Shown: piece by piece, positions 1 through 64,000 of the stretch
How positions within the stretch are numbered: the stretch's first letter is position 1
Layout of the letters: each line of letters opens with the position of its first letter
NCBI GenBank assembly: GCA_903858815.1
Contig: CAIOKE010000133.1
Location: 124,001-188,000, forward strand
Direction of reading: 5' to 3'
Length of the DNA: 64,000 nucleotides
DNA from: an uncultured Planctomycetaceae bacterium
GTDB taxonomy: Bacteria; Planctomycetota; Planctomycetia; Planctomycetales; Planctomycetaceae
Made by a program: the position numbers and the translations under genes
Notes under the pieces: generated by a model
What the model was told of the DNA's origin: nothing
What the model saw: only the letters and a program-made list of their open reading frames with translations
Database searches by the model: none

Positions 1-67
1 TCACGCAGCCCTGCGAACGGGCTGTCTCTAACACGGGCATCCGTCCCGAATCTCAAAGACTCCAAAT

Positions 68-1309
68 ATGCATCGACTGATTGCCCTCACCCTGCTTTTT
101 CAGCACCTTGTCCTGTCGGGCACAACACTGCAGGCCGATCCGCTGAAAAACCTTGAACAATGGCTTGCAGCCACTCCCCTTTCCGATGAACGTCTGCGTG
201 AGCTGGCCTCGCAGGACTTCGCAGCCGAACCACTGACCGCTCCACAGGCTGCTGCAGCCACGGAAATGCTCTGGAAATCGCGATCCGAATTCCTCCGCAG
301 CGACCGGAAGGCTGAGCTTGATGCACGAGAACTGGTCATCGGCGACCTCAAAATGCCATTTTGGTATCGATCGTTTGGTGCTGCCCCGGCTGAGGGACGC
401 AGACTGTTTATCTCCATGCACGGGGGTGGAGGTGCACCAGCGGCTGTCAATGATCAGCAGTACGAAAATCAGAAACGACTGTATCAGCCCGAAGAAGGCA
501 TTTACCTCGTACCCCGAGCGGCCACGAATACGTGGGATCTCTGGCATCAGGGGCACATTGATCAGTTCTTTGATCGTCTGATTACAGACCTCATGATTTT
601 CGAAAACGTAAACCCGGATCGAGTCTATTTCATGGGGTACTCAGCCGGTGGTGATGGTGTTTATCAGTTAGCCCCCCGCATGGCCGATCGACTGGCCGCT
701 GCTGCCATGATGGCCGGTCATCCCAATGAATCACGCCCCGAAGGCCTGCGGAATATCGGCTTCACCATTCATATGGGAGCCCTTGATGCGGCCTTCAACC
801 GTAACTCAGTTGCAGCCGACTGGGGACGCAGACTGAAAACCTTGCAGGAAACTGACCCCGAAGGATACAAACACAGCGTCACCCTCCATGAGGGCAAAGG
901 ACACTGGATGAATCTTGAAGATCGCGTTGCTGTCCCATGGATGTCGGCCTTCACCAGACAATCGTGGCCATCAAAAGTCGTCTGGATTCAGGATGATGTC
1001 CTGCATCAGCGTTTCTACTGGCTGCAGGTGGATCCCCGCACCGCGAAAGCCGGAGATCAGGTCACAGCCGAGGTCCAGGCCGGAAAAATCCGCATCTCAG
1101 TCTGCTCAGCAGCCAATCTGACATTGCTGCTGAATGACCGACTGCTCTCACTCGACTCCCCGATCTCAGTGGAATTCCCGGATGGTTCCACACAAACCTT
1201 CAGTGTGCAGCGCAAACTGGCTGTCATGGCCACTGGCCTGCTCGAGAGAAATGACCCGGTTGGTGTCCCCACTGCATCTATCACCCTTGCAGTTCCGGTC
1301 AGGCAGTAA
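68..1309 (+). CDS. Exported alpha/beta-hydrolase (esterase/polyhydroxyalkanoate-depolymerase-like)
   Basis: This 413-residue protein has an N-terminal signal-like segment (residues 1-23, hydrophobic, ending near LQA) and then an alpha/beta-hydrolase core. The nucleophile elbow GYSAGG places the catalytic Ser at 192. The SMHGGGG stretch at 116-122 fits an oxyanion-hole loop, and KGHW at 277-280 supplies a likely catalytic His279; Asp240 is a possible acid. The family hydrolyses ester bonds in polymers or small esters; the substrate is not evident. Residues after about 320 resemble a small beta-rich add-on. No clear SD site precedes the ATG. It is followed on the same strand by another hydrolase after 47 bases. 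Fold assignment is firm, substrate unknown. Confidence 0.85.
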   Translation: MHRLIALTLLFQHLVLSGTTLQADPLKNLEQWLAATPLSDERLRELASQDFAAEPLTAPQAAAATEMLWKSRSEFLRSDRKAELDARELVIGDLKMPFWYRSFGAAPAEGRRLFISMHGGGGAPAAVNDQQYENQKRLYQPEEGIYLVPRAATNTWDLWHQGHIDQFFDRLITDLMIFENVNPDRVYFMGYSAGGDGVYQLAPRMADRLAAAAMMAGHPNESRPEGLRNIGFTIHMGALDAAFNRNSVAADWGRRLKTLQETDPEGYKHSVTLHEGKGHWMNLEDRVAVPWMSAFTRQSWPSKVVWIQDDVLHQRFYWLQVDPRTAKAGDQVTAEVQAGKIRISVCSAANLTLLLNDRLLSLDSPISVEFPDGSTQTFSVQRKLAVMATGLLERNDPVGVPTASITLAVPVRQ

Positions 1310-1356
1310 GAAGTTAATCGTCCCTGTCCAGCCATCCCTGCATCCTGCTGAGAATC

Positions 1357-2472
1357 ATGCAGACAGACACAGAGAGATTTCCACGCGTCCTCGCCGCTTT
1401 CGAGGAGGGAGTCACAAGAGGGCTTCACACCGGGTTGCAGATTTATGTGTCTGTCGATGGAGTGCCACTGCTGGACGCGGGATTCGGTGACGCTGCCCCG
1501 GCGCGTCCCATGACGCCGCAGACTCTGATGCCCTGGCGCAGCGCCGGAAAACCCCTCACGGCACTGCTGCTGCTCACATTGCTCGATCAACCGCAGCAGC
1601 AGCTGCAGTTGCCACTGAGTCACTGGTTGCCGGAGTCAGTTGGGACTGATAAGTCCAGCCTGACGCTGGCAGACTTATTGACCCATCAATCAGGGTTCCC
1701 GCTGACAGATACCGGTTGGCCGCATTCATCGTGGGACGACAGCGTTCGCACTGTCCTGCAGACACCCTGCCAGCTGCCCCGGGGAACTGCCGCATATCAC
1801 CCGCAGAGCAGCTGGTTTCTGCTCGGAGAAATCATTCGCAGAGTGGTGGCACAGGGCCAGCAAACGCTGCCTGCCTTCGCTGCAATCCTTCAGCAGAAAC
1901 TCCTTGATCCACTCGGTATGCTGCAGTCCGGTTGCGGAATCTCATCGCCCGATTCACCCGAGATCGTCAATCGACTGCCGGTGCTCTACGAACGACAGCA
2001 TGGAGAATTGAATGTGAGTCCCGCCAGTGCTGCCCCATGGATTGTAACCCCATCCGCGGGTGGCAATCTGCGGGGGCCCATTTCGGAACTTGGCAGGTTC
2101 TATGAGATGCTGTTGCGAAGCGGCAGGACGGCACAGGGGCTTGTGTTTGCAGCAGAGCCTGTCATCCAGTTGATGACTCGCCGCCACCGAGTCGCCATGC
2201 ATGACCAGACCTTCCAGCAGGTCATCGACTTCGGTCTCGGAGTCATCTGCAACTCAGCTCGCTACGGTGCTGCTCTGGTCCCATACGGCTTCGGCAGTCG
2301 CTGTTCTGATTCCGCCTTCGGTCATGGCGGGGCTCAATGCTCAATTGGCTTCTGTGATCCTGAAAGACGGCTTGTTGTTGCATGGGCAGCCAATGGTTTC
2401 TGTGGCGAAGGTCAGCACCAGCGCCGCAATCAGCTGATCAACAACGCTGTCTTTGATGACCTTGGACTCTGA
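1357..2472 (+). CDS. Serine hydrolase of the beta-lactamase class C / penicillin-binding-protein-like family
   Basis: This 371-residue protein has the three motifs of the serine beta-lactamase/DD-peptidase fold: SAGK at 62-65 (the SxxK nucleophile and base), Tyr147 in AAYHPQSSW (the YxN-like position) and HGG at 323-325 in place of KTG. Known members include esterases, D-aminopeptidases and class C beta-lactamases; HGG instead of KTG is common in the esterase-like members, so an esterase or peptidase role is more likely than antibiotic resistance. No signal peptide is visible, so it is probably cytoplasmic. It lies 47 bases after the esterase and just before the aldolase, so the three may be co-transcribed. 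Confidence 0.85.
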   Translation: MQTDTERFPRVLAAFEEGVTRGLHTGLQIYVSVDGVPLLDAGFGDAAPARPMTPQTLMPWRSAGKPLTALLLLTLLDQPQQQLQLPLSHWLPESVGTDKSSLTLADLLTHQSGFPLTDTGWPHSSWDDSVRTVLQTPCQLPRGTAAYHPQSSWFLLGEIIRRVVAQGQQTLPAFAAILQQKLLDPLGMLQSGCGISSPDSPEIVNRLPVLYERQHGELNVSPASAAPWIVTPSAGGNLRGPISELGRFYEMLLRSGRTAQGLVFAAEPVIQLMTRRHRVAMHDQTFQQVIDFGLGVICNSARYGAALVPYGFGSRCSDSAFGHGGAQCSIGFCDPERRLVVAWAANGFCGEGQHQRRNQLINNAVFDDLGL

Positions 2473-2521
2473 AACATCGCCCCCCCCCTTTTCCTCTGCG
2501 CTTTTTCAGGATTTTTCAGAC

Positions 2522-3310
2522 ATGATCAGAGGCTTTCGTGGGAAACTGCTTGCCGGTCAGACACTCCATGGCACCATGCTGACACTGCCCTCTGCCTCTG
2601 TCGCTGAAATCCTCACCGATGCGGGATTCGACTGGCTGTTTATAGACTGTGAACATGGCCCGGTCGAAGTGCGGGATATTCAGCAGATTCTGCAGGCCGT
2701 CGGCCATCGCATCGCCTGCATTGTCCGTATTCCCGAATGCTCTGAAGGCACCATCAAACGCGTTCTGGACGCGGGAGCTCAGGGGATCATTGTACCGCAG
2801 GTCAATTCAGCCGCCACTGCGCGGGAGGTGGTTCGTTGTGCACGCTACGCGCCACTGGGTGGCCGGGGAGTAGGCATCGGACGAGCACAGGGGTATGGAA
2901 CACGGTTCAGCCAGTATGTTCAGGAAGCAAATGATGAAGTGGTTGTCGTGGTCCAGGCCGAACATCGTGATGCGGTTGCCGGAATCGAAGAAATCGTCGC
3001 TGTGCCCGGAATCGACTGCATTCTGCTGGGGCCCTATGACCTGTCAGCAAGCTTCAATCGCATGGGACAGATTCATGACAGGGACGTTGTGGAAGCCATC
3101 GAAAAGGTACTGGGTTGCTGTCGCCATCGCGGGCTGCCAACAGGGTACTTCGGCGTCACTGCCGATGCCGTCCTCGAATACCAGAAACGCGGGTGTTCGC
3201 TGCTGGTGACCGGAGTTGATGTCACATTCCTCGCCAGCGCCTCAGCCCGTATGTTCCGACAGCTCACTGAACCCACTTCCCCGGAGGCCCCCCAAAACGG
3301 CTCTACATAA
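2522..3310 (+). CDS. HpcH/HpaI-family aldolase (2-keto-3-deoxy acid aldolase type)
   Basis: A 262-residue class II aldolase of the HpcH/HpaI family, which cleaves 2-oxo-3-deoxy acids to pyruvate and an aldehyde with a divalent metal. Visible family features are GTML near the start, DCEHGP (residues about 40-45), IVRIPE carrying the conserved Arg, QAEHRDA carrying a metal-ligand Glu and LGPYDLSASF carrying the metal-ligand Asp. The open frame extends upstream to a TTG at 2453 inside the preceding gene. I chose the ATG at 2522 because family members begin with a sequence like MIRGFRGKLLAG and this length is typical. A run of nine C bases (2480-2488) lies in the gap. The physiological substrate is unknown. 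Confidence 0.85.
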   Translation: MIRGFRGKLLAGQTLHGTMLTLPSASVAEILTDAGFDWLFIDCEHGPVEVRDIQQILQAVGHRIACIVRIPECSEGTIKRVLDAGAQGIIVPQVNSAATAREVVRCARYAPLGGRGVGIGRAQGYGTRFSQYVQEANDEVVVVVQAEHRDAVAGIEEIVAVPGIDCILLGPYDLSASFNRMGQIHDRDVVEAIEKVLGCCRHRGLPTGYFGVTADAVLEYQKRGCSLLVTGVDVTFLASASARMFRQLTEPTSPEAPQNGST

Positions 3311-3386
3311 AATGCAGTGCGCGGTGTTGCTGTGCCGTCTGACGGTTGGTGATTCTTCACCACCGAAGGACATGGGGGGGCAGTTG

Positions 3387-3410
3387 TCAGTGATCAGTGG
3401 TCAGTGGTCA
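3387..3410 (+). repeat. Short tandem heptamer repeat TCAGTGR
   Basis: Three consecutive copies of TCAGTGA/TCAGTGG followed by a partial TCA. A related string (GTCAGTGTTCAGTTGTC) recurs at 3470-3486. Too short and too regular for CRISPR. It is the left end of the repeat mosaic. Confidence 0.6.
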
Positions 3411-3435
3411 AAAGGACGCCGACAACACCCACCTT

Positions 3436-3460
3436 GGGAGGGCGAGGCTCCCGCCGAGCC
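3436..3460 (+). repeat. Overlapping palindromes GGGAG-N7-CTCCC and GGCTC-N5-GAGCC
   Basis: GGGAG (3436-3440) pairs with CTCCC (3448-3452), and the overlapping GGCTC (3446-3450) pairs with GAGCC (3456-3460), so two mutually exclusive hairpins are possible. The core GAGGCTCCCGCCGAGCC is, from memory, a dispersed motif in planctomycete genomes; this should be checked by search. Confidence 0.55.
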
Positions 3461-3504
3461 GAAGTCAATTGTCAGTGTTCAGTTGTCGTTGTTCGCCCTC
3501 AACC

Positions 3505-3530
3505 GTAGTCCGGGCATTCCTGCCCGGCCG
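3505..3530 (+). repeat. Dispersed palindrome, GTAG-YCCGRGCATTCCT family, copy 1
   Basis: GTAGTCCGGGCATTCCTG followed by CCCGGCCG forms a hairpin CCGGGC (3510-3515) with GCCCGG (3522-3527). A second, inverted copy with the same core lies at 38891-38913, which marks this as a dispersed family rather than a terminator. Confidence 0.6.
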
Positions 3531-3656
3531 CCTTTTACCCACATAAAGCCACGACGCGGCGCACGTTTAACGGTCGCTCAGCCATTCCGTGGGCTGATAA
3601 CCACTCAGCAAAGGGCAACCTCGGCATCGTCACCGCGCTGGTGCTCGATGGTCGTA

Positions 3657-3680
3657 GCATGGGCTTCAGCCTGTATCGTC
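3657..3680 (+). repeat. GGCT-TC-AGCC palindrome within the mosaic
   Basis: GCATGGGCTTCAGCCTG contains GGCT (3662-3665) and AGCC (3668-3671). It resembles the hairpin at 38826-38841 (GGGCTTTAGCCCTG), the second module shared between the two gene-free blocks of this window. Confidence 0.45.
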
Positions 3681-3753
3681 CACCGCGTTCAAGCCCCCCC
3701 CACCCAAAAAGGCGAGCCGTTAGCGGAAGCTGACGGGTGTTGTTGTTTGCGTC

Positions 3754-4127
3754 TGAGCTGTTATTTTCCTGACACGGAAGCTGTATCCTGTTCGTTCTTC
3801 TCAACCCCCTCAAATGCAACCTGTAGGCGCGCACAGGATTCTTCGTTGATCCCCAAAAACGTCCGGGAATCGTAAATTTTCTTGCGCGCAGGACCGGGGA
3901 ACCCTGCCCTATCTGCTCAAGCGATACGGCGGTTGTCGGCAGAAAACCAACGGATACGGAACACGCGATTTACCAGCCAGCTCCCACCGAACCGCAGCTT
4001 CTGTGGCTGTACTCCATGCCGATTCTCCCTCCTGACCTCAGCCGTATTGTCTGAAAATTGCTGGATTCGAGTGTTTTGCAGGGTTTCTTCCGCTAGGATT
4101 GCAGTGCTGGATGCAGCAGCATCTTTC
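3754..4127. other. Gene-free stretch upstream of exbD
   Basis: About 370 bases between the repeat mosaic and the exbD ribosome-binding site. Short open frames here lack an SD site and plausible protein composition, so I call no gene. The promoter of the exbD operon should lie in this stretch, but I saw no pair of -35/-10 boxes with normal spacing. Confidence 0.5.
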
Positions 4128-4133
4128 AGGAGG
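4128..4133 (+). promoter_or_regulatory. Strong Shine-Dalgarno site of exbD
   Basis: A perfect AGGAGG ends five bases before the ATG at 4139. It fixes the exbD start and excludes the overlapping frame that would run through it. Confidence 0.8.
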
Positions 4134-4138
4134 AAGTC

Positions 4139-4579
4139 ATGCCGTTAAAAACAGAGAATCTGGAAGACCCGGCACTCAATCTGACGCCGATGATTGATGT
4201 CGTTTTTCTGCTGATCATCTTTTTCATGGTCGGCGCACGATTCACAGAAGAGGCCAGTGATCAGCAGTTTGACGTCCAATTGCCGGTCGCTGCCCCTGTG
4301 CAGACGCTCAGCCGGGAACCGGACCCGCTGGTAGTCTCAGTCAATCGTGCAGGCCAGTTTGCTCTTGGGGGACGTAATCTGACACGACCGGAACTTCGCA
4401 CTGCTCTTGAACAGGCTCGTCAGGCATGGGCTGGCCAGACTGTGATTATTCGTGGCGACGGAGAGGGAAGTTATCAGTCTGTCGTCGATGTCATGAGTCT
4501 TTGTCATCAGTTGCAGATCACCAGATTCTCACTGGCATTTCAGCCGGAATCTGACAGCGACAAAAAGGGTAAGAACTGA
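4139..4579 (+). CDS. exbD: ExbD/TolR-family biopolymer transport protein
   Basis: A 146-residue protein with the ExbD/TolR layout: short cytoplasmic N-terminus, one membrane helix (about 15-32, NLTPMIDVVFLLIIFFMVG) with the conserved proton-path Asp20, then a periplasmic domain ending near residue 135. In known systems ExbD works with ExbB in a proton-driven motor that energises outer-membrane or periplasmic partners. No ExbB/TolQ gene is in the window. The next gene starts two bases after the stop, so the two are surely co-transcribed. TolR/ExbD subfamily cannot be decided by eye. Confidence 0.9.
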   Translation: MPLKTENLEDPALNLTPMIDVVFLLIIFFMVGARFTEEASDQQFDVQLPVAAPVQTLSREPDPLVVSVNRAGQFALGGRNLTRPELRTALEQARQAWAGQTVIIRGDGEGSYQSVVDVMSLCHQLQITRFSLAFQPESDSDKKGKN

Positions 4580-4581
4580 TC

Positions 4582-7026
4582 ATGGAAGCAGTGCTGCGGC
4601 TGCTGGAAAAACTGCAAAGCGGAGCGAAGTTATCGGCAGACGACATCATCGCCCTGCTGCTGGTTTCTGCCATGCTGCTCTCACTTGCTCATCTTGGCAC
4701 CATGCTGGCGACTCGCTGGGGCGATCGTTACACCGCGACAAAATCCCTGATGGCGTCAATCCTCATTCATTGTGTCTGCCTGCTCGGCCTCGAAGTTTTT
4801 GATCCCAGCCCGGCCGTAATCGCCGAACAGCCGGAACCTGCAGCGCGGATTCCGGAGGTGCTGACAGAGGTGCTGACGGAATCGGATCGTGAAGTACTGC
4901 AGGACCGTGCTGGCAACGTACCACTGGTTGATCGGCCGTCGACAATTGAAGCCGAGCTGCAGCGATTTGAATCTGCTGCTCCCGTACTCGAACCAGCGCA
5001 GACCCCCGAACGCATGCCCGAACCTCCGGCATCCGTTGCAATCTCAGCAAGCGATGTCACTCAGTTTGAGCCCGCTCCCGTGACGGCACTGGCCCCGCTC
5101 TCAGATGCCGGACAGGAAGGACCGCGACAGGTGGCAGCCGCAGCATCGGATCCAGCCTCAGACCTCAGTACAACATTCGATTCCAGCCTCGCTGATGTAC
5201 AGGCTTTGCAGATGACTCGTCAGCGATCTCGCCCCGGCCGGGAGGAAGAACAGTCGGTACCAGAGCGACCGGCAGTCGCCAAAGCTCCGTCTGCGACACT
5301 GCGGGTTGAAGCCGCAGATCTTTCACTGCCCGCAGCGACGTCAGCTGATGCCACTGCAGTCCCGCTTCCTGATGCGATGGACAACAATGATCGCATCGAA
5401 AAACCCACCGCCCCACAACCGGCCGAAACATTCAGTGATGGTGCTCAGATTGGTGACGTGAAACCGGCAAGGCAGCCCGATCGGGCTATGACTTTCCAGT
5501 CCAGACTGCCACGGCCCGCACGCAGTCTGCCTGCTGCTGAACCGTCGCCACGCCCTGCCCGCGCCTCCTCCGAAACAGCCGCAACGCCACTGCCTTTGAA
5601 CAGCCGCTACGAAGATGTTCGTTCCGGAAGCGTTGCACCGGAATTTGCAGATTCCCTGCTGTCAGCCGGGGAAATCATGATTGCTGAACTGCCGTCGGTA
5701 CGGCGTCGTCCAACGCCGCCGGCGGCCTATCGCCTGCGAGGTGTTGAATCACGTCAGCGTGCAACCGAAGTCTACGGCGGTACAAAACAGTCGGAAGATG
5801 CGGTGGAACGCAGTCTCCGATGGCTCGCGGCTGCCCAGTCATCCGATGGACGCTGGGACGCATCTGATTATGGTGCCGGGCAGGTTGATATCGATGAGAA
5901 TGGCGTCAAACGGGATTTTGCCGGCCGCGAAGCCGACGCAGGTCTCACGGCCCTCGCGGTCCTCTGCTTCCTTGGCGCCGGTTACACGCATGAGCAGGGG
6001 AATTATGCGCTGCAGGTGGATCACGCTCTTGACTGGCTGATTCAGCAACAGACGCCCGATGGTTGCCTCGCCGGTAAAGCCGAACACTATGCACGCATGT
6101 ACTGTCACGCTATGGCCACTTACGCTCTGGCCGAAGCCTGCGGAATGCAGAAGGATATTGTCCTCGGCTCCATCGTGGATCCAACAACACTGGCGACTGC
6201 TGTTCACATGGGCAGCCTGTACGCGATTCTTGAAGGCAGCCATGGCGGAACTGCTGCCCTCTCAATGGCAGCAACACTGCACGAACTCAACCTCGCTGAT
6301 CCCACACTTCGCTGGTCATGGCAACTCCGTCGCGTGGATGACATTCGATTGCGGTCTGCCCTTGCAAAGGCTGTGACGTTCACAATCGGACAGCAGGATC
6401 CCCAGAATGGTGGCTGGCGATATCGTCAGTTTCAGGAAGGTGATGTCAGCATGTTTGGCTGGCAGTTAATGTCGCTCAAAAGTGCTGAAATGGCAGGTGT
6501 TACAGTCCCCAACCAGGTGCGTGCCCGCATGCAGACGTTCCTCCGCAGCACCGCACAGGGAACAGCCGGGGGACTTTACGGTTATCGACGTTCAGTACCC
6601 GGAAGTGAGGGGGGCTCTGAACCTCCGACCCCCGTGATGACAGCAGAAGCTCTTTTCTGCAGGCAGATGCTGGGGGCCGCTGCAGATTCGCCGGCAACCC
6701 GCGAAGCCATCGGATTCATCGGTCGAAATCCCCCGTCAATCGCCCGCACGGACTTCTATTACTGGTACTACGGTACCCTTGCAATGCATCAGCACGGTGG
6801 CTCTCCGTGGCGACAGTGGAACAGTATGATTCGTGATCTGCTGATCGCTGAACAGCGCACAACCGGTGATCTTGCCGGAACGTGGGATCCAAACGATGCG
6901 TGGGGACGATACGGGGGAAGACTTTACGCGACGACCCTTGCCACACTGACACTGGAAGTCTATTACCGGTTCCTGCCGCTCTATCAGGTTGGCCAGCCAG
7001 AGACAGGTCCGCTGCCCTCACCATGA
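4582..7026 (+). CDS. Membrane-anchored protein with C-terminal prenyltransferase/squalene-oxidase-type toroid repeats
   Basis: An 814-residue protein. Residues 22-42 and 55-72 are hydrophobic and likely span the membrane. About 75-400 is a long Pro/Ala/Glu-rich linker of low complexity. About 410-800 holds alpha-toroid repeats of the prenyltransferase/squalene-cyclase type (SLRWLAAAQSSDGRWDA, WLIQQQTPDGCL, GQQDPQNGGWRYRQ, GTWDPNDAWGRYGG). The acidic DxDD motif of squalene-hopene cyclases was not seen, so an enzymatic cyclase role is not supported. Known families with this fold bind or prenylate substrates, but many planctomycete members have no known function. Direct linkage to exbD suggests a partner of an ExbB/D motor (inference). 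Confidence 0.75.
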   Translation: MEAVLRLLEKLQSGAKLSADDIIALLLVSAMLLSLAHLGTMLATRWGDRYTATKSLMASILIHCVCLLGLEVFDPSPAVIAEQPEPAARIPEVLTEVLTESDREVLQDRAGNVPLVDRPSTIEAELQRFESAAPVLEPAQTPERMPEPPASVAISASDVTQFEPAPVTALAPLSDAGQEGPRQVAAAASDPASDLSTTFDSSLADVQALQMTRQRSRPGREEEQSVPERPAVAKAPSATLRVEAADLSLPAATSADATAVPLPDAMDNNDRIEKPTAPQPAETFSDGAQIGDVKPARQPDRAMTFQSRLPRPARSLPAAEPSPRPARASSETAATPLPLNSRYEDVRSGSVAPEFADSLLSAGEIMIAELPSVRRRPTPPAAYRLRGVESRQRATEVYGGTKQSEDAVERSLRWLAAAQSSDGRWDASDYGAGQVDIDENGVKRDFAGREADAGLTALAVLCFLGAGYTHEQGNYALQVDHALDWLIQQQTPDGCLAGKAEHYARMYCHAMATYALAEACGMQKDIVLGSIVDPTTLATAVHMGSLYAILEGSHGGTAALSMAATLHELNLADPTLRWSWQLRRVDDIRLRSALAKAVTFTIGQQDPQNGGWRYRQFQEGDVSMFGWQLMSLKSAEMAGVTVPNQVRARMQTFLRSTAQGTAGGLYGYRRSVPGSEGGSEPPTPVMTAEALFCRQMLGAAADSPATREAIGFIGRNPPSIARTDFYYWYYGTLAMHQHGGSPWRQWNSMIRDLLIAEQRTTGDLAGTWDPNDAWGRYGGRLYATTLATLTLEVYYRFLPLYQVGQPETGPLPSP

Positions 7027-7036
7027 GCAGGCTAAC

Positions 7037-8965
7037 CTACTGAATTCCTCGTTGAACTGCTCGCTGACCCTGCTGCATCCCCCGAAACTGCTGGTGGATG
7101 GCATTCCTTTGCTGATCATAGGCCTGCATTGGTGTTACAGCAGGGACAGCGGCCGGCCACGCTTCATAGCCACCCTGCGCTGCTGCTCGTTCTGCCGCCT
7201 GCAAAGACATCTGATCAGACAGTTCCTGCCCAGGCAGCAGGCTTTGTGGCGGACCATAATAGAACGCATCATTGAGAGGCTGGCCACCGGCAGCAACGGA
7301 CTGCTGCACTCCGTTAGCACCCATTCCGTCAGTCGCAAAACCTACCGGCATGACACCCTCATTCGCCATGGCCCCTCTGCTGTTATCCGAATACACCGGA
7401 AACAGACTGCCCGGCCCCGCATTCAACCCCTCAACCGGAAGTTCTTCGCCCCAACCCGCATCCATGCCATTCATGCCTGCCTGCGGTCCCACGGAAGCTG
7501 ACTGCTGCCAACCACGGGCGGAAGCCGATTGCGAATCCGGCATCTGCAGCCCTGCAGGATTTCCATAGCTTTGACCACCCCGAGTGGCTCCCATACCCGA
7601 TCTGATCGGAATCGGGCTGCCTGTCTGCATCGGTACGGCCGGAGCCCCCAATCGTGCCCCAGCCTGCTGTGAACCACCCCACCCCGCCCCGGGATTCATG
7701 GTGCTGGCTTGTGGCCCCCCGGACCTTGTATTCACCCCGCTGCCCGGCAGCACCTGACGATTCTGCAGACCCGTTGTCTCAGACGCCCGATTCACCCCAC
7801 CGGCTCGATAGCCGGATCCGGCAGCATAGGGTGCAGGCTGCACCCACGAACTTGGCTGGATTGCCTGCTGTGACCGATACCCGTAGGAATTCGCGGCTGT
7901 CCCTGCCGCACCTCCGTAAGGCACCCCGGACTGCGCGGCTGGCATCTGATTCCATGAGGCTGTGCGGGTATTCGAGGGACCCGTTGGCCATTGTCCTCGA
8001 TATCCAGCCTGCGCCGCTTCCTGGGAATCCAGTGGCGGCATCGACGGCATTCCGGAATCCGGCTGCCCCCCCGACCAACTCTGATTGGACTGCTGCTCGG
8101 CACCCGCACCCCACCCCGGAATTGATCTTCCGGAATTCTCCTGCACTCGCCTGCGCATCGCAGCGTCACGTTCCTGCTTTGCCATTTCCTGAATCTGATC
8201 GAATGACAATCCCGGAGGTAACTCTGAAAGCTCATCAAACGAATCCAGACTTTGCGGGACACCTGCAGCCGCTTCACTGGCCTGATACTGCAACTGAGCC
8301 ATCATTTCCACAGCTCGAGCGGTATTCCCGTACAATTCACGAAGACGCTGTTCAGCGGCTTCAGCACGCCCCTGCTGCAGATCCAGAAGCGCCAGATTCA
8401 CTCGAGCATTTTCATGTTTTGCGTCGATTGCCAGAGCCTGATTCAGATATCGTGCGGCCTCAGCTTCGCGACGCTGCAGCAGGCATGAATATCCAAGGTC
8501 GGACAGAATATTCGCATCATTCGGACTGGCCTTCAAAGCCTGCAGATAATGATACTCAGCATCTTTCCAGCGACGTTCCAGATCGGCGGCCATGGCAAGG
8601 CCATGATTCGCCGCAGCATTTGTCGGCTCAGATAACAGAATTTCTCGATACGCCTGCTGAGCCCCGGCAAGATCGTTCTGCTCAAGCGCCTGCTGCCCCT
8701 GCTGCAGCAGCATATCCATCTGCTGATCAATCAAAGGCTCAGCCTCGTCTGACGACTCATCCGCTGCTGCCGCCTTGCGATTCGTGAATTTCGCAAAGGA
8801 AAATCGCGATTTCTCAGAGTCCTTCTTCGACTCCGGCTTGTCCTTCTCAACAGCCGCCTGAGACTGACGCGATGTTATATCGCTTTTCTTCCAGAATTTC
8901 GCTCCCTGACAACCGACTTCGCTGCACATCAACAGCAGCACAATCATTTGCGAAAAACGAAACAT
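7037..8965 (-). CDS. TPR-repeat exported protein with Gln/Gly/Ser-rich C-terminal tail
   Basis: A 642-residue protein. The start at 8965 is chosen over a longer frame because GGAGG lies seven bases upstream and a signal-like segment MFRFSQMIVLLLMCSEVGC follows; the Cys at 19 might be lipidated, but the site is not a canonical lipobox. A charged Lys/Ser/Asp stretch (25-80) leads into about three to four TPR units (84-220; ALEQNDLAGAQQAYREILL, ALKASPNDANILSDLGYSC, ALAIDAKHENARVNLALL). Residues about 330-640 are low complexity, rich in Gly, Gln, Ser, Pro and Ala. TPRs bind proteins; the partner is unknown. It is convergent with the toroid gene, 10 bases apart. Confidence 0.75.
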   Translation of the reverse strand: MFRFSQMIVLLLMCSEVGCQGAKFWKKSDITSRQSQAAVEKDKPESKKDSEKSRFSFAKFTNRKAAAADESSDEAEPLIDQQMDMLLQQGQQALEQNDLAGAQQAYREILLSEPTNAAANHGLAMAADLERRWKDAEYHYLQALKASPNDANILSDLGYSCLLQRREAEAARYLNQALAIDAKHENARVNLALLDLQQGRAEAAEQRLRELYGNTARAVEMMAQLQYQASEAAAGVPQSLDSFDELSELPPGLSFDQIQEMAKQERDAAMRRRVQENSGRSIPGWGAGAEQQSNQSWSGGQPDSGMPSMPPLDSQEAAQAGYRGQWPTGPSNTRTASWNQMPAAQSGVPYGGAAGTAANSYGYRSQQAIQPSSWVQPAPYAAGSGYRAGGVNRASETTGLQNRQVLPGSGVNTRSGGPQASTMNPGAGWGGSQQAGARLGAPAVPMQTGSPIPIRSGMGATRGGQSYGNPAGLQMPDSQSASARGWQQSASVGPQAGMNGMDAGWGEELPVEGLNAGPGSLFPVYSDNSRGAMANEGVMPVGFATDGMGANGVQQSVAAGGQPLNDAFYYGPPQSLLPGQELSDQMSLQAAERAAAQGGYEAWPAAVPAVTPMQAYDQQRNAIHQQFRGMQQGQRAVQRGIQ

Positions 8966-8972
8966 CAGCAGG

Positions 8973-8977
8973 CCTCC
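8973..8977 (-). promoter_or_regulatory. SD site deciding the TPR-gene start
   Basis: CCTCC on the plus strand reads GGAGG in the gene's direction, seven bases before the ATG at 8965. It supports the short start. Confidence 0.6.
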
Positions 8978-9181
8978 AGGCCACTTCAGGGTGCACGCGG
9001 GATCCGCCCGTTCAGCCAACGGTCTGCCGACTTCCCACCACATTGCTTCTACCGCAACAGTTACCCGAATGTCTACACAGAAGCCGAACCGACAACTGAA
9101 CGAGACTGCAGAATCCTCCATCCAGTGGGCTCTGACCAGCGGAAAACTGCAGAATCTGCCGCTGAACAGTCTCGGGATGCA

Positions 9182-10102
9182 TCAGGAGTACAACAGGCCA
9201 AGGATCCCGAGGCCATAAAAGGTGTACTCCACATCAGCCTGCTGATCCCACGATGCACCACGAAATCCTCCCGATTCCAGTTCCAGCGCTCCACGCACGT
9301 AGGACAGCACCTGCTCTGTTGGCAGCAGATCACGTCGCCCAAGGTCATGTGCCGTCAGCAGTCCCGTAAATGTTGACAGTCCGTCCGCAAAGGGAACGCG
9401 AGTATTCGCCTGAAACCCACCCTCACTGCTGACAACATCAGTCAGAAACCCCAGTACGTCCGCTGCAATGTCATCATCCATCGCATCAAGCGATGTCAGT
9501 AACGCAGTTGCGGCCGCCGTGGGATTGGTTCCGCTGCGCTTCATCGGTGCGATCTCAACAAATCCGCCATCCTCGCGCTGCCGATCGTATAGAAACTGCA
9601 CCAGCGCATTACGACGCGGAATTCGCTGTCCCAATAGCTCATGGATCAGCGCACACATGAATGACTGATAGGTACTGCCCACTGCCCCTTCCAGGGTTCT
9701 TGAGAACCCACCATCTGCAGTCCTTAACTGCTGCAGACCTGACACAACATCAGTCGCGAAATTCTCTGATCTGCCAGTCAACACGCTGCCCCCGATCACA
9801 GACTCCACCACAATTGAACTGTATAGCCAACTCAACAGATCCACAGCACCCAGAGACAATGGGTTCTGATCACGCAGGAAACCACACAATAATCTGGCTG
9901 GATCCTCAGGCAGACCTCCAGTTACCGCCAGGGCGCGAACGGCAAAGCCCGTGTAGTAAAGATCCCCGTCTCCATCGCGGCCGTGAAATCCTCCGGAAAC
10001 CGCCTGCTGATCCAGCAGAAAACGACGATGCGACTCGAGCGGGAAATTCGGCACCTTAGAAAGGCCCCGGGAAACCCTGTCTGCAAGCCGCATCAAATAC
10101 AT
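9182..10102 (-). CDS. Prenyltransferase beta-subunit-like alpha-toroid protein
   Basis: A 306-residue protein resembling protein prenyltransferase beta subunits. Repeats such as SGGFHGRDGDGDLYYTGFAV (about residues 37-56), DGGFSRTLEGAVGSTYQSF, DGGFVEIAPMKRSGTNPTA and SGGFRGASWDQQADVEYTFY match the GGF...DxxYT toroid pattern. In eukaryotes this subunit attaches isoprenyl groups to Cys with a zinc ion; whether this bacterial protein is an enzyme is unknown and no alpha subunit is nearby. The start ATG at 10102 has GGGAG eight bases upstream; an in-frame TTG precedes it directly. It is the second toroid-fold gene within 5 kb. Confidence 0.75.
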   Translation of the reverse strand: MYLMRLADRVSRGLSKVPNFPLESHRRFLLDQQAVSGGFHGRDGDGDLYYTGFAVRALAVTGGLPEDPARLLCGFLRDQNPLSLGAVDLLSWLYSSIVVESVIGGSVLTGRSENFATDVVSGLQQLRTADGGFSRTLEGAVGSTYQSFMCALIHELLGQRIPRRNALVQFLYDRQREDGGFVEIAPMKRSGTNPTAAATALLTSLDAMDDDIAADVLGFLTDVVSSEGGFQANTRVPFADGLSTFTGLLTAHDLGRRDLLPTEQVLSYVRGALELESGGFRGASWDQQADVEYTFYGLGILGLLYS

Positions 10103-10395
10103 CAATCACACTCCCCGTTTGCGTGCTTTTCTCAGTCCGTCGCTGCTTCCGATCGCATCGAACTGTTGCTTCTCTGCAACACGTCCAATCCTGAAATGCC
10201 GTATTTTTGACGCTGCTGATGCTCTTCTGAGCCTCGGCTGCATGATCCCGACAACCACTGAATCCCGCGTTTTTCGAAAGTTTGACGCACGATACCAAAT
10301 CCTGACGTATATCTTCGACAGCGAATCTTCAATCCTGCGAACAAAACGTAAAGCTGTGCGTTAAGAAATCACAGACTTTCCCCCGCGAGGTGGCC
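10103..10395. other. Divergent intergenic region between the toroid and TadE genes
   Basis: About 290 bases separating two divergent genes, so it must hold both promoters. I saw no convincing -35/-10 pair, hairpin or RNA gene. Confidence 0.4.
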
Positions 10396-10836
10396 GTGAA
10401 AACGAAAACTCCCCCGCATAGCCAGACACAACCCAATACCCAACCCTGCGGTTGTGGTAAGCGTCGTGGCGTGGCTACGGTCGAAACGGCCGTTTGCCTG
10501 CCCTTCATCCTTCTGATGGTATTTGCCGGCGTCGAGTTCTCGAATGTCGTTTTTCTCAAGCAAACGGTCAATCTCGCAGCCTACGAAGCAGCCAAAACTC
10601 TGACCGCACCGGGCGACAACAACGCCCTCGCGATCCAGACAGCTCAGGGGATTATGACAACTCGAAGAACCCCGAATTACACAATATCGATTGCCCCGGC
10701 AGTCACTGAAAACACGCCTCGTGGTACCAGTGTCAGTGTGACTGTCACAGCCTCTGCATCCAATCTTTCTTTCGGTCCGGTCAGTTTCATGAGTGGCCGA
10801 AGCGTGACAGCCGTCGTCACAATGGCGCGGCTTTAA
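10396..10836 (+). CDS. TadE-like minor pilin/pseudopilin family protein
   Basis: A protein of about 146 residues with the TadE pattern: basic RRG, then ATVETAVCLPFILLMVFAGVE, a hydrophobic helix with the Glu typical of pilin-like N-termini, followed by a short extracytoplasmic domain. TadE proteins are minor structural parts of tight-adherence (Flp) pili and related export systems. The start is taken as GTG at 10396 because GAGG ends five bases before it; a GTG two codons earlier is also possible. It is first in a three-gene unit with a vWA TadG-like protein and a second TadE. No Tad ATPase, secretin or prepilin peptidase gene is nearby. Confidence 0.8.
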   Translation: MKTKTPPHSQTQPNTQPCGCGKRRGVATVETAVCLPFILLMVFAGVEFSNVVFLKQTVNLAAYEAAKTLTAPGDNNALAIQTAQGIMTTRRTPNYTISIAPAVTENTPRGTSVSVTVTASASNLSFGPVSFMSGRSVTAVVTMARL

Positions 10837-10866
10837 TTGATTCCCGATTCTGCTGTATGGTTCGTC

Positions 10867-10870
10867 GGAG
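10867..10870 (+). promoter_or_regulatory. SD site deciding the TadG-like start
   Basis: GGAG eight bases before the ATG at 10879. It favours that ATG over the upstream TTG at 10837, which abuts the stop of the previous gene. Confidence 0.5.
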
Positions 10871-10878
10871 ATAGCAAC

Positions 10879-12105
10879 ATGCGTCCAACTCCTCAGATAC
10901 GACGACTTCGTCAGTCTCAGGCGTCCGATACCCGCCGGGGTGCGGCACACGCTCTGATCGCAGCCATGCTGATTGTTTTCGGCATCACAGTGGCGTTCTC
11001 GATTGACTTCGCCTACATGCAACTGGTTCGCACGGAACTCCGCAGCGCCACCGATTCTGCAGCCAAAGCAGGGGCAGAAAACCTCGCTCGCACCAGAGAC
11101 CCGGATCAGGCCATTGCTGCTGCAGTACAATTCGCCAGTCTCAACAAAGTCGGTGGACGCAACTTTCAGATTCGACCCTCGGATGTCATCCTCGGTCAGG
11201 CTGTTGCCAGCCTTGAAGGACGCTGGACTTTCCAGCCCGGTATCACTCCCTACAACGCAGTCCGAGTCCAGTCCAAGGTCGGAGGTGCAGGGATCTTTGC
11301 TCCAGTCGACCTCTTTTTCCAGTCCCTGACAGGCAAACCAGCCTTCAGCACCACTGCACAAGCTACTGCTGGCCGTCAGGATGTCGAAATCTGCCTCTGC
11401 CTCGACCGCTCAATGTCCATGAGCCTGCGTGCTGATGGCTTCACATACGCCGCCGGCAACCCTCTGCTCTACCCTCGCTCATACTACCCCTCAGTCGCTC
11501 TTCAGAACGACTGTTCCCCACCCCACCCGACGCTCAGTCGCTGGGCCGCGCTGCGAGATGCTGTCAATATTTTTCTGACCGAAGCCGGCTCCGTTCAATC
11601 GCCGCCCCGAACAAGCCTCGTGACATGGAGCAGCTCCATGAGACAGGCTTACTACCCACGTCTGACAAGTACAGAAGTAACTCGCGAAGTTGCCCTGCCC
11701 ACCGCGACAAACTTCAACTGGGCATCAAATCGCGATGCAATCACTCAACGCATGCAGGCATTGTCAAACGGTCCATTGATCGGCGGAACAAAATTGTCCA
11801 ACGGTATCGATGAAGCAGTACTGACACTCACCGGATCAAACAGCCTCGTGCAGAGCAACAAGATCATTATCCTGTTTACAGACGGTATGTGGGAAAACTG
11901 TCGCCCACCTGAGGACGCTGCACGTGATGCTGCTAATGCCGGCGTCGTCATTCACTGCGTCAGCATGCTCACAGGTTCTCAGCAGGTGCTCAGGAATATC
12001 GCCACAATCACGGGCGGTTCCTACACCGAGGCTGCCAACGCCACCCAACTGCGTACCACATTCCAGAACCTTGCTCGCGCCGTCTCGATCGTACTTACGG
12101 ATTGA
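10879..12105 (+). CDS. TadG-like Flp pilus assembly protein with von Willebrand factor A domain
   Basis: A 408-residue protein. The N-terminus has the TadE/TadG helper region RRGAAHALIAAMLIVFGITV followed by the Asp-rich segment VAFSIDFAYMQLVRTEL. From about 165 on lies a vWA domain: EICLCLDRSMSMS gives the metal-ion-dependent adhesion motif DxSxS (Asp176, Ser178, Ser180), with IIILFTDGMWE providing the distal Asp. TadG-like proteins anchor or cap Flp pili, and the vWA domain suggests metal-dependent adhesion or assembly on the cell surface. It lies between two TadE genes on the same strand, with short gaps. Confidence 0.85.
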   Translation: MRPTPQIRRLRQSQASDTRRGAAHALIAAMLIVFGITVAFSIDFAYMQLVRTELRSATDSAAKAGAENLARTRDPDQAIAAAVQFASLNKVGGRNFQIRPSDVILGQAVASLEGRWTFQPGITPYNAVRVQSKVGGAGIFAPVDLFFQSLTGKPAFSTTAQATAGRQDVEICLCLDRSMSMSLRADGFTYAAGNPLLYPRSYYPSVALQNDCSPPHPTLSRWAALRDAVNIFLTEAGSVQSPPRTSLVTWSSSMRQAYYPRLTSTEVTREVALPTATNFNWASNRDAITQRMQALSNGPLIGGTKLSNGIDEAVLTLTGSNSLVQSNKIIILFTDGMWENCRPPEDAARDAANAGVVIHCVSMLTGSQQVLRNIATITGGSYTEAANATQLRTTFQNLARAVSIVLTD

Positions 12106-12137
12106 CAGAAGCTCAATAAATCGACAGGAGACGCGAC

Positions 12138-12530
12138 ATGCTTCAAAGAATACAGTGTGCATATCACCACCCCCGCCGTGGTGCAGTCACGGTTGAATTC
12201 GCACTCGTGGTTCCTGTCATCCTGCTGCTGTTCTTTGCAGCCCTCGAACTGGCATCCATGAATTACGCCAGACACACCATCGGGTTCGCTGCCTACGAAG
12301 GAGCCCGGCGTGTGGCAATTCCAGGTGGCACTGCAGCCGATGCAACTGCTGAGGCCACAAGACAGATGCGGCTTGTAGGCCTCGGAAAGGATGCCGAAAT
12401 TACGGTCACTCAGACCGTCACACAAGTCACGGTCAATATCCGCCTGCCCTCCAGTGGCTTTTCGTGGAGTCCAGTGGGATTCTTTGCCAACTATGCCATT
12501 CGTGAGCGCTGCACGCTGCGGAAGGAATAA
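12138..12530 (+). CDS. TadE-like minor pilin/pseudopilin family protein
   Basis: A 130-residue protein with the TadE signature RRGAVTVEFALVVPVILLLFFAALE near the N-terminus and a small beta-rich remainder. The start ATG has AGGAG (12126-12130) seven bases upstream. It closes the three-gene Tad unit and resembles the first TadE in order of features (RRG, TVE, AAYEGAR versus AAYEAAK), so the two are probably paralogues. The downstream neighbour is convergent, 14 bases away. Confidence 0.82.
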   Translation: MLQRIQCAYHHPRRGAVTVEFALVVPVILLLFFAALELASMNYARHTIGFAAYEGARRVAIPGGTAADATAEATRQMRLVGLGKDAEITVTQTVTQVTVNIRLPSSGFSWSPVGFFANYAIRERCTLRKE

Positions 12531-12544
12531 TACCGTCAACCCGC

Positions 12545-14251
12545 TCAGTATCCCGCCGCCATCCCATCTTTTCTCGACTCGCTGGCGCCGAAATATATAT
12601 CACGAGTCGGGTCATACATGATTCCCTGATAGCCACCAAACTCGCCCCGCGCTGGCTTCAGCCGATGCCCGCGTTCCAGCAAACCTGCCTCCAGACTGGA
12701 CGGAAATCCCGTCTCCAGTGCCACTGTGCCCCCCTCCAGCATCTGCTCCCCCGTAGGCTCAGAGGAACCGGAATGCAGAATCCGAGGTGCATCACCAGCC
12801 TCCTGCACATTCATTCCAAAATCGATCACGTTCATCAGAATCTGCACATGCCCCTGAGGTTGAGTTGCCCCGCCCATCACGCCAAAGCTCAGAAACGGAA
12901 CACCATTCTTCGTCACAAATGCCGGAATGATGGTGTGAAAAGGACGCTTCCCAGGTGCATAGGAATTCATCCTGCCGGGCTCAAGGTCGAACATCTCACC
13001 TCGATCCTGCAAACAAAATCCAAGCCCCGTGGGACACACACCAGAGCCAAACCCTCGGTAATTACTTTGAATCAAAGACACCATGTTGCGGTCGCTGTCC
13101 GCCGTTGTCAGGTAGATCGTATCCCCCTCGTCCACCGCCGCAGGTAACCCAACCGGGTAACTCCCTGCTGAACGCTGCGGATTCAGCAACGCCCTGCGCC
13201 GGTCCGCATATTCCAATGAAATCAATTCGGCAACCGGAACCTCAGCGAAGCCAGGATCGGCATAGAGCCGCGCACGATCCTCAAATGCCAGTTTTTTTGC
13301 TTCAATGAACAAATGCACATGATCAGTGCTGCCAAATCCGGCACCCCGCAGATCGAATGCCTGCAGCAGATTCAACATCTGAAGCGCAGCTATCCCCTGC
13401 CCATTCGGTGGCAGTTCCCAGACATCATAACCACGATAGTTGACCGATACCGGGTCAACCCAGTCCGACCTGTGCGACTGCAGATCCTCAAGCGAAAGAT
13501 AGCCACCGTGCTCACGCATAAACTCGGCGATCCGCACGGCAGTTGAACCACGATAGAATTCATCGCGACCACTCGCGGCGATTCGCGTCAGCGTTTCAGC
13601 CAACGCCGGATTCCTGAAGATGTCCCCCTTACGCGGAGCCCGACCATCCACCAGAAATGTGGCTGAAAATCCCGGTTTGTCGCGGAATACCGTCTCCCCA
13701 CTTCTCCAACCATCGGCAATCACCTCACTGACCGGAACGCCCTCACGCGCATAACGAATGGCAGGTTCCAGCACCTCGGCCATTGGCAGTCGACCAAACT
13801 TCGCGTGCAACTCAAACCAACCATCCACACAGCCCGGCACAGAGACCGGCAACACACCGAATGATGGTATTCGCGTCAATCCACGTTTTCTGAATTCCTC
13901 CGCTGTAAGTGATTTCGGAGAGCGACCGCTGCCGTTCAACCCGTGCAGTTTCCCCGATTTTGCGTCCCACACGATCGCAAACAAATCACCGCCAATCCCA
14001 CACCCGGTTGGCTCCGCCACACCAAGTACCGCATTCGCGGCGATCGCCGCATCCACGGCCGAACCACCACGTCGCAGAATCTCCACAGCCGTCATTGTCG
14101 CCAAAGGCTGGCTTGTTGCAGCCATACCGCGCCGAGCAATCACCTCCGAACGTGTCGCAAAGGATCGCCCGGATGGGCGATCCCCCGCTGACATCTCCGT
14201 ACAGACAGTCAGCAGCATCCAGGTAACCAGCGAACAGATCCCGGTCTTCAA
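12545..14251 (-). CDS. Gamma-glutamyltransferase family protein (exported)
   Basis: An enzyme of about 568 residues of the gamma-glutamyltranspeptidase N-terminal-nucleophile hydrolase family, which self-cleaves and then hydrolyses or transfers gamma-glutamyl groups in the periplasm. Family features in order: GGSAVDAAIAANAVLGVAEP, GCGIGGDLFA, LNGSGRSP with the substrate-binding Arg, PPNGQGI, the cleavage site GDTIYLTTAD with the probable nucleophile Thr378, and GGATQPQGHVQ. A hydrophobic leader precedes ATRSEV. The start is uncertain: TTG at 14251 has a GGGAG site and a signal-like sequence after it, while the frame continues to a TTG at 14284. The true donor substrate is unknown. Confidence 0.88.
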   Translation of the reverse strand: MKTGICSLVTWMLLTVCTEMSAGDRPSGRSFATRSEVIARRGMAATSQPLATMTAVEILRRGGSAVDAAIAANAVLGVAEPTGCGIGGDLFAIVWDAKSGKLHGLNGSGRSPKSLTAEEFRKRGLTRIPSFGVLPVSVPGCVDGWFELHAKFGRLPMAEVLEPAIRYAREGVPVSEVIADGWRSGETVFRDKPGFSATFLVDGRAPRKGDIFRNPALAETLTRIAASGRDEFYRGSTAVRIAEFMREHGGYLSLEDLQSHRSDWVDPVSVNYRGYDVWELPPNGQGIAALQMLNLLQAFDLRGAGFGSTDHVHLFIEAKKLAFEDRARLYADPGFAEVPVAELISLEYADRRRALLNPQRSAGSYPVGLPAAVDEGDTIYLTTADSDRNMVSLIQSNYRGFGSGVCPTGLGFCLQDRGEMFDLEPGRMNSYAPGKRPFHTIIPAFVTKNGVPFLSFGVMGGATQPQGHVQILMNVIDFGMNVQEAGDAPRILHSGSSEPTGEQMLEGGTVALETGFPSSLEAGLLERGHRLKPARGEFGGYQGIMYDPTRDIYFGASESRKDGMAAGY

Positions 14252-14299
14252 GCCCCGCTCCCTCTCCAAGGATACTACTGACAACTACGCTTCAACTAC

Positions 14300-17065
14300 T
14301 CAGCGAAAATCTCCAGCACGAATGACGATCAGCTTCGCCGGATCAATATGACGACGAAATGCGTCGCGCACCTGCTCCGGAGTCAACTCCGCAATCCGAC
14401 GGTCCTCTTCAGCGTCTCGAGCAAATGTTCGTGACAGATGCAGGTTTGACACCAGCTGCCCGGCAATCGCACCGTCACTGGTCCGTGACACCTTACGCGA
14501 CTCCAGCCACGCCGTCTGCGCGTCTGCCAGTTCCTTCGCCGAAGGTCCATCCTTCAGAAAACGCTCAAGTTCTTCCATAGCCGCTTTCTCAACCGCGTTC
14601 ATATTGGCCGGATTCGTGATCGCATTAATACCGAACCTCGCATCATTGCCTGTACTCGGAATCGCAACCGAAGAATTTACACCATACGACAATCCTTCAT
14701 TCTGACGAATTCGGTCTCCCAGACGCGAACTCAGCGTTCCACCGCCAAGAATGAAGTTTCCCAACTGCAGGGCCGCAGCATCCGGATGGTCATCGTTCAT
14801 CGCGAATGACAGCCCGGCAAGAAAGACCGCGTTCGCCTTATCGGGCGTGACGATTTCCTGCTTCAACGGCTTCACATCCGCACGAGCGTCCCGGGAAACT
14901 TCCTGCCACGCTGTCTCCGATTTCCAGTCCCTCAGAATCTCACGGACGGCAGACATCGCTGACTCAACTTCAAAATCTCCAACAATCGCGATCTCAGCAT
15001 GAGCCGCCGATAACTGCTTCTGATAAACATTCTGGACCTGCTCCAGAGTCACAGATTCCAGCTCTTCCTTACGCTCTGCCATACTCATGGAATACCGCAC
15101 ATCGCCCTTCGGATACTGCGACAGTGTTCGAGACAGCAACTCGGAACTCAGCGTTGCAGGATCTGACTCCATCTGCGCGATCATCGAAGCTGACCGCAAC
15201 CGCATCTGCTCGAATTCCTCTGCCGGAAATGCCGGTTGTCTCAGAATTTCGCCCAGCAGATAAATCCCCTTTTCAAGTGAGTCCCTGCGTGCCTCAATGG
15301 AAAACGAAAGCGTTCCGGCAGATCCTCCGCCACCACCACCCCGACCACCTCGACGACCTCGACCACCGCCTCCGCCACCACCGCCAATCTGCACATTCAA
15401 ACGGTCCATTTCCTGCTGCAGTGCCTGCCGATCCAGACGCTTCGTTCCTGCCATCAGCATCGAAGATATCATCGACGCCGCGGTTCCCTGATCCTTCAGC
15501 GATTCCTCATTGCCATATCGCAGGGCCAGAGTCATAGCGACTGTTTCACCGCGATTCTTCTTTGGCAACAGTGCAATCTTCAGCCCTTCCTCCTCAATGA
15601 TCTTCGTCCGCGCATCAAGATTCTCCGGAGTCGGATCAAATGCCTCGCCCGCTGCTACTGCGGCCCCTCCCTTGTAGTCCTTCACAACCGCTGCAATCGA
15701 CGGCACCGCAGGTACCGACAGTCGCCGCGGCGCATCGGCCGGAATAAACACACCCAGCGTGCGATTCCACGGTTTGAAATAAGTCGCAGCGACACGATTC
15801 ACGTCCTCCACCGTCACCGCCTGAACACGGTCACGCTGCAAAAAGAGCAATCGCCAGTCACCCAGAGACGACGCTCCACTCAATGCTGATGCCATCGAGG
15901 ACGCACTGGTCATCAACTGTTCTGCACTGCGCTTCGCTCGCAGTTTCGCACGCTCAACTTCCTCTGCACCAAATGCCACACTGCCCAGTTCATCAATTGT
16001 CTTCAGCAGCAACTCACGAGTCTCATTCAGTTTGCCCGCAACCGGAGTAGCAGAGAATGTAAATAAGCCCGGATCGTAGGAACTGTCCGAACGTCCTGAA
16101 GCACTGGTCGCAATCTTCGGCTCAACCAGAGCTCTGTCCAGACGCCCGACCTTCGTTTCTGAAAGTACACTGCCCAGGATTGAAAGTGCCGCCCAGTCCT
16201 CGTGCGCTGCAGCCGGCATATGATAGGCCGCAACAACAGCACCCACACCACCGACACGACGCAGAATCACCTCCCGCTCCCCGTCCTGAGGTGGCTCTTC
16301 CGTATACGTTGCATCCAGCCGTCGCTCCGGTCGCGGTATCCCTCCCAGATACTTCGTCAGCAACTCCACGGCCTTCGACTCTTCAAATCGACCGGTAACG
16401 ATCATCACCACGTTGTCCGGCTGGTAATACCGACGATAAAACGCCTGCAGATTCTCAATCGGCACACGCTCAATGTCTGATCGATTACCAATCGTCGTCT
16501 GACCATAGTTGTGCCACTCGTACGCGGCTGCCATCACACGCTGAAACAGCACTCCCTCCGGGCTGTTCTCACCACGCTCAAATTCGTTCCGCACAACCGT
16601 GAATTCCTTCAGCAGATCTTCCCGATCGATGAAGCTGTTCACGAGCCGGTCACACTCCAACTGTATTCCAAACTCCAGATTCTCATCAGTCGCCGGAAGT
16701 GTCTCAAAATAATTGGTGCGATCCTGGTTCGTTGTTCCGTTGAAACTGGCGCCGTGATCCCGCAGTGCCTTCGGTACGTCACGAAACGTCGGTGTACCCT
16801 TGAAAACCAGATGCTCCAGCAGATGCGCCATACCGGCCTCGCCATACCCCTCATGACGAGAACCAACGAGAACTGTCATGTTGACGGTGATTGTCGGTTG
16901 CGAAGCATCAGGAAACAGCAGCGCACGGGCCCCGTTTCCAAACCGATACTCCGTGACACCTTCAATCGTCACGACTTTCTCCGGAGGCTCTGCCGCTGAT
17001 ATCGGCACCTCCAACATGCTCGCCATCAATAACGCCAGTACCAGCCTGCTCAGAACTGTCCGCAT
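14300..17065 (-). CDS. M16-family zinc metallopeptidase (two-domain, exported)
   Basis: A 921-residue peptidase of the pitrilysin/insulinase family. After a signal peptide (about 1-24) the first M16 unit carries the inverted zinc motif HLLEH (His81, Glu84, His85) with a downstream Glu in NEFERGEN as third-ligand region. A second M16 unit (about 500-900) lacks the zinc motif, as usual, and keeps the R/Y region (GEGLSYGVNSSV-like). An unusual Gly/Arg-rich insertion (about residues 555-580) interrupts the second half. Such enzymes degrade peptides in the periplasm. It lies 48 bases upstream of the gamma-glutamyltransferase gene on the same strand, so co-transcription is likely. Confidence 0.9.
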   Translation of the reverse strand: MRTVLSRLVLALLMASMLEVPISAAEPPEKVVTIEGVTEYRFGNGARALLFPDASQPTITVNMTVLVGSRHEGYGEAGMAHLLEHLVFKGTPTFRDVPKALRDHGASFNGTTNQDRTNYFETLPATDENLEFGIQLECDRLVNSFIDREDLLKEFTVVRNEFERGENSPEGVLFQRVMAAAYEWHNYGQTTIGNRSDIERVPIENLQAFYRRYYQPDNVVMIVTGRFEESKAVELLTKYLGGIPRPERRLDATYTEEPPQDGEREVILRRVGGVGAVVAAYHMPAAAHEDWAALSILGSVLSETKVGRLDRALVEPKIATSASGRSDSSYDPGLFTFSATPVAGKLNETRELLLKTIDELGSVAFGAEEVERAKLRAKRSAEQLMTSASSMASALSGASSLGDWRLLFLQRDRVQAVTVEDVNRVAATYFKPWNRTLGVFIPADAPRRLSVPAVPSIAAVVKDYKGGAAVAAGEAFDPTPENLDARTKIIEEEGLKIALLPKKNRGETVAMTLALRYGNEESLKDQGTAASMISSMLMAGTKRLDRQALQQEMDRLNVQIGGGGGGGGRGRRGGRGGGGGGSAGTLSFSIEARRDSLEKGIYLLGEILRQPAFPAEEFEQMRLRSASMIAQMESDPATLSSELLSRTLSQYPKGDVRYSMSMAERKEELESVTLEQVQNVYQKQLSAAHAEIAIVGDFEVESAMSAVREILRDWKSETAWQEVSRDARADVKPLKQEIVTPDKANAVFLAGLSFAMNDDHPDAAALQLGNFILGGGTLSSRLGDRIRQNEGLSYGVNSSVAIPSTGNDARFGINAITNPANMNAVEKAAMEELERFLKDGPSAKELADAQTAWLESRKVSRTSDGAIAGQLVSNLHLSRTFARDAEEDRRIAELTPEQVRDAFRRHIDPAKLIVIRAGDFR

Positions 17066-17248
17066 AAAGCGCCTTTCGCAGCACTATCTTCGCGACTCGA
17101 AACCACCGCAGAACACCCCTGAAATCTACCATCCCCGTCAAAAGCCACAAAGCAACCACGCTCTTGCAGCCATTTTCCAGCGACGAAAAACCGATTAGAA
17201 TCCCGCTAAACGGTCAAATATCCGCTCCCCATCCGGAATTTCGTCGAC

Positions 17249-17737
17249 ATGGCACGCCACGAATCTGAACGCGAAGACCTGATTCGGGACGCAGTGGCAC
17301 TGCTGCCTCGCGCTGAGTTTTCTCTGCCGGAAATGCACGAACCACTGACCATCGGACTCCGAAATCAGGCATCCAGCTTCTTTTTCGGACAGGATCAGGT
17401 TTACCACTTCGACCCGGACGGCAGACTCCGCCGCGCCTTCGTGCATGGCTTCCTGTTCCGCAGTCAGCACACCGGACTTGCTCGCCTCGAAAGAATCAGA
17501 TCCGAAACGGAAACTCAGCTTCTCCAGTCCCAATTAACCAGTGCAGAGCTACTGCAGTTTCGCCAGCAAATGCAGAACAGACTACAACAGGTGCAACTCG
17601 CACTGTCAGAAAACAGCCTGAAACTACTCCGCAGTGTGCCACCAGACACCGATTGGGCCATCCTGATAACGTCCAGACTTCACTCCATCTGTACAGCTGA
17701 CCCATGGCTCTCGGACACCATCCGAGTCCGTCGCTGA
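17249..17737 (+). CDS. Conserved-looking hypothetical protein
   Basis: A 162-residue soluble protein I do not recognise. It begins with charged, helical sequence, contains RNQASSFFFGQDQVYHFDPDGRLRRAF-type strands (about 38-66; DGRLRRAFV is read as a strand-turn segment) and then a Gln/Leu-rich helical stretch (about 84-130) that could form a coiled coil. No signal peptide or membrane segment is seen. Composition is protein-like and no better frame overlaps it. It lies divergently from the M16 gene and upstream of a large cytochrome protein on the same strand. Function unknown. Confidence 0.6.
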   Translation: MARHESEREDLIRDAVALLPRAEFSLPEMHEPLTIGLRNQASSFFFGQDQVYHFDPDGRLRRAFVHGFLFRSQHTGLARLERIRSETETQLLQSQLTSAELLQFRQQMQNRLQQVQLALSENSLKLLRSVPPDTDWAILITSRLHSICTADPWLSDTIRVRR

Positions 17738-17867
17738 ACTGAGCTTCGGAGATTCACTGGCAACCGCCGACAAATGCTGAGACAATCACACAGCCCGATA
17801 TCCGGTTCCTGCTCGACCCTGTAAGTCCTGCTCCTGCCGACACACCCTGCCATTCTCGGAGCCTACA

Positions 17868-20800
17868 ATGGTGCTGTTGAAGCTGGTGAATCTGCTGATT
17901 GCCGTACTGGTCCTGATGCCACAGCCTCCTGCAGATGACCTTGTGACAACCATCGAGCAGCAGCGCGGTGGACGCCACTGGATTGATCAACCGACCGCTG
18001 CCCCCAAAAGCCCCGCTGAGTCAGCGGCCTGTTTCGAGATTGAACCAGGCTATCGGATCGAACTTGTAGCAGCAGAGCCCCTCGTTTTTGACCCCGTCGC
18101 CGTCGATTTTGACGCCACCGGAAGAATGTTCGTGGCCGAATACAGCGATTACCCCGTCGGGCCGAAAGACCCGGCCTCTTCTGCCCTCTCGAAGATTGTT
18201 CTGCTGCAGGACACCGACAATGATGGTCGCATGGATCAGCGTTTCGTTTTCGCCAGACATCTCAAGTTCTGCCACAGCGTTCTGGCGTGGGGCACCGGAG
18301 TTCTGGCCTGTACAGAAACCAGCATCGTCTACCTGCCGGACGATAACGACGATCGCACCGCTGACCGGGTGGAAACATGGTTTGAAGGCTTTACTCCCGC
18401 ACACCCGCAAATGCAGATCGGCTGCCCTCGCATCGGTCTTGATAATCGAATCTGGTGCACCTACGGCCATGGCAAAGTTCGCTGTGTGCGTCCGGGTTTC
18501 GAATCGACAGATCCAGTCGAAATACCACGAGTCGACTTCTGTTTCGATCCGTACACCATGAAGTTTGAGGCCGTGACCGGCGCGGGGCAGTTCGGAAATA
18601 CCGTGGACAGCTACGGACGTCGCTTCTTCAGTTCAAATCGCAACCCTTCCATGACTGCAATGTTCACACCAGAGCAGTTGGGGCGAAATGCCTTCGCAGC
18701 AGTCACTGCCGGACACACGGATGCCGGCCCTGCCGGAGAAAAAACACGCGTCTATCCGCGTGTCGCGATGAAAAGTAATTGGCTCTCTCATGCTGGCACT
18801 CATACGTCAGCCTGCGGTGTCACAGCATATCGTGGCGGGCTCGCCGGTCCTGAATCAGATCAGTCACTCTTTGTCTGCGAACCGGTTGGACACCTTGTCA
18901 CACGGTCAGTAGTCACTGCAGACGGAGCTGGGCTGACTACGCTGCGAGCTCGCGAAACCACCGACTTTCTGACATCCACCGATACATGGTTCAGACCCGC
19001 CAGCCTGACAACCGGCCCTGATGGCTCACTCTACCTTGCTGACATGTATCGATTATGGGTTGAGCACCCGAAATTTGTTCCGGACGACGTAGCAGCTCGC
19101 ATGGATTGGCGGGCGGGCGAGGATCGTGGGCGTATCTGGAGAATCACTCCCGAACACTCAACTGCCAGTTCCTTCCAGTCGCCACGATCCACAGCTGACT
19201 ACATCGCCCTGCTGAGCGATGCCAATGGCTGGCGCAGGCAGCTCGGACAGCGACTGCTTCTGGAAACAAAAGACCCCACCGCAGTTCCAATGCTCAGAAA
19301 TCTGCTGACAGGCCGTAACTCAGATCTGCACGCCAGCTTCGGCCGACTGCATGCACTCTGGACTCTGAATGGACTCGGTGAACTGACTTCCGCTGATCTG
19401 ACTGCGGCTGCCAATGACCCGTTCACCAGCATTCGCCGTGATGTCGCTCAGCTTGCTCACCTGCTGCAGAATCCGGCAGAAAGAGCACAGACACTGACGC
19501 AACTGCTCGCAGATCCTGAACCCACCGTGCAATTCCACGCTTTGCTGGCACTGCGGAACACGGATTCAGACCTTTTGCAGGCTGCTGCAAAAACAGCCAC
19601 TTCTGACGATCCGTGGCTGCAGCGAGCATTTCTGCTTTCCATACCACAGGCTGCACCGCAGGTCCTGCAGCTGCTGGCCTCACCAGCAGGTCCATCGTCA
19701 CAGAATGAGGCTGTCCTTGCTGCACGACAGGATTACGTCAGGCGACTGGCCCTGAACAGCTGTGTCTATGCAGATCTCACCGCTCTCCGACTTATTGCCA
19801 CGACAGTCAAAGACCCTGCCGCCACCCCCGTCTGGTTCCGAACGGCCATTGTCGTTGGATTGTCGGAAGGACTTCCACGCGCTCGCAGCGATGAGCTTCC
19901 CAAATCCCTCACTGAACTCCTGCAGAGCCCACCTGCGGCACTACTTGACGACCTGCAGGGAATTCAGCAGGTCCTGAATACAGCCGCACTCCATGCTGTC
20001 GATCGGAAACTATCCGACGTTGACCGGATCGCTGCCATGACACTGCTCCCGCAGCTGCCCCCAACGCAACTGCAGACTGCCATCACCAGCCTGCTGGCTT
20101 CGGGCGAATCATCTGCCTGCCAGAAGGCGGCTGTGGAAATGGTGCGTCGCACCGGACGACCCGATGCTGCACAGCAGGTCATGGATGCGTGGCCCACCCT
20201 GACACCCGCTGCACGCTCGGCTGCTGTTGACCTGTTTCTCAGTCGTCGAGACAGTCTCAGTCTGCTGCTTGAGCGGATGCAGAGTGGCACAATCCTGCCC
20301 GCCAGCCTGTCCATTGATCAAAGACTGCCTCTGCTTCAGAATGCTGACAAGACTATTCGGGAAACGGCTCGAAAGCTGTTTGGCGGCACAGTATCGGCAG
20401 ATCGTCGCAAGGTTGCCGAAGAATATGCCGCAGCACTTAAGACAGAAGGCGATCCGCAGCGCGGAGCACTCGTTTTTGAACGCACCTGCAGCAAATGTCA
20501 TCGAATCGGCAGTGTCGGTCAAAGCGTGGGACCGGACATCAGTGACACGCGTGCACGCGCAGCAGACGCCCTGCTCTACGATATCCTTGACCCGAATCGT
20601 CGTGTGGACCCACAGTTTTCTGAATACGTCATTGTCACAACTGACGGCAGACTTCTGAACGGCCTGCTGGTCAGCGAAACACCACAGACAATCACACTTC
20701 GACAGGCAGAAGGCCGGGAATCGAGCCTGAATCGCAGCGAAGTGGAAGAACTGCGGGCCACCAATCGATCACTCATGCCCGAAGGAATCGAGAAGGATGT

Positions 20801-20879
20801 AACCATTGCACAGATGGCAGACATCCTTGCGTTCCTGAAACAACCACCCGGCAGACACACGGCTGCTGCCGCACCATAA
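17868..20879 (+). CDS. PVC-type exported propeller / HEAT-repeat / cytochrome c protein
   Basis: A 1,003-residue protein. A signal peptide (about 1-22) is followed by a propeller-like domain (about 55-430; GYRIELVAAEPLVFDPVAV, DATGRMFVAEYSDYP, TTGPDGSLYLADMYR). Then come helical HEAT-like repeats (about 440-850) and a C-terminal c-type cytochrome with haem motif CSKCH (residues 874-878), GPDISD and DILDPNRRVDPQFSEY, features I know from planctomycete membrane-bound dehydrogenase-like proteins. An exported redox role, perhaps oxidising sugars or alcohols, is plausible but unproven. CGGAG sits eight bases before the ATG. The following DUF1501 gene is convergent. Confidence 0.85.
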   Translation: MVLLKLVNLLIAVLVLMPQPPADDLVTTIEQQRGGRHWIDQPTAAPKSPAESAACFEIEPGYRIELVAAEPLVFDPVAVDFDATGRMFVAEYSDYPVGPKDPASSALSKIVLLQDTDNDGRMDQRFVFARHLKFCHSVLAWGTGVLACTETSIVYLPDDNDDRTADRVETWFEGFTPAHPQMQIGCPRIGLDNRIWCTYGHGKVRCVRPGFESTDPVEIPRVDFCFDPYTMKFEAVTGAGQFGNTVDSYGRRFFSSNRNPSMTAMFTPEQLGRNAFAAVTAGHTDAGPAGEKTRVYPRVAMKSNWLSHAGTHTSACGVTAYRGGLAGPESDQSLFVCEPVGHLVTRSVVTADGAGLTTLRARETTDFLTSTDTWFRPASLTTGPDGSLYLADMYRLWVEHPKFVPDDVAARMDWRAGEDRGRIWRITPEHSTASSFQSPRSTADYIALLSDANGWRRQLGQRLLLETKDPTAVPMLRNLLTGRNSDLHASFGRLHALWTLNGLGELTSADLTAAANDPFTSIRRDVAQLAHLLQNPAERAQTLTQLLADPEPTVQFHALLALRNTDSDLLQAAAKTATSDDPWLQRAFLLSIPQAAPQVLQLLASPAGPSSQNEAVLAARQDYVRRLALNSCVYADLTALRLIATTVKDPAATPVWFRTAIVVGLSEGLPRARSDELPKSLTELLQSPPAALLDDLQGIQQVLNTAALHAVDRKLSDVDRIAAMTLLPQLPPTQLQTAITSLLASGESSACQKAAVEMVRRTGRPDAAQQVMDAWPTLTPAARSAAVDLFLSRRDSLSLLLERMQSGTILPASLSIDQRLPLLQNADKTIRETARKLFGGTVSADRRKVAEEYAAALKTEGDPQRGALVFERTCSKCHRIGSVGQSVGPDISDTRARAADALLYDILDPNRRVDPQFSEYVIVTTDGRLLNGLLVSETPQTITLRQAEGRESSLNRSEVEELRATNRSLMPEGIEKDVTIAQMADILAFLKQPPGRHTAAAAP

Positions 20880-20904
20880 GGCAGAACGTCATTCCGGAAA
20901 AACG

Positions 20905-22347
20905 TCAGCTGAGGATCTCATGCACTACCCGCCCGTGCACGTCGGTAAGGCGATAGTCACGGCCCGAGTTCCGCCACGTCAGTCGCGTATGGTCAAGCCC
21001 CAGCAGATGCAGTATGGTGGCATGAAAGTCATGCACATGAACCTCATCTGATGCCACATCAATCCCATAGTCGTCTGATTGCCCCCATGACATCCCACCG
21101 CGCACACCGCCCCCAGCCAGCCACGAAGAAAATACCCAGTGATGGTGCTCACGGCCAGCAGCCTGCGGCGCCGCATTGAAAGGGGTTCTGCCGAATTCCG
21201 TCGTCCATACCACCAACGTATCATCCAGCAGCCCACGCTGCTTCAGATCTTTCAGCAAAGCAGCCACCGGCTGATCCACGTTGGCCGCCAGCGGCGCGTG
21301 TGACAACATGTCGCCATGCGCGTCCCAGTTGCCGGAGGCACCTGTATCAATCAACTCCACAAATCGGACGCCCCGCTCAGCCAGTCGCCTCGCAACAAGG
21401 CATTGCCATCCAAACCCTGCAGTACTGCCCGGCTGCAAACCATAACTGCGAAATGTCTGTTCGGTCTCATCGCTCAAATCAAACACATCCGGCATCTCAC
21501 GCTGCATGCCAAATGCTGTTTCAAAAGACTGAATCCGAGCAGCCAGCTCCGGGTCATCAGACCGCTGCACCTGATGTCGACGATTCATGCCAGCCAGCAG
21601 CCCCAGTTCAAGTCGCTGCAATTCCTCAGATCCCACCCGCCGCTGAATATTCGCAACTGGCTCGGTTCCCGGGACGACCCGAGTCCCCTGATAAGCCCCC
21701 GGCAGAAAATCACTGCCCCACACCTGACCACCGGCATACGGAGCATGCGGAGCCAGCACAATAAACGATGGCAGATTGCGGTTTAATGTCCCAAGACCAT
21801 AACTGATCCAGGAACCCATGCTGGGACGAGCAAACGTGAATGAACCAGTATGCATCCCCAGAGTTGCTTCGTAGTGGTTCGTATGATCTGACTTCATCGA
21901 CCGGATCACACAGAGATCATCCACACACTCCGCCATGAATGGAAACAGATCACTGACCTCCGTACCACTGTTTCCGCGCGGTCGGAATTTCCACTGCGGA
22001 GCCTTCAGGTACATGCTGAAGCTGCCTTTACGACCCTGAAACTCATTTACCGTTACCGTCTTACCGGCATCACGAAATAGTCGCGGACGATGATCCCACG
22101 AGTCCACATGCGATACACCACCGCTCATGTACAGCATGATCACTCGATTTGCCCGAGGACGAGCGTGAGGCAGTTGTAAGAGACCCCGAACAGCCCCCGG
22201 CACTCCGGAGTCTTCTGCGAGTAACTCGCTTAAAAGCCCCGGCAGCAGAGTTGAACCGGCAGCCAGAGATCGCAGACACTGACCACGTGTCCACCCACGT
22301 CCATTCAGTTGTCCCGCCTCAGACATCGCACCAGCCCCATTCTGCAT
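20905..22347 (-). CDS. DUF1501 domain-containing exported protein
   Basis: A protein of about 480 residues of the DUF1501 family, related in fold to sulfatases and alkaline phosphatases and very common in planctomycetes. Visible marks are MLYMSGGVSHVDSWDHRP near the start, TNHYEATLGMHTGS, RFVELIDTGASGNWDAHGD and TTEFGRTPF. The start ATG at 22347 lies eight bases after the stop of the upstream cytochrome gene; a GTG directly before it and an ATG at 22340 are alternatives. Many relatives start with a twin-arginine signal; here the N-terminus GWTRGQCLRSLAAGSTLLP has only a weak version. The function of the DUF1501/DUF1553 pair is unknown. Confidence 0.88.
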   Translation of the reverse strand: MQNGAGAMSEAGQLNGRGWTRGQCLRSLAAGSTLLPGLLSELLAEDSGVPGAVRGLLQLPHARPRANRVIMLYMSGGVSHVDSWDHRPRLFRDAGKTVTVNEFQGRKGSFSMYLKAPQWKFRPRGNSGTEVSDLFPFMAECVDDLCVIRSMKSDHTNHYEATLGMHTGSFTFARPSMGSWISYGLGTLNRNLPSFIVLAPHAPYAGGQVWGSDFLPGAYQGTRVVPGTEPVANIQRRVGSEELQRLELGLLAGMNRRHQVQRSDDPELAARIQSFETAFGMQREMPDVFDLSDETEQTFRSYGLQPGSTAGFGWQCLVARRLAERGVRFVELIDTGASGNWDAHGDMLSHAPLAANVDQPVAALLKDLKQRGLLDDTLVVWTTEFGRTPFNAAPQAAGREHHHWVFSSWLAGGGVRGGMSWGQSDDYGIDVASDEVHVHDFHATILHLLGLDHTRLTWRNSGRDYRLTDVHGRVVHEILS

Positions 22348-22355
22348 CACAGGTT

Positions 22356-25300
22356 TCAGTCAACATACAGAAAATCATTGCTTCCCAGCAGCGATCGCAA
22401 CACTGCCTCCAGTGCTTTTCGTGAGCCATCAACAACAGCCGCCTGACTCGCATACACATGCATGAATTCCTCGGCCTCACGTAACTCCTCAGCTTCAGGC
22501 TCTCGTAACACAGCCCTGCGCCACGCCAGACGCAGTCGCTCAGAATCATCGGCGGCGAGTTCCTGAAGTCGCCCAGCCCACTCGACTGAAGCTTCATGAA
22601 TCATCTGATCATTCATGAAAAACAGTGCCTGAGTCGGGACCGTGGTCCCCGCCCTGTCCGCTGTCGAAGCGTTTGGGTCGGCACCATCAAACAAAGCCAG
22701 AAACGGATGCCTGCGAATTCGAGGAGTCATCAGATACACGCTGCGAAGCCGATGATCATAAGTCTCACCAAAGGGCACATGCTGACTGAAACCCCACTCA
22801 AATGGTCGCGGAAACGGATGAGCGGCACCCATTGAACGATCCAGCCGACCACTGACGGCCAGAATCGAATCCCGGATCTCTTCCGCAGACAGACGCCTGC
22901 GAGAACAGACGATTCCCTTTGAATCATCGGCTGTCGACGATGACTCCTGCTGCCAGGCAGCACTGCTCAGAATCAGGCGATGCAACGATTTGATGCTCCA
23001 GCCATCTCGCACAAATCGTCCGGCCAGATAATCCAGCAGTTCAGGATCTGCTGGAACTGCTCCACGCACACCAAAATCATTTGGTGTGCGCACCAGACCC
23101 GTCCCAAAATGATACTGCCACACGCGATTGACGATCACTCGTGCCGTCAATGGATTCCTCGGACTCACCAGCCAGTCCGCCAGCTGCAGGCGACCACTTC
23201 CCGTCAATGGTACCTCGGGCACTTCACCCCCGACGACTCTCACAAATCCTCTGGCTACCAATTCACCAGGCTGATCGGGCTCCCCACGCACCTGAATTCG
23301 CACATCATGCGGCGTCCCTTCTGCCATCGCATAGGCCATCGGGTACGGCCCGTGTGCCAGTAAACCACGAAGTTCCTGATCCATCTGATCAGCCTGCCCC
23401 TGAAGTTCCAGAAGACGACGTCTCAGCACGCTGATCTGCTCGCCACGCAGCTCGCTGGCCACATCCGCAGAGATCTGCGAAATATCGGGAAGTGCCGTAT
23501 CCCGCACAGCAAAGTTATCAATATCAAGCGCCGGACGTGTACCTGGCAGATGTCCGTAGCTGTCGATAAAGCTGTAATCAATCTGGCCATCCCAGCTCTC
23601 CAGACAATTCCCGGCAAAGGTCGTGCGCTGCCCCGGTGCGAACAGCACACCCTTGTAAGTGCGATTGCGAGTATCCAGCACCAGCTGCAGCTGATGCCAC
23701 TCACCGGGTACGAGGTCAGCAACCCGGACAGGACCATCGGACTGCCTGCTGAAAAACACACGATCAGTAAAATGCAACTCCACTGCTGCTGATGGTCCCG
23801 GCCCATGCCCGATATAGTACCTCCAAGACCCGCACCCCGTATCTGCCGGATAAGGTCGAAAGTCAAATGCCAGATGAAGCAGCCCAGCTGCATCAATTGG
23901 CAGCTCAGACATCGTGAGTCCGAATCCATCGTAGGCGGCACGCTGAGGCAGATAGAGGCCCTGCCCTCCTGCACCATAAAGATTCTTCAGAGGACTCTGC
24001 GACTCAGGACGCAGCCTGACAACACTTCCTGGCCCCGCATTCCACGGCGCCGACAAAGGCCCGTCAATAGATTGAAGTTCAAGGTCACCATCAATCCCCA
24101 CCAGCTGTTTCAGCTTCGCACTGATGACTGCTGCTGATTCTCCAGTAGTCGCAGCCACGACCCAATCCCGAACTGGCCTTCCAAACGGCACCGGTTGCAC
24201 AGCCACATTATCAATGTCAAGCCCCGGTCGCACTGCCCCGGAACTGCCAAATGACTCAAAAACCATGCCATCGGGCAATCGCTCCCAGACGTCCGATTGC
24301 AGCTCAGCGACCTGCTCCTCGCCGTCGACAGACAATTTTCCCTCAATCCTGCCCGTCTGGGGATTCAATTCCACCTGCAGAGTCATCCACTCCCCCACAC
24401 GATACTTCCCAAGGACCACGGATTTGTCGCCTGACTGCAGACTCACCAGCCCCTGTTTCACCGTGAACCCGACAGCTCTCCCGGAACCTGCTGCAACCAT
24501 TTGAAACTGATGCCCCTCGACAGCATCCGCAACCTCATCACGAATCCTCAGATCAATACCGAACCAGAGTGTCTGTCGATCCTTTTCTCTGATTCGCAAA
24601 GCCTGCCAGACTCGCCAGTCCTGCGTCCCCTGCAGCACAGTCAGTCCACGACCGCCTCGCGGGTAAACATGCTGAAATGGACTCTGGGCTTCACCCGTTA
24701 CCATGACCGGACCACTGTAGAGCCATGGCGCTACGGGAATCCCGTTACTGCCACCTGCTGCAGGTGCCTGCAACTCAAAATCACCATCCGGCTCAGACAG
24801 GCTGCGCAACACAGCAACCGGCGCAGCTCTCTGCAACGCCGTCAACCGATGCGCTAAGTCACCGGTTTGACGAATATGATCACGCCAGCCCTGCGCAGCC
24901 TGCCCGGGAGGCACAAGTGGTGCCAGCGAACGGACTCGCTGTTTCTGTTCTGAACCAGGAAAAGGATAACGACTGCTGTCGAAAATTCCGTACAGAGCGT
25001 AGTACTCCTTTGTCGACACGGGATCGAACTTGTGGTCATGACAACGAGCACACCCAAGACTCAGACCCAGAAATGTCTGCCCCACACTGTCGATCGTGTC
25101 ATGAATCGTCAGATGATGGTAGTTTTCAGAGTCGAAGCCAAACCGTCGCGAAAGCGCCAGATAACCCGTGGCTGTCGTCTGTTCTGCAAATCGTGCACTG
25201 TCAGACTGCTGCGCCAGGATATCACCAGCGATCTGCTCGCGCACAAATTGATCAAATGGCAGATCACGGTTAAAGGCGTCAATCACGTAGTTCCTGTACC

Positions 25301-26057
25301 GCCATGCCTCAGGGACTGGATAGTCGGCCGTCTCACCGGCCGTGTCAGCATACCGCACTACGTCCAGCCAGTGCCGCCCCCATTTCTCACCATAGGCAGA
25401 TCCTGCCAGCAGACGATCAATGACCTTCAGGAACGCATCCGGAGCACGATCCTGCTCAAAATCCTGCAACTCTTCGGGGGTCGGAGGCAACCCGGTCAGG
25501 TCAAAAGTCACACGCCGCAGCAGAGTACGTCGGTCAGCCTGCACTTTCGGCTGCAACCCGGCAGACCGCAAAGTACGCAGTACAAACGCATCAATTTCAT
25601 TCTGACACCACGGAGCATCCTGAGTGGGCACGATCGGATCGCCGATCGGCTGGAATGCCCAATGGCCGGCAGATTCAAAGACCCCCGCAGCCGCCGGCCA
25701 GTAAACACCTGCCGAAATCCAGTCGCGGATGGCCTGTACCTGCAGAACTGATAACGCCTGATCCTGGGCCGGGGGCATCGCTGAAACATCCGCCTGACGC
25801 AGGATAGCCTGCAAAAGCAGGCTTTTGCCTGGGTCACCAGGGATTATCGCCGGCCCGGAATCTCCACCCTCCAGCAATCCCTGCCGCGAATCCACCCGCA
25901 GGCCACCCGATACTCGCTCACCTCCATGGCAACGAAAACACGTCCCCGCAAGTATCGGTCGGATCTGAGCCTCAAAAAATGCCTCTGACTTCGCATCCTG
26001 CCCCATCGCCCGCTCAAGACCAGGCCACAGGATTATCAAAGCAAAAAAGAATCGCAT
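22356..26057 (-). CDS. DUF1549/DUF1553 planctomycete cytochrome protein with two inserted lectin-like modules
   Basis: A 1,233-residue exported protein. After a signal peptide (1-20) comes a haem motif CFRCH (residues 40-44) in a planctomycete cytochrome C domain, then DUF1549 (about 130-400; HWLDVVRYADTAGE), and a C-terminal DUF1553 (about 950-1200; NRVWQYHFGTGLVRTPNDFG, RRRLSAEEIRDSIL). Between them, residues about 423-622 and 655-852 form two similar beta-rich modules, each starting GDxELQ and ending PxLDIDNxAV, which look like concanavalin-type glycan-binding domains. The order with the DUF1501 gene immediately downstream is the usual pairing. A role in polysaccharide handling is inference. 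Confidence 0.88.
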   Translation of the reverse strand: MRFFFALIILWPGLERAMGQDAKSEAFFEAQIRPILAGTCFRCHGGERVSGGLRVDSRQGLLEGGDSGPAIIPGDPGKSLLLQAILRQADVSAMPPAQDQALSVLQVQAIRDWISAGVYWPAAAGVFESAGHWAFQPIGDPIVPTQDAPWCQNEIDAFVLRTLRSAGLQPKVQADRRTLLRRVTFDLTGLPPTPEELQDFEQDRAPDAFLKVIDRLLAGSAYGEKWGRHWLDVVRYADTAGETADYPVPEAWRYRNYVIDAFNRDLPFDQFVREQIAGDILAQQSDSARFAEQTTATGYLALSRRFGFDSENYHHLTIHDTIDSVGQTFLGLSLGCARCHDHKFDPVSTKEYYALYGIFDSSRYPFPGSEQKQRVRSLAPLVPPGQAAQGWRDHIRQTGDLAHRLTALQRAAPVAVLRSLSEPDGDFELQAPAAGGSNGIPVAPWLYSGPVMVTGEAQSPFQHVYPRGGRGLTVLQGTQDWRVWQALRIREKDRQTLWFGIDLRIRDEVADAVEGHQFQMVAAGSGRAVGFTVKQGLVSLQSGDKSVVLGKYRVGEWMTLQVELNPQTGRIEGKLSVDGEEQVAELQSDVWERLPDGMVFESFGSSGAVRPGLDIDNVAVQPVPFGRPVRDWVVAATTGESAAVISAKLKQLVGIDGDLELQSIDGPLSAPWNAGPGSVVRLRPESQSPLKNLYGAGGQGLYLPQRAAYDGFGLTMSELPIDAAGLLHLAFDFRPYPADTGCGSWRYYIGHGPGPSAAVELHFTDRVFFSRQSDGPVRVADLVPGEWHQLQLVLDTRNRTYKGVLFAPGQRTTFAGNCLESWDGQIDYSFIDSYGHLPGTRPALDIDNFAVRDTALPDISQISADVASELRGEQISVLRRRLLELQGQADQMDQELRGLLAHGPYPMAYAMAEGTPHDVRIQVRGEPDQPGELVARGFVRVVGGEVPEVPLTGSGRLQLADWLVSPRNPLTARVIVNRVWQYHFGTGLVRTPNDFGVRGAVPADPELLDYLAGRFVRDGWSIKSLHRLILSSAAWQQESSSTADDSKGIVCSRRRLSAEEIRDSILAVSGRLDRSMGAAHPFPRPFEWGFSQHVPFGETYDHRLRSVYLMTPRIRRHPFLALFDGADPNASTADRAGTTVPTQALFFMNDQMIHEASVEWAGRLQELAADDSERLRLAWRRAVLREPEAEELREAEEFMHVYASQAAVVDGSRKALEAVLRSLLGSNDFLYVD

Positions 26058-26202
26058 CCAATCCGACCCACAAATCCCACTGACTGACCCGTTACGCCTG
26101 AATACTCACTATACCAATACCAACGCTCGGAGAAACATCCATCTTTACCCGCGAACCAATCAGATGCTGAATTCCTGTCGCTCAGTCCGACACACTCCCT
26201 CA

Positions 26203-27217
26203 ATGGAAACAGCCGTGGCATCGCGAATTTCTGCGATCATAACACTGTTTCTGACTGCGTATTTCCACCCAGAAAATCCAGTAGTCGCACAGCCAGTCGG
26301 ACAACCGAACGAGGAATTCGGAACCCTGTGGAAGTTCGCAGATCAGTCAACACCCGACGAAAGCACCAGCATCCACCAAACGACCTCACCCAGCACCAAC
26401 CGCAGACAGAACTGAAGCTCGGTAAACAAACACATCCCGCCCTCCCCCTCGATCTGCGGGATCCTTCCCGGGAACCGTGGCGTGTTTTTCGAAGTGGCGA
26501 ATTCTCCATCTTGTGGGCTGCCACGGACGATGCCGGTTGGACCAGCCTGATCAATGCTGCCGACCTGCCACGCAGGGAAACCTCCGGATTGAAGTCCAGT
26601 GTCAGTATTGACTGGTTGAATGGACGAGGCTCCGTCCCACTGCCTCCACGGCTGTATGACATGCTGCTTTTCTATCAGCGCCCAGGAACGCTCAACGAAT
26701 ACTTCAGCTATGACATCGCGGCAAGTGCCGGCCTGTACACGGATTTCGAGGACAGTGCGAGGGAGGGTCTGAGATTCCCCGCACACGCCGTGAGTGCGTT
26801 CCACGTGCCCCCTGAGCTGGACGTGATTTTGGGTGCCGATTTTCCTGATAGAGATGACTTCACCAATTGCCTGTCTTCGGTGTCTCAATCCAGGATACAG
26901 CGATTCGTGGTCTGCGATTGGAACTCATTTTTCCCAGACCACGAATCGAGTATGCATGGGACTGGCAAACCCGCAGTTACCTCAGCGGGAACCCTGCCGG
27001 CGGTACCTGGGATATTGAAATGCCGGACCGCACAGGTGACGTTGTAACACTCACCGCATACAGACTGGCCATCGGCATGGAAACCGTAGACGAAGATGGA
27101 CAGATCGACTTCGCGGAGATCAGCTGGCTATTCAATCGCACAGCAGAATACCGCATCCTTCCAGGCTCACACGAACTTGGCAATACCCTGATGCTGCAGT
27201 TCGGCACACGTCGCTGA
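26203..27217 (+). pseudogene. Frameshifted gene for a beta-rich exported protein related to the 52.8-53.9 kb gene
   Basis: Three adjacent open frames read as one protein broken twice. The first frame (26203 to about 26410) has a signal peptide METAVASRISAIITLFLTAY and stops at 26415. The second (about 26410-26860) carries SIDWLNGRGSVPLPPRLYDM and TDFEDSAREGLRFP and ends in ADFPDRDDF. The third continues with QLPVFGVS, LRLELIFPRPRIEYAW, GGTWDIEM and ends GTRR at 27217. The intact relative at 52840-53874 has the same order: RDDFPVLPAAGLLW, VDIQFPSPRISCRL, GGNTWSVQ, LVFDRSF. Two shifts indicate decay, unless there are sequencing errors. The family looks like an outer-membrane or surface beta-barrel; function unknown. 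Confidence 0.7.
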
Positions 27218-27233
27218 GAAACATCAACTCTGT

Positions 27234-28049
27234 TCAGTGTCGACCACGATGCTGAGTCGAGGGCTGAACCTGTACAACCGGCTGCGCACGCTCGCCACTG
27301 CAGATCACCACCAGCAGATTACTGATCAGTTGCTCGCGCTGTTCATCACTCATGTGCAACTCTGCCGTACTAAGCCGCTGCACGGCATCCTTCACAATCT
27401 CCACCGCACCCTCGACGATCGTCTTGCGAGCGTCAATTAAAGCCATCGCCTGCTGACGCATCAGCATGGCTTGTGCGATTTCCGGAGCATAAGTCAGGTC
27501 GTTCATTCGCACATTCAGGACTCTCACCCCGGCAGCCTGCACGGCCTCCTGCATCTCCTGAACAAAAGCTCGATTCACTGTGTCGTTTTCAAGTTTCAGA
27601 CACGGTTCACTGTGGTCAGGAGACTCATACGGAAACTGCGCACTCACACGTTTGATCACAGCACTTGCCTGGTCCTCGATGAAGGTCCTGTAGCTTTCGA
27701 CTTCCAATGCGGCCTTCCACGAATCCTCGACACGGTAAACCACGATAGCACTGATCTGAATGGGATTTCCATTCCGCTCCAGAACCGTAGTCACTGGAAT
27801 GTCGTGAGTCATGTCACGCGTTGGAATCCTGTGCAGAGCACGGCCAACCGGGTGTATCCAGCTGATTCCCTGCTGCCGAAGTGTCGTCACATACTTGCCA
27901 AAACGCAGGACCACAATCTCTTCGCGAGGATTGACGATCACAAACCCGAACAGCAGCGCCAGACCGCCGGTCAACAGCGTAACAATCACGACCAGCAGCA
28001 GCTCCAGTGCACCCTGGTTCTGTCTCAGCTCATTCTGCCCGGTGCTCAT
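27234..28049 (-). CDS. SPFH/band 7 (stomatin-prohibitin-like) membrane protein
   Basis: A 271-residue protein with an N-terminal membrane helix (about 16-42, LELLLVVIVTLLTGGLALLFGFVIV) and an SPFH domain (about 43-230: NPREEIVVLRFGKYVTTLRQQGISW, RIPTRDMTHDIPVTTVLERNG, with helical AQAMLMRQQAMALIDARK). SPFH proteins form large ring assemblies that organise membranes and regulate proteases or membrane fluidity. The start has GGGAG six bases upstream. No NfeD or FtsH gene is adjacent. It is last in a possible minus-strand unit after the DapA-like and S46 peptidase genes. Confidence 0.9.
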   Translation of the reverse strand: MSTGQNELRQNQGALELLLVVIVTLLTGGLALLFGFVIVNPREEIVVLRFGKYVTTLRQQGISWIHPVGRALHRIPTRDMTHDIPVTTVLERNGNPIQISAIVVYRVEDSWKAALEVESYRTFIEDQASAVIKRVSAQFPYESPDHSEPCLKLENDTVNRAFVQEMQEAVQAAGVRVLNVRMNDLTYAPEIAQAMLMRQQAMALIDARKTIVEGAVEIVKDAVQRLSTAELHMSDEQREQLISNLLVVICSGERAQPVVQVQPSTQHRGRH

Positions 28050-28186
28050 CAGTCGCTCCCTTTTTCCCGTTTTGAGATATCCAACATGCGATTAACGCTG
28101 ATTCGCTAACGCACCTCAAAAGCCCCCGGATCAGCACACTTCAGAAAAAAAGCTGTCGCACTCAGAATTCCCGGCCGCGACCTCCA

Positions 28187-30340
28187 TCAGAACCCGCGAG
28201 CCTGCTTAACACCCATCTCCTCAAGCAGTTCCGTCGCACCATAGACGCGCCCCGTAATCCACAGTACATACCGAATATCTACGCCGATCGACCGACTGTA
28301 GTCCGCATTCCACGCAAAATCATTGATCGTCGCCTCAAAACAACGATCAAAATTCACACCGACCAGTTCCCCCCGCGAGTTCAGTACTGGACTGCCCGAA
28401 TTACCCCCTGTGGTATCCGTATCGTACAGAATCGCTACCGGAACCTGGCCCAGACGCGGATGCAGAAAACCCTCAAAATCCCCCGCTTGCCACGCACGAA
28501 GCACCGGCTCGGGAGTTATGAATGGGTCCTGCCCGGTCGTTTTCTCAATCACGCCCCGCAGAGTCGAAATCGGAGTCCTGACAACAGCATCCGCCGGTGA
28601 GTAGGACTTCACATGCCCTGAAGTGAACCGCAGTGTCCCATTCGCATCAGGTATGAAGCCCGTTCGCAGAAACTGCTCCTTGACCTCCAGCAATGAACCA
28701 TACAAACGACTGAGACGCCCTTCTCGAGTCTTATCCAGTTCCCGCAATCGCAGATACTCAGGATAAAGATCCAGCACCAATCGCACGACAGTGTCCTCGC
28801 TGCTGCGCAGCTGGTCCGGGCTCAACGACAGGCACTTGTCTATGAAGCCCACATCCCCCACCTGCGTCCCTGCAATCAGACGCTGTGCCGCCTGTCCGCT
28901 GACCTCAGCATTTTCCAGCAATGGCTTCAGGGCTGCGATGTCGTGAGCCCCCTTGATAGCGCCTAAGCGTTGCAGCATTCCAGACAACATCACCTCGTCG
29001 GTGGGAGGATGCCAGTCACGCAGAGAAACCCTCAGTTCCTGCACAGACTGCGAAAAATTCCGATCCATCCACTGTGATTCTCGCTCCAGATCAGGCTTGG
29101 CACGTTCATTTACCGCATCAACCACAGCAAACCCAAACGCGACCGCCCGACACGCCTGCCGCAGCTGCTGCAGATGAATCTCCAGCGGACCCGCTGCCTG
29201 CATCTCTGCATACACAGCCGCTATGCCCTGCAGCACATCCCCAAACCGTTGCCGCCTTGCTGCATCGCTCTCGATGTATGCCTGTAACTCGGACTCCTGC
29301 TGCCGCCGTTTCTCCACAATCCCGGCACGCTGCAAACCCTGCAACTGACCACGCGAACGCTTCTCCACATTCGCCAATGACTTGATTCGCGACGCATGCC
29401 TGATCGCCACAGCACGGTCTGTGGCCCCCGCCTGCTCCATCTCACGAATCTGCCACTGATACAACTGCACAGTCAGTGGCAAACGCACAGCCTGCTCAAA
29501 CTCCAGAAAACTGGCCGTCCGATGACGCGCTGTTCGACCAGGGTACCCTAACAGAAATACAGCATCACCCTCGTCCACTCCCGCCTGCTGCACACGCAGA
29601 AACCGCTTCGGCCGGTAGGGGACGTTCTTCTCTGACCATGTCGCAGAACTGCCATCCGGAGCCGTATAAACACGCATAAATGAAAAATCACCGGTATGCC
29701 TCGGCCACTCCCAGTTGTCAGCTTCACCCCCAAAATTGCCCACCGATGCCGGTGGAGCAAAAACCAGACGCACGTCCCTCAGATACGTATACAGAAACAG
29801 TACGTACGTCCGCCCGGCAAACATCTCTGCCACCTCAGCCCGCAGCCCTGGATTCGCCCGCTCAGCCTCGATCTCCAGCTGCTTTCGACGCTTCTCAATT
29901 GCCTTCGTCCGCTCAAGGAATGACATACCATCCTGGACTACCGACAGCACCTCCGCAGAAATATCACGATAGTTCTCGGTAATTCGGACCTGGTAATCCG
30001 GCGCTGGAATCTCCTCTGATCGACTTCCCGCAATAAAACCATTCTGCAGCAGATCCCGCTCGCTGCTGCTGGCCTTCTGAATCGCATCAAATGCACAGTG
30101 ATGGTTGGTGATAATCAACCCGGACTCTGAAACAAACGAGCCTGTACAGCCATTGACTCGACAGATTCCGTCCACCAGACTGATTTCACCGGGATTAAAC
30201 AACTGGTCCGCTGTCAGCTCAATCCCCCGCTCGCGCAGCTTCACGCGAGGCAGCTCACTCATGGGAAACATTCCGTCATCCGCCAGCATTTGCACCGTTC
30301 CCGCAGCCATCAAGATCAGCACCAGCAAACAGGATCTCAT
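28187..30340 (-). CDS. S46-family dipeptidyl-peptidase, probably DPP11-like (acidic-residue specific)
   Basis: A 717-residue exported serine peptidase. The start at 30340 has GGGGAG (30349-30354) eight bases upstream and a signal peptide (1-21). The chymotrypsin-type core shows TNHHC (His80/His81), ADNWEWPRHTGDFS and TGGNSGSP with the nucleophile Ser648; an alpha-helical insertion fills the middle, as in family S46. These enzymes remove dipeptides from oligopeptides in the periplasm. Eighteen residues after Ser648 is Arg666 (NFDRCFE). In characterised enzymes Arg at this place gives Asp/Glu preference (DPP11) and Gly gives hydrophobic preference (DPP7), so DPP11-type activity is inferred. It lies 56 bases downstream of the DapA-like gene. 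Confidence 0.9.
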   Translation of the reverse strand: MRSCLLVLILMAAGTVQMLADDGMFPMSELPRVKLRERGIELTADQLFNPGEISLVDGICRVNGCTGSFVSESGLIITNHHCAFDAIQKASSSERDLLQNGFIAGSRSEEIPAPDYQVRITENYRDISAEVLSVVQDGMSFLERTKAIEKRRKQLEIEAERANPGLRAEVAEMFAGRTYVLFLYTYLRDVRLVFAPPASVGNFGGEADNWEWPRHTGDFSFMRVYTAPDGSSATWSEKNVPYRPKRFLRVQQAGVDEGDAVFLLGYPGRTARHRTASFLEFEQAVRLPLTVQLYQWQIREMEQAGATDRAVAIRHASRIKSLANVEKRSRGQLQGLQRAGIVEKRRQQESELQAYIESDAARRQRFGDVLQGIAAVYAEMQAAGPLEIHLQQLRQACRAVAFGFAVVDAVNERAKPDLERESQWMDRNFSQSVQELRVSLRDWHPPTDEVMLSGMLQRLGAIKGAHDIAALKPLLENAEVSGQAAQRLIAGTQVGDVGFIDKCLSLSPDQLRSSEDTVVRLVLDLYPEYLRLRELDKTREGRLSRLYGSLLEVKEQFLRTGFIPDANGTLRFTSGHVKSYSPADAVVRTPISTLRGVIEKTTGQDPFITPEPVLRAWQAGDFEGFLHPRLGQVPVAILYDTDTTGGNSGSPVLNSRGELVGVNFDRCFEATINDFAWNADYSRSIGVDIRYVLWITGRVYGATELLEEMGVKQARGF

Positions 30341-30348
30341 CCGATAAC

Positions 30349-30354
30349 TCCCCG
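30349..30354 (-). promoter_or_regulatory. SD site deciding the S46 peptidase start
   Basis: CTCCCC on the plus strand reads GGGGAG in the gene's direction, eight bases before the ATG at 30340. The frame extends 35 codons further upstream into the preceding gene, which this site argues against. Confidence 0.6.
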
Positions 30355-30396
30355 CTCCGATTTCAGAATCATAATCGCGATGGCAGCCACTGCTGT

Positions 30397-31341
30397 TCAG
30401 ACCGCACCTTCCCACTTCGACCACCAGCTGCGGAACAATGCCCACTGTGACGTCAGAAAATTGAGCTGACTGTCACTGAGTCGATCCGCACTACTGATCT
30501 GGTGCTGATACTCGGTATGCCCCTCCAGCACCATCAACTGCTTGTAATACAGCACGAGGTCCGGGCCCTCATCATAAGTCGACAGCACCATTAAGGCCTC
30601 ACTCAGCTGCTGAGCCAGCAACCGTGACTTTGCACAGCCCCCTGCTGCCTGCGAACAAAGCTCAATCAGTCGCAGCACTTCCTTAGGCAGAGCATTTCCA
30701 ACACCGGTAATCGCACCACTGGCACCACAGTTCACGTAACCATGGTAAACCTGAGTATCCACGCCCACCATCAGCGTCAGTGATCTATCACGACTGGTGA
30801 TGTTCTCTGCCGCATAGCTCAGCGACTTCGCCCCTCCGAACTCCTTAAACCCAACCAGATTCGTAAAATCCCGGCGCAGATCAAAAAACAGATCCGCACG
30901 AGTTTCAAAGCCGTAGTACGGGCTGTTGTAGATCACAGCAGGCAATCCATCGGCTGCCTGCAGGACACCCGCAAAATGATTCCGTTGCGCCGTCGCTGAT
31001 GTCCCCCTCGACAGGACTCGCGGAATCACCATCAGACCCGCCGCACCAGCACGCCGCGCGTGCGCTGCATGCGCCGCTGCAATCGCAGGATTCTGGGCAC
31101 CAGTTCCGACAACGACCGGTACACCGGCTGAACAGAGTCGCTCAACACCCTCCTGCCGCTGTGCATCTGTCAGCAATGGCCAGTCACCCATCGATCCACA
31201 ATACACCACACCTCGCATCCCGGCAGAAACCAGACGCTGCGCGGTCGCCACCAGAGCGTCAAAGTCCGGCTGACCGGATGCGGAACACGGAGTCATCAGT
31301 GCGGGTATACAGCCACGAAAAATGTTGCCACCGTCAGACAT
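30397..31341 (-). CDS. Dihydrodipicolinate synthase / N-acetylneuraminate lyase superfamily protein
   Basis: A 314-residue class I aldolase-type TIM barrel. Schiff-base Lys166 lies in VGFKEFGG and the catalytic Tyr138 in VIYNSPYYG. The pyruvate-carboxylate loop reads CGSMGDWP (about 48-55) instead of the usual GTTGE, so it is unlikely to be the housekeeping DapA. Known relatives condense or cleave pyruvate with aldehydes, for example sialic acid lyase and keto-deoxy sugar acid lyases; the substrate is unknown. The start ATG at 31341 is preferred over a longer frame because it opens directly into the barrel (MSDGGNIFRGCIPALMTP). It is first in a minus-strand run with the S46 peptidase. Confidence 0.85.
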   Translation of the reverse strand: MSDGGNIFRGCIPALMTPCSASGQPDFDALVATAQRLVSAGMRGVVYCGSMGDWPLLTDAQRQEGVERLCSAGVPVVVGTGAQNPAIAAAHAAHARRAGAAGLMVIPRVLSRGTSATAQRNHFAGVLQAADGLPAVIYNSPYYGFETRADLFFDLRRDFTNLVGFKEFGGAKSLSYAAENITSRDRSLTLMVGVDTQVYHGYVNCGASGAITGVGNALPKEVLRLIELCSQAAGGCAKSRLLAQQLSEALMVLSTYDEGPDLVLYYKQLMVLEGHTEYQHQISSADRLSDSQLNFLTSQWALFRSWWSKWEGAV

Positions 31342-31605
31342 TTTCAGATCACCACCAGTCAGAAATACCGAAGATTTGCCAGACACAGGCGTCGCTGGCA
31401 CAGACGTACCCCGCGAATCCTAATGAATTTCACAGTCCGAATCGCGTCAGATGCGGAAAAACACGAGGATTTCTGGTCGAATTCAGCGATGAAAATGGAC
31501 TGGAAGTTGTCTACCACTTCCTCTCAAATACTGGCTGCAGGGGTGCCCCCCACGCAGCGAACTTCGTCTTCACAAAGTCAATCACCACAATACCGCAGCA
31601 ATTTC

Positions 31606-31905
31606 ATGAGCGACCGCAACTACACCGCGTATCAGCAGAAAGTCATTCAGCGATACTACGACAACCGCGAACAGATGGATGAACAGCGACTGGCCGAATT
31701 GGTGACCAACCTCTACCTCGCCCCACCCAAAAAACAGGCAAAGCTCTGGGAATCCGCTGAAGAATTGATGACTCGCATGCTGATTCCAGCCACGAGAATT
31801 GCTCACGTCATGAAAACCAAAGACGCAGCCGTTCTCGCAAAAGTGGTTGAGGAAATTCAGAAGGGCGTCCTGAAACGGGATGCACCACCAAAGAAAACTT
31901 CCTGA
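31606..31905 (+). CDS. Small conserved hypothetical protein (99 residues)
   Basis: A 99-residue, mostly helical and charged cytoplasmic protein beginning MSDRNYTAYQQKVIQRYYDN. I recognise the opening as a pattern shared by small planctomycete proteins but know no function. The frame extends upstream to 31423, but the extra part has poor composition, so I chose the ATG at 31606. It has no membrane segment. It is followed 30 bases later by the DUF2878 protein on the same strand. The C-terminus ends in Lys-rich KRDAPPKKTS. What it binds is unknown. Confidence 0.65.
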   Translation: MSDRNYTAYQQKVIQRYYDNREQMDEQRLAELVTNLYLAPPKKQAKLWESAEELMTRMLIPATRIAHVMKTKDAAVLAKVVEEIQKGVLKRDAPPKKTS

Positions 31906-31935
31906 CGCCAGACTCTGAGGAAATTCACCATCGCC

Positions 31936-32481
31936 ATGTCCAGCCTGCTCAACTTCGTGCTGTACGAAATCGGATGGCTGGCCTGCATGGCAGGTGTCTC
32001 TGCCGGATACCCACAACTGGGAGTCGGATCCGCACTCGTCCTGCTCATCGTACATCTGCTGCTCCATCGGCGCCCCCGACGGCAACTGCTGCTGATGACT
32101 GTCTCTGCCGCAATCGGGCTGCTGGTGGATAGCCTGCTGATCACGGCAGGGATTCTGCGGTTTCCCCACGCTGGCCCGCTACCATACCTGCCGCCACTCT
32201 GGATGACAGTCCTCTGGGCACAATTCGCCATGACGTTTCCCGGCTGCCTGCGCTGGATGTACCGTCGCCCCGCCATCACCGCAACTCTGACTTTCGTCAG
32301 CGTGCCATTCATTTTTCTCAGCGGACAGCGCATGGGTGTCGTCAGACTGCCACCATCATCGATTGTCGCACCTGGTCTGCTGGGCCTGACATGGGCTGTC
32401 GCCGTACCACTGCTGGTCCGATGCTCTGAAAAACTGCATCCAGACCCCTCCAGTGATGATCACTACACCTGCTGCCAATGA
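31936..32481 (+). CDS. DUF2878-type integral membrane protein
   Basis: A 181-residue membrane protein with about five hydrophobic helices (LLNFVLYEIGWLACMAG, ALVLLIVHLLLH, LLLMTVSAAIGLLVDSLLI, a central MTVLWAQFAMTF and SIVAPGLLGLTWAVAVPLL). The arrangement, with GWLACM near the N-terminus and LLVDSLL plus PLWMTVLWAQFA, matches DUF2878, a family of unknown function often found near sterol- or fatty-acid-linked genes. It follows the small protein and converges, 21 bases apart, with an NHLRC2-like gene. Family call is fairly sure; role unknown. Confidence 0.8.
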   Translation: MSSLLNFVLYEIGWLACMAGVSAGYPQLGVGSALVLLIVHLLLHRRPRRQLLLMTVSAAIGLLVDSLLITAGILRFPHAGPLPYLPPLWMTVLWAQFAMTFPGCLRWMYRRPAITATLTFVSVPFIFLSGQRMGVVRLPPSSIVAPGLLGLTWAVAVPLLVRCSEKLHPDPSSDDHYTCCQ

Positions 32482-32502
32482 GATTCCACCGCCACCACGG
32501 AA

Positions 32503-34590
32503 CTACTGCACATCCGGCTCCGGAAATTGCAGTTCCAGCCGACTTTCTCCACCATCCGTGTTCAGAATGACAGGAACTCGCCAGACCGCAGACGCCAGCC
32601 TGCAGAGCCCACTGTCGTCCGTCGTGCAGTAGCCCCACGTTACCTGCAGAATCAACTTCGCCTCACCCGGTTGACCACCCAGAGGCACAGCAAACTCCAC
32701 CTGACTACCGTCAGCCGCGACTGTCCCCTCCCGACGAACACCGAGCACCGCACCCGGAACCACCGACTGCTCACCCTCTGAAAATACAGCCCAGGTCACA
32801 GGGAAATCCGCGTTCCGCTTCCACCCCGCAGGAATCTGCAGTTTCACCACGGTCTGCAGAGCCTCCGTCGCTGCCAGTCGCAAAGCTGGAACCTCAATCA
32901 CAGACTTCAGATCGGGTAAGGGACGACGTACCGCCCCCGCCGGTGGCTGCAGACCTGCTACTTCAAACACCGACGACACCCCCGTCCCCACATCAATCGC
33001 CACCACACGATGATTGTTCGTATCCGCCACAAACAGTCGGCCAGCCCCGAAAGCAAGACCACCCGGTTCACTCAATTGAAGAGGCTGCAGAGAATTTCCC
33101 GGAGTGCCGTCTCCCTGCCACGTCGTTACTGCATTGTTCGTCAGGTCAATCCGTCGAATTCGATGATTGTACGAATCTGCAACGTACAAAGTCTGATCCT
33201 GCAGTACGACACCCAGAGGATGCTGAAAGCGGGCTGCATCACCCACACCATCTTCGTACCCAAACGCAAACAATGACTGGCCACGAGGTAACTCTGATGT
33301 ACCCGCAAGTGTCTCGACCGATCCACCCGGATCTGTGGCAACCCGACGAACTGCCGATCCCTCACTGTCCACAACGAATAATGCAGCTCCGGCAGCATCA
33401 GCCACAATCTCTGATGGCTGTGCGAACGCCGATTCGGCCAGTGTCCCGTTGACCACGTCCTCTCGCCCACTGCCAGCGTGCACCGCCAGACGGTCGCTTC
33501 CCAGCACATGCGACCAGATCTGGTGGGGGCCCGCCATCGCAATAAACAGATTGCCTTTCACGTGCGCAATCGACCACGGACTGTTCAATGAAACCTGCAG
33601 CAACCCACCATCCAGCGGTTGCCCAGGCTGCCCCTGGACTCCTGTACCAGCCAGCGTCGAAACCGTGCCCTCAGCCAGATTTACCGCTCTGATCAGATGG
33701 TTCTCCGTATCGGCCACGTACAGGATACCGTTCACCAGGACCGTTCCCTGTGGCCTGAAGAATTCCGCGTCCTGAAATCTGCCGTCTCTGCGGCCGGCGA
33801 CACCACTTCCAATCACTGACTGCAGCTCACCATTCATGCCTGCCACAACAATACGATTGTGATTGCTGTCCGTGATGAAAACACGCCCTCCGTCCGAGTC
33901 AACAGACACCTTACCGGGATACCTCAGAGCAGTTTCTGCAACCTTCACGGACTCCTGAGAAAAGACAATTGGTTTTTCATTCAGTGTCCCTCTCACCCGA
34001 TGAAACTCCACCAGACGACCGATAACGTTATCCAGCAGTTCCCGATTTCCTTCTCCGCTCTGCGAACCGCAATAATTACCCTCCGGATCAATCAGCGCGA
34101 CAGTTGGCCACGCCCGAGTTCCGAAACGTCGCCAGATCAGCATCTCACTGTCATTCACCACGGGATGCTCAATCTCATACCGCAGCATCGCATTGCGAAT
34201 GTTCTGCGAGTCCTTTTCATTGTCGAACTTTGCAGAATGCACCCCGATTACCACCAGTTGATTACCGTACTTCTCTTCAAGGAACTTCAGATCCGGCAGA
34301 ATATGCATACAGTTAATGCAGCAGTAAGTCCAGAAATCCAGCAGCACCACCTTGCCACGCAGATCAGCCAGATCCAGTGGCTTTGCTGTGTTGAACCACT
34401 CAGCGCCACCATCAAGAATCCCGGCAGGGACTTTCACTGCTCGTGGGAAAGGATTCTCCGGACCTTCAGTCGCTGACTTTTCAGTACCCTCCGCCGGGGA
34501 GCTTGTGTCCTGCTGTGCAAACACATTACCAGACAACACAAGACCGAATGCCAGCAATGCCGACATACTTCCGATTCGTAATCGAATCAT
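32503..34590 (-). CDS. NHLRC2-like exported thioredoxin-fold / NHL beta-propeller protein
   Basis: A 695-residue protein. Signal peptide 1-25; thioredoxin-like domain about 60-215 with the CCINC motif (Cys90, Cys91, Cys94) in DFWTYCCINCMHILPDL, then a six-bladed NHL-type propeller about 220-560 (YPGKVSVDSDGGRVFITDSN, LYVADTENHLIRAVNL, LFVADTNNHRVVAIDV) and a C-terminal beta domain. This order is that of animal NHLRC2 and its bacterial relatives, whose biochemical role is not settled; a redox or folding function outside the cytoplasm is plausible. The CCINC site differs from the CxxC of classic thioredoxins. It is on the minus strand with the methyltransferase gene just upstream. Confidence 0.88.
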   Translation of the reverse strand: MIRLRIGSMSALLAFGLVLSGNVFAQQDTSSPAEGTEKSATEGPENPFPRAVKVPAGILDGGAEWFNTAKPLDLADLRGKVVLLDFWTYCCINCMHILPDLKFLEEKYGNQLVVIGVHSAKFDNEKDSQNIRNAMLRYEIEHPVVNDSEMLIWRRFGTRAWPTVALIDPEGNYCGSQSGEGNRELLDNVIGRLVEFHRVRGTLNEKPIVFSQESVKVAETALRYPGKVSVDSDGGRVFITDSNHNRIVVAGMNGELQSVIGSGVAGRRDGRFQDAEFFRPQGTVLVNGILYVADTENHLIRAVNLAEGTVSTLAGTGVQGQPGQPLDGGLLQVSLNSPWSIAHVKGNLFIAMAGPHQIWSHVLGSDRLAVHAGSGREDVVNGTLAESAFAQPSEIVADAAGAALFVVDSEGSAVRRVATDPGGSVETLAGTSELPRGQSLFAFGYEDGVGDAARFQHPLGVVLQDQTLYVADSYNHRIRRIDLTNNAVTTWQGDGTPGNSLQPLQLSEPGGLAFGAGRLFVADTNNHRVVAIDVGTGVSSVFEVAGLQPPAGAVRRPLPDLKSVIEVPALRLAATEALQTVVKLQIPAGWKRNADFPVTWAVFSEGEQSVVPGAVLGVRREGTVAADGSQVEFAVPLGGQPGEAKLILQVTWGYCTTDDSGLCRLASAVWRVPVILNTDGGESRLELQFPEPDVQ

Positions 34591-34649
34591 TGCAGCAATC
34601 CCGTGAAACAGTTTTTCAGTGAACCGACAGCCGACTGCCAGCCCGAACT

Positions 34650-35903
34650 TCAGCGCGGCACTGCCTCAATCCTGACATCATCCAGATCCAGTTGCCCCGT
34701 TGCGCCGTTTAATCCGATGCGAAAAATCATCTCCCGCGCCCCTGCTGGCACCGGTACAGTGGATCGCACATCCTGCCAGTCCAGTGTCCCTCGCCAGCGA
34801 CCGATAACCACGGCATCAATTTCTTTCCGCACCCCATCATAAAAATGGACCACAACGGCAGCCTGCCCCGCAGCCCCCGCCCCCGGAACAACCCCTGAAC
34901 ACCGCATCCAGAACCGCAATCGCAGCGCAGCAATCTGACGACCATTCACTGCAGTACCCTGCAGGGCCTGAGACAGTGAATCCGGATCAGCATTTTCAAA
35001 TCTCAGGTACTGCTGCCCCTCCATCGAATCTGCCGTTTCCAGCTTCGAGTTTCGCTGATAATGCCACCCATCAGCTCGCCCATCGGAGTTTTCATCACGC
35101 TCAAATCCACCGTTGACAACCTGAGGATGTGACGGATCCGGCTGTACCCGCCGCTGCTCCTCCGACTCGCCTGTCATCGGAACAAACAGTGTTGAAATCA
35201 ACTTCTCATCCCTGAGCTCACCATCCTCTTTCTTCAATAGATGAAACGACTGCTGGTATCGCTCACCAACCGGAATAATCATCCGCCCGCCCTCCTTTAA
35301 CTGATCAATCAGCGGCTGCGGAATACTCTCGGGCGAACACGTCACAATGATTCGATCAAATGGCGCATGCTCCTCCCAGCCCTTGTAGCCGTCCCCTTCT
35401 CGAACATGCACGTTTGAAAACTCCAGTTCCTGAAGCCGGCGAGTAGCCTGCTTTGCCAGCTGGGGAACGATCTCAATCGTATAAACATCCCTGCAGATCG
35501 CCCCAAGCACAGCAGCCTGATAGCCGCTGCCCGTGCCAACCTCCAGAACCCGATCCTCAGGTCCCGGGTCAAGCACCTCTGTCATGTAGGCCACGACATA
35601 AGGAGGAGAAATCGTCTGCTGATTGCCAATCGGAAGTGCCGTATCTTCATACGCTCGTGCCCGGTCGGCCGTTCGCACGAATTCATGCCGGGGCACTTTA
35701 CGCATCGCCTCCAGCACACGCGGATTGCGAATTCCCTCCGCCTCCAGTGCCTTCTGCACCATCGCTTCTCGCTGCAGTTCAAATCGCTGCTGCGCAACAG
35801 CCCGTCCACCGAAAACCAGAGACGGCAGACACCACACCAGCAGAGCGCAGACAGTCGCCCGCACCGTACACTGTCGCATCCCGCTCCCGCTCCAATGCCT
35901 CAT
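34650..35903 (-). CDS. Exported protein-L-isoaspartate O-methyltransferase with C-terminal beta-sandwich domain
   Basis: A 417-residue protein. An N-terminal leader (about 1-38) precedes a full isoaspartyl methyltransferase domain (about 40-245): IGNQQTISPPYVVAYMTE is the substrate-side motif, EVGTGSGYQAAVLG the S-adenosylmethionine-binding loop, and GGRMIIPVGE the family C-terminal strand. Residues about 265-417 form a beta-rich domain (NGGFERDENSDGRADGW, YLRFENAD) resembling carbohydrate-binding modules. The usual enzyme (Pcm) is cytoplasmic and about 210 residues and repairs damaged Asp/Asn. Export with an added domain is unusual; S-adenosylmethionine supply outside the cytoplasm is unexplained. 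GGAG lies eight bases before the chosen ATG. Confidence 0.82.
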   Translation of the reverse strand: MRHWSGSGMRQCTVRATVCALLVWCLPSLVFGGRAVAQQRFELQREAMVQKALEAEGIRNPRVLEAMRKVPRHEFVRTADRARAYEDTALPIGNQQTISPPYVVAYMTEVLDPGPEDRVLEVGTGSGYQAAVLGAICRDVYTIEIVPQLAKQATRRLQELEFSNVHVREGDGYKGWEEHAPFDRIIVTCSPESIPQPLIDQLKEGGRMIIPVGERYQQSFHLLKKEDGELRDEKLISTLFVPMTGESEEQRRVQPDPSHPQVVNGGFERDENSDGRADGWHYQRNSKLETADSMEGQQYLRFENADPDSLSQALQGTAVNGRQIAALRLRFWMRCSGVVPGAGAAGQAAVVVHFYDGVRKEIDAVVIGRWRGTLDWQDVRSTVPVPAGAREMIFRIGLNGATGQLDLDDVRIEAVPR

Positions 35904-35943
35904 GCTGAATACTCCGGTGACCAGACCTGTCCGACATACTGAT

Positions 35944-37149
35944 TCAGGTCGTATACTCCGAATTCAATCGCACATATTCCGCTGTCAGATCAGAAGTCCA
36001 GAACCGAACTGCGCAGTCGCCGGATTCCGGGCCACCACTGAGCCGCAGCTCCAGATGCACCTCGCGCTGAGCTTTCAGTCCCTGCGAAACAGCAGCCGCG
36101 TCAAAGACAGCCGGCGTTCCGGCACGATAAACTTCGGTGCCGTTAATTCGCAGTGACAACCACGCCGGATCAAACGCCACACCGCTGTACCCTGCCGCCG
36201 ATACAATCCGTCCCCAGTTCGGATCTCCGCCGGTGATTGCGGTCTTGACAAGAGCACTGTCGCAGATGGCACGAGCCATCCTCTGAGCAGCCTCGCGACT
36301 GACGATTCCGGAAACATCAACCGTAATAAAGTGATCCGCACCCTCGGCATCCCGGATAATGCTGGTCGCCAGATTCTGACAGACCTGACGGATCCCGTCT
36401 CCCAGCAATGCCAGATCTTCGATGGAAGGACGGACTCCCGACGCACCACTGGCCAGCAGCAGTACCGTGTCACTGGTACTCATGTGCCCGTCCACACTGA
36501 TGCAGTTGAATGTTTCGTCCACTCCAGCACGCAGCAGTTCAGTACACTGAGCCGGCGTCAGAACTGCATCCGTCATCACCACACCCAGCATTGTAGCCAT
36601 GTTCGGAGCAATCATGGCTGCTCCCTTGCACACTCCTGCAATCCTGACACCGCCACCAGCCAGATGCAAATCCAGCGACGACAGCTTCGGAAACGTGTCC
36701 GTCGTCATCATAGCTGTCGCAGCATCCAGCAGAGACTGCCCATCATCAGCCAGTTTCCGGGTTGCCTGCGGAATACCCTCCAGCAGTAACGGCATCGGCA
36801 GAGGTACGCCAATCACACCGGTGGAACACACCAGCACATCTTCAGGCCCACAACCCAGCAACTCTGCCAGCACCGCTGTCATCCGCTGGGCATTGGCTAT
36901 GCCCGGGTCACCAGTGGCTGCATTGGAATTTCCGGAATTAATGATCACCGCTCGCGCTGTGCCCGTGGGGACGCGACTGCGCGAGACGATTACCGGGGCA
37001 CCGCAGACACGATTGGTCGTAAACACTCCGGCCGCAGATGCAGGCCCGTCCGATACAAACAACGCCAGATCAGATTTCCCGCTGGCCTTGATTCCACATG
37101 TGTAACCGGCCGCCCGAAAACCCCGCGGGAGTAATACCTGTACCGTCAT
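35944..37149 (-). CDS. argJ: Bifunctional ornithine acetyltransferase / N-acetylglutamate synthase ArgJ
   Basis: A 401-residue cytoplasmic enzyme of arginine synthesis, which moves the acetyl group from N-acetylornithine to glutamate. Visible marks: SGNSNAATGDPG, KGAAMIAPNMATMLG with the self-cleavage Ala-Thr bond (nucleophile Thr186), DGHMSTSDT, TAITGGDPNWGRIV and the C-terminal SDLTAEYVRLNSEYTT. Length matches the family. The start ATG at 37149 is chosen because the longer frame upstream is not protein-like. No other arg gene is in the window. It lies 58 bases downstream of the TlpA-like gene on the same strand. Confidence 0.95.
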   Translation of the reverse strand: MTVQVLLPRGFRAAGYTCGIKASGKSDLALFVSDGPASAAGVFTTNRVCGAPVIVSRSRVPTGTARAVIINSGNSNAATGDPGIANAQRMTAVLAELLGCGPEDVLVCSTGVIGVPLPMPLLLEGIPQATRKLADDGQSLLDAATAMMTTDTFPKLSSLDLHLAGGGVRIAGVCKGAAMIAPNMATMLGVVMTDAVLTPAQCTELLRAGVDETFNCISVDGHMSTSDTVLLLASGASGVRPSIEDLALLGDGIRQVCQNLATSIIRDAEGADHFITVDVSGIVSREAAQRMARAICDSALVKTAITGGDPNWGRIVSAAGYSGVAFDPAWLSLRINGTEVYRAGTPAVFDAAAVSQGLKAQREVHLELRLSGGPESGDCAVRFWTSDLTAEYVRLNSEYTT

Positions 37150-37207
37150 TTGCCTGCTCGTCCCCTGCCCTGACCACAAACCCCGACAGATATCCCACAC
37201 CAGCCAG

Positions 37208-38656
37208 TCACTCCGCCAGCAGAGTCTGCACCATGTCGTGCAGCGCCTTCGCGTTGGCCTCACCAGAACCAACCTTGATCATCCGAACATTGCCCTTCCT
37301 GTCAATCAGTACGGCATGGGGAATCCCCGCCACACCATACTGATTCTGCATCTTCGACTCCTTCGGAGTCACAATCGTCGGATGCCGCAACTCATGATGC
37401 TTCATGAACTCCTCAAGCATCGACAACTCTGCCTCCAGCGATACCTCTGCATCTGACTTCGAAGCACGCTTGCTCTCGGCGTTCCACTGATAGCCGTACT
37501 GTCGCGTCACTCCCACGATCTCAAAACCCTGACTGTGAAACTCGTCATACATACTGTTCAAATGAGGAAATGTCGCAATACAGGGACCACACCAGATCGC
37601 CCAGAAGTCAAGCAAAACAACCTTGCCCTTTAATCCCTCAGCTGTAATCGCACTGCCATGTGCTGTTGCTGCAATATCCAGTTCCGGAGCCGGCTTACCA
37701 ATCATCTGCAGCTGCAGTCGGGAAGATTCGATGCGACGTTCCAATGGAGCATACATCGCCACAGCGGCCTTCACCGCAGGCTGGTCCTTCAGTGCGGATT
37801 CCACTGCCACTGCGCGAGCCGCCTCAAGCAGTCGAGCAGCCGCGTCCGGATCACTGCCGGAAAGTCGCGACGCTTCAGAGCCCCGCGCACGCAGATAGTC
37901 GGCCAGCACTGCCGCTGAATCCGGCAGGCGTTTCAAAGCGTCCGCATAAAATTCTTCTGTCTGTCGCTGCAGTGCTTCGGAATCGGCCCCGATCTGCGGA
38001 TTGCTCAAGGCCTGCAACAGCCGGGAACTGGCAAGCACCGCTCGCTCTGCTGTTGACTCCTGCTCAATTGCAGCACGCAGACTCTGCAGTTCCTCGCGAA
38101 TTGCCGCCTCAGCCTCCCTCGCCTGACCACCACTGGCAAGCACATCGCTGCGGATCATCGTTAACTGTGCAAGGGACTGAAAGAAAGCCCCATCCAGATT
38201 TCCACTTGCAAGTTTCCGCGTCTGTTCAAGTGCCGCCTGCACACGAGCAGAATCCACACTTCCAGCACGACGCGCATACGAATAGTAAGCCATCAGACTG
38301 GATGCCAGATCCCCGGCAGACTGCGGATTGCTGAGGTTTTTCAGTTGTGCGTCACACCCCTGTTCAAGTTGCTTCACCGCACCAGGCAGGTCATTAGCCG
38401 CCATATAACGGTTGGCCGTCAGAGTCCTGTACCGATGCAGCGTCAGGTCCTGGGGATCCGCAGCGATCGCCTCGTCCAGCAACCGTGCAGCATTTTCGGG
38501 AGTCTCACTCTGCAGTTGCTGCAGCAGACCACCCCGCGGCACCTTTGCCGCAGATTGGCCCTGAGGAGCAGAGTTGGCCTGCGCGAAAGCGACGGCAGGC
38601 AACAAAGCCAGTTGAAACAACAGCAACAGGGACAACCAACCGTTTTTACGCAACAT
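37208..38656 (-). CDS. TlpA/ResA-type exported thioredoxin protein with long helical N-terminal region
   Basis: A 482-residue protein. The start ATG at 38656 has GCAGGAG upstream and a clear signal peptide (MLRKNGWLSLLLLFQLALLPAVAFAQ). Residues about 30-330 are helical, Ala/Glu/Gln-rich and TPR-like. The C-terminal thioredoxin domain carries WAIWCGPC (Cys356 and Cys359) followed by IATFPHLNSMYDEF, the TlpA/ResA type that acts as a periplasmic disulfide reductant. It lies just upstream of argJ; functional linkage is not obvious. It is one of two secreted thioredoxin-fold proteins within 7 kb. Confidence 0.88.
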   Translation of the reverse strand: MLRKNGWLSLLLLFQLALLPAVAFAQANSAPQGQSAAKVPRGGLLQQLQSETPENAARLLDEAIAADPQDLTLHRYRTLTANRYMAANDLPGAVKQLEQGCDAQLKNLSNPQSAGDLASSLMAYYSYARRAGSVDSARVQAALEQTRKLASGNLDGAFFQSLAQLTMIRSDVLASGGQAREAEAAIREELQSLRAAIEQESTAERAVLASSRLLQALSNPQIGADSEALQRQTEEFYADALKRLPDSAAVLADYLRARGSEASRLSGSDPDAAARLLEAARAVAVESALKDQPAVKAAVAMYAPLERRIESSRLQLQMIGKPAPELDIAATAHGSAITAEGLKGKVVLLDFWAIWCGPCIATFPHLNSMYDEFHSQGFEIVGVTRQYGYQWNAESKRASKSDAEVSLEAELSMLEEFMKHHELRHPTIVTPKESKMQNQYGVAGIPHAVLIDRKGNVRMIKVGSGEANAKALHDMVQTLLAE

Positions 38657-38825
38657 CACTGTCTGCTCCTGCAACGTGGCAAAAAATCGTTCTGCTGAAT
38701 GCTCCACGGAATTCAACAGAACTGCAAGCGGGGCAGGAAAAATTCCAGTCCGGATCAGCACTGCTGACCTCTGCCCTCGCTTAACAGCGTCCGACCACAC
38801 AGACGCGAGGGACAAAAGTCGTAAT

Positions 38826-38841
38826 CAGGGCTTTAGCCCTG
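38826..38841 (+). repeat. Perfect palindrome CAGGGCT-TT-AGCCCTG
   Basis: A seven-base stem with a two-base loop. It resembles the GGCTTCAGCC palindrome at 3657-3680 and lies beside another shared module. A terminator use is possible for the minus-strand TadG gene, but there is no U-tract. Confidence 0.5.
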
Positions 38842-38890
38842 GCTCCAATTTCTCGTCACCCTTGAAATCCACAGTGGTTTTCCGGGGATG

Positions 38891-38913
38891 GGGCCGAGGA
38901 ATGCTCGGGCTAC
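38891..38913 (-). repeat. Dispersed palindrome, GTAG-YCCGRGCATTCCT family, copy 2
   Basis: Read on the minus strand the sequence is GTAGCCCGAGCATTCCTC followed by GGCCC, matching copy 1 at 3505-3530 through the core GTAG-YCCGRGCATTCCT. Stem CCGAG (38894-38898) with CTCGG (38904-38908). Presence at two unrelated sites in opposite orientation supports a repeat family. Confidence 0.6.
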
Positions 38914-38965
38914 CTGTTGTCTGCGGCGTCTTTACAGCAGAAGCTACCAGGCTGCCGCATGCAGT

Positions 38966-40150
38966 TCAGTCAGCCAACCGGATGCTGTAGACGTAGCGAT
39001 TCGAGGGAGTTGCATCGTCCGTTGCGGTCACTGCCATCCCAGTCACAAGCACACAGGGCTGAAATGTCAGTTGCAATGTCTCGCTGTCCGGACGTACTGC
39101 GTCGACCACGCGTACCGCAACCGGTCGCTGCAGGGACAACCCCGTCGACGACAGACGACTGCAGAGCATCAGCAGAACAGACTCCACACGACCATCCGCC
39201 AATTCCTCCTCAACCTCTCCCAACTGCTCAAGAGTCGGAGTGATCGAGGGAAAATCACAGGGAAAAGTCAATTCCCTCAGTCCCAGCGATTCAAGATCGG
39301 ACGATCGCAGCCCCTCCTGAATCTGTCGGTTCAACGGACGAACACTGGTCAAGTCACCTCCACTGAAATCCAGTAACACAAGTTCCTGCGGCTTTCCGGA
39401 GGGTTCCGTTGTAAGTTCCACCACGATCTCCGGAATTCCATCCGGCCCCTGCTCGAAGATCCTCATTTCCGGATTCCAGGCAACCTCATCCGCTCCTCCA
39501 CCCTGCTCCACCTGCGATGTCCACCAGCCAGCACCATTCAGACCTGGATCATCGCAGATCGAAAATGGCAGCATTGGCAGGGTCTGACCGGGTGCCGGAC
39601 GAAATGCAACCGGTCTATTCTCCAGACGAGCCGACGCTGCCGTCGTCACCGACGCGAGGTTCAACAGACTGCCAGCACGTCGGTAAACGCGAGCATCCGC
39701 GGCGGAATGTCGCACTCGGATGGCTGTCGGTATCGGAAAGCCCAACTCGTCCGCCGCATTTTCTGACTGCGACCAGACATACTCCACGTCCTCGGCGTTC
39801 AGAGCCGGCAGAGGTGTGCGTTCAGAGTACCACGCTGCCTGCTCTACTGCCGCTGCGGTGCACTGCGCCTCTCGACCATCCACCTCAAACTGCTGCCATG
39901 ACTGCCGCAATAAATCATCGGATACCCACTTGTAGGCAGCAGCCGCTGCAGACGACTCACAGCAGTTTCGGGCATGCTGCAGCAGCCCGGAAATCAGCCA
40001 CACGTCAAGCACGAGAAATGACGCGAGTCCGATGAAACCCAGCGCCATGACAGTCCACAATGAAAGAACGCCACGTCGCACCCGTACAGGAACTTCAGCT
40101 CCCGAGGCCTTCAGACTGCACTGTCCATCAACAGACTGCATCCTGAGCAT
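38966..40150 (-). CDS. TadG-like pilus assembly protein
   Basis: A 394-residue protein with the TadG N-terminal layout: basic RVRRG followed by VLSLWTVMALGFIGLASFLVLDVWLI, a membrane helix, then a large extracytoplasmic domain without a visible vWA metal motif. Helical region about 55-90 (AARNCC...AAAAAYKW) is followed by beta-rich sequence. The start ATG at 40150 has GGGGAG eight bases upstream; a longer frame exists. It is third in a minus-strand TadE-CpaB-TadG unit, so a role in Flp-type pilus assembly is likely. Unlike the 10-kb locus, the protein lacks DxSxS. Confidence 0.7.
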   Translation of the reverse strand: MLRMQSVDGQCSLKASGAEVPVRVRRGVLSLWTVMALGFIGLASFLVLDVWLISGLLQHARNCCESSAAAAAYKWVSDDLLRQSWQQFEVDGREAQCTAAAVEQAAWYSERTPLPALNAEDVEYVWSQSENAADELGFPIPTAIRVRHSAADARVYRRAGSLLNLASVTTAASARLENRPVAFRPAPGQTLPMLPFSICDDPGLNGAGWWTSQVEQGGGADEVAWNPEMRIFEQGPDGIPEIVVELTTEPSGKPQELVLLDFSGGDLTSVRPLNRQIQEGLRSSDLESLGLRELTFPCDFPSITPTLEQLGEVEEELADGRVESVLLMLCSRLSSTGLSLQRPVAVRVVDAVRPDSETLQLTFQPCVLVTGMAVTATDDATPSNRYVYSIRLAD

Positions 40151-40182
40151 GACTTTTCTCCCCTGACGACACTCTCTCAAAC

Positions 40183-41193
40183 CTATCGGGGCACCATACT
40201 GTCGTCAGGCAGCGTTCCCGCAAGGTCATCCAGTGTCAGGTCACTGTCATCAAGTTGTGTCGTCGATGGTCCCCGAATTGGTGTGCTGTTGGGAGCAGTC
40301 GGTGCCGGACGCTGACCAGAGGGATTGCCAAGTCTTGCACCATCCTGAAAATATCCGCTGTTGAAACTGGAGCCACGATACTGCTCAGTTCGAAATGGCT
40401 TGTTCTCCTCGCGCGCCATCGACTTGAGGCCGAGGATCTCCATGAAGAAGATTCGATCATCCTCACTGGCTTCGATACTGATCCCCCCCTGCCCTGGTCC
40501 GCTGTTGCTGTAGATCAGATCAACCTCACCCTTCTTCTGCGCCAGCAGAGCGATTCTTGACTGTTCCTCATCCAGTTCCAGAGTCACACTCTGGCCGGCC
40601 GAACGAGATCCACCCGATGCACGATTCACCTGAATCACCTTCACTCCACGAAACAGTGTCGCAGTCATCGCATCGCCCGACAGTGTATCGTTGCGCGGAT
40701 CCAGCCCGGCACGCCGCCGCGCTGCCGCTGAAACGTCGGCTTCGTCAACTGTCAACTGCACGTCAACATACTGACCAGGCTTCAGTTTGGCGTTCAACGC
40801 AGCGGTCGTTGGACTGACACGCACCACAACAGCACGCTTTCCATCTTCCACTTCCAGCTCGGGAAAGTCGCCCGGAGCATAAAACATTGAGCCACGCAAA
40901 GGCGTGGCCGCAGAGATCTTCTCCTTTGCGATGCGATTGACAATCGTATCGGAATTCAGAATCGTATCAGGCTCGAGGGACTTGGAACGATCCCACGGCC
41001 CAAGCCCAAGGTGTGCTCGAGTGATGGTGGTCCCAGGTTCAACATCGGACTGCAACATCGGGATCGTACGCGTGGTCCGCGCAGACTCCCGCATTTCCGG
41101 ACGCGCAAACACCACCTTCAGGAAATATCCCGAAGCCAGCGTACAAACAACGGCAAAGGTTGCGATCGTCAGCATCCACGGGGTGATCTTCAC
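40183..41193 (-). CDS. cpaB: CpaB/RcpC-like Flp pilus assembly protein
   Basis: A 336-residue protein. A membrane helix (about 7-28, MLTIATFAVVCTLASGYFLKVV) is followed by an SAF-type domain (about 45-120; SDVEPGTTITRAHLGLG, EKISAATPLRGSMFYAPGDFPELEVE) and a beta-rich domain (ALNAKLKPGQYVDVQLTVD, VTLELDEEQSRIALLAQKKGEVDLIY) typical of CpaB/RcpC. In Tad systems this protein helps to assemble the pilus across the periplasm. A Pro/Ser-rich tail follows. It sits 18 bases after the TadE gene and about 30 bases before the TadG-like gene. The rest of the Tad machine is absent from the window. Confidence 0.88.
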   Translation of the reverse strand: MKITPWMLTIATFAVVCTLASGYFLKVVFARPEMRESARTTRTIPMLQSDVEPGTTITRAHLGLGPWDRSKSLEPDTILNSDTIVNRIAKEKISAATPLRGSMFYAPGDFPELEVEDGKRAVVVRVSPTTAALNAKLKPGQYVDVQLTVDEADVSAAARRRAGLDPRNDTLSGDAMTATLFRGVKVIQVNRASGGSRSAGQSVTLELDEEQSRIALLAQKKGEVDLIYSNSGPGQGGISIEASEDDRIFFMEILGLKSMAREENKPFRTEQYRGSSFNSGYFQDGARLGNPSGQRPAPTAPNSTPIRGPSTTQLDDSDLTLDDLAGTLPDDSMVPR

Positions 41194-41211
41194 GGATGTC
41201 TCCTCAGTTCA

Positions 41212-41700
41212 TCAAAACACTTGCGATGCCGGTGCCACGGAATCCTCGGCTGTCAACTCGCTGTCTTCAGCAGCAATGGACTCCAGAGGTGCCACACGCT
41301 CCATGACCATTGCAGAACTTGCCTCAAGATACCGGCCAGACAGACTGAAACCCGTCATCCACAGCAGATCCGGACTGGCACTGGCCATCGGAACACGCAC
41401 ATGAACACGGCCAACCTGCCCAGCATACTCCGCCGGTTCCACCTCGATCTCACACTCAGACGCCAATGACAATCCCAGCAATTGGGAAATACTCTGCTGA
41501 ACCTCCGCCTCGCTGGCCCCACTCAGACTCATCAAACGTACGCCGGTCTGAGCAGCGGACGTGATTCGCGCGTGTGCCGCCATCAGCATTGAATACTGGG
41601 CAATGCCAAAGGTCAGCAGCAGAAAAATCGGCAGTACCAGCACCAGCTCCATCGATAGAATGGCGCCGCGACGGCCGAGCGAAACACGACCTGACTTCAT
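41212..41700 (-). CDS. TadE-like minor pilin/pseudopilin family protein
   Basis: A 162-residue protein with the TadE signature GRRGAILSMELVLVLPIFLLLT and following IAQYSMLMAAHARITSAAQTGVR. The start ATG at 41700 is chosen over a longer frame because family members begin shortly before the RRG. The remainder is a small beta-rich extracytoplasmic domain with an acidic C-terminus. It is first in the TadE-CpaB-TadG unit and the third TadE-like protein in this window. Confidence 0.8.
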   Translation of the reverse strand: MKSGRVSLGRRGAILSMELVLVLPIFLLLTFGIAQYSMLMAAHARITSAAQTGVRLMSLSGASEAEVQQSISQLLGLSLASECEIEVEPAEYAGQVGRVHVRVPMASASPDLLWMTGFSLSGRYLEASSAMVMERVAPLESIAAEDSELTAEDSVAPASQVF

Positions 41701-42029
41701 GAAATTCTCAAACCCTTCGTCATGATGCCCACAGCGATATTCACAGATCCCTGCTGTATCGGCAGTTTCGGCCGAATGACCCACTGCCAGACAACTTTTC
41801 TGCAGGTTTTCAGTCACACCAGACAGCAGAATTGGAGGGATTCACCATGTCGGCAACCCTAATCCGGCATTCAGCACTCGGGAACCTGCTCAATCGTCGC
41901 AGGAATGGCGGTCTGGATCGATCATTCCGATTATGACGACGCTCCCTTTTGGATACACTGCACCGTCATGTTGCTCAGCACCCCGAACATTCCCGCACAC
42001 CATCCAGGACCTGAAAGGACCAATCGTCC
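41701..42029. other. Divergent intergenic region between TadE and inositol monophosphatase genes
   Basis: About 330 bases that must hold promoters for both the minus-strand Tad unit and the plus-strand phosphatase gene. I saw no clear promoter boxes, RNA gene or repeat. Confidence 0.4.
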
Positions 42030-42803
42030 ATGTCGCACAAGGAATGGCTGACAGCGGCCATCGATGCCGCCGCACTCGCCGGAAATGTGCTCCTTAACTG
42101 GCAGGGGAAATTCTCCGTGCGCGAAAAAAGTCGAGCAAACCTTGTCACCGAGGCTGATGAGGCGTCTCAGACGGCCATCGTCAACAGGCTGCGAAGTCAG
42201 TTCCCCGATTACTCGTTCCTCGGCGAAGAAAATCTCAATGAGCGCGGCACGACGGAGGACACGGTCTGGATCATCGATCCACTCGACGGAACGTCCAACT
42301 ATGTCCACGGCTTCCCCTACTTCGCAGTCTCTATCGCTCTCATGCACAAAGGCCAGATTGAAGTTGGCGTTATCCTTGACCCCAACCGAAACGACGTCTT
42401 CGCTGCCAGTCGCGGCGATGGCGCCACTCTGAACGGAATACCGCTCCGCACCAGTGGAGAAACTCGCATGGAAAAAGCCTTTGGCATCGCCAGCCTGCCA
42501 ATCGCAGCAAATCCGGAAAACCCAGCTATCAACCGCTTCCTGAAAGCCATGCAGTCGCTCCAGACCGTGCAGCGAACCGGCTCGGCCGCACTGAATCTCG
42601 CCTACCTCGCTGCTGGCAGGATCGATGCTTTCTGGTCCAGCAGCCTCAATGTCTGGGATATCGCAGCAGGTGTGCTTTTGGTCACTGAATCTGGCGGAAC
42701 TGTCAGTGACCTCGACGGAAATCACCCTGACCTCTTCAAACCCAGCCTGCTCGCAGCCAGCTCGATGGAACTGCAAAAGAGCCTGACAATACTGTTCAAA
42801 TAG
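42030..42803 (+). CDS. Inositol-1-monophosphatase family protein
   Basis: A 257-residue magnesium-dependent phosphatase of the IMPase/SuhB family. Metal-site motifs: GEEN (Glu66, Glu67), DPLDGTSN (Asp83, Asp86) and WDIAAGVLLVTESGG near residue 210. Length matches the family. Natural substrates in bacteria include inositol phosphate, fructose-1,6-bisphosphate and 3'-phosphoadenosine phosphate (PAP). The last would link to the sulfotransferases at 60-62 kb, but they are 18 kb away and this is speculation. AAGGA lies about ten bases upstream of the ATG. Confidence 0.9.
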   Translation: MSHKEWLTAAIDAAALAGNVLLNWQGKFSVREKSRANLVTEADEASQTAIVNRLRSQFPDYSFLGEENLNERGTTEDTVWIIDPLDGTSNYVHGFPYFAVSIALMHKGQIEVGVILDPNRNDVFAASRGDGATLNGIPLRTSGETRMEKAFGIASLPIAANPENPAINRFLKAMQSLQTVQRTGSAALNLAYLAAGRIDAFWSSSLNVWDIAAGVLLVTESGGTVSDLDGNHPDLFKPSLLAASSMELQKSLTILFK

Positions 42804-42994
42804 CCAGCAACCCCGAACCGTAAAGTTTGGCAACTTCTCCCGCCCGGGTGATTTGCGTAAACTATACTGGCAGCAGACTGGCAGAATACGTACTTCGCAA
42901 CGTGGTCTGACAGTTCCCGATCCTGCTGGGATGGCTCGATCGGATCTCAGTTTCGGTGTCTGCGGCCTTCAAGGCTGCATTGGGGGTCCATTTT

Positions 42995-45900
42995 ATGGCT
43001 CGGCGACTTCCGAATATCGGCAGCGCCGCACGGTTGCTGGCTGTGATCAGTCTGTGGCTGATTGCAACACCATGCACCGCGCAGACTGAACCCGTTCAGT
43101 CACCGCCAGACATCCCTGCAGCGCAGACTCCTGCTGGCGTTCTTCCGGAAATCTCTGAGATTGTGATTCAGATGAAATCCGGCGAGCAGATTCCGCTTCG
43201 CAATCTGCTGGGTCCTGAAATCGCGGATCAACTTCTGCAGCGCGGGCTTGAACAACGTTCAGTTCCGGCATTCACTGTTGCTCAGACCGAAATCTCGGGG
43301 ACCGTCGAGCGGGACGTCGTCCGTCTGAATTTCCGGTTGCAGGTCCGGGTTCGCACTGAAGGCGAGTGGATTGCGGTTCCACTGTCATTTGGTGAACTTT
43401 TTCTGACAGAGTTTCGCCATGAGTCGCAGGCCCCGGGTGCCGAAGCAGTGTTGTCTGTGGGGGATCAGAATTCAAGAACGTGGCATCTGAAAGGGCGTGG
43501 CCTGCATACTCTGAATCTGCAGATGATCAGTCGCGCTCGTCCTGTACCGGGTGGTGGCTGGCAGCTGAATCTGACATTACCGCAGTCAACTGCTTCACAC
43601 GCTCGTCTGGATTTTGCTGTCCCTGTGGATCTGCAGCGTTTGCCGACCGATGCTGTCGCAGAGACAAAACGTGATGCAGTGGGCATCCGTGGTGTCGAGT
43701 TCTGGGGTTTATCGGGGCTGGTATCGCTCTCGTGGTCTGAAATTGCTCCACAGGTTGCAGTGAAACCGGTTGTGCAGTCTCAGACTCGCATCAAGCTGGA
43801 CCTGACCACCATTCCAGTCAGTCTGAATGGGACGCAATCGCTGCAGATCAGTGGTGGCTCATTATCAGAGGTCAGCGTGACCTATCCTCCGGGATTCGAA
43901 CTTCAGGAAGTGAGTGCTCGCAACTCTGCGAACGTCTCTGTTCTTAAGAACTATGAAGTCCTTTCAACCGAAGTTCCAACCCGGACTCTGATCCGTCTGA
44001 CTTCAGCAGTAGAAGGGCAATTGACACTCGGGTATGAGCTGGAGTTGAAGAACCCCGTTTTCCCACAGTCAATTCAGATCTCCTTACCGGCCATTCAGGA
44101 GGCCAATGTTCAGACTGGCGACCTCGATATTCTGATCCCGTCCGGACTTGTTGTGGAGCAATCGAAGGTCACGGGAGCACAGCGTCGTCGAGTTGCCTCG
44201 GATGCAGATACCAGCGTTGCTGCAACGGCATTCCGCCTCCGCTCGCCTGAATCGCGTATCCAGCTGGAAGTCAAGGAAACCGAAGCACAGTACGTATTCG
44301 AGGAAGAGTTGGAGTTACGACCGGAAAACAACTCCATCAGTCTGCTGATGCGATGGCGTGTCAACGTCCTGCGAGGATCGCTGCTGGAATTGCCCCTGCA
44401 GTGGCCCCGGACGATGCGTGAAATCTGGGGAACACTTCCCGGCGACCTTGTATTGCGCAGCAGCAATGAACAATCGGCTGTGATTGTTCGAGAGGTCGAG
44501 GGCCAGCCCGACCAGATGACGCTGGCATTTCCCGAGCGTCAGACCGGCGAATTTACCGTCGAAATGCGATGCCTTGCGAAACAGGAAGCTGCCGCTGACA
44601 CTGTTCTGAGTCTGCTCTGCCCACAGATCCGAGCTCGCTCAGGGCAACCGGTGGTGCTTCGACTGCTGGAATCTGACCAGAGTCGTATCGAAGTCACAGC
44701 CCCCGCGTCGGCTGACGATCTGACCGGAATTTCAGAGGACCCTTCTGAAACTCAGCCGGGAACCGCACAGCAACCTCGCAGCCTGCTGTATCGCAACCCT
44801 GATCAGCCCCTGCTGGTCTCACTGCGGCGACAGGATCCCGTTGTCGAAGCTGAAGTCGCAGCGGGGCTGACCCCTGTGGAAGCGGGTTTGGAGATTCGGC
44901 AGCAGATTCGCTTCCTGATTGATCACAAAGACCTGACTGAAGTCACGCTGTTCGTGCCGGAGCGAGTTCAACCAGTCGTCAGAATTGCCGGCAATCGCGA
45001 ACCGCTGCGTCCCGGGATCGGTCCGTCCGGAAAATGGACCTTTCGCCTGCCGCAGGCAGCACGAGGAGAACTCCTGCTGGAGGTCGGCTGGATCTGGACG
45101 GACCTGCAGTCTGCGGCCCCGGACTCCAACGGCCTGCAGCAACTGCCTCTGGTCATTCCGGCAGATTGCCTGATCCGCAGTATCCGAGCTCAGACGGCTT
45201 CGTGGAGTGGTTTGCTGGTTGCTGATCCCGCCCGCTGGGAACCGATCTTCTCCGATGTGTCGGATGCGGCATGGCATTGGCGCAGCGGCCAGACCGGATC
45301 TCCATCCGCTGCAATTCCATCGCTCGTCGCACAGAATCTTGCACTCCCGATTCGCCGCACAAAGTCTTCGACGTTTGCCGACAGCGAAAGCCCGCTGTTG
45401 ATTCTGGTTTCGTCCGAATTGCTTCCCGGACAATTACTGACCACCAGTCTTGCAGCCTGGGAGGATGTGCCATCAACGCTGTTTTTCCAGCTTGCTGACT
45501 CTCTGCAACTGGAGTCTGTACAGCTCGGAAATCAGCTGTTGACCGAAGCCAGTGCAGCACGAACTTCACTGCAGGCCATTCCGTCCACTGACGGACGATC
45601 AGTTCGCTGGCAGATCCTGCCGGCTGCTTTGCAGGCAGTTTCCGGACCTGCTGTTCTTGTCGTCAAGTGCCGGCAGATCATTCCCTCAGGCCCGGGTTTT
45701 TACCGTCAACTGGCTTTGCTGCGACCAGACTTTTCCACTGAAGAAGCCGCATTGCCGGTGGTCTGGAGCCTCTCAGCTGCCCCCGGGTCCCGCAGCATTC
45801 CGCTCAGCCGCGGATTCGAAACATTTAACCCTGGTTTATTATCTTTACTGCCATGGAGCCGCACAGCGAGCGAACAGCAGGTTGCTGATCTTACAACCGT

Positions 45901-46414
45901 CATTTCAACGTTTTCTCCAGCCATTCGCAGCGCTGTTGCTCCTCGGATTGCACAGATTCTGCCCCCCGGAAGAGCCACAGTACTGTGCCTCGGCAGCGCT
46001 GCGGCTCGCCAGCTGACAGTAATTGAGATCCCCCTCGCACTGCAGATTCTGGCAGCAGCGCCTGGTTGCGTGCTGATCTTTCTCTCCATGTCTCTGTTCC
46101 GTCGTATGTCCTTCCTGGTGCCACTCGTGATCACCCCCGCTCTCGCACTGACTGTTTGGGTTGCCCAGCCACTCTGGTCGTCTGTATTCCTGCCACCTGC
46201 AGTAGTCGGCCTGATCACCGGGCTTGTCATCGCCCAGTTGCAGCGAGTTCTCGGATCTCGTGGAAGCGTGGCCCATAGGCTCGCTCACGCCACGGAACTG
46301 CCATCGATTTTTGGCATACCGGATCTTGCCACCGCTGCCGTTCGGGAAAACCACGGAAGCAGCTTCAACAGCGCTGCACTCCAACCGGACGCCTCCTCAG
46401 GATCCTCGCGCTGA
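42995..46414 (+). CDS. Giant exported beta-rich protein with C-terminal membrane helices (unknown family)
   Basis: A 1,139-residue protein I do not recognise. Start ATG 42995 (MARRLPNIGSAARLLAVISL) gives a signal peptide ending near CTAQT. The body to about 1,000 is dense in beta strands with repeated V/L/T alternation and short hydrophobic motifs such as VPERVQPVVRIAG (about 652-664). Near the C-terminus (about 1,015-1,095) four to five hydrophobic helices end in IAQLQRVLGSRG. It ends one base before the next start, so the two are surely co-transcribed. A TATACT at 42863-42868 could be a -10 box, but no -35 was found at normal spacing. Function unknown. Confidence 0.75.
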   Translation: MARRLPNIGSAARLLAVISLWLIATPCTAQTEPVQSPPDIPAAQTPAGVLPEISEIVIQMKSGEQIPLRNLLGPEIADQLLQRGLEQRSVPAFTVAQTEISGTVERDVVRLNFRLQVRVRTEGEWIAVPLSFGELFLTEFRHESQAPGAEAVLSVGDQNSRTWHLKGRGLHTLNLQMISRARPVPGGGWQLNLTLPQSTASHARLDFAVPVDLQRLPTDAVAETKRDAVGIRGVEFWGLSGLVSLSWSEIAPQVAVKPVVQSQTRIKLDLTTIPVSLNGTQSLQISGGSLSEVSVTYPPGFELQEVSARNSANVSVLKNYEVLSTEVPTRTLIRLTSAVEGQLTLGYELELKNPVFPQSIQISLPAIQEANVQTGDLDILIPSGLVVEQSKVTGAQRRRVASDADTSVAATAFRLRSPESRIQLEVKETEAQYVFEEELELRPENNSISLLMRWRVNVLRGSLLELPLQWPRTMREIWGTLPGDLVLRSSNEQSAVIVREVEGQPDQMTLAFPERQTGEFTVEMRCLAKQEAAADTVLSLLCPQIRARSGQPVVLRLLESDQSRIEVTAPASADDLTGISEDPSETQPGTAQQPRSLLYRNPDQPLLVSLRRQDPVVEAEVAAGLTPVEAGLEIRQQIRFLIDHKDLTEVTLFVPERVQPVVRIAGNREPLRPGIGPSGKWTFRLPQAARGELLLEVGWIWTDLQSAAPDSNGLQQLPLVIPADCLIRSIRAQTASWSGLLVADPARWEPIFSDVSDAAWHWRSGQTGSPSAAIPSLVAQNLALPIRRTKSSTFADSESPLLILVSSELLPGQLLTTSLAAWEDVPSTLFFQLADSLQLESVQLGNQLLTEASAARTSLQAIPSTDGRSVRWQILPAALQAVSGPAVLVVKCRQIIPSGPGFYRQLALLRPDFSTEEAALPVVWSLSAAPGSRSIPLSRGFETFNPGLLSLLPWSRTASEQQVADLTTVISTFSPAIRSAVAPRIAQILPPGRATVLCLGSAAARQLTVIEIPLALQILAAAPGCVLIFLSMSLFRRMSFLVPLVITPALALTVWVAQPLWSSVFLPPAVVGLITGLVIAQLQRVLGSRGSVAHRLAHATELPSIFGIPDLATAAVRENHGSSFNSAALQPDASSGSSR

Positions 46415-46415
46415 C

Positions 46416-49400
46416 ATGACTGGAACGGCCTACATCCTGTTGTGCGCGCTGCTGATGCTGCAGGACGGAACCACGCAGGGGCCACAGTCTGCAGGCAGTC
46501 AGGCTGAACCACCGGAGACATCCAGAACGATTTCCACTGCTCCCCCCACCTCACCCAGTGATACCCCGGAAAAAATTCAGGATCTGATCACAACAGGGGA
46601 TTACGTTCCTCTCCCTCAGGCTGAGGTTGAGCGCCTGCAGAAACTCGCCCGACACTCCCGGCAACCAGAGTCACCGGCGATTCGAAAGGCAAGCTATCAG
46701 GCAGAGCTTCAGGGGCGGACCCTCAATGGTGGCACGCTGGAATATGACCTCTACAACACTGATACTGCATCTGCCCAGGGATTACTGCTCGGACGTACCA
46801 GCCTGCAGAAACTGCAACTGCGCGATCCTCGAGGCCCGCTGCCCATCGGAGCCGATCTCAGTCGAAGGTTATGCGTACTCAAACCAGGACTGACAGGGAA
46901 TATCACCGGTTCATGGACAGCTGATGGACTCGTTTCCGGAGATACCACGATCTTCCGTCTTGAGCTGCCAGCCAGTACGGCGACAAAACTCCAGTTGCGA
47001 ACACCCGCAGAAACTGAAGTCACAGGACTGGGTTGCCTTGTACTCGGACCACAGCCAGCAGACTCCGGACTGGTCTGGGAACTGCATGCCGCTGAACCCG
47101 CTCGCATCGCCTTCTCCTGTCGTCGTACCACCAGCCTGCAGACTTCAGAACCGCTGGCACTGACGGCATTCTCAGCCAGCCACGTCCTCAACGGAGACAT
47201 CATGTCATCCCGCTGGACAATCGGCCTGCCGCAGAACATTCGAGGCGTGACACTGCTGACAGCACAACTGAGTCCGAACACCCGGGTCACAGCCGTAAAA
47301 ACCGATGAAAATCGTTCCCTGCAGTGGGATGCCCGCCTCGCCCAGAACCAGCAGATCCTTGGAATTCAGCTTCCCGAATCCGGCAGTACCGGGTCACTCA
47401 CGATTTCTGCCGCATCCGTTATCCCGGATGCAGACCGGTGGGATCTGCCGGCACTTTCAATGCAGCGCTGGTTAAGCAGCTCAGAAATCCGCGGAGATCT
47501 GCTCAGCCCAACCGGCATCGTCAGCGTGTCGCTTCCAGCAACAGTGAACGTTGATAACTGGACCCTGTACGGAATGCAGGAGCGTGATGTCGTACCAGGA
47601 CCGGACCAGTCGAGAACCTACCAACTGACGCAGTTCAGTAGTACAGCAACAGCGACTATCCGAACTTCCACACGAGCCGCTGTGCTGTCAGACGCTGTTG
47701 CCACTGTGATGGAACCCGCTGGCCGACTGGCCGCTGTTCGGTGCTTCATCAATGTTACATGCACCGAAGCCGCAGTCATCGAACTGAAATGGCCGGTCTC
47801 ACCAGGCTGGCAGACAGTCGCGGCCCGCTACGCCTCCGACGCTCGTGCGCTTTACTTCGAACAACCCACCGCTGATGGCACGGATGCAGCCGCACTGAAT
47901 GCCGGCTCCATGCTGACGGTCCATCTGCCGGAAACGCTGGAACCGGACACATCGCGAGTCATTGAATTGCGGCTGCAGCAACTGGAGCATGCCGACCCTG
48001 CACGGCTGCAGCCACCGCTGTCAGTTGCCGCAGGTATTGAACGCACCTCTTCGTGGCTGCTGTATTCGCCGCGATCACAGACACAATCCCGCCTACCCGC
48101 CCGCTGGACGACAGGACAGCAGACTGCCTCCATCCCTGATTTCCTCGCAGATGCACCGTGGTTCCCAGCCAGCGGGCTGCCCGAAAACACGCTGTGCTTC
48201 TTCGCCGGTGATACACTCACGCAACCTGCTGCCGAAGTTCAGCCCGCAAAATGCAATGTCAAACATCAGATGCGGACTGATGGGGAAGGTGTCATTGTGG
48301 AAGACCTGCAGGTGGAATTCCCGGCCGCTGCCAACCGAACCTCTATGGTCATTCGCCTCGCTTCCGAGTTCGCCGACGAACTCAGCTGGAAAATCAATGG
48401 CGAGGCAGTCCTGCCCGCATGGCGAGCAGTTGCTGGTAATGAAAGTCTCTGGCGTGATGCTGTCTTTGCACTGCCGGTCGCTGAAGCGGAATCCACCCTG
48501 CGAATTAGTGGCTCAATTCGCCGAACCATCGCGGGCGAATTCATCGCGGCCATTCCATTCCTGCCCGAAGCAGAAGTGGCAGGCTCAGCTATGACGGTCC
48601 CGCGTTCAGATCTGAAGATTCTGCAGGTGGTGGGACTTGAAGAACACCCGGACTATATCAGTAATGAACAATACGCAGGCTGGACGCTGCCCGAACTGCC
48701 ACAGCCGATTGTCGTCCAACGACTGCGCCAGGAAATCGATGCAACAGCTCAGTCGGCCGACGTCGCCAACTATCACGTGATACGAGAGCGGGCAGGACTT
48801 GTTGAACACCAGATGCTGGCTGTTGTGGACGTTGCAGGGCGCAGCGGAGGAAGTCTGCAGATTGATGCTGACCGAACTCAGCCACATGTACTGGTAGATG
48901 GCCGTCGAGTCGCTGCAACGATCACCCCAACCGGACTGCAAATACCAATCCCCGACTCAAGGGATCGCTGTCGCATCGTGCTGGCATGGGAACCTGAACT
49001 TTGTCCAATTGAAAACATCCGCAGTCGCCTCGTGCTTTCCAGAGTCCGATCCGTCGATGGCACTGGCCTCCAGTTTGTCCACCACCTGCTGATTGCACCA
49101 GAACTCGAACCCGAATTACCCACCTCTGAGTTCCGTGTCGTCAAAGCTGCGACAGCCCCGGAACCCGTTGAACTTGTCTTCAGTGACAGTGAAGATGCTG
49201 CAAGCCCTGCGAACGCACAGACATCGCTCACTTCCGGGCCACACGCCACCACACTGCAGTTTCAACTGCTGTGGAAACTGACCCGCAGTCGCGACTGGAG
49301 CTACGCATGGCTTGTTCAACCCGCCGGAAATGGTTCTCTGCTGAAGCTTGAGGTGACTCAGAAACAACGCCGACAGATTGTTGCTGCCGGAATGGGTGTG

Positions 49401-52400
49401 GTCTTTTTCGGCCTGTGCTTGTCCTGTTCCGCGATGCTGCTGCGCAATCCACCGGCTGCTGCCCTGCCCGTCATACTGCTCTCGCTGGCCGGAATATTCG
49501 ATCTGCCTCCCGCCGTTCAGGCTGCACTGCAGGGAGCGTTCTGGGGTAATGCTGCAGGACTGCTGCTGATCATGTCGGCGCGAGGACTGGTCCGCTACTT
49601 ACGCAGCTTCAGCAGAACACCCGTGCTGAACAGCCTTGTCCTCGTGTTCGCCGTCCTGACTCAGTCCACATCTGCTCAGGAAACACCGAACCCTGGGCAG
49701 GGTCCCGCCACTGAAGCTGCCACCCTTCCTGACGACGCGGCGGTTCAAACACGACCTCAGAACTCGACGATGACCTGGATCCGGCGCAGCTATCTGCAAC
49801 AATTGCGGCAGCTGCAGAGCGAGCTTGCACCGGAGCCCTCGGCAATCATCCGCTCGGTTCGCGCACTGGTCACCGCCGAAACCACGGAATCCGTTCAGTT
49901 GGAACTGCAACTCAACGTCTCTGTACCCAGTGGCGACGAGGCCGCCGCACTCAGCCTGCCGATTCGTGGCGCTCGCTTCGTTGACTGCACAGTCGATGGT
50001 CAGCAGGTATTTCCGGATCCTGAGCTTCCCGAACAGATCTCAATCCCCATTCCAGCCTCTCGCGCAGTACCGCAGATCCCGATTGCCGTCACAGCTCCCA
50101 GTGGTCGTGCCGAGCCAGCTGATGAAGTTGCCGCATTCTCGGATCATGTTGTCATCTGCCGACTCCGGCCAACGACTGTGCGACAGCCGTCCGGATTACA
50201 GTTTCGCCTGCCGACACCACCAGGACCAGACTCCGAAATCAGAATCGAAACATCAAAGGGGCTGTTTTCAACAGCCCGCCTGCAGACCGCTGACGGTATT
50301 CTGAAATGGAATCCCGCAGACGGCCCTGTCCAGTTCAATGGACTGGCAGATGGTGACGGTATCGATGTCAGGCTGCTGCAAACAGATCTCGAGAACCGTG
50401 GCCCGAGCCCTGCCAATGTCGAAGTGATGACGGTCGCAGAAAACACGACCGGACTTCAGAACCTCAGCTGCTATTGTCGTTTCGTTGGCTGGAATCCGCT
50501 CAGTCCCGAAATCCGATACCACATCCCGGAAGGATTCCGCCTGCTCTCAGTTGCAGCCGCCGCTGGCCTCCAGAGCCCCGACCTGCTCTGGTCTGTGCAG
50601 AATCAGTCAGCAGTGATCACCCTCCCTCGCGCTGTCCCCGCTGATTTCATTCTGCACCTGCAGCTGCGATCAACACGAGCGATACCACTGCAACAGCAGG
50701 TGATCCCCACTCACCAGTTGAGCCAATTCGACGACTGCAAACCCGCAGATACGGGCATTCTGGCACTGCGAGCCAGTTCAATTTTTGCCCCCTACTCACC
50801 CGACCGCAGTGCCGCAACGCCGCTCAGCTTCGCTGACGTCTCAGCTCGCTGGGGCCCATGGCTCAGACGCTCCGACCTGATATTCGAAACAGCTAAAAGC
50901 ACGGAAAGTCTGCTCGTTACTGCTCCCGATCGCTCAGCCACCAACGAAGTCAGAATCCTGCAGGAATGCACGTTCGCAGAACAAAGCATGAACTGGAGTT
51001 GTCGGATGGACGTTGAAACCTCCACACTCGCTGTTTTTCGCCATCGAATCACAGTGCCTGAACAGGTCGTAGTCCGCAGGGTGGAAGTTTCTGCCGGTGA
51101 GGCCAATCGACTGGCCTCGTGGCATCGCCAGGGCAATTTCGTCATTCTACTGCTCCGCGAAGGTACTACCGGGCTGCATGCAATCACTCTCGAAGGCTCA
51201 CGGACTCTGCTCCCGGACGATTCGCAGATCCAACTGGCTGCCCCCACACTTGAAAACTCTCAAATCCTCGAATCATCGTTAATCCTGAATGATCAGTCCG
51301 GCAGCGGACTCGCCTTTTCCGATACCGGAGACTCCGTCTCAGATCCACCTGTCAAACCTGGTGATGCTCTGCAGAAAGGAGTCCCACTCAGACTTACGGT
51401 TGTCGGTGAAACTCGCCCGATACGTCTCACCAGACAATCCCCCGTGGATCCACTTGGTGCCGTGGCAGCGTGGTGGCTCCCTGATCGAATGCAGTTTGCC
51501 GTACGACTGTCACAGTGGCCTGCAGCGCTCGGTCCACTGGAAATGACATTCCCTGACAACACGGAATTCATCAGTGAACCGGCCGTCGTTCTGGATCGGG
51601 AAAAGCTGGCACTCCAGCGGGCCGAAGACCGATTCTTTCCAGACAGCGACGCTATCCGAACGCTGTTCGGGAATTCTGAATTCACGGTTCTCTGGAGCCT
51701 GCCACTGCCGGACAGAAAGGCTGCTTCCAACACGCAGCCATACAGCCTCAACTGGCCTTTGATCTCCGATCGAATTCTGTGGACCGATTTGTTCGTATTC
51801 AATGGGTCAACAGAAAGCCGGTCAGTAGAGAGTCGCATGCCCTCATGGGCCACAGAAATCGACAGAACTCTGCTCACAGCACCAGCGGCACGCAGTGCCG
51901 AATCGGCAGGTCGATTTGATGCCGCAGCACTGATTGCAGGCAACCGTATTCAACTGCCAGTCGCAGCAGCACCAGCAGACCCGGACTCAGCCCCCGGAAA
52001 CAGCCTCGTCGCAGTCTCTGCAACCGTCATATCGGCAATTCCCGGACAGTCTCCGGCAGCAGAAACAGAATACCTCGTTTTCAGTCGGACGGCACCCTTC
52101 GCCTGTATTCTGGAAATCCCGGACAACGTGGCGATTACCGAACTGCCAAACGGTGTCGAAGTCAACTGGGAAGATGCAACTCGCCGACGCCTGATCGTCA
52201 ACTCCACCACAAATCTGACGCAGATCAGGCTCCGTTGGCTGGGACGACTGGCCCCGGAACACCCAGGACAATCCAGAATCCAGTTCACTGTGCCCTTTGT
52301 ACGAAACAGTCAGCAGCGACAGCATCTCTGGATCGTTTCGCCACTTCGTGAGATGCCCTCAACGGCACCCACAGTCGAAACCCTGACCAGTGAACAGCAA

Positions 52401-52850
52401 CAAGCGTTGCTTGAGCAGGACCTTCGTACAGGCATCAGCCTGCTCTCACGAAACGCGTCATTCCGACCGGATCAGAATGTGGCCACAACAGAACTACTTT
52501 CCGGGTCCCTTGCTGAGTCTGTTTCCCTTTTTCTGAATCGTAAAACCACAGATGCCGGACAACGCACCATTCGATTGCACAGAACAGTCACAGACCCTGT
52601 CACGATTTCCTTTCGCAGACACCTCGAACTGACCACCATCATCCCGATCGGTGTTGCCATGTTCGTCATGGTGCTGGCTGTAATGTCCTCCAGCGCCACT
52701 GTCCGCGCCGATCACGTCCTCACAACGGTCGTCACTGTGGATAAGTCAGTACTCAGAGTCACCGCAGGACAAATGGAAGCCACATACTCAGATGCCTCCG
52801 CCGCCGTACCTGAACGGTCTTCCACAGGTCCCGGAAACGTCAGAAACTGA
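46416..52850 (+). CDS. Giant two-unit exported beta-rich membrane protein (unknown family)
   Basis: A 2,144-residue protein. Unit A (1 to about 1,065) begins with a short hydrophobic leader (MTGTAYILLCALLML), continues as beta-rich sequence and ends in hydrophobic helices (about 985-1,050). A second leader-like segment TPVLNSLVLVFAVLTQSTSA (about 1,068-1,087) with an AxA-type site then opens unit B, again beta-rich, with VPEQVVVRRVEVSAG (about 1,545) and one membrane helix near the end (about 2,071-2,096). Halves of 1,065 and 1,079 residues match the 1,139 of the upstream protein, so the pair looks like three copies of one architecture, two fused. It overlaps the next convergent gene by 11 bases. 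Confidence 0.8.
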   Translation: MTGTAYILLCALLMLQDGTTQGPQSAGSQAEPPETSRTISTAPPTSPSDTPEKIQDLITTGDYVPLPQAEVERLQKLARHSRQPESPAIRKASYQAELQGRTLNGGTLEYDLYNTDTASAQGLLLGRTSLQKLQLRDPRGPLPIGADLSRRLCVLKPGLTGNITGSWTADGLVSGDTTIFRLELPASTATKLQLRTPAETEVTGLGCLVLGPQPADSGLVWELHAAEPARIAFSCRRTTSLQTSEPLALTAFSASHVLNGDIMSSRWTIGLPQNIRGVTLLTAQLSPNTRVTAVKTDENRSLQWDARLAQNQQILGIQLPESGSTGSLTISAASVIPDADRWDLPALSMQRWLSSSEIRGDLLSPTGIVSVSLPATVNVDNWTLYGMQERDVVPGPDQSRTYQLTQFSSTATATIRTSTRAAVLSDAVATVMEPAGRLAAVRCFINVTCTEAAVIELKWPVSPGWQTVAARYASDARALYFEQPTADGTDAAALNAGSMLTVHLPETLEPDTSRVIELRLQQLEHADPARLQPPLSVAAGIERTSSWLLYSPRSQTQSRLPARWTTGQQTASIPDFLADAPWFPASGLPENTLCFFAGDTLTQPAAEVQPAKCNVKHQMRTDGEGVIVEDLQVEFPAAANRTSMVIRLASEFADELSWKINGEAVLPAWRAVAGNESLWRDAVFALPVAEAESTLRISGSIRRTIAGEFIAAIPFLPEAEVAGSAMTVPRSDLKILQVVGLEEHPDYISNEQYAGWTLPELPQPIVVQRLRQEIDATAQSADVANYHVIRERAGLVEHQMLAVVDVAGRSGGSLQIDADRTQPHVLVDGRRVAATITPTGLQIPIPDSRDRCRIVLAWEPELCPIENIRSRLVLSRVRSVDGTGLQFVHHLLIAPELEPELPTSEFRVVKAATAPEPVELVFSDSEDAASPANAQTSLTSGPHATTLQFQLLWKLTRSRDWSYAWLVQPAGNGSLLKLEVTQKQRRQIVAAGMGVVFFGLCLSCSAMLLRNPPAAALPVILLSLAGIFDLPPAVQAALQGAFWGNAAGLLLIMSARGLVRYLRSFSRTPVLNSLVLVFAVLTQSTSAQETPNPGQGPATEAATLPDDAAVQTRPQNSTMTWIRRSYLQQLRQLQSELAPEPSAIIRSVRALVTAETTESVQLELQLNVSVPSGDEAAALSLPIRGARFVDCTVDGQQVFPDPELPEQISIPIPASRAVPQIPIAVTAPSGRAEPADEVAAFSDHVVICRLRPTTVRQPSGLQFRLPTPPGPDSEIRIETSKGLFSTARLQTADGILKWNPADGPVQFNGLADGDGIDVRLLQTDLENRGPSPANVEVMTVAENTTGLQNLSCYCRFVGWNPLSPEIRYHIPEGFRLLSVAAAAGLQSPDLLWSVQNQSAVITLPRAVPADFILHLQLRSTRAIPLQQQVIPTHQLSQFDDCKPADTGILALRASSIFAPYSPDRSAATPLSFADVSARWGPWLRRSDLIFETAKSTESLLVTAPDRSATNEVRILQECTFAEQSMNWSCRMDVETSTLAVFRHRITVPEQVVVRRVEVSAGEANRLASWHRQGNFVILLLREGTTGLHAITLEGSRTLLPDDSQIQLAAPTLENSQILESSLILNDQSGSGLAFSDTGDSVSDPPVKPGDALQKGVPLRLTVVGETRPIRLTRQSPVDPLGAVAAWWLPDRMQFAVRLSQWPAALGPLEMTFPDNTEFISEPAVVLDREKLALQRAEDRFFPDSDAIRTLFGNSEFTVLWSLPLPDRKAASNTQPYSLNWPLISDRILWTDLFVFNGSTESRSVESRMPSWATEIDRTLLTAPAARSAESAGRFDAAALIAGNRIQLPVAAAPADPDSAPGNSLVAVSATVISAIPGQSPAAETEYLVFSRTAPFACILEIPDNVAITELPNGVEVNWEDATRRRLIVNSTTNLTQIRLRWLGRLAPEHPGQSRIQFTVPFVRNSQQRQHLWIVSPLREMPSTAPTVETLTSEQQQALLEQDLRTGISLLSRNASFRPDQNVATTELLSGSLAESVSLFLNRKTTDAGQRTIRLHRTVTDPVTISFRRHLELTTIIPIGVAMFVMVLAVMSSSATVRADHVLTTVVTVDKSVLRVTAGQMEATYSDASAAVPERSSTGPGNVRN
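49618..49689 (+). other. Internal second signal-peptide-like segment inside the giant gene
   Basis: Codes for residues about 1,068-1,091: TPVLNSLVLVFAVLTQSTSA then QETP. It has a hydrophobic core and a TSA-QE cleavage-like end, as expected if two separate exported proteins fused. No start codon with an SD site was found here that would make it a separate gene. Confidence 0.5.
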
Positions 52851-53874
52851 TCCCGGCACGCAGCATCCACGTACTGTCCAGTGGCGTGTCCTCGGTGCTG
52901 TCCTGCCATGCAAATGAACGATCGAAGACAAGACCGCATTCCATAAATGCCGATCGATTCTCTGGCAGCAGGTTCTCAAGCCCAAGCATCAGTCGCAGAT
53001 CCCGAATCGTCAGTTGATCATTCACACCCGAGGCTCTCTGGACTGACCACGTATTTCCACCAAACACACCCGACAGATACCCCCACAACTCACTGCTCTG
53101 GCCATCCTTCGCCAGACGACACGAGATTCTGGGGGAAGGAAACTGGATATCAACCTTCAACTCCGATGTCGGAGTCCAGAGCAGACCAGCAGCCGGCAGC
53201 ACAGGAAAATCGTCTCGCCCCGTGTATACGACACCTCCGGACAGTGACAACTTGTCCGGAATTGTCTGCCACGTCAGCAATCCCAGACCAAACAACCGAA
53301 ACGCACTGTCACTGTTCTGAAAATCTGTCCTGACACCGGGAGTAACAATGGCCATTGAACTCAGACGATCGGTCAGCGACGTTCTCCAGAGCCCCCGCAC
53401 TCCCGTCTCATAGACTTCTGATGGCAGGTCAAAAATCGCCGCTGCGTTCAGAAAATCCACACGAAACAACGGTGTCAGCAGCAGAATGTTCTCGTAACTT
53501 CCCAGTGGCACAGCAAACGTGGAAGAGACATCCAGCCCTCCGATAGCCAGACCCGTACTGGAATCATCATGTATGTAGCTGCTGATGAAAGTTGCCCCCT
53601 GCCAGCAGCCCTGACGACCACGTGAAATTGGCAACTCACCACAGACATCCGCACACCCCGCATCAGGAGCATCACTGAAAAGTTCTGCCGGCTCTGTGAT
53701 CGGACGGTTGAACTCCATTTCCGACATCTGATCGGCTGCCGGAACGCTTTCAGATTCACTGATCAATGGCTCCTCGGGAACCAGCGTCGTTGGCAGCCAC
53801 TCTTCATCCGCTGCCAGACTTCCCACACAAAGACCGGAGGCCAGAAAACCTGCGATAAATCGCTCCCATCGCAT
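52840..53874 (-). CDS. Exported beta-rich (barrel-like) protein, intact relative of the broken 26-kb gene
   Basis: A 344-residue protein with signal peptide MRWERFIAGFLASGLCVGSLAA, an acidic spacer (about 25-75), and a strand-rich domain from 85 to the end. Markers are RDDFPVLPAAGLLW, VDIQFPSPRISCRL, GGNTWSVQ and the ending WMLRAGISF, which suggest a family of planctomycete outer-membrane-like proteins that I recognise by pattern but cannot name. The start at 53874 is uncertain; the frame also opens at 53889 and further upstream. The terminal aromatic residue fits an outer-membrane beta-barrel. It is convergent with the giant gene. Confidence 0.72.
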   Translation of the reverse strand: MRWERFIAGFLASGLCVGSLAADEEWLPTTLVPEEPLISESESVPAADQMSEMEFNRPITEPAELFSDAPDAGCADVCGELPISRGRQGCWQGATFISSYIHDDSSTGLAIGGLDVSSTFAVPLGSYENILLLTPLFRVDFLNAAAIFDLPSEVYETGVRGLWRTSLTDRLSSMAIVTPGVRTDFQNSDSAFRLFGLGLLTWQTIPDKLSLSGGVVYTGRDDFPVLPAAGLLWTPTSELKVDIQFPSPRISCRLAKDGQSSELWGYLSGVFGGNTWSVQRASGVNDQLTIRDLRLMLGLENLLPENRSAFMECGLVFDRSFAWQDSTEDTPLDSTWMLRAGISF

Positions 53875-54103
53875 CAATCCTGTCCCCATGGCTCCCCCGC
53901 TGATCTCACCCCACGGATGGCAGCCTGCCACCCGCCGCACGGACCTCTGCCGGCGCAAAAAGTTCCCCCGCTGGTGTCTTCGGCATTCTCGCGACATTCT
54001 TCCGAAAACGAATCACTCGAACTTTAGCGCCAAACGGAACCATCACGTCAGTCTGTTCACTATCGGCAGGAACTGCCACTTCATGGTCTGCTGCCAGCCA
54101 CGA

Positions 54104-54817
54104 TCAAACCGTCGCACTCGACAAACCTTCAAATAACAGACTCCCAATCCGTATCAGCGTGGCACCCTCCTCTATCGCTGGTTCAAAGTCCCCGCTCATA
54201 CCCATCGAAAGCTCATTCAGACAAATCCCACTCGCGTGCGTCGCCGCTGCCTCACTCAGGCGGTCCCGCAAACGACGGAGTTCCGCAAAAACCGGGCGGG
54301 CCTCCTCCGGATCTGCAGACTCAGCCGCCATCGTCATCAGCCCCCTGATATCAACCCGCCCCTGGTACGCCAATATGGACTCCCAGATCCCCGGTAACTC
54401 TTCTACCGCAAAGCCTGTCTTTGAAGCTTCACGCGATACGTTCACCTGCAGCAACACTGCAGGACGATGGTTTTCTGCTGCACAGTCCGACACCGCCTCC
54501 AGCAGTCTGAGCGAGTCGACCGAATGAATCAGGGATGCATGTCGTACCGCAAGATTCACCTTGTTTCGCTGCAGATGTCCAATCAGATGCCATTCCGCCG
54601 GCAGTAACTCCGACCGTTCCGCCAGTTGCTGCGGTCGATTCTCTCCGAAAACGGTATAAATCTCAGCCAGCGTCCGCACCCACGATAGTTCAGCGTACTT
54701 CGTCACGGCCACCAGCCGCACAGTCCTCGGATCCCGGCCCGAGCGTTCACAGGCTGCTCGCATCCGCGACTGCACCGCCATCAGATTCCGGTGCAGGATT
54801 CGTCCAGTTTCTGACAT
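54104..54817 (-). CDS. YggS-family pyridoxal-phosphate homeostasis protein
   Basis: A 237-residue cytoplasmic protein of the YggS/PROSC family. It binds pyridoxal 5'-phosphate without catalysing a known reaction and buffers its level in the cell. Visible: VAVTKYAEL with the cofactor Lys, [49 protein letters not shown] and the phosphate loop [23 protein letters not shown]. Length is normal. The common neighbour proC or division genes are absent here. Confidence 0.93.
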
Positions 54818-55045
54818 ACTCGCCCTGCCCCTCTTTCAGCCTGTTTCTGAACAAAAACCACACGAATCGAATACAACCCCACGGATACCACACAGCAGGC
54901 TGCTCCATCCACCATGAGCACTCAGATTTTTTTTAATCCTGTTCCGGATAAATTCCGCCGAAATTTCGAACTGATGGAAAAAAAGGTGCGTTATTATGCC
55001 GGCTGGTCTGTGCCGCAAGTTTTCATATCTGCCTGAAGTCAGCCC
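54818..55045. other. AT-rich divergent intergenic region
   Basis: About 230 bases between the YggS and propeller-cytochrome genes. It is clearly richer in A/T than its surroundings (runs of eight T and seven A) and probably holds promoters. A 40-codon open frame (54914-55036, MSTQIFFNPV...) has no SD site and is left uncalled. Confidence 0.4.
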
Positions 55046-56968
55046 ATGCAGCCATCACGCCCAGCCCGCTCAATCACTTGTCATCATTCGCGAATTCACG
55101 CAGCGTTGATGTTGTTGCTGGTCTTTGCTATCGCACCCGTCGCTGACAAAGTTGCTGCGGAAGAACCGTCTCCTCTGAAAAGCATTGACCGCACAACACC
55201 CACACTGCGTACACCTCTGGATGTCATTTCCCATGGATCTGCCGTCTTCACTGCAAATTCCCGCACCGGTTCAATCACAGCCATCGATCAGAAAAACCTC
55301 ACAATCATCGGGGAATGGAGTACCGGCGGTACTCTCAGTGCCATTGAATCGAACGGACGTTTCCTCATCGCAACGGATGAATCCGCTGACCGTTTGCTGG
55401 TCATGACACCAGACCTGTCGCAATGCAAACTTCTGCTGAACAGCCAGCACAGACTGCCGACAAATCCTGTGGATCTTGCCATCAGTAGTGATGGTGGGAT
55501 CGTTGCTGTGTCCTCACTCTGGTCCCGCACCGTTTCCCTGCTTACTCTGGACTCCTCGGGCACTGTCCGGCTGCAGTCCAGTGTTTCTCTTCCATTCTGT
55601 CCGCGCAGGTTACTGTTCATCGACTGCTGTACCGTCATAGTGGCTGACAGTTTCGGAGGCAACCTCGCAGCACTCGATGCCACCAGCGGCAGACTTTTGA
55701 AACAATTCTCTGTGCACGGGCATAATATCCGTGGGATGGCGGTTAATCCCCGCACAAACTCCCTGCTTGTCTCCTGCCAGACACTGGACTCCAGCACATT
55801 CACAACCTACGAGCGTGTTTTCTGGGGCGTGCTGATGCAGAACGGCCTGCACTCGCTGCCCCTCGACACACTCTTCTCCTCGTCCCCTCCGCCATCATTT
55901 GCAAAAGGTGTCCACGAACGCAGCGAATTTCAGCAGGGTGGAAATTATGCCGTGAAATCCGAAGCTTTGGCAGCAGCCCCCGCTTACGCACGACAGGACG
56001 GCCCCGGTGCTTCCAGATATCCGCTCGGAACACCGTCAATCGGTTCAGGGGATCCGGGTGCAATCGTCGTGACCTCCGCTGACATTACCGCACTCGTGCT
56101 TTCGGGAACCAGCCAGATTGCGTTTCGTATGGCCAGCCATCTGCCATTCGAACGCATCACCACAGGCAGGCGACCTGAAGCACTCTGCCTGTCTGCTGAC
56201 CAGTCCCGTGCCTTCATTGCCAATCGATTTGAAGATTCACTGACCGTGATAACCTTCGGCAAAGAAACTGCTGCAGTCGAAACCACTGTTGACCTCGGAA
56301 CGATGCGACCATTGACGGAAGAGGATATTGGTGAGCAGACCTTTTTCAACGCTCAGGTTTCCCTTGATGGCTGGTACAGTTGCCATTCCTGCCATACCGA
56401 TGGCCACACTAACGGCATGCTGGCAGACACCTTCGGTGACGAAGACCGAGGTGCACCGAAAAAAGTGATCTCGCTCCTCGGATCAGCGGACGCTGGCCCA
56501 TGGGCCTGGAATGGCGCCAGGAAACATCTGGAAGACCAGATTCACACATCACTTCTGATCTCGATGCAATCGCAGATCAGCACTGAACAACTGCCCGTCC
56601 AACCGCTGGCCGCGTGGCTGCGTACGCTGCAGCCAGCACCCGGAATTGCAACTGCCGAAAACCGACTGCCTGACCCCCGTATTCTGCAGCAGGCTCGGCA
56701 GGTTTTCGAAACCGTCGGCTGCACAAACTGCCATGCCGGCAGAACACTCACAAGTGCTGACATCTACGACGTCGGTATCCATGATGAACAGGGGGAAACT
56801 CACTTTAATCCCCCCAGCCTGAGTGGAGTGAGCCAGAGGGCCCCCTACTTCCATGACGGTCGTGCCGCAACGCTGGAAGATGTCCTGCGGTCTGCTCACC
56901 ATAACCCCAATGAACCGCTCACAGATCACCAGATCCAACTGTTGCTGAACCTACTGGATACGTTGTAG
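55046..56968 (+). CDS. Exported beta-propeller / dihaem cytochrome c peroxidase-like protein
   Basis: A 640-residue protein. Signal peptide about 20-38 (AALMLLLVFAIAPVADKVAA); beta-propeller about 50-420 (SRTGSITAIDQKNLTIIGEW, VVADSFGGNLAALDATSGRL, AFIANRFEDSLTVITFG); then a cytochrome part with two haem motifs, CHSCH (446-450) and CTNCH (559-563), and the peroxidase-like PPSLSGVSQRAPYFHDGRAATLEDV. The C-terminal part resembles MauG/bacterial dihaem peroxidases fused to a propeller, a layout seen in surface redox proteins. It works outside the cytoplasm. Substrate unknown. The rhomboid-like gene follows nine bases later. Confidence 0.88.
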   Translation: MQPSRPARSITCHHSRIHAALMLLLVFAIAPVADKVAAEEPSPLKSIDRTTPTLRTPLDVISHGSAVFTANSRTGSITAIDQKNLTIIGEWSTGGTLSAIESNGRFLIATDESADRLLVMTPDLSQCKLLLNSQHRLPTNPVDLAISSDGGIVAVSSLWSRTVSLLTLDSSGTVRLQSSVSLPFCPRRLLFIDCCTVIVADSFGGNLAALDATSGRLLKQFSVHGHNIRGMAVNPRTNSLLVSCQTLDSSTFTTYERVFWGVLMQNGLHSLPLDTLFSSSPPPSFAKGVHERSEFQQGGNYAVKSEALAAAPAYARQDGPGASRYPLGTPSIGSGDPGAIVVTSADITALVLSGTSQIAFRMASHLPFERITTGRRPEALCLSADQSRAFIANRFEDSLTVITFGKETAAVETTVDLGTMRPLTEEDIGEQTFFNAQVSLDGWYSCHSCHTDGHTNGMLADTFGDEDRGAPKKVISLLGSADAGPWAWNGARKHLEDQIHTSLLISMQSQISTEQLPVQPLAAWLRTLQPAPGIATAENRLPDPRILQQARQVFETVGCTNCHAGRTLTSADIYDVGIHDEQGETHFNPPSLSGVSQRAPYFHDGRAATLEDVLRSAHHNPNEPLTDHQIQLLLNLLDTL

Positions 56969-56977
56969 GAATCACCA

Positions 56978-57571
56978 ATGATTCGAAAACTCCGGGGCGA
57001 TCTGTGGCGGGTTCTTGTTTTTATTGGCCTGCTCTGGGTTGCGTGGATGGTCAGCCTTGTCGTCGATATCCGCTTTCTGGCGCTGCAGCCTCGCACAGTA
57101 TCGGGGCTCATCGGAGTGGCAACGATGCCACTGTTGCACCAGGATCTCAATCATATCCTTGGCAACACGATTCCATTGACTGCACTGCTGTTGATGCTGC
57201 AGACCACCCAGCGACGGTGGGGCCGTATTCTTACCGGCCTGTGGATATGCAGCGGGACTCTTGTCTGGCTGCTTGGCCGGGAAGGCCTGCACATGGGCGC
57301 AAGCACACTCGTTTATGCCATGGCTGCATGGCTTATCACAGCTGCGTTCCACGAACGACGACCACTTTCCATCGCCGCTGCTGTACTCGTTCCCGTGCTG
57401 TTTGGCCCCCTGTTCTGGGGACTGTTTCCCACCGCAGGCTCACATGTGTCATGGGACGGACACTCGCTCGGTGCGGCCGCAGGCGCAGCACTTGCGTGGG
57501 CTGTACTGCCACGATCCCGGCAGACCCCACCAACCATCGCCCAGCCACCAGCCAAAACAAACGATTCCTGA
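56978..57571 (+). CDS. Rhomboid-family intramembrane serine protease-like protein
   Basis: A 197-residue membrane protein with about six helices. The helix-4 motif HMGASTLVYAM contains the GxS nucleophile (Ser near residue 110) and the last helix has SWDGHSLGAAAG with the catalytic His; LNHILGN supplies the conserved Asn/His region. These match rhomboid proteases, which cut transmembrane substrates inside the membrane. GTAGGA lies seven bases before the ATG. It is nine bases after the propeller-cytochrome gene and 82 before the ABC exporter. Protease activity is inferred from the motifs only. Confidence 0.82.
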   Translation: MIRKLRGDLWRVLVFIGLLWVAWMVSLVVDIRFLALQPRTVSGLIGVATMPLLHQDLNHILGNTIPLTALLLMLQTTQRRWGRILTGLWICSGTLVWLLGREGLHMGASTLVYAMAAWLITAAFHERRPLSIAAAVLVPVLFGPLFWGLFPTAGSHVSWDGHSLGAAAGAALAWAVLPRSRQTPPTIAQPPAKTNDS

Positions 57572-57653
57572 TTCCTGCGGCGAGCTCTTTGACCTTGACC
57601 CGAACTGCAGATCTGGCGTAGAACGCAGGATTGGTGCTGACGGATTGCCGACC

Positions 57654-59660
57654 ATGGACGGATCGATGCAGAACTACGTTCGAATTTCGCTGTACGTATT
57701 CAGATATCGAAAGCTGGTTACGCTTTCCGTTGTCTGTGCTCTGATCGTCTCGGCATTCTGGGCGATGAATCTTTCACTCGCCTTTCCCGTTGTCAAAGTC
57801 CTGTTTGAAAACGACAGCCTCCACGAATTCGTGGACAAGGAGATTGCTGCGAGACAGGCAACTATTGCAGAACACTCCGCCACTCTGCTGCAGCTTCCCG
57901 ATTCAGATGTGAAACGACGGGCCCGAGTCCAGTATCTGATGGGGGAACAGTCCGGCTATGTTCTGATGCTGACTCGGATTCGCAATTCTGTCCTGCCATG
58001 GGTCCCCCAGGATCGCTTCGATACAATGGCAGCCATCCTTTTGATTCTGCTGCTGGCCACTGTCGTCAAAGGTATGTTCATCTACTTTCAGGAATTACTG
58101 GTAGGCAGCATCGTACAACTCACCGTAAATGCCATTCGACAGGATTGTTTTCGAGCAGCGTTGCGACTGGATATTCAGTCTCTCGGAAATATCGGCACGC
58201 CGTCACTCATGTCACGCATGACCAATGACATTGAACAGATGACGCAGGCCATTCGTGTGTTCGGTGTCACGCTCGTTCGTGAACCGCTGAAGGCCGGTGC
58301 CTGCACTCTCTGGGCGTTTTTTGTCAACTGGCGACTGGCACTGCTGTCAGTCACTATGGTCCCGCTGCTGGGACTGGTATTCAATTTCTTTGGCAAGCGT
58401 CTGCGGCGTGCATCGCATCGCACTATGGAGAGCATGGCTCGGATCTACGAGTGCATTGCTGAGACTTTTGGCGCTGCCCGTATCGTGATTGCATTTTCGG
58501 GTTTCCGTAAGCATCGACGGCAGTTTTTGAAGGCCAATCGGGATTACTATACAGGCTCCATGAAAATCGTGATGCTGGGTGCATTGTCTCGTCCCATCTC
58601 GGAAACCATGGGCGTGCTCTGCGTCTTTGCTGCCCTCGCGCCCGGTGCCTACCTTGTGCTGCGACAGACTGATACCATCCTCGGAATTCAACTGGCGGCT
58701 GAGCCCATGAGTATCGCCGAACTGGCCACACTCTATGCACTCCTTGCCGGCACTCTCGATCCTGTCCGAAAGCTGTCCAGCGTCTTCGAACAGATCAAAC
58801 GCGGTATGGCTGGCTGCGAACGAGTCTTTGGACTGATTGATCAGCGCACGACTGTTCCGGAACCGCCAACTCCCCGTGTACTCATCCCACACAACTCGCT
58901 GATCTCCTTCAAAAACGTCAGTTTTCGGTATGAAGGCACGGACACTGAGGGTATTCCACGACCGCTGGCCCTTAGAAATATCAGCCTCGATATTCGTTTT
59001 GGAGAAGTAATCGCTGTCGTCGGTGGCAATGGATCCGGGAAATCCACTCTGCTCAGTCTGCTGCCAAGATTTATGGACCCAGCCGAAGGTCAGGTGCTGA
59101 TTGATGGCGTTGATATCCGTGAACTCCGCACATCAGAACTGCGAAGTCAGATCGGACTGGTAACTCAGGAAACCTTTCTGTTCAATGACACAATCTACGA
59201 AAACATCCGATACGGAAACCCGACTGCGACCGCGGAAATGATCCATCAGGCAGCGGAAAAAGCCCAGGCGGCCGGCTTCATAAATCAGTTGCCTGAGGGC
59301 TATCAGACCGTCATCGGGGAAAAGGGTGGCAGACTGTCAGGTGGACAGCGACAACGAATTGCACTCGCTCGGGCAATCGTGCGAAACCCCAGCATCCTGA
59401 TCCTCGATGAAGCCACCTCTGCTGTCGATTCGCACAGCGAAGATGTCATCCACACCGTACTGAAGGACTTCGCTGTCGGCAGGACTGTATTCATCATCAC
59501 ACATTCACTCAGCAGTGCGTTCCTTGACCTTGTGACCCGCATCGCCGTGCTTGAACATGGTCAGCTGCGAGCTGTAGGTACCGTCGCAGAACTGCAACAA
59601 CACGCCCCCGCTGTCCTGCACATGCTGCAGGTGGACATTCCTCAGACTCGAGCAGCATAA
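57654..59660 (+). CDS. MsbA-type ABC exporter (fused transmembrane and ATPase domains)
   Basis: A 668-residue half-size ABC exporter. About six membrane helices (residues 20-330, including LVTLSVVCALIVSAFWAM and TMAAILLILLLATVVKGMF) are followed by an ATPase domain with Walker A GGNGSGKST, Q-loop LVTQETFLFND, signature LSGGQRQR, Walker B ILILDEATSAVD and the switch His in IITHS. Known relatives flip lipid A, other lipids or peptides. The N-terminal helix region contains a long helical insertion between the first two helices. The longest frame starts earlier, but the ATG at 57654 (MDGSMQNYV) opens directly into the exporter sequence. It heads an ELM1-sulfotransferase unit, suggesting lipid-linked glycan export. 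Confidence 0.92.
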   Translation: MDGSMQNYVRISLYVFRYRKLVTLSVVCALIVSAFWAMNLSLAFPVVKVLFENDSLHEFVDKEIAARQATIAEHSATLLQLPDSDVKRRARVQYLMGEQSGYVLMLTRIRNSVLPWVPQDRFDTMAAILLILLLATVVKGMFIYFQELLVGSIVQLTVNAIRQDCFRAALRLDIQSLGNIGTPSLMSRMTNDIEQMTQAIRVFGVTLVREPLKAGACTLWAFFVNWRLALLSVTMVPLLGLVFNFFGKRLRRASHRTMESMARIYECIAETFGAARIVIAFSGFRKHRRQFLKANRDYYTGSMKIVMLGALSRPISETMGVLCVFAALAPGAYLVLRQTDTILGIQLAAEPMSIAELATLYALLAGTLDPVRKLSSVFEQIKRGMAGCERVFGLIDQRTTVPEPPTPRVLIPHNSLISFKNVSFRYEGTDTEGIPRPLALRNISLDIRFGEVIAVVGGNGSGKSTLLSLLPRFMDPAEGQVLIDGVDIRELRTSELRSQIGLVTQETFLFNDTIYENIRYGNPTATAEMIHQAAEKAQAAGFINQLPEGYQTVIGEKGGRLSGGQRQRIALARAIVRNPSILILDEATSAVDSHSEDVIHTVLKDFAVGRTVFIITHSLSSAFLDLVTRIAVLEHGQLRAVGTVAELQQHAPAVLHMLQVDIPQTRAA

Positions 59661-59710
59661 CCTGCAATTCCAGAGCTGCACCCGCTCGGAGCCATTTCGG
59701 AACAGCAATC

Positions 59711-60721
59711 ATGTCTGCATCCGATATTACTGTTGTCTGGCGATTTCTGGATGGTCGAACGGGCCACGAGAATCAGGTACTGGCTCTGACCGAATCACTT
59801 GCTCGCCGGCGTTCCTGTCTGTTTCACGATCTGCAGATTACCCCTGAGTTGCAGGGCCTGCGCGCTCTCCGCTCCCCGTTGCTGCAGCTGATGACTCCTG
59901 CACACCCGCCACATCTGTTAATTGGTGCGGGACACAGCACACACCTCCCAATGCTTGCAGCTCGCCATCGATTCGGTGGAAAAACGGTTGTACTGATGAA
60001 ACCCAGCCTGCCCGCCAGACTGTTCGATGCCTGCTTCGTTCCCATGCATGATCGGATCTGGCTGAAATCCCCCGGTATTCATCGCACCGAGGGAGTTCTA
60101 AGCAGGGCGTGCCCGACTGATCAAGTGCTGTCAGACAAAGGGCTGCTGCTGCTTGGCGGTATCTCAAGACACTTCGAATGGAGCAATCCGCTGGTGCTGG
60201 CCGAAATTCGCAGGCTTGTGTCCCTGCCAGGGATCTCGTGGACAATCGCTGCATCCCGACGTACTCCCACCAGCTTGCCTGCCCTGCTGCACAATCTGAC
60301 ATCAGCAAATGCTTCCTTCGTCGGAATTCTGCCTGCTGAACAACTGCTGAAAAAAATGGCTGAGTCCACACATATCGCCGTCACCTGCGACAGCATGTCC
60401 ATGATTTACGAGTCCCTTAGTACCGGGGCCTCTGTCTCACTCATTCGATTGCCACTGCGCAGGTCTGGTCGCCTGTCAAAGGAACTGTGCAGGCTTGTGC
60501 GATCCGGACGCTTCGCTGACCCTGATTGCACTGCTGGTACAGTTTCACGTCCCTCCTGCCCCACTCGCTCAGAGAGCGATCGCTGCGCCGCTCTGCTCGA
60601 ATCACTGCTGCTGTCCAGGCAGTCAAAAACCAGTACAGAACTTCACAGTAATGGAAAGCATGACGTCGATTTCCGGCCCTGCCCCGGCAGAGGTCAGTCG
60701 CTCTCCGGAGCTCCGGCATGA
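59711..60721 (+). CDS. ELM1-family (mitochondrial fission ELM1-like) putative glycosyltransferase
   Basis: A 336-residue protein of the ELM1 family, thought to be a GT-B type glycosyltransferase in bacteria, though proof is limited. Visible: VVWRFLDGRTGHENQVLALT near the N-terminus, LLIGAGHSTHLPMLAARHRFGGKTVVLMKPS, and ISWTIAASRRTP and TCDSMSMIYESLSTGASVSL in the C-terminal half. The last 25 residues look unlike the rest. It follows the exporter by 50 bases and overlaps the next gene by four bases (ATGA), a sign of translational coupling. Acceptor and donor unknown; the context suggests a sulfated cell-surface glycoconjugate. Confidence 0.8.
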   Translation: MSASDITVVWRFLDGRTGHENQVLALTESLARRRSCLFHDLQITPELQGLRALRSPLLQLMTPAHPPHLLIGAGHSTHLPMLAARHRFGGKTVVLMKPSLPARLFDACFVPMHDRIWLKSPGIHRTEGVLSRACPTDQVLSDKGLLLLGGISRHFEWSNPLVLAEIRRLVSLPGISWTIAASRRTPTSLPALLHNLTSANASFVGILPAEQLLKKMAESTHIAVTCDSMSMIYESLSTGASVSLIRLPLRRSGRLSKELCRLVRSGRFADPDCTAGTVSRPSCPTRSESDRCAALLESLLLSRQSKTSTELHSNGKHDVDFRPCPGRGQSLSGAPA

Positions 60722-61548
60722 ATCGCCCCACGAACGACGGCCCGTGGATCAATTCCCGTCCGGATTTTCCCCCGGAGCCACTTGCCAGACGCAGACCCAC
60801 GTTTCAATTCCCCAAAACGCTGCTACAGCCGGCTTTTCGCTGGATTGCTCGACAGAAAGATCAGGGACGACTTCACGGAATCCCGCTCCGGAAGCAGATC
60901 GTTATCTGTGGTTTCCCACGAAGTGGGACTACGCTGCTGCAATTGCTGATCGAGTCCTGTATCAGAGACATCGGCTCATTCGGGAAGGAACGTCGAGCAC
61001 TTGAAATGGCTGCCTGTGGTCCCCGCACACATGCAACGATTCTCACTAAACGCCCCAAAGACGTTTTTCTGATACCCGAAATTGCTGACTGGCATCGACA
61101 AAACGGGTCCCGCGTCTGCTTCCTGCTGATGCATCGAGATCCCAGGTCAGTACTGACATCAAAACATTTTTCGGCCCCCTCTCAATACTACCTCAGCTGC
61201 CACGACTGGCTGCACTTTTATCAGCACTGGAACTGGTCACGATCACGCGCTGACGTGCTGCCAGTCAGCTATGAGATGCTGGTCAGAAGCCCACAAACTA
61301 TCCAGACCCTGATCTGCCAATTTGCAGAGCTCGATACTGCAGGTAGTTTCGATGATTATCTGGCTCACGTACCACGTGACTTCGACCTACGTGCACTCAA
61401 TGGACTGCGACCAACGGAAACGTCACGAATCAATGCATGGAATTCAGCAGACCACTCAGCGCGGCTGACTCAGATTCACAACGAATTACCACACCTGTCC
61501 GCAATTCTTGCTGACATGGGATATGGCCCCGATCAGGTTGCGGCCTGA
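60718..61548 (+). CDS. Sulfotransferase family protein
   Basis: A 276-residue enzyme with the PAPS (3'-phosphoadenosine 5'-phosphosulfate)-binding signatures of sulfotransferases: VICGFPRSGTTLLQLL (5'-phosphosulfate loop, about 62-77) and MHRDPRSVLTSKHF (3'-phosphate-binding loop, about 138-151), followed by YEMLVRSP. It transfers sulfate from PAPS to an alcohol or amine, probably of a sugar or lipid. It overlaps the ELM1 gene by four bases and precedes another sulfotransferase by 14 bases. No PAPS-synthesis gene (cysD, cysN, cysC) is in the window. No signal peptide. Confidence 0.88.
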   Translation: MNRPTNDGPWINSRPDFPPEPLARRRPTFQFPKTLLQPAFRWIARQKDQGRLHGIPLRKQIVICGFPRSGTTLLQLLIESCIRDIGSFGKERRALEMAACGPRTHATILTKRPKDVFLIPEIADWHRQNGSRVCFLLMHRDPRSVLTSKHFSAPSQYYLSCHDWLHFYQHWNWSRSRADVLPVSYEMLVRSPQTIQTLICQFAELDTAGSFDDYLAHVPRDFDLRALNGLRPTETSRINAWNSADHSARLTQIHNELPHLSAILADMGYGPDQVAA

Positions 61549-61562
61549 ATCACCCGGAGACG

Positions 61563-62300
61563 ATGCTGGTGATCGTTTCACATCGATATCGCTTCATCTT
61601 TCTGAAGACGGCCAAAACCGCCGGCACGAGCATCGAAATTGCTCTCTCAAAATTCCTCGGACCCGACGACATTATTACCCCCGTATCCGCTGATGACGAA
61701 CTGCTGCGAAAACAGAGCGGAGAAGTCGGACCACAGAACTATCGGCACCCCCCTGGAACTCATGAGAAATCACTGAAAGCGATACTGAATTGCCTGAGGA
61801 AACCCGCGTTCTACAACCATATGCCGGCCACGGAAGTCCGCGCCCTCGTCGGAGAGCACACGTGGCAGTCCTACTTCCGCTTCTGTGTCGAACGCAATCC
61901 GTTCGATCGCGTAATCTCACTCTACTACTGGTGCTGCCGTAAGGGACACCGCCCCTGTATCAGCGAATTTCTGCAGTCTGCCCATATCCAGCTGCTGATT
62001 CAGCGAGGCAGGCAGATCTATACGGCCAGCAATGGACAACTCCTCGTCAATCGAGTCCTCAGGTATGAAAGCCTTACTGAAGAACTGGAGGCAGTGCGCC
62101 TGCAACTCGGAATCCCCGAACCACTGCAACTTCCGTTGGCGAAAAGCGGACTGCGACCGCCGGGGGTGCATTATTCGCAATTACTGTCAGAACAGGACAG
62201 ACAGACCATCGAGGCACTTTTTGAGACTGAACTGCAACTGTTTCAGTATCAGTGGCAAACGGTGGCGGCAGCAGACATGCCACAACCACCACCATCCTGA
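61563..62300 (+). CDS. Sulfotransferase family 2-type protein
   Basis: A 245-residue protein with FIFLKTAKTAGTSIEIAL (residues 12-29), the PAPS 5'-phosphate loop of the Sulfotransfer_2 type, and RFCVERNPFDRVISLYYW (about 104-121), the 3'-phosphate loop. The family sulfates carbohydrates. GGAG (61557-61560 region) sits close before the ATG. It differs from the previous sulfotransferase in loop sequence, so two acceptor positions or substrates are likely. It is the last gene of the exporter unit; the next gene is convergent, four bases away. Confidence 0.85.
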   Translation: MLVIVSHRYRFIFLKTAKTAGTSIEIALSKFLGPDDIITPVSADDELLRKQSGEVGPQNYRHPPGTHEKSLKAILNCLRKPAFYNHMPATEVRALVGEHTWQSYFRFCVERNPFDRVISLYYWCCRKGHRPCISEFLQSAHIQLLIQRGRQIYTASNGQLLVNRVLRYESLTEELEAVRLQLGIPEPLQLPLAKSGLRPPGVHYSQLLSEQDRQTIEALFETELQLFQYQWQTVAAADMPQPPPS

Positions 62301-62304
62301 TGCA

Positions 62305-63606
62305 TCACTTACTGCCAATCGCATACAACGCCCTGTTCGAGCGCAGAATCAGTCGATTTGAATGGACAGCCGGAGTTGCATTGAAGTCTGTGTCGTCCCC
62401 GGCAATCCGATTGACAGCAAGTACTGAAAAGGTTTCAGCTGCCGGAATCACCAGAGTTCCGTCACGACGGGTTGGCACATAGATTCGGCCACCAGCAGCG
62501 ATCGGTGAAGCATATACCGGCCGACCGCCCGCTCGCAGATCAGGAATCCGCTCCCGATAAACCGTTGCACCGGTATCTGCTCGCAGACACCAGGCAATCC
62601 CCTGGTCATCAGCCCAGTACAAGCGACCGTCAACATGCACCGGGGTCGCCACATATGAACTGGATCGACTCTGCCAGCGAATGTGCGTTCCCGTGATATC
62701 GCCCTTGCCACCAGATCGCAGGCAGTAACTTCCCGACGAACGAAAGCCCCCAAAAACAAAGATGTCTGAACCCACCACCAAAGGACTTGGGCACACATTT
62801 CCCGTCAACTGCGTTTCGGCAAACCAATTGAGCTTTCCTGTAGCTGCATTCAGCCCCCACACTTCTCCAGGTACCGCCAGAATCAACTCAGTTCGACCAT
62901 CGTCATACTTCAGTTGCGCCGGTGTTCCATATGCCAGTTCAAGAGCCGTCGCCTCTGCCTTCCAGACAACTCGCCCGTCATCGCGATGCAGTGCCAACAC
63001 CGCCCTTCCCTCTTCAGCCGCATTAATAATCACAAAATCATCGAGCAGCGTCACACTGGCCGCCGAGCCCCATTGCCGATTTGAAGACTCGGAACCCACA
63101 CTCACCTCCCACAGTTTCCTGCCATCCATGTCGTAGGCAGAAACCCCTGATTTGCCGAAGAATGCATAGACCGCCCGACCGTCTGTGGCCGCAGAGTTGC
63201 TGGCATAACCGTGCTCAAGAAGATAACCCTGTGCCGGGTCCTCCCGCTCTGGGTCAGGTGCCTCTGCGGACCACAATACCTTCCCATTGATCGCATCAAC
63301 ACACACCAGACGACGCTCTGGGAATCTGCGATCACCCGCTGGAGCAGAACTGCAGGTGACAAAAATACGATCACCCCCAATGACCGGACTTGAAGACCCC
63401 TCACCCGGAAGATCCAGCTTCCACACCAGATTCTCAGACTCACTCCAGCGAGTCGGCAGGTCACTCACGGTACTCTGACCAGCACCATTCACGCCCCGAA
63501 ACCTGGCCCACTCCTGAGCCTTCACAGAGGTCGACGACAGAAAACTCAGACCGATCAGACTCAAAAATGTCACCAGATTCCAATCAGAACGTCTGCCTGC
63601 CCTCAT
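62305..63606 (-). CDS. Exported PQQ-type beta-propeller repeat protein
   Basis: A 433-residue protein: signal peptide about 1-30 (DWNLVTFLSLIGLSFLSSTSVKA), then a PQQ-like propeller of about eight blades with the usual W/D pattern (WARFRGVNGAGQSTVSDLPTRW, LVCVDAINGKVLWSAEAPDP, VLALHRDDGRVVWKAEATAL, LYWADDQGIAWCLRADTGATVY). The usual WPQWRGPNRDG start of the family is recognisable as WARFRGVNG. Such planctomycete proteins are abundant; whether they bind PQQ is unknown. The start ATG at 63606 has GGAG about eight bases upstream; the frame extends 16 codons further. Confidence 0.88.
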   Translation of the reverse strand: MRAGRRSDWNLVTFLSLIGLSFLSSTSVKAQEWARFRGVNGAGQSTVSDLPTRWSESENLVWKLDLPGEGSSSPVIGGDRIFVTCSSAPAGDRRFPERRLVCVDAINGKVLWSAEAPDPEREDPAQGYLLEHGYASNSAATDGRAVYAFFGKSGVSAYDMDGRKLWEVSVGSESSNRQWGSAASVTLLDDFVIINAAEEGRAVLALHRDDGRVVWKAEATALELAYGTPAQLKYDDGRTELILAVPGEVWGLNAATGKLNWFAETQLTGNVCPSPLVVGSDIFVFGGFRSSGSYCLRSGGKGDITGTHIRWQSRSSSYVATPVHVDGRLYWADDQGIAWCLRADTGATVYRERIPDLRAGGRPVYASPIAAGGRIYVPTRRDGTLVIPAAETFSVLAVNRIAGDDTDFNATPAVHSNRLILRSNRALYAIGSK

Positions 63607-63833
63607 CTGCCCCACTCCTCGCTTGCGTCGCTTTTGGAAGATTTCCGCACTCAATTATGCCCTGAGTCTACAGATGTCACCTTAATCTCCGATGAAGAAT
63701 TTCACGTGCTGGCAAATCCAGTTCCAATCGTCATCGCAATCGTTGCGGAGTTGCAACTCGAGCGATTTTCGTCGAGAACGTACGGTATTGCATGCAATCC
63801 AGATCATCACAGGCAACCCGGCTGGAGTAATCC

Positions 63834-64000
63834 GTGAAAATCATCAGCCTGACGACTCTGCTGCTGACCCTTGTGTTTCAGAACTGCTGTATGGCAGCAG
63901 ATGAAAACAGCCCTCTGCTGGCAGGCACTGCTACTGTCGATATTACTCCAGCAGAACCGATCAGACTGAATGGATTTGGTGGTCGCCGTCAGGAGTCGCA
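63834..64000 (+). CDS. Neutral/alkaline non-lysosomal ceramidase N-terminal domain protein (partial, cut by window end)
   Basis: A partial gene with 55 full codons visible, running off the window edge. GTG at 63834 is preceded by GGAG (63824-63827) six bases upstream. The product starts with a signal peptide MKIISLTTLLLTLVFQ followed by AGTATVDITPAEPIRLNGFG, the conserved opening of ceramidase-like proteins in planctomycetes, here serving as an exported hydrolase of unknown substrate. Only the first part of the domain is visible, so catalytic residues cannot be judged. Confidence 0.75.
   Translation, partial: MKIISLTTLLLTLVFQNCCMAADENSPLLAGTATVDITPAEPIRLNGFGGRRQES

Follow-up and report, generated by a model that had tools for sequence, protein, structure and literature searches.

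Two adjacent giant genes of an uncultured Planctomycetaceae bacterium encode three homologous units, each of which is a string of repeated domains. Both genes lie on the forward strand of the 64,000-nucleotide stretch that we analyzed (the window). The first, U1 (unit 1; 42995..46414, + strand), encodes a 1139-aa protein of beta repeats, predicted to be exported, with C-terminal membrane helices, and the second, AB (46416..52850, + strand), encodes a 2144-aa protein made up of units A and B. We favor a model, with about even confidence, in which cleavage separates A from B, so that a periplasmic scaffold is built from three subunits (U1, A and B) anchored in the inner membrane. This locus had been singled out in a first-pass annotation as three related giant units in two genes, and that observation is confirmed.

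Inspection of the open reading frames places the U1 start at an ATG (42995) and its TGA stop at 46412-46414, with the ATG of AB at 46416, one base past that stop, and the end of AB at 52850. The 1139-residue protein is therefore followed one base later by the 2144-residue protein, as had been described, although earlier in-frame starts are possible at GTG 42956 for the U1 frame and TTG 46224 for the AB frame. The two genes had also been called co-transcribed. The one-base gap stands, and co-transcription is what that gap suggests.

Profile-profile comparison demonstrates homology over the whole length of U1, A and B (U1-A, P = 1e-24; U1-B, P = 1.2e-28; A-B, P = 4.6e-17), with alignments that are collinear across 953-986 columns, and upholds the common origin proposed for the three units. 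On match columns, hhalign gave real scores of 151-250, whereas no block shuffle scored above 43 and no single-column shuffle above 24 (60 of each). An important caveat to this method is that hhalign can mislead. With the raw, gappy alignment of B, one of five block shuffles reached 149-150 against U1 and A alike, an effect that did not recur on match columns. That result is what would favor the view that the units are merely alike, as convergent beta sandwiches of similar composition. We find this barely credible, because the collinearity, the low scores of the match-column shuffles and the bridging of units by HMMER in distant relatives already make a strong case against it. In particular, the U1 profile alone matches both halves of the second protein in two such relatives (9.9e-50 and 2.3e-24 in L152; 1.3e-22 and 3.6e-28 in L155). 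Within the close family, single-sequence HMM searches gave cross-unit matches in only 3 of 164 tests.

Repeats can also be detected inside the units, between U1 D2 and D3 (P = 7e-12), U1 D3 and D4 (P = 1.4e-8) and A D2 and D3 (P = 7.6e-9). The local match noticed earlier between VPERVQPVVRIAG (U1 654) and VPEQVVVRRVEVSAG (AB 1547, B-local 488) pairs non-equivalent places. Because it joins repeat D4 of U1 to repeat D3 of B, it reflects the internal repeats and not the register of the units.

The predicted models bear out the beta-rich bodies ascribed to the units, and a single fold, the beta ‘saddle’ domain known from M1 aminopeptidases, is matched both in the model of U1 and in that of part of AB. 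U1 D1 (residues 91-249; 43265..43741, + strand) matches 3cia_B (Z 11.2, rmsd 3.3, 147 residues) and U1 D2 (257-427; 43763..44275, + strand) matches 3qnf_C (Z 11.5, rmsd 3.8, 159 residues). For U1 D3 (430-611; 44282..44827, + strand), which is M1N-like and a sequence repeat of D2, the fold match rests on one row, 6m8p_A (Z 11.3, rmsd 4.9, 162 residues). Domain D2 of A (AB 243-418; 47142..47669, + strand) is M1N/Ost1-like, matching 6c26_1 (Z 13.3, rmsd 2.9, 162 residues). At the level of fold, then, tandem M1N-like domains cover U1 90-463, with A D2 in addition, and the likeness of U1 D1-D3 and A D2 to the peptidase M1 N-domain (PF17900) has Z 11-13 and rmsd of about 3.3-4.9 over about 150-160 residues. 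Among the structures that it listed, the VIA comparison likewise gave Z 11-13 to both oligosaccharyltransferase chains and M1 N-domains. Oligosaccharyltransferase chains top the Foldseek lists of both models (E = 5.6e-10 and 3.8e-7); integrin rows also appear there, with weaker E-values than the leading rows. We take 6s7o_E, 6ezn_A and 6c26_1 to be ribophorin I/Ost1, the structure lists giving entry titles only. The pTM values of the U1 and part-AB models are low (0.37 and 0.33), so that the models do not fix the arrangement of the domains. The AB model takes in only the first domain of B, with no fold-match row for that domain alone, and B probably has the saddle fold mainly on the strength of its homology. 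On the question of a shared fold raised in the first-pass annotation, the same fold is found where units were modeled and matched, in U1 and in A D2.

The earlier statement that no named domain is present holds for Pfam and NCBIfam, scans of which returned nothing for U1 and AB at E 1, but the models point to a recognizable fold of the M1 N-domain type. Among 24 U1 members scanned with Pfam, 2 matched TgpA_N and no other family was hit, and scans of 6 distant members gave only matches below curated cut-offs. A sequence search of solved structures returned weak matches only, none of them to an oligosaccharyltransferase or an M1 peptidase, and the profile-profile link to M1 N-domains, made from 11 planctomycete sequences, was insignificant (33% at best). 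Searching the window’s own genome with PF17900 gave only a chance-level match elsewhere, with U1 and AB unmatched by Pfam. Two ORFs of 1211-1212 aa in relatives gave weak PF17900 matches; they do not match the family profiles.

Each unit carries, or may carry, its own export signal and anchor. By hydropathy, U1 has an N-terminal hydrophobic stretch at residues 11-29, within a predicted signal peptide (residues 1-29; 42995..43081, + strand) with a likely site at A29/Q30. Q30 is invariant and A29 nearly invariant in 12 aligned members, and x-x-[AG]Q follows the N-terminal hydrophobic stretch in 27 of 29 U1-size ORFs. A leader-like start had been assigned to every unit. This is borne out for U1, whereas the leader of A is short and goes unflagged in a 19-residue hydropathy scan, and the ‘leader’ of B is an internal stretch of AB. 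At the other end, several helices close U1 (1007-1087; 46013..46255, + strand) and A (AB 986-1059; 49371..49592, + strand), as seen in hydropathy and in the models, and hydropathy gives a single membrane segment for B (AB 2069-2098; 52620..52709, + strand), which agrees with the earlier description. The units had further been called membrane-anchored and extracellular. The anchoring stands, but helical anchors in a diderm bacterium suggest that the bodies are periplasmic instead.

A new finding is that a stretch resembling a signal peptide, and ending in [A/G]-Q, has been retained where A meets B. Beyond the 986-1059 cluster, the hydropathy profile of AB has a separate stretch at 1069-1084. 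It lies in the internal signal-peptide-like stretch of B (AB 1069-1087; 49620..49676, + strand), for which cleavage is predicted at A1087/Q1088, making AB 1088-2144 plus the stop the predicted mature part of B (49677..52850, + strand). In 27 of 38 rows, the x-x-[AG]Q motif, which was picked after inspection of the same junction rows, comes after the final hydrophobic stretch of the mid-protein region, compared to 18 of 167 other membrane-like segments and 210 of 1900 random windows (Fisher P = 1.6e-13, overstated because the rows are related). The set of 38 includes one row that is not a family protein (L144, minus strand) and some that were scored at a segment beyond the junction (e.g., L074 and L092). 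The FbcH precursor of Bradyrhizobium (cytochrome b/c1) is made as one chain and cut at an internal signal peptide. AB resembles it in holding two membrane proteins in one chain with a putative internal signal peptide, although the proteins are unrelated and the cleavage of AB is only predicted. The fused A-B gene reported earlier may nonetheless give two proteins.

Alternatively, AB could stay one chain, in which the junction would be an extra membrane helix that escapes cleavage, and A and B would work next to U1 while covalently joined. In favor of this, most loci examined have one uninterrupted long frame as the second ORF, 11 of the 38 junction rows do not have the [AG]Q motif, and strict AxA does not clearly separate junctions (15 of 38) from other segments (51 of 179). 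This arrangement is possible but doubtful, in view of the [AG]Q motif in the other rows and of two loci, L139 and L140, in which the three units are encoded by three separate genes. By eye, gene 3 of each of these loci has a hydrophobic leader, and in L140 its product apparently closes with two or more helices. Other explanations concern what the cleaved or uncleaved units do. The M1 N-domain fold could mark them as degenerate aminopeptidases whose catalytic half was lost, but HExxH and GxMEN are absent from U1 and AB, Pfam scans detect no peptidase family, and several N-domain-like repeats stand in series, which makes this highly improbable.

The neighborhood suggests another role. Upstream of the pair, the window has genes of the CpaB and TadE types, and U1-AB might be part of a divergently encoded Tad/Flp pilus system next door. 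The CpaB-type family (F3) occurs in 22 of 62 loci and the TadE-type family (F5) in 19 of 62, some loci being duplicate contigs. We consider this unlikely, as, in the flanking DNA covered, many other type-1 pairs lack these genes, and no such family recurs beside type-2 pairs. In fact, in 44 stretches around 20 type-2 pairs (20 upstream, 20 downstream and 4 whole loci), no non-pair family occurs in more than 5, and no conserved neighbor in them points to function. The upstream neighbor of U1, an inositol monophosphatase family gene 191 bases before it (42030..42803, + strand; family F1), is found in 35 of the 62 loci. The fold matches raise the further possibility of a ribophorin-I-like glycosylation accessory that keeps chains close to a membrane glycosyltransferase just after their export. 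Apart from the leading oligosaccharyltransferase matches of both models, a PMT-type glycosyltransferase adjoins one member (L142). The window’s genome, however, has no match to STT3 (PF02516), for which just 2 of 40 genomes gave a match at E 0.001, one of them over the cut-off, and none to ribophorin I (PF04597) at E 10. Pfam scans of U1, AB and the 24 U1 members gave no PF04597 either. With the neighbors annotated in part, we judge such a role very improbable.

The tandem saddle-domain architecture is known mainly from a eukaryotic glycosylation subunit. The units resemble Ost1/ribophorin I as exported, membrane-anchored proteins with tandem M1N-like beta domains outside the membrane, the side of the membrane being a prediction in our case. 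They differ in that Ost1/ribophorin I has two domains, whereas each of the three units has at least three repeats, and in that its single C-terminal helix is paralleled only in B, with several helices in U1 and A. In Ost1, the lumenal part is described as a pair of similar beta domains, and one helix crosses the membrane (PMC7226087); PMC4973528 reports that no promising prokaryotic candidate for Ost1 was found. A three-subunit periplasmic machine with a cut precursor and tandem ribophorin-I-like domains could be the bacterial counterpart, perhaps a relative, of Ost1, but we offer this as a long shot.

Gene order and the trees support the earlier interpretation of one conserved membrane-anchored system that grew by duplication and fusion. 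Of 53 loci examined, 49 have linked homologues in the U1-AB order, in agreement with the conserved pair that had been proposed. Counted within Planctomycetes, the family is represented in at least 110 of 148 genomes of the class and at least 83 of 246 of the phylum; no U1 relatives were found in viral contigs and plasmids with U1 as the query. Every multi-genome subclade in the trees consists of one unit position. This clustering by position and not by genome indicates that the three-unit set is old, and duplication followed by A-B fusion fits both the trees and the loci with three separate genes. The deep nodes are weak in IQ-TREE (A 39, B 65), and the two tree methods disagree over U1 versus A, since FastTree mixes them (three U1 with six A at 0.952; four A with eight U1 at 0.866).

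Taken together, these observations lead us to propose that one envelope assembly of Planctomycetes has U1, A and B as its three subunits, which are paralogues of ancient origin. In this cleaved-precursor model, a signal peptide would export each unit, which would fold as a row of saddle domains of about 160-180 residues (the fold of the M1-aminopeptidase N-domain, repeated in tandem like that of Ost1/ribophorin I). The C-terminal helices would anchor the units in the cytoplasmic membrane, with their bodies in the periplasm. After the last helix of A the AB chain would be on the cytoplasmic side, from where the signal peptide that B retains would export it anew, and signal peptidase would cut at about A1087/Q1088, giving three proteins from two genes. 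U1, A and B may then come together in the periplasm as a long scaffold to which other proteins bind next to the membrane.

These proteins are very large and widespread in a phylum whose envelope biology is unusual, and they have no entry in Pfam or NCBIfam. No account of the family appears in the titles and abstract openings that our searches of an open literature library returned. AB lends itself to testing whether bacterial precursors are processed by signal peptidase at an internal signal, and the tandem saddle-domain architecture is placed in bacteria. A genome-wide transposon study exists for Planctopirus limnophila (PMC10632474), and if this species carries the pair, those data could show whether it is essential. 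The window’s genome itself has a second giant pair (L138; 1199 and 2696 aa), which shares the one-plus-two-unit layout and homologous units of U1-AB but has a longer second protein and other neighbors.

The giant gene pair consists of U1, a protein of 1139 amino acids (plus strand, ATG 42995 to TGA 46412-46414), and AB, a protein of 2144 amino acids that starts one base later on the same strand (ATG 46416 to 52850) and has two unit halves, A and B. Profile-profile alignment argues firmly that U1, A and B are related to one another (P 1e-24 for U1-A, 1.2e-28 for U1-B and 4.6e-17 for A-B), with collinear homology across 953-986 columns. On match columns the real comparisons score 151-250, versus at most 24 in 60 single-column shuffles, at most 43 in 60 block shuffles and at most 36 for reversed profiles. 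With the raw, gap-rich B alignment, one of five block shuffles reached 149-150 when compared with U1 and with A alike, a high score that was not seen again on match columns. Within the close family, ordinary HMM searches crossed from unit to unit in 3 of 164 tests. Distant relatives bridge this gap: the U1 profile matches both halves of the second protein at loci L152 (9.9e-50 and 2.3e-24) and L155 (1.3e-22 and 3.6e-28).

Single-sequence searches at E 0.001 matched U1 in 31 and AB in 24 of 59 related genomes, and both in 18 of 18 genomes of the same genus, the window's own counted in. These relatives are mostly labelled Planctomycetaceae, some Planctomyces and Fuerstiella, and one Candidatus Kuenenia. 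A U1-family profile found a member in at least 110 of 148 class genomes and at least 83 of 246 phylum genomes, both lower bounds with three to four candidates scored per genome. Gene order is also conserved. Among 53 loci selected for matching U1 or AB (a few genomes supply two), 49 have a family ORF followed by a second on one strand, the two either overlapping or lying no more than 150 bases apart; the overlap is 4 bases in 12 loci, with ORF starts set to the first possible start. The paired order is missing at L088, L090 (at an edge), L093 and L153; L088 has a 1096-aa U1-type ORF with no recognised partner adjoining. A second family pair in the window's own genome (L138, 2222-13905; 1199 + 2696 aa) adjoins an ABC-2 permease and an ABC ATPase. 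L144 probably holds four or more units, because three family ORFs of 1210, 2714 and at least 1186 aa stand in a row on one strand.

Two loci carry three separate family genes, of 1128/1237/1138 aa in L139 and 1202/1419/1470 aa in L140. Our trees cover 33 units drawn from 11 loci, the AB-type halves having been separated by hand (labels G155 and G085 are L155 and L085). IQ-TREE sorted every unit by position: one group joins A and the gene-2 units (support 39), another joins B and the gene-3 units (65), and the remainder is U1 and the gene-1 units; the ten listed splits of support 80 or more are each confined to one position. In FastTree the 11 B units stay together, and U1 and A are mixed at depth, three U1 grouping with six A (0.952) and four A with eight U1 (0.866). 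In both trees the subclades that span genomes each hold one position and no unit is sister to another from its own locus, so the three-unit set is older than the divergence of the sampled genomes. We infer that A and B fused later, as opposed to having been split apart in L139 and L140.

Each unit contains related domains (D) in a row, as judged by sequence comparison within boundaries taken from the structural fold matches: D2-D3 P is 7e-12 in U1, 7.6e-9 in A and 1.9e-5 in B, and D3-D4 P is 1.4e-8 in U1. Structure models of U1 (21 sequences; pLDDT 75.7, pTM 0.37) and of AB 240-1330, which spans A from D2 onward plus B D1 (18 sequences; pLDDT 75.7, pTM 0.33), both have oligosaccharyltransferase (OST) chains as top Foldseek rows (E 5.6e-10 and 3.8e-7, respectively). 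Judging by chain length, we take these chains to be ribophorin I/Ost1. VIA gave Z 13.0 for U1 against such an OST chain across two domains, at an rmsd of 19 with the domains differently placed. Against single N-terminal 'saddle' domains of M1 peptidases, it gave Z 11.2 (rmsd 3.3) for U1 D1, 11.5 (3.8) for D2 and 11.3 (4.9, one row) for D3. A D2 matched 6c26_1 (Z 13.3, rmsd 2.9, 162 residues) and leukotriene A4 hydrolase (Z about 12-13). The putative fold of B rests on homology; B D1 in the AB model has a strand succession similar by eye, and no VIA row covers it alone.

This common fold with OST chains and M1 N-domains carries no functional proof. Sequence comparison does not establish a relationship to M1 N-domains, with profile-profile probabilities of 33% for A D2, 28% for A D3 and below 9% for the remaining segments. 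By the tests made, the family does not belong to peptidase family M1: HExxH, the zinc site, is absent from U1 and AB. Peptidase_M1_N (PF17900) exceeded the family cut-off in 0 of 18 same-genus genomes (own counted; G000-G017) versus 8 of 14 control genomes. On the tests made, it also lies outside the ribophorin I family: the PF04597 profile and STT3, the partner of Ost1, are unmatched in the window's genome, and U1 and A, unlike ribophorin I, have several helices. The likeness to Ost1 is in fold only. One study describes profile searches that gave no promising prokaryotic candidates for non-catalytic OST subunits (PMC4973528).

Past the membrane helices of A, AB continues with a basic loop, followed by a hydrophobic stretch at 1069-1084 and then TSAQ. 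Strict AxA occurs at 15 of 38 junctions versus 51 of 179 other segments, no clear separation. The motif x-x-[AG]-Q, picked after inspecting the junction rows, which showed a common [A/G]-Q end, occurs at 27 of 38 junctions (one row is a non-family protein, L144 minus strand, and in some the segment scored lies past the junction), versus 18 of 167 membrane-like segments elsewhere in those rows and 210 of 1900 random windows. The Fisher P of 1.6e-13 is overstated, the rows being related. The motif is also present at the N-termini of 27 of 29 U1-size ORFs, and in 12 U1 members Q30 is invariant and A29 nearly so. In both L139 and L140, gene 3 opens, by eye, with a leader-like stretch; it ends in one hydrophobic stretch in L139 and more in L140. 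These sequence features suggest that AB may be cleaved into A and B. Right after the leader, genes of L139 and L140, both distant relatives, share by eye a motif with (V/I)PY/F and RG(V/I)-L, which seems reduced in the window's units.

The most likely model is an exported three-subunit periplasmic scaffold that binds partners. Planctomycetes are described as diderm (PMC10632474). The three exported subunits would be anchored in the inner membrane and build a single scaffold, whose saddle domains would bind the partners. Computation gives the homology, the gene order and the junction motif; the topology, cleavage, assembly and role of U1, A and B are inferences.

Upstream of U1 on the same strand lies an inositol monophosphatase gene (42030-42803, plus strand), whose family is present in 35 of 62 loci, some being duplicate contigs; a longer antisense ORF (41931-42833) hid the window's copy from this count. 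In 44 stretches around type-2 pairs (about 1200 + 2700 aa), every other family is limited to 5 stretches or fewer, so the giant pair may be self-sufficient. A 1233-aa PSCyt1/PSCyt2/PSD1 protein (22356-26057, minus strand) has no match to the giant-pair profiles. A DUF6268 gene (52840-53997, minus strand) shares 11 bases with the 3' end of AB, and its family occurs in 14 of 62 loci. Beyond the inositol monophosphatase gene, seen from U1, are divergent Tad/Flp pilus genes, CpaB-like and TadE-like (38966-41817, minus strand), adjoined by a 404-aa ORF with no family match. In several relatives, sets akin to these pilus genes adjoin the giant pair.
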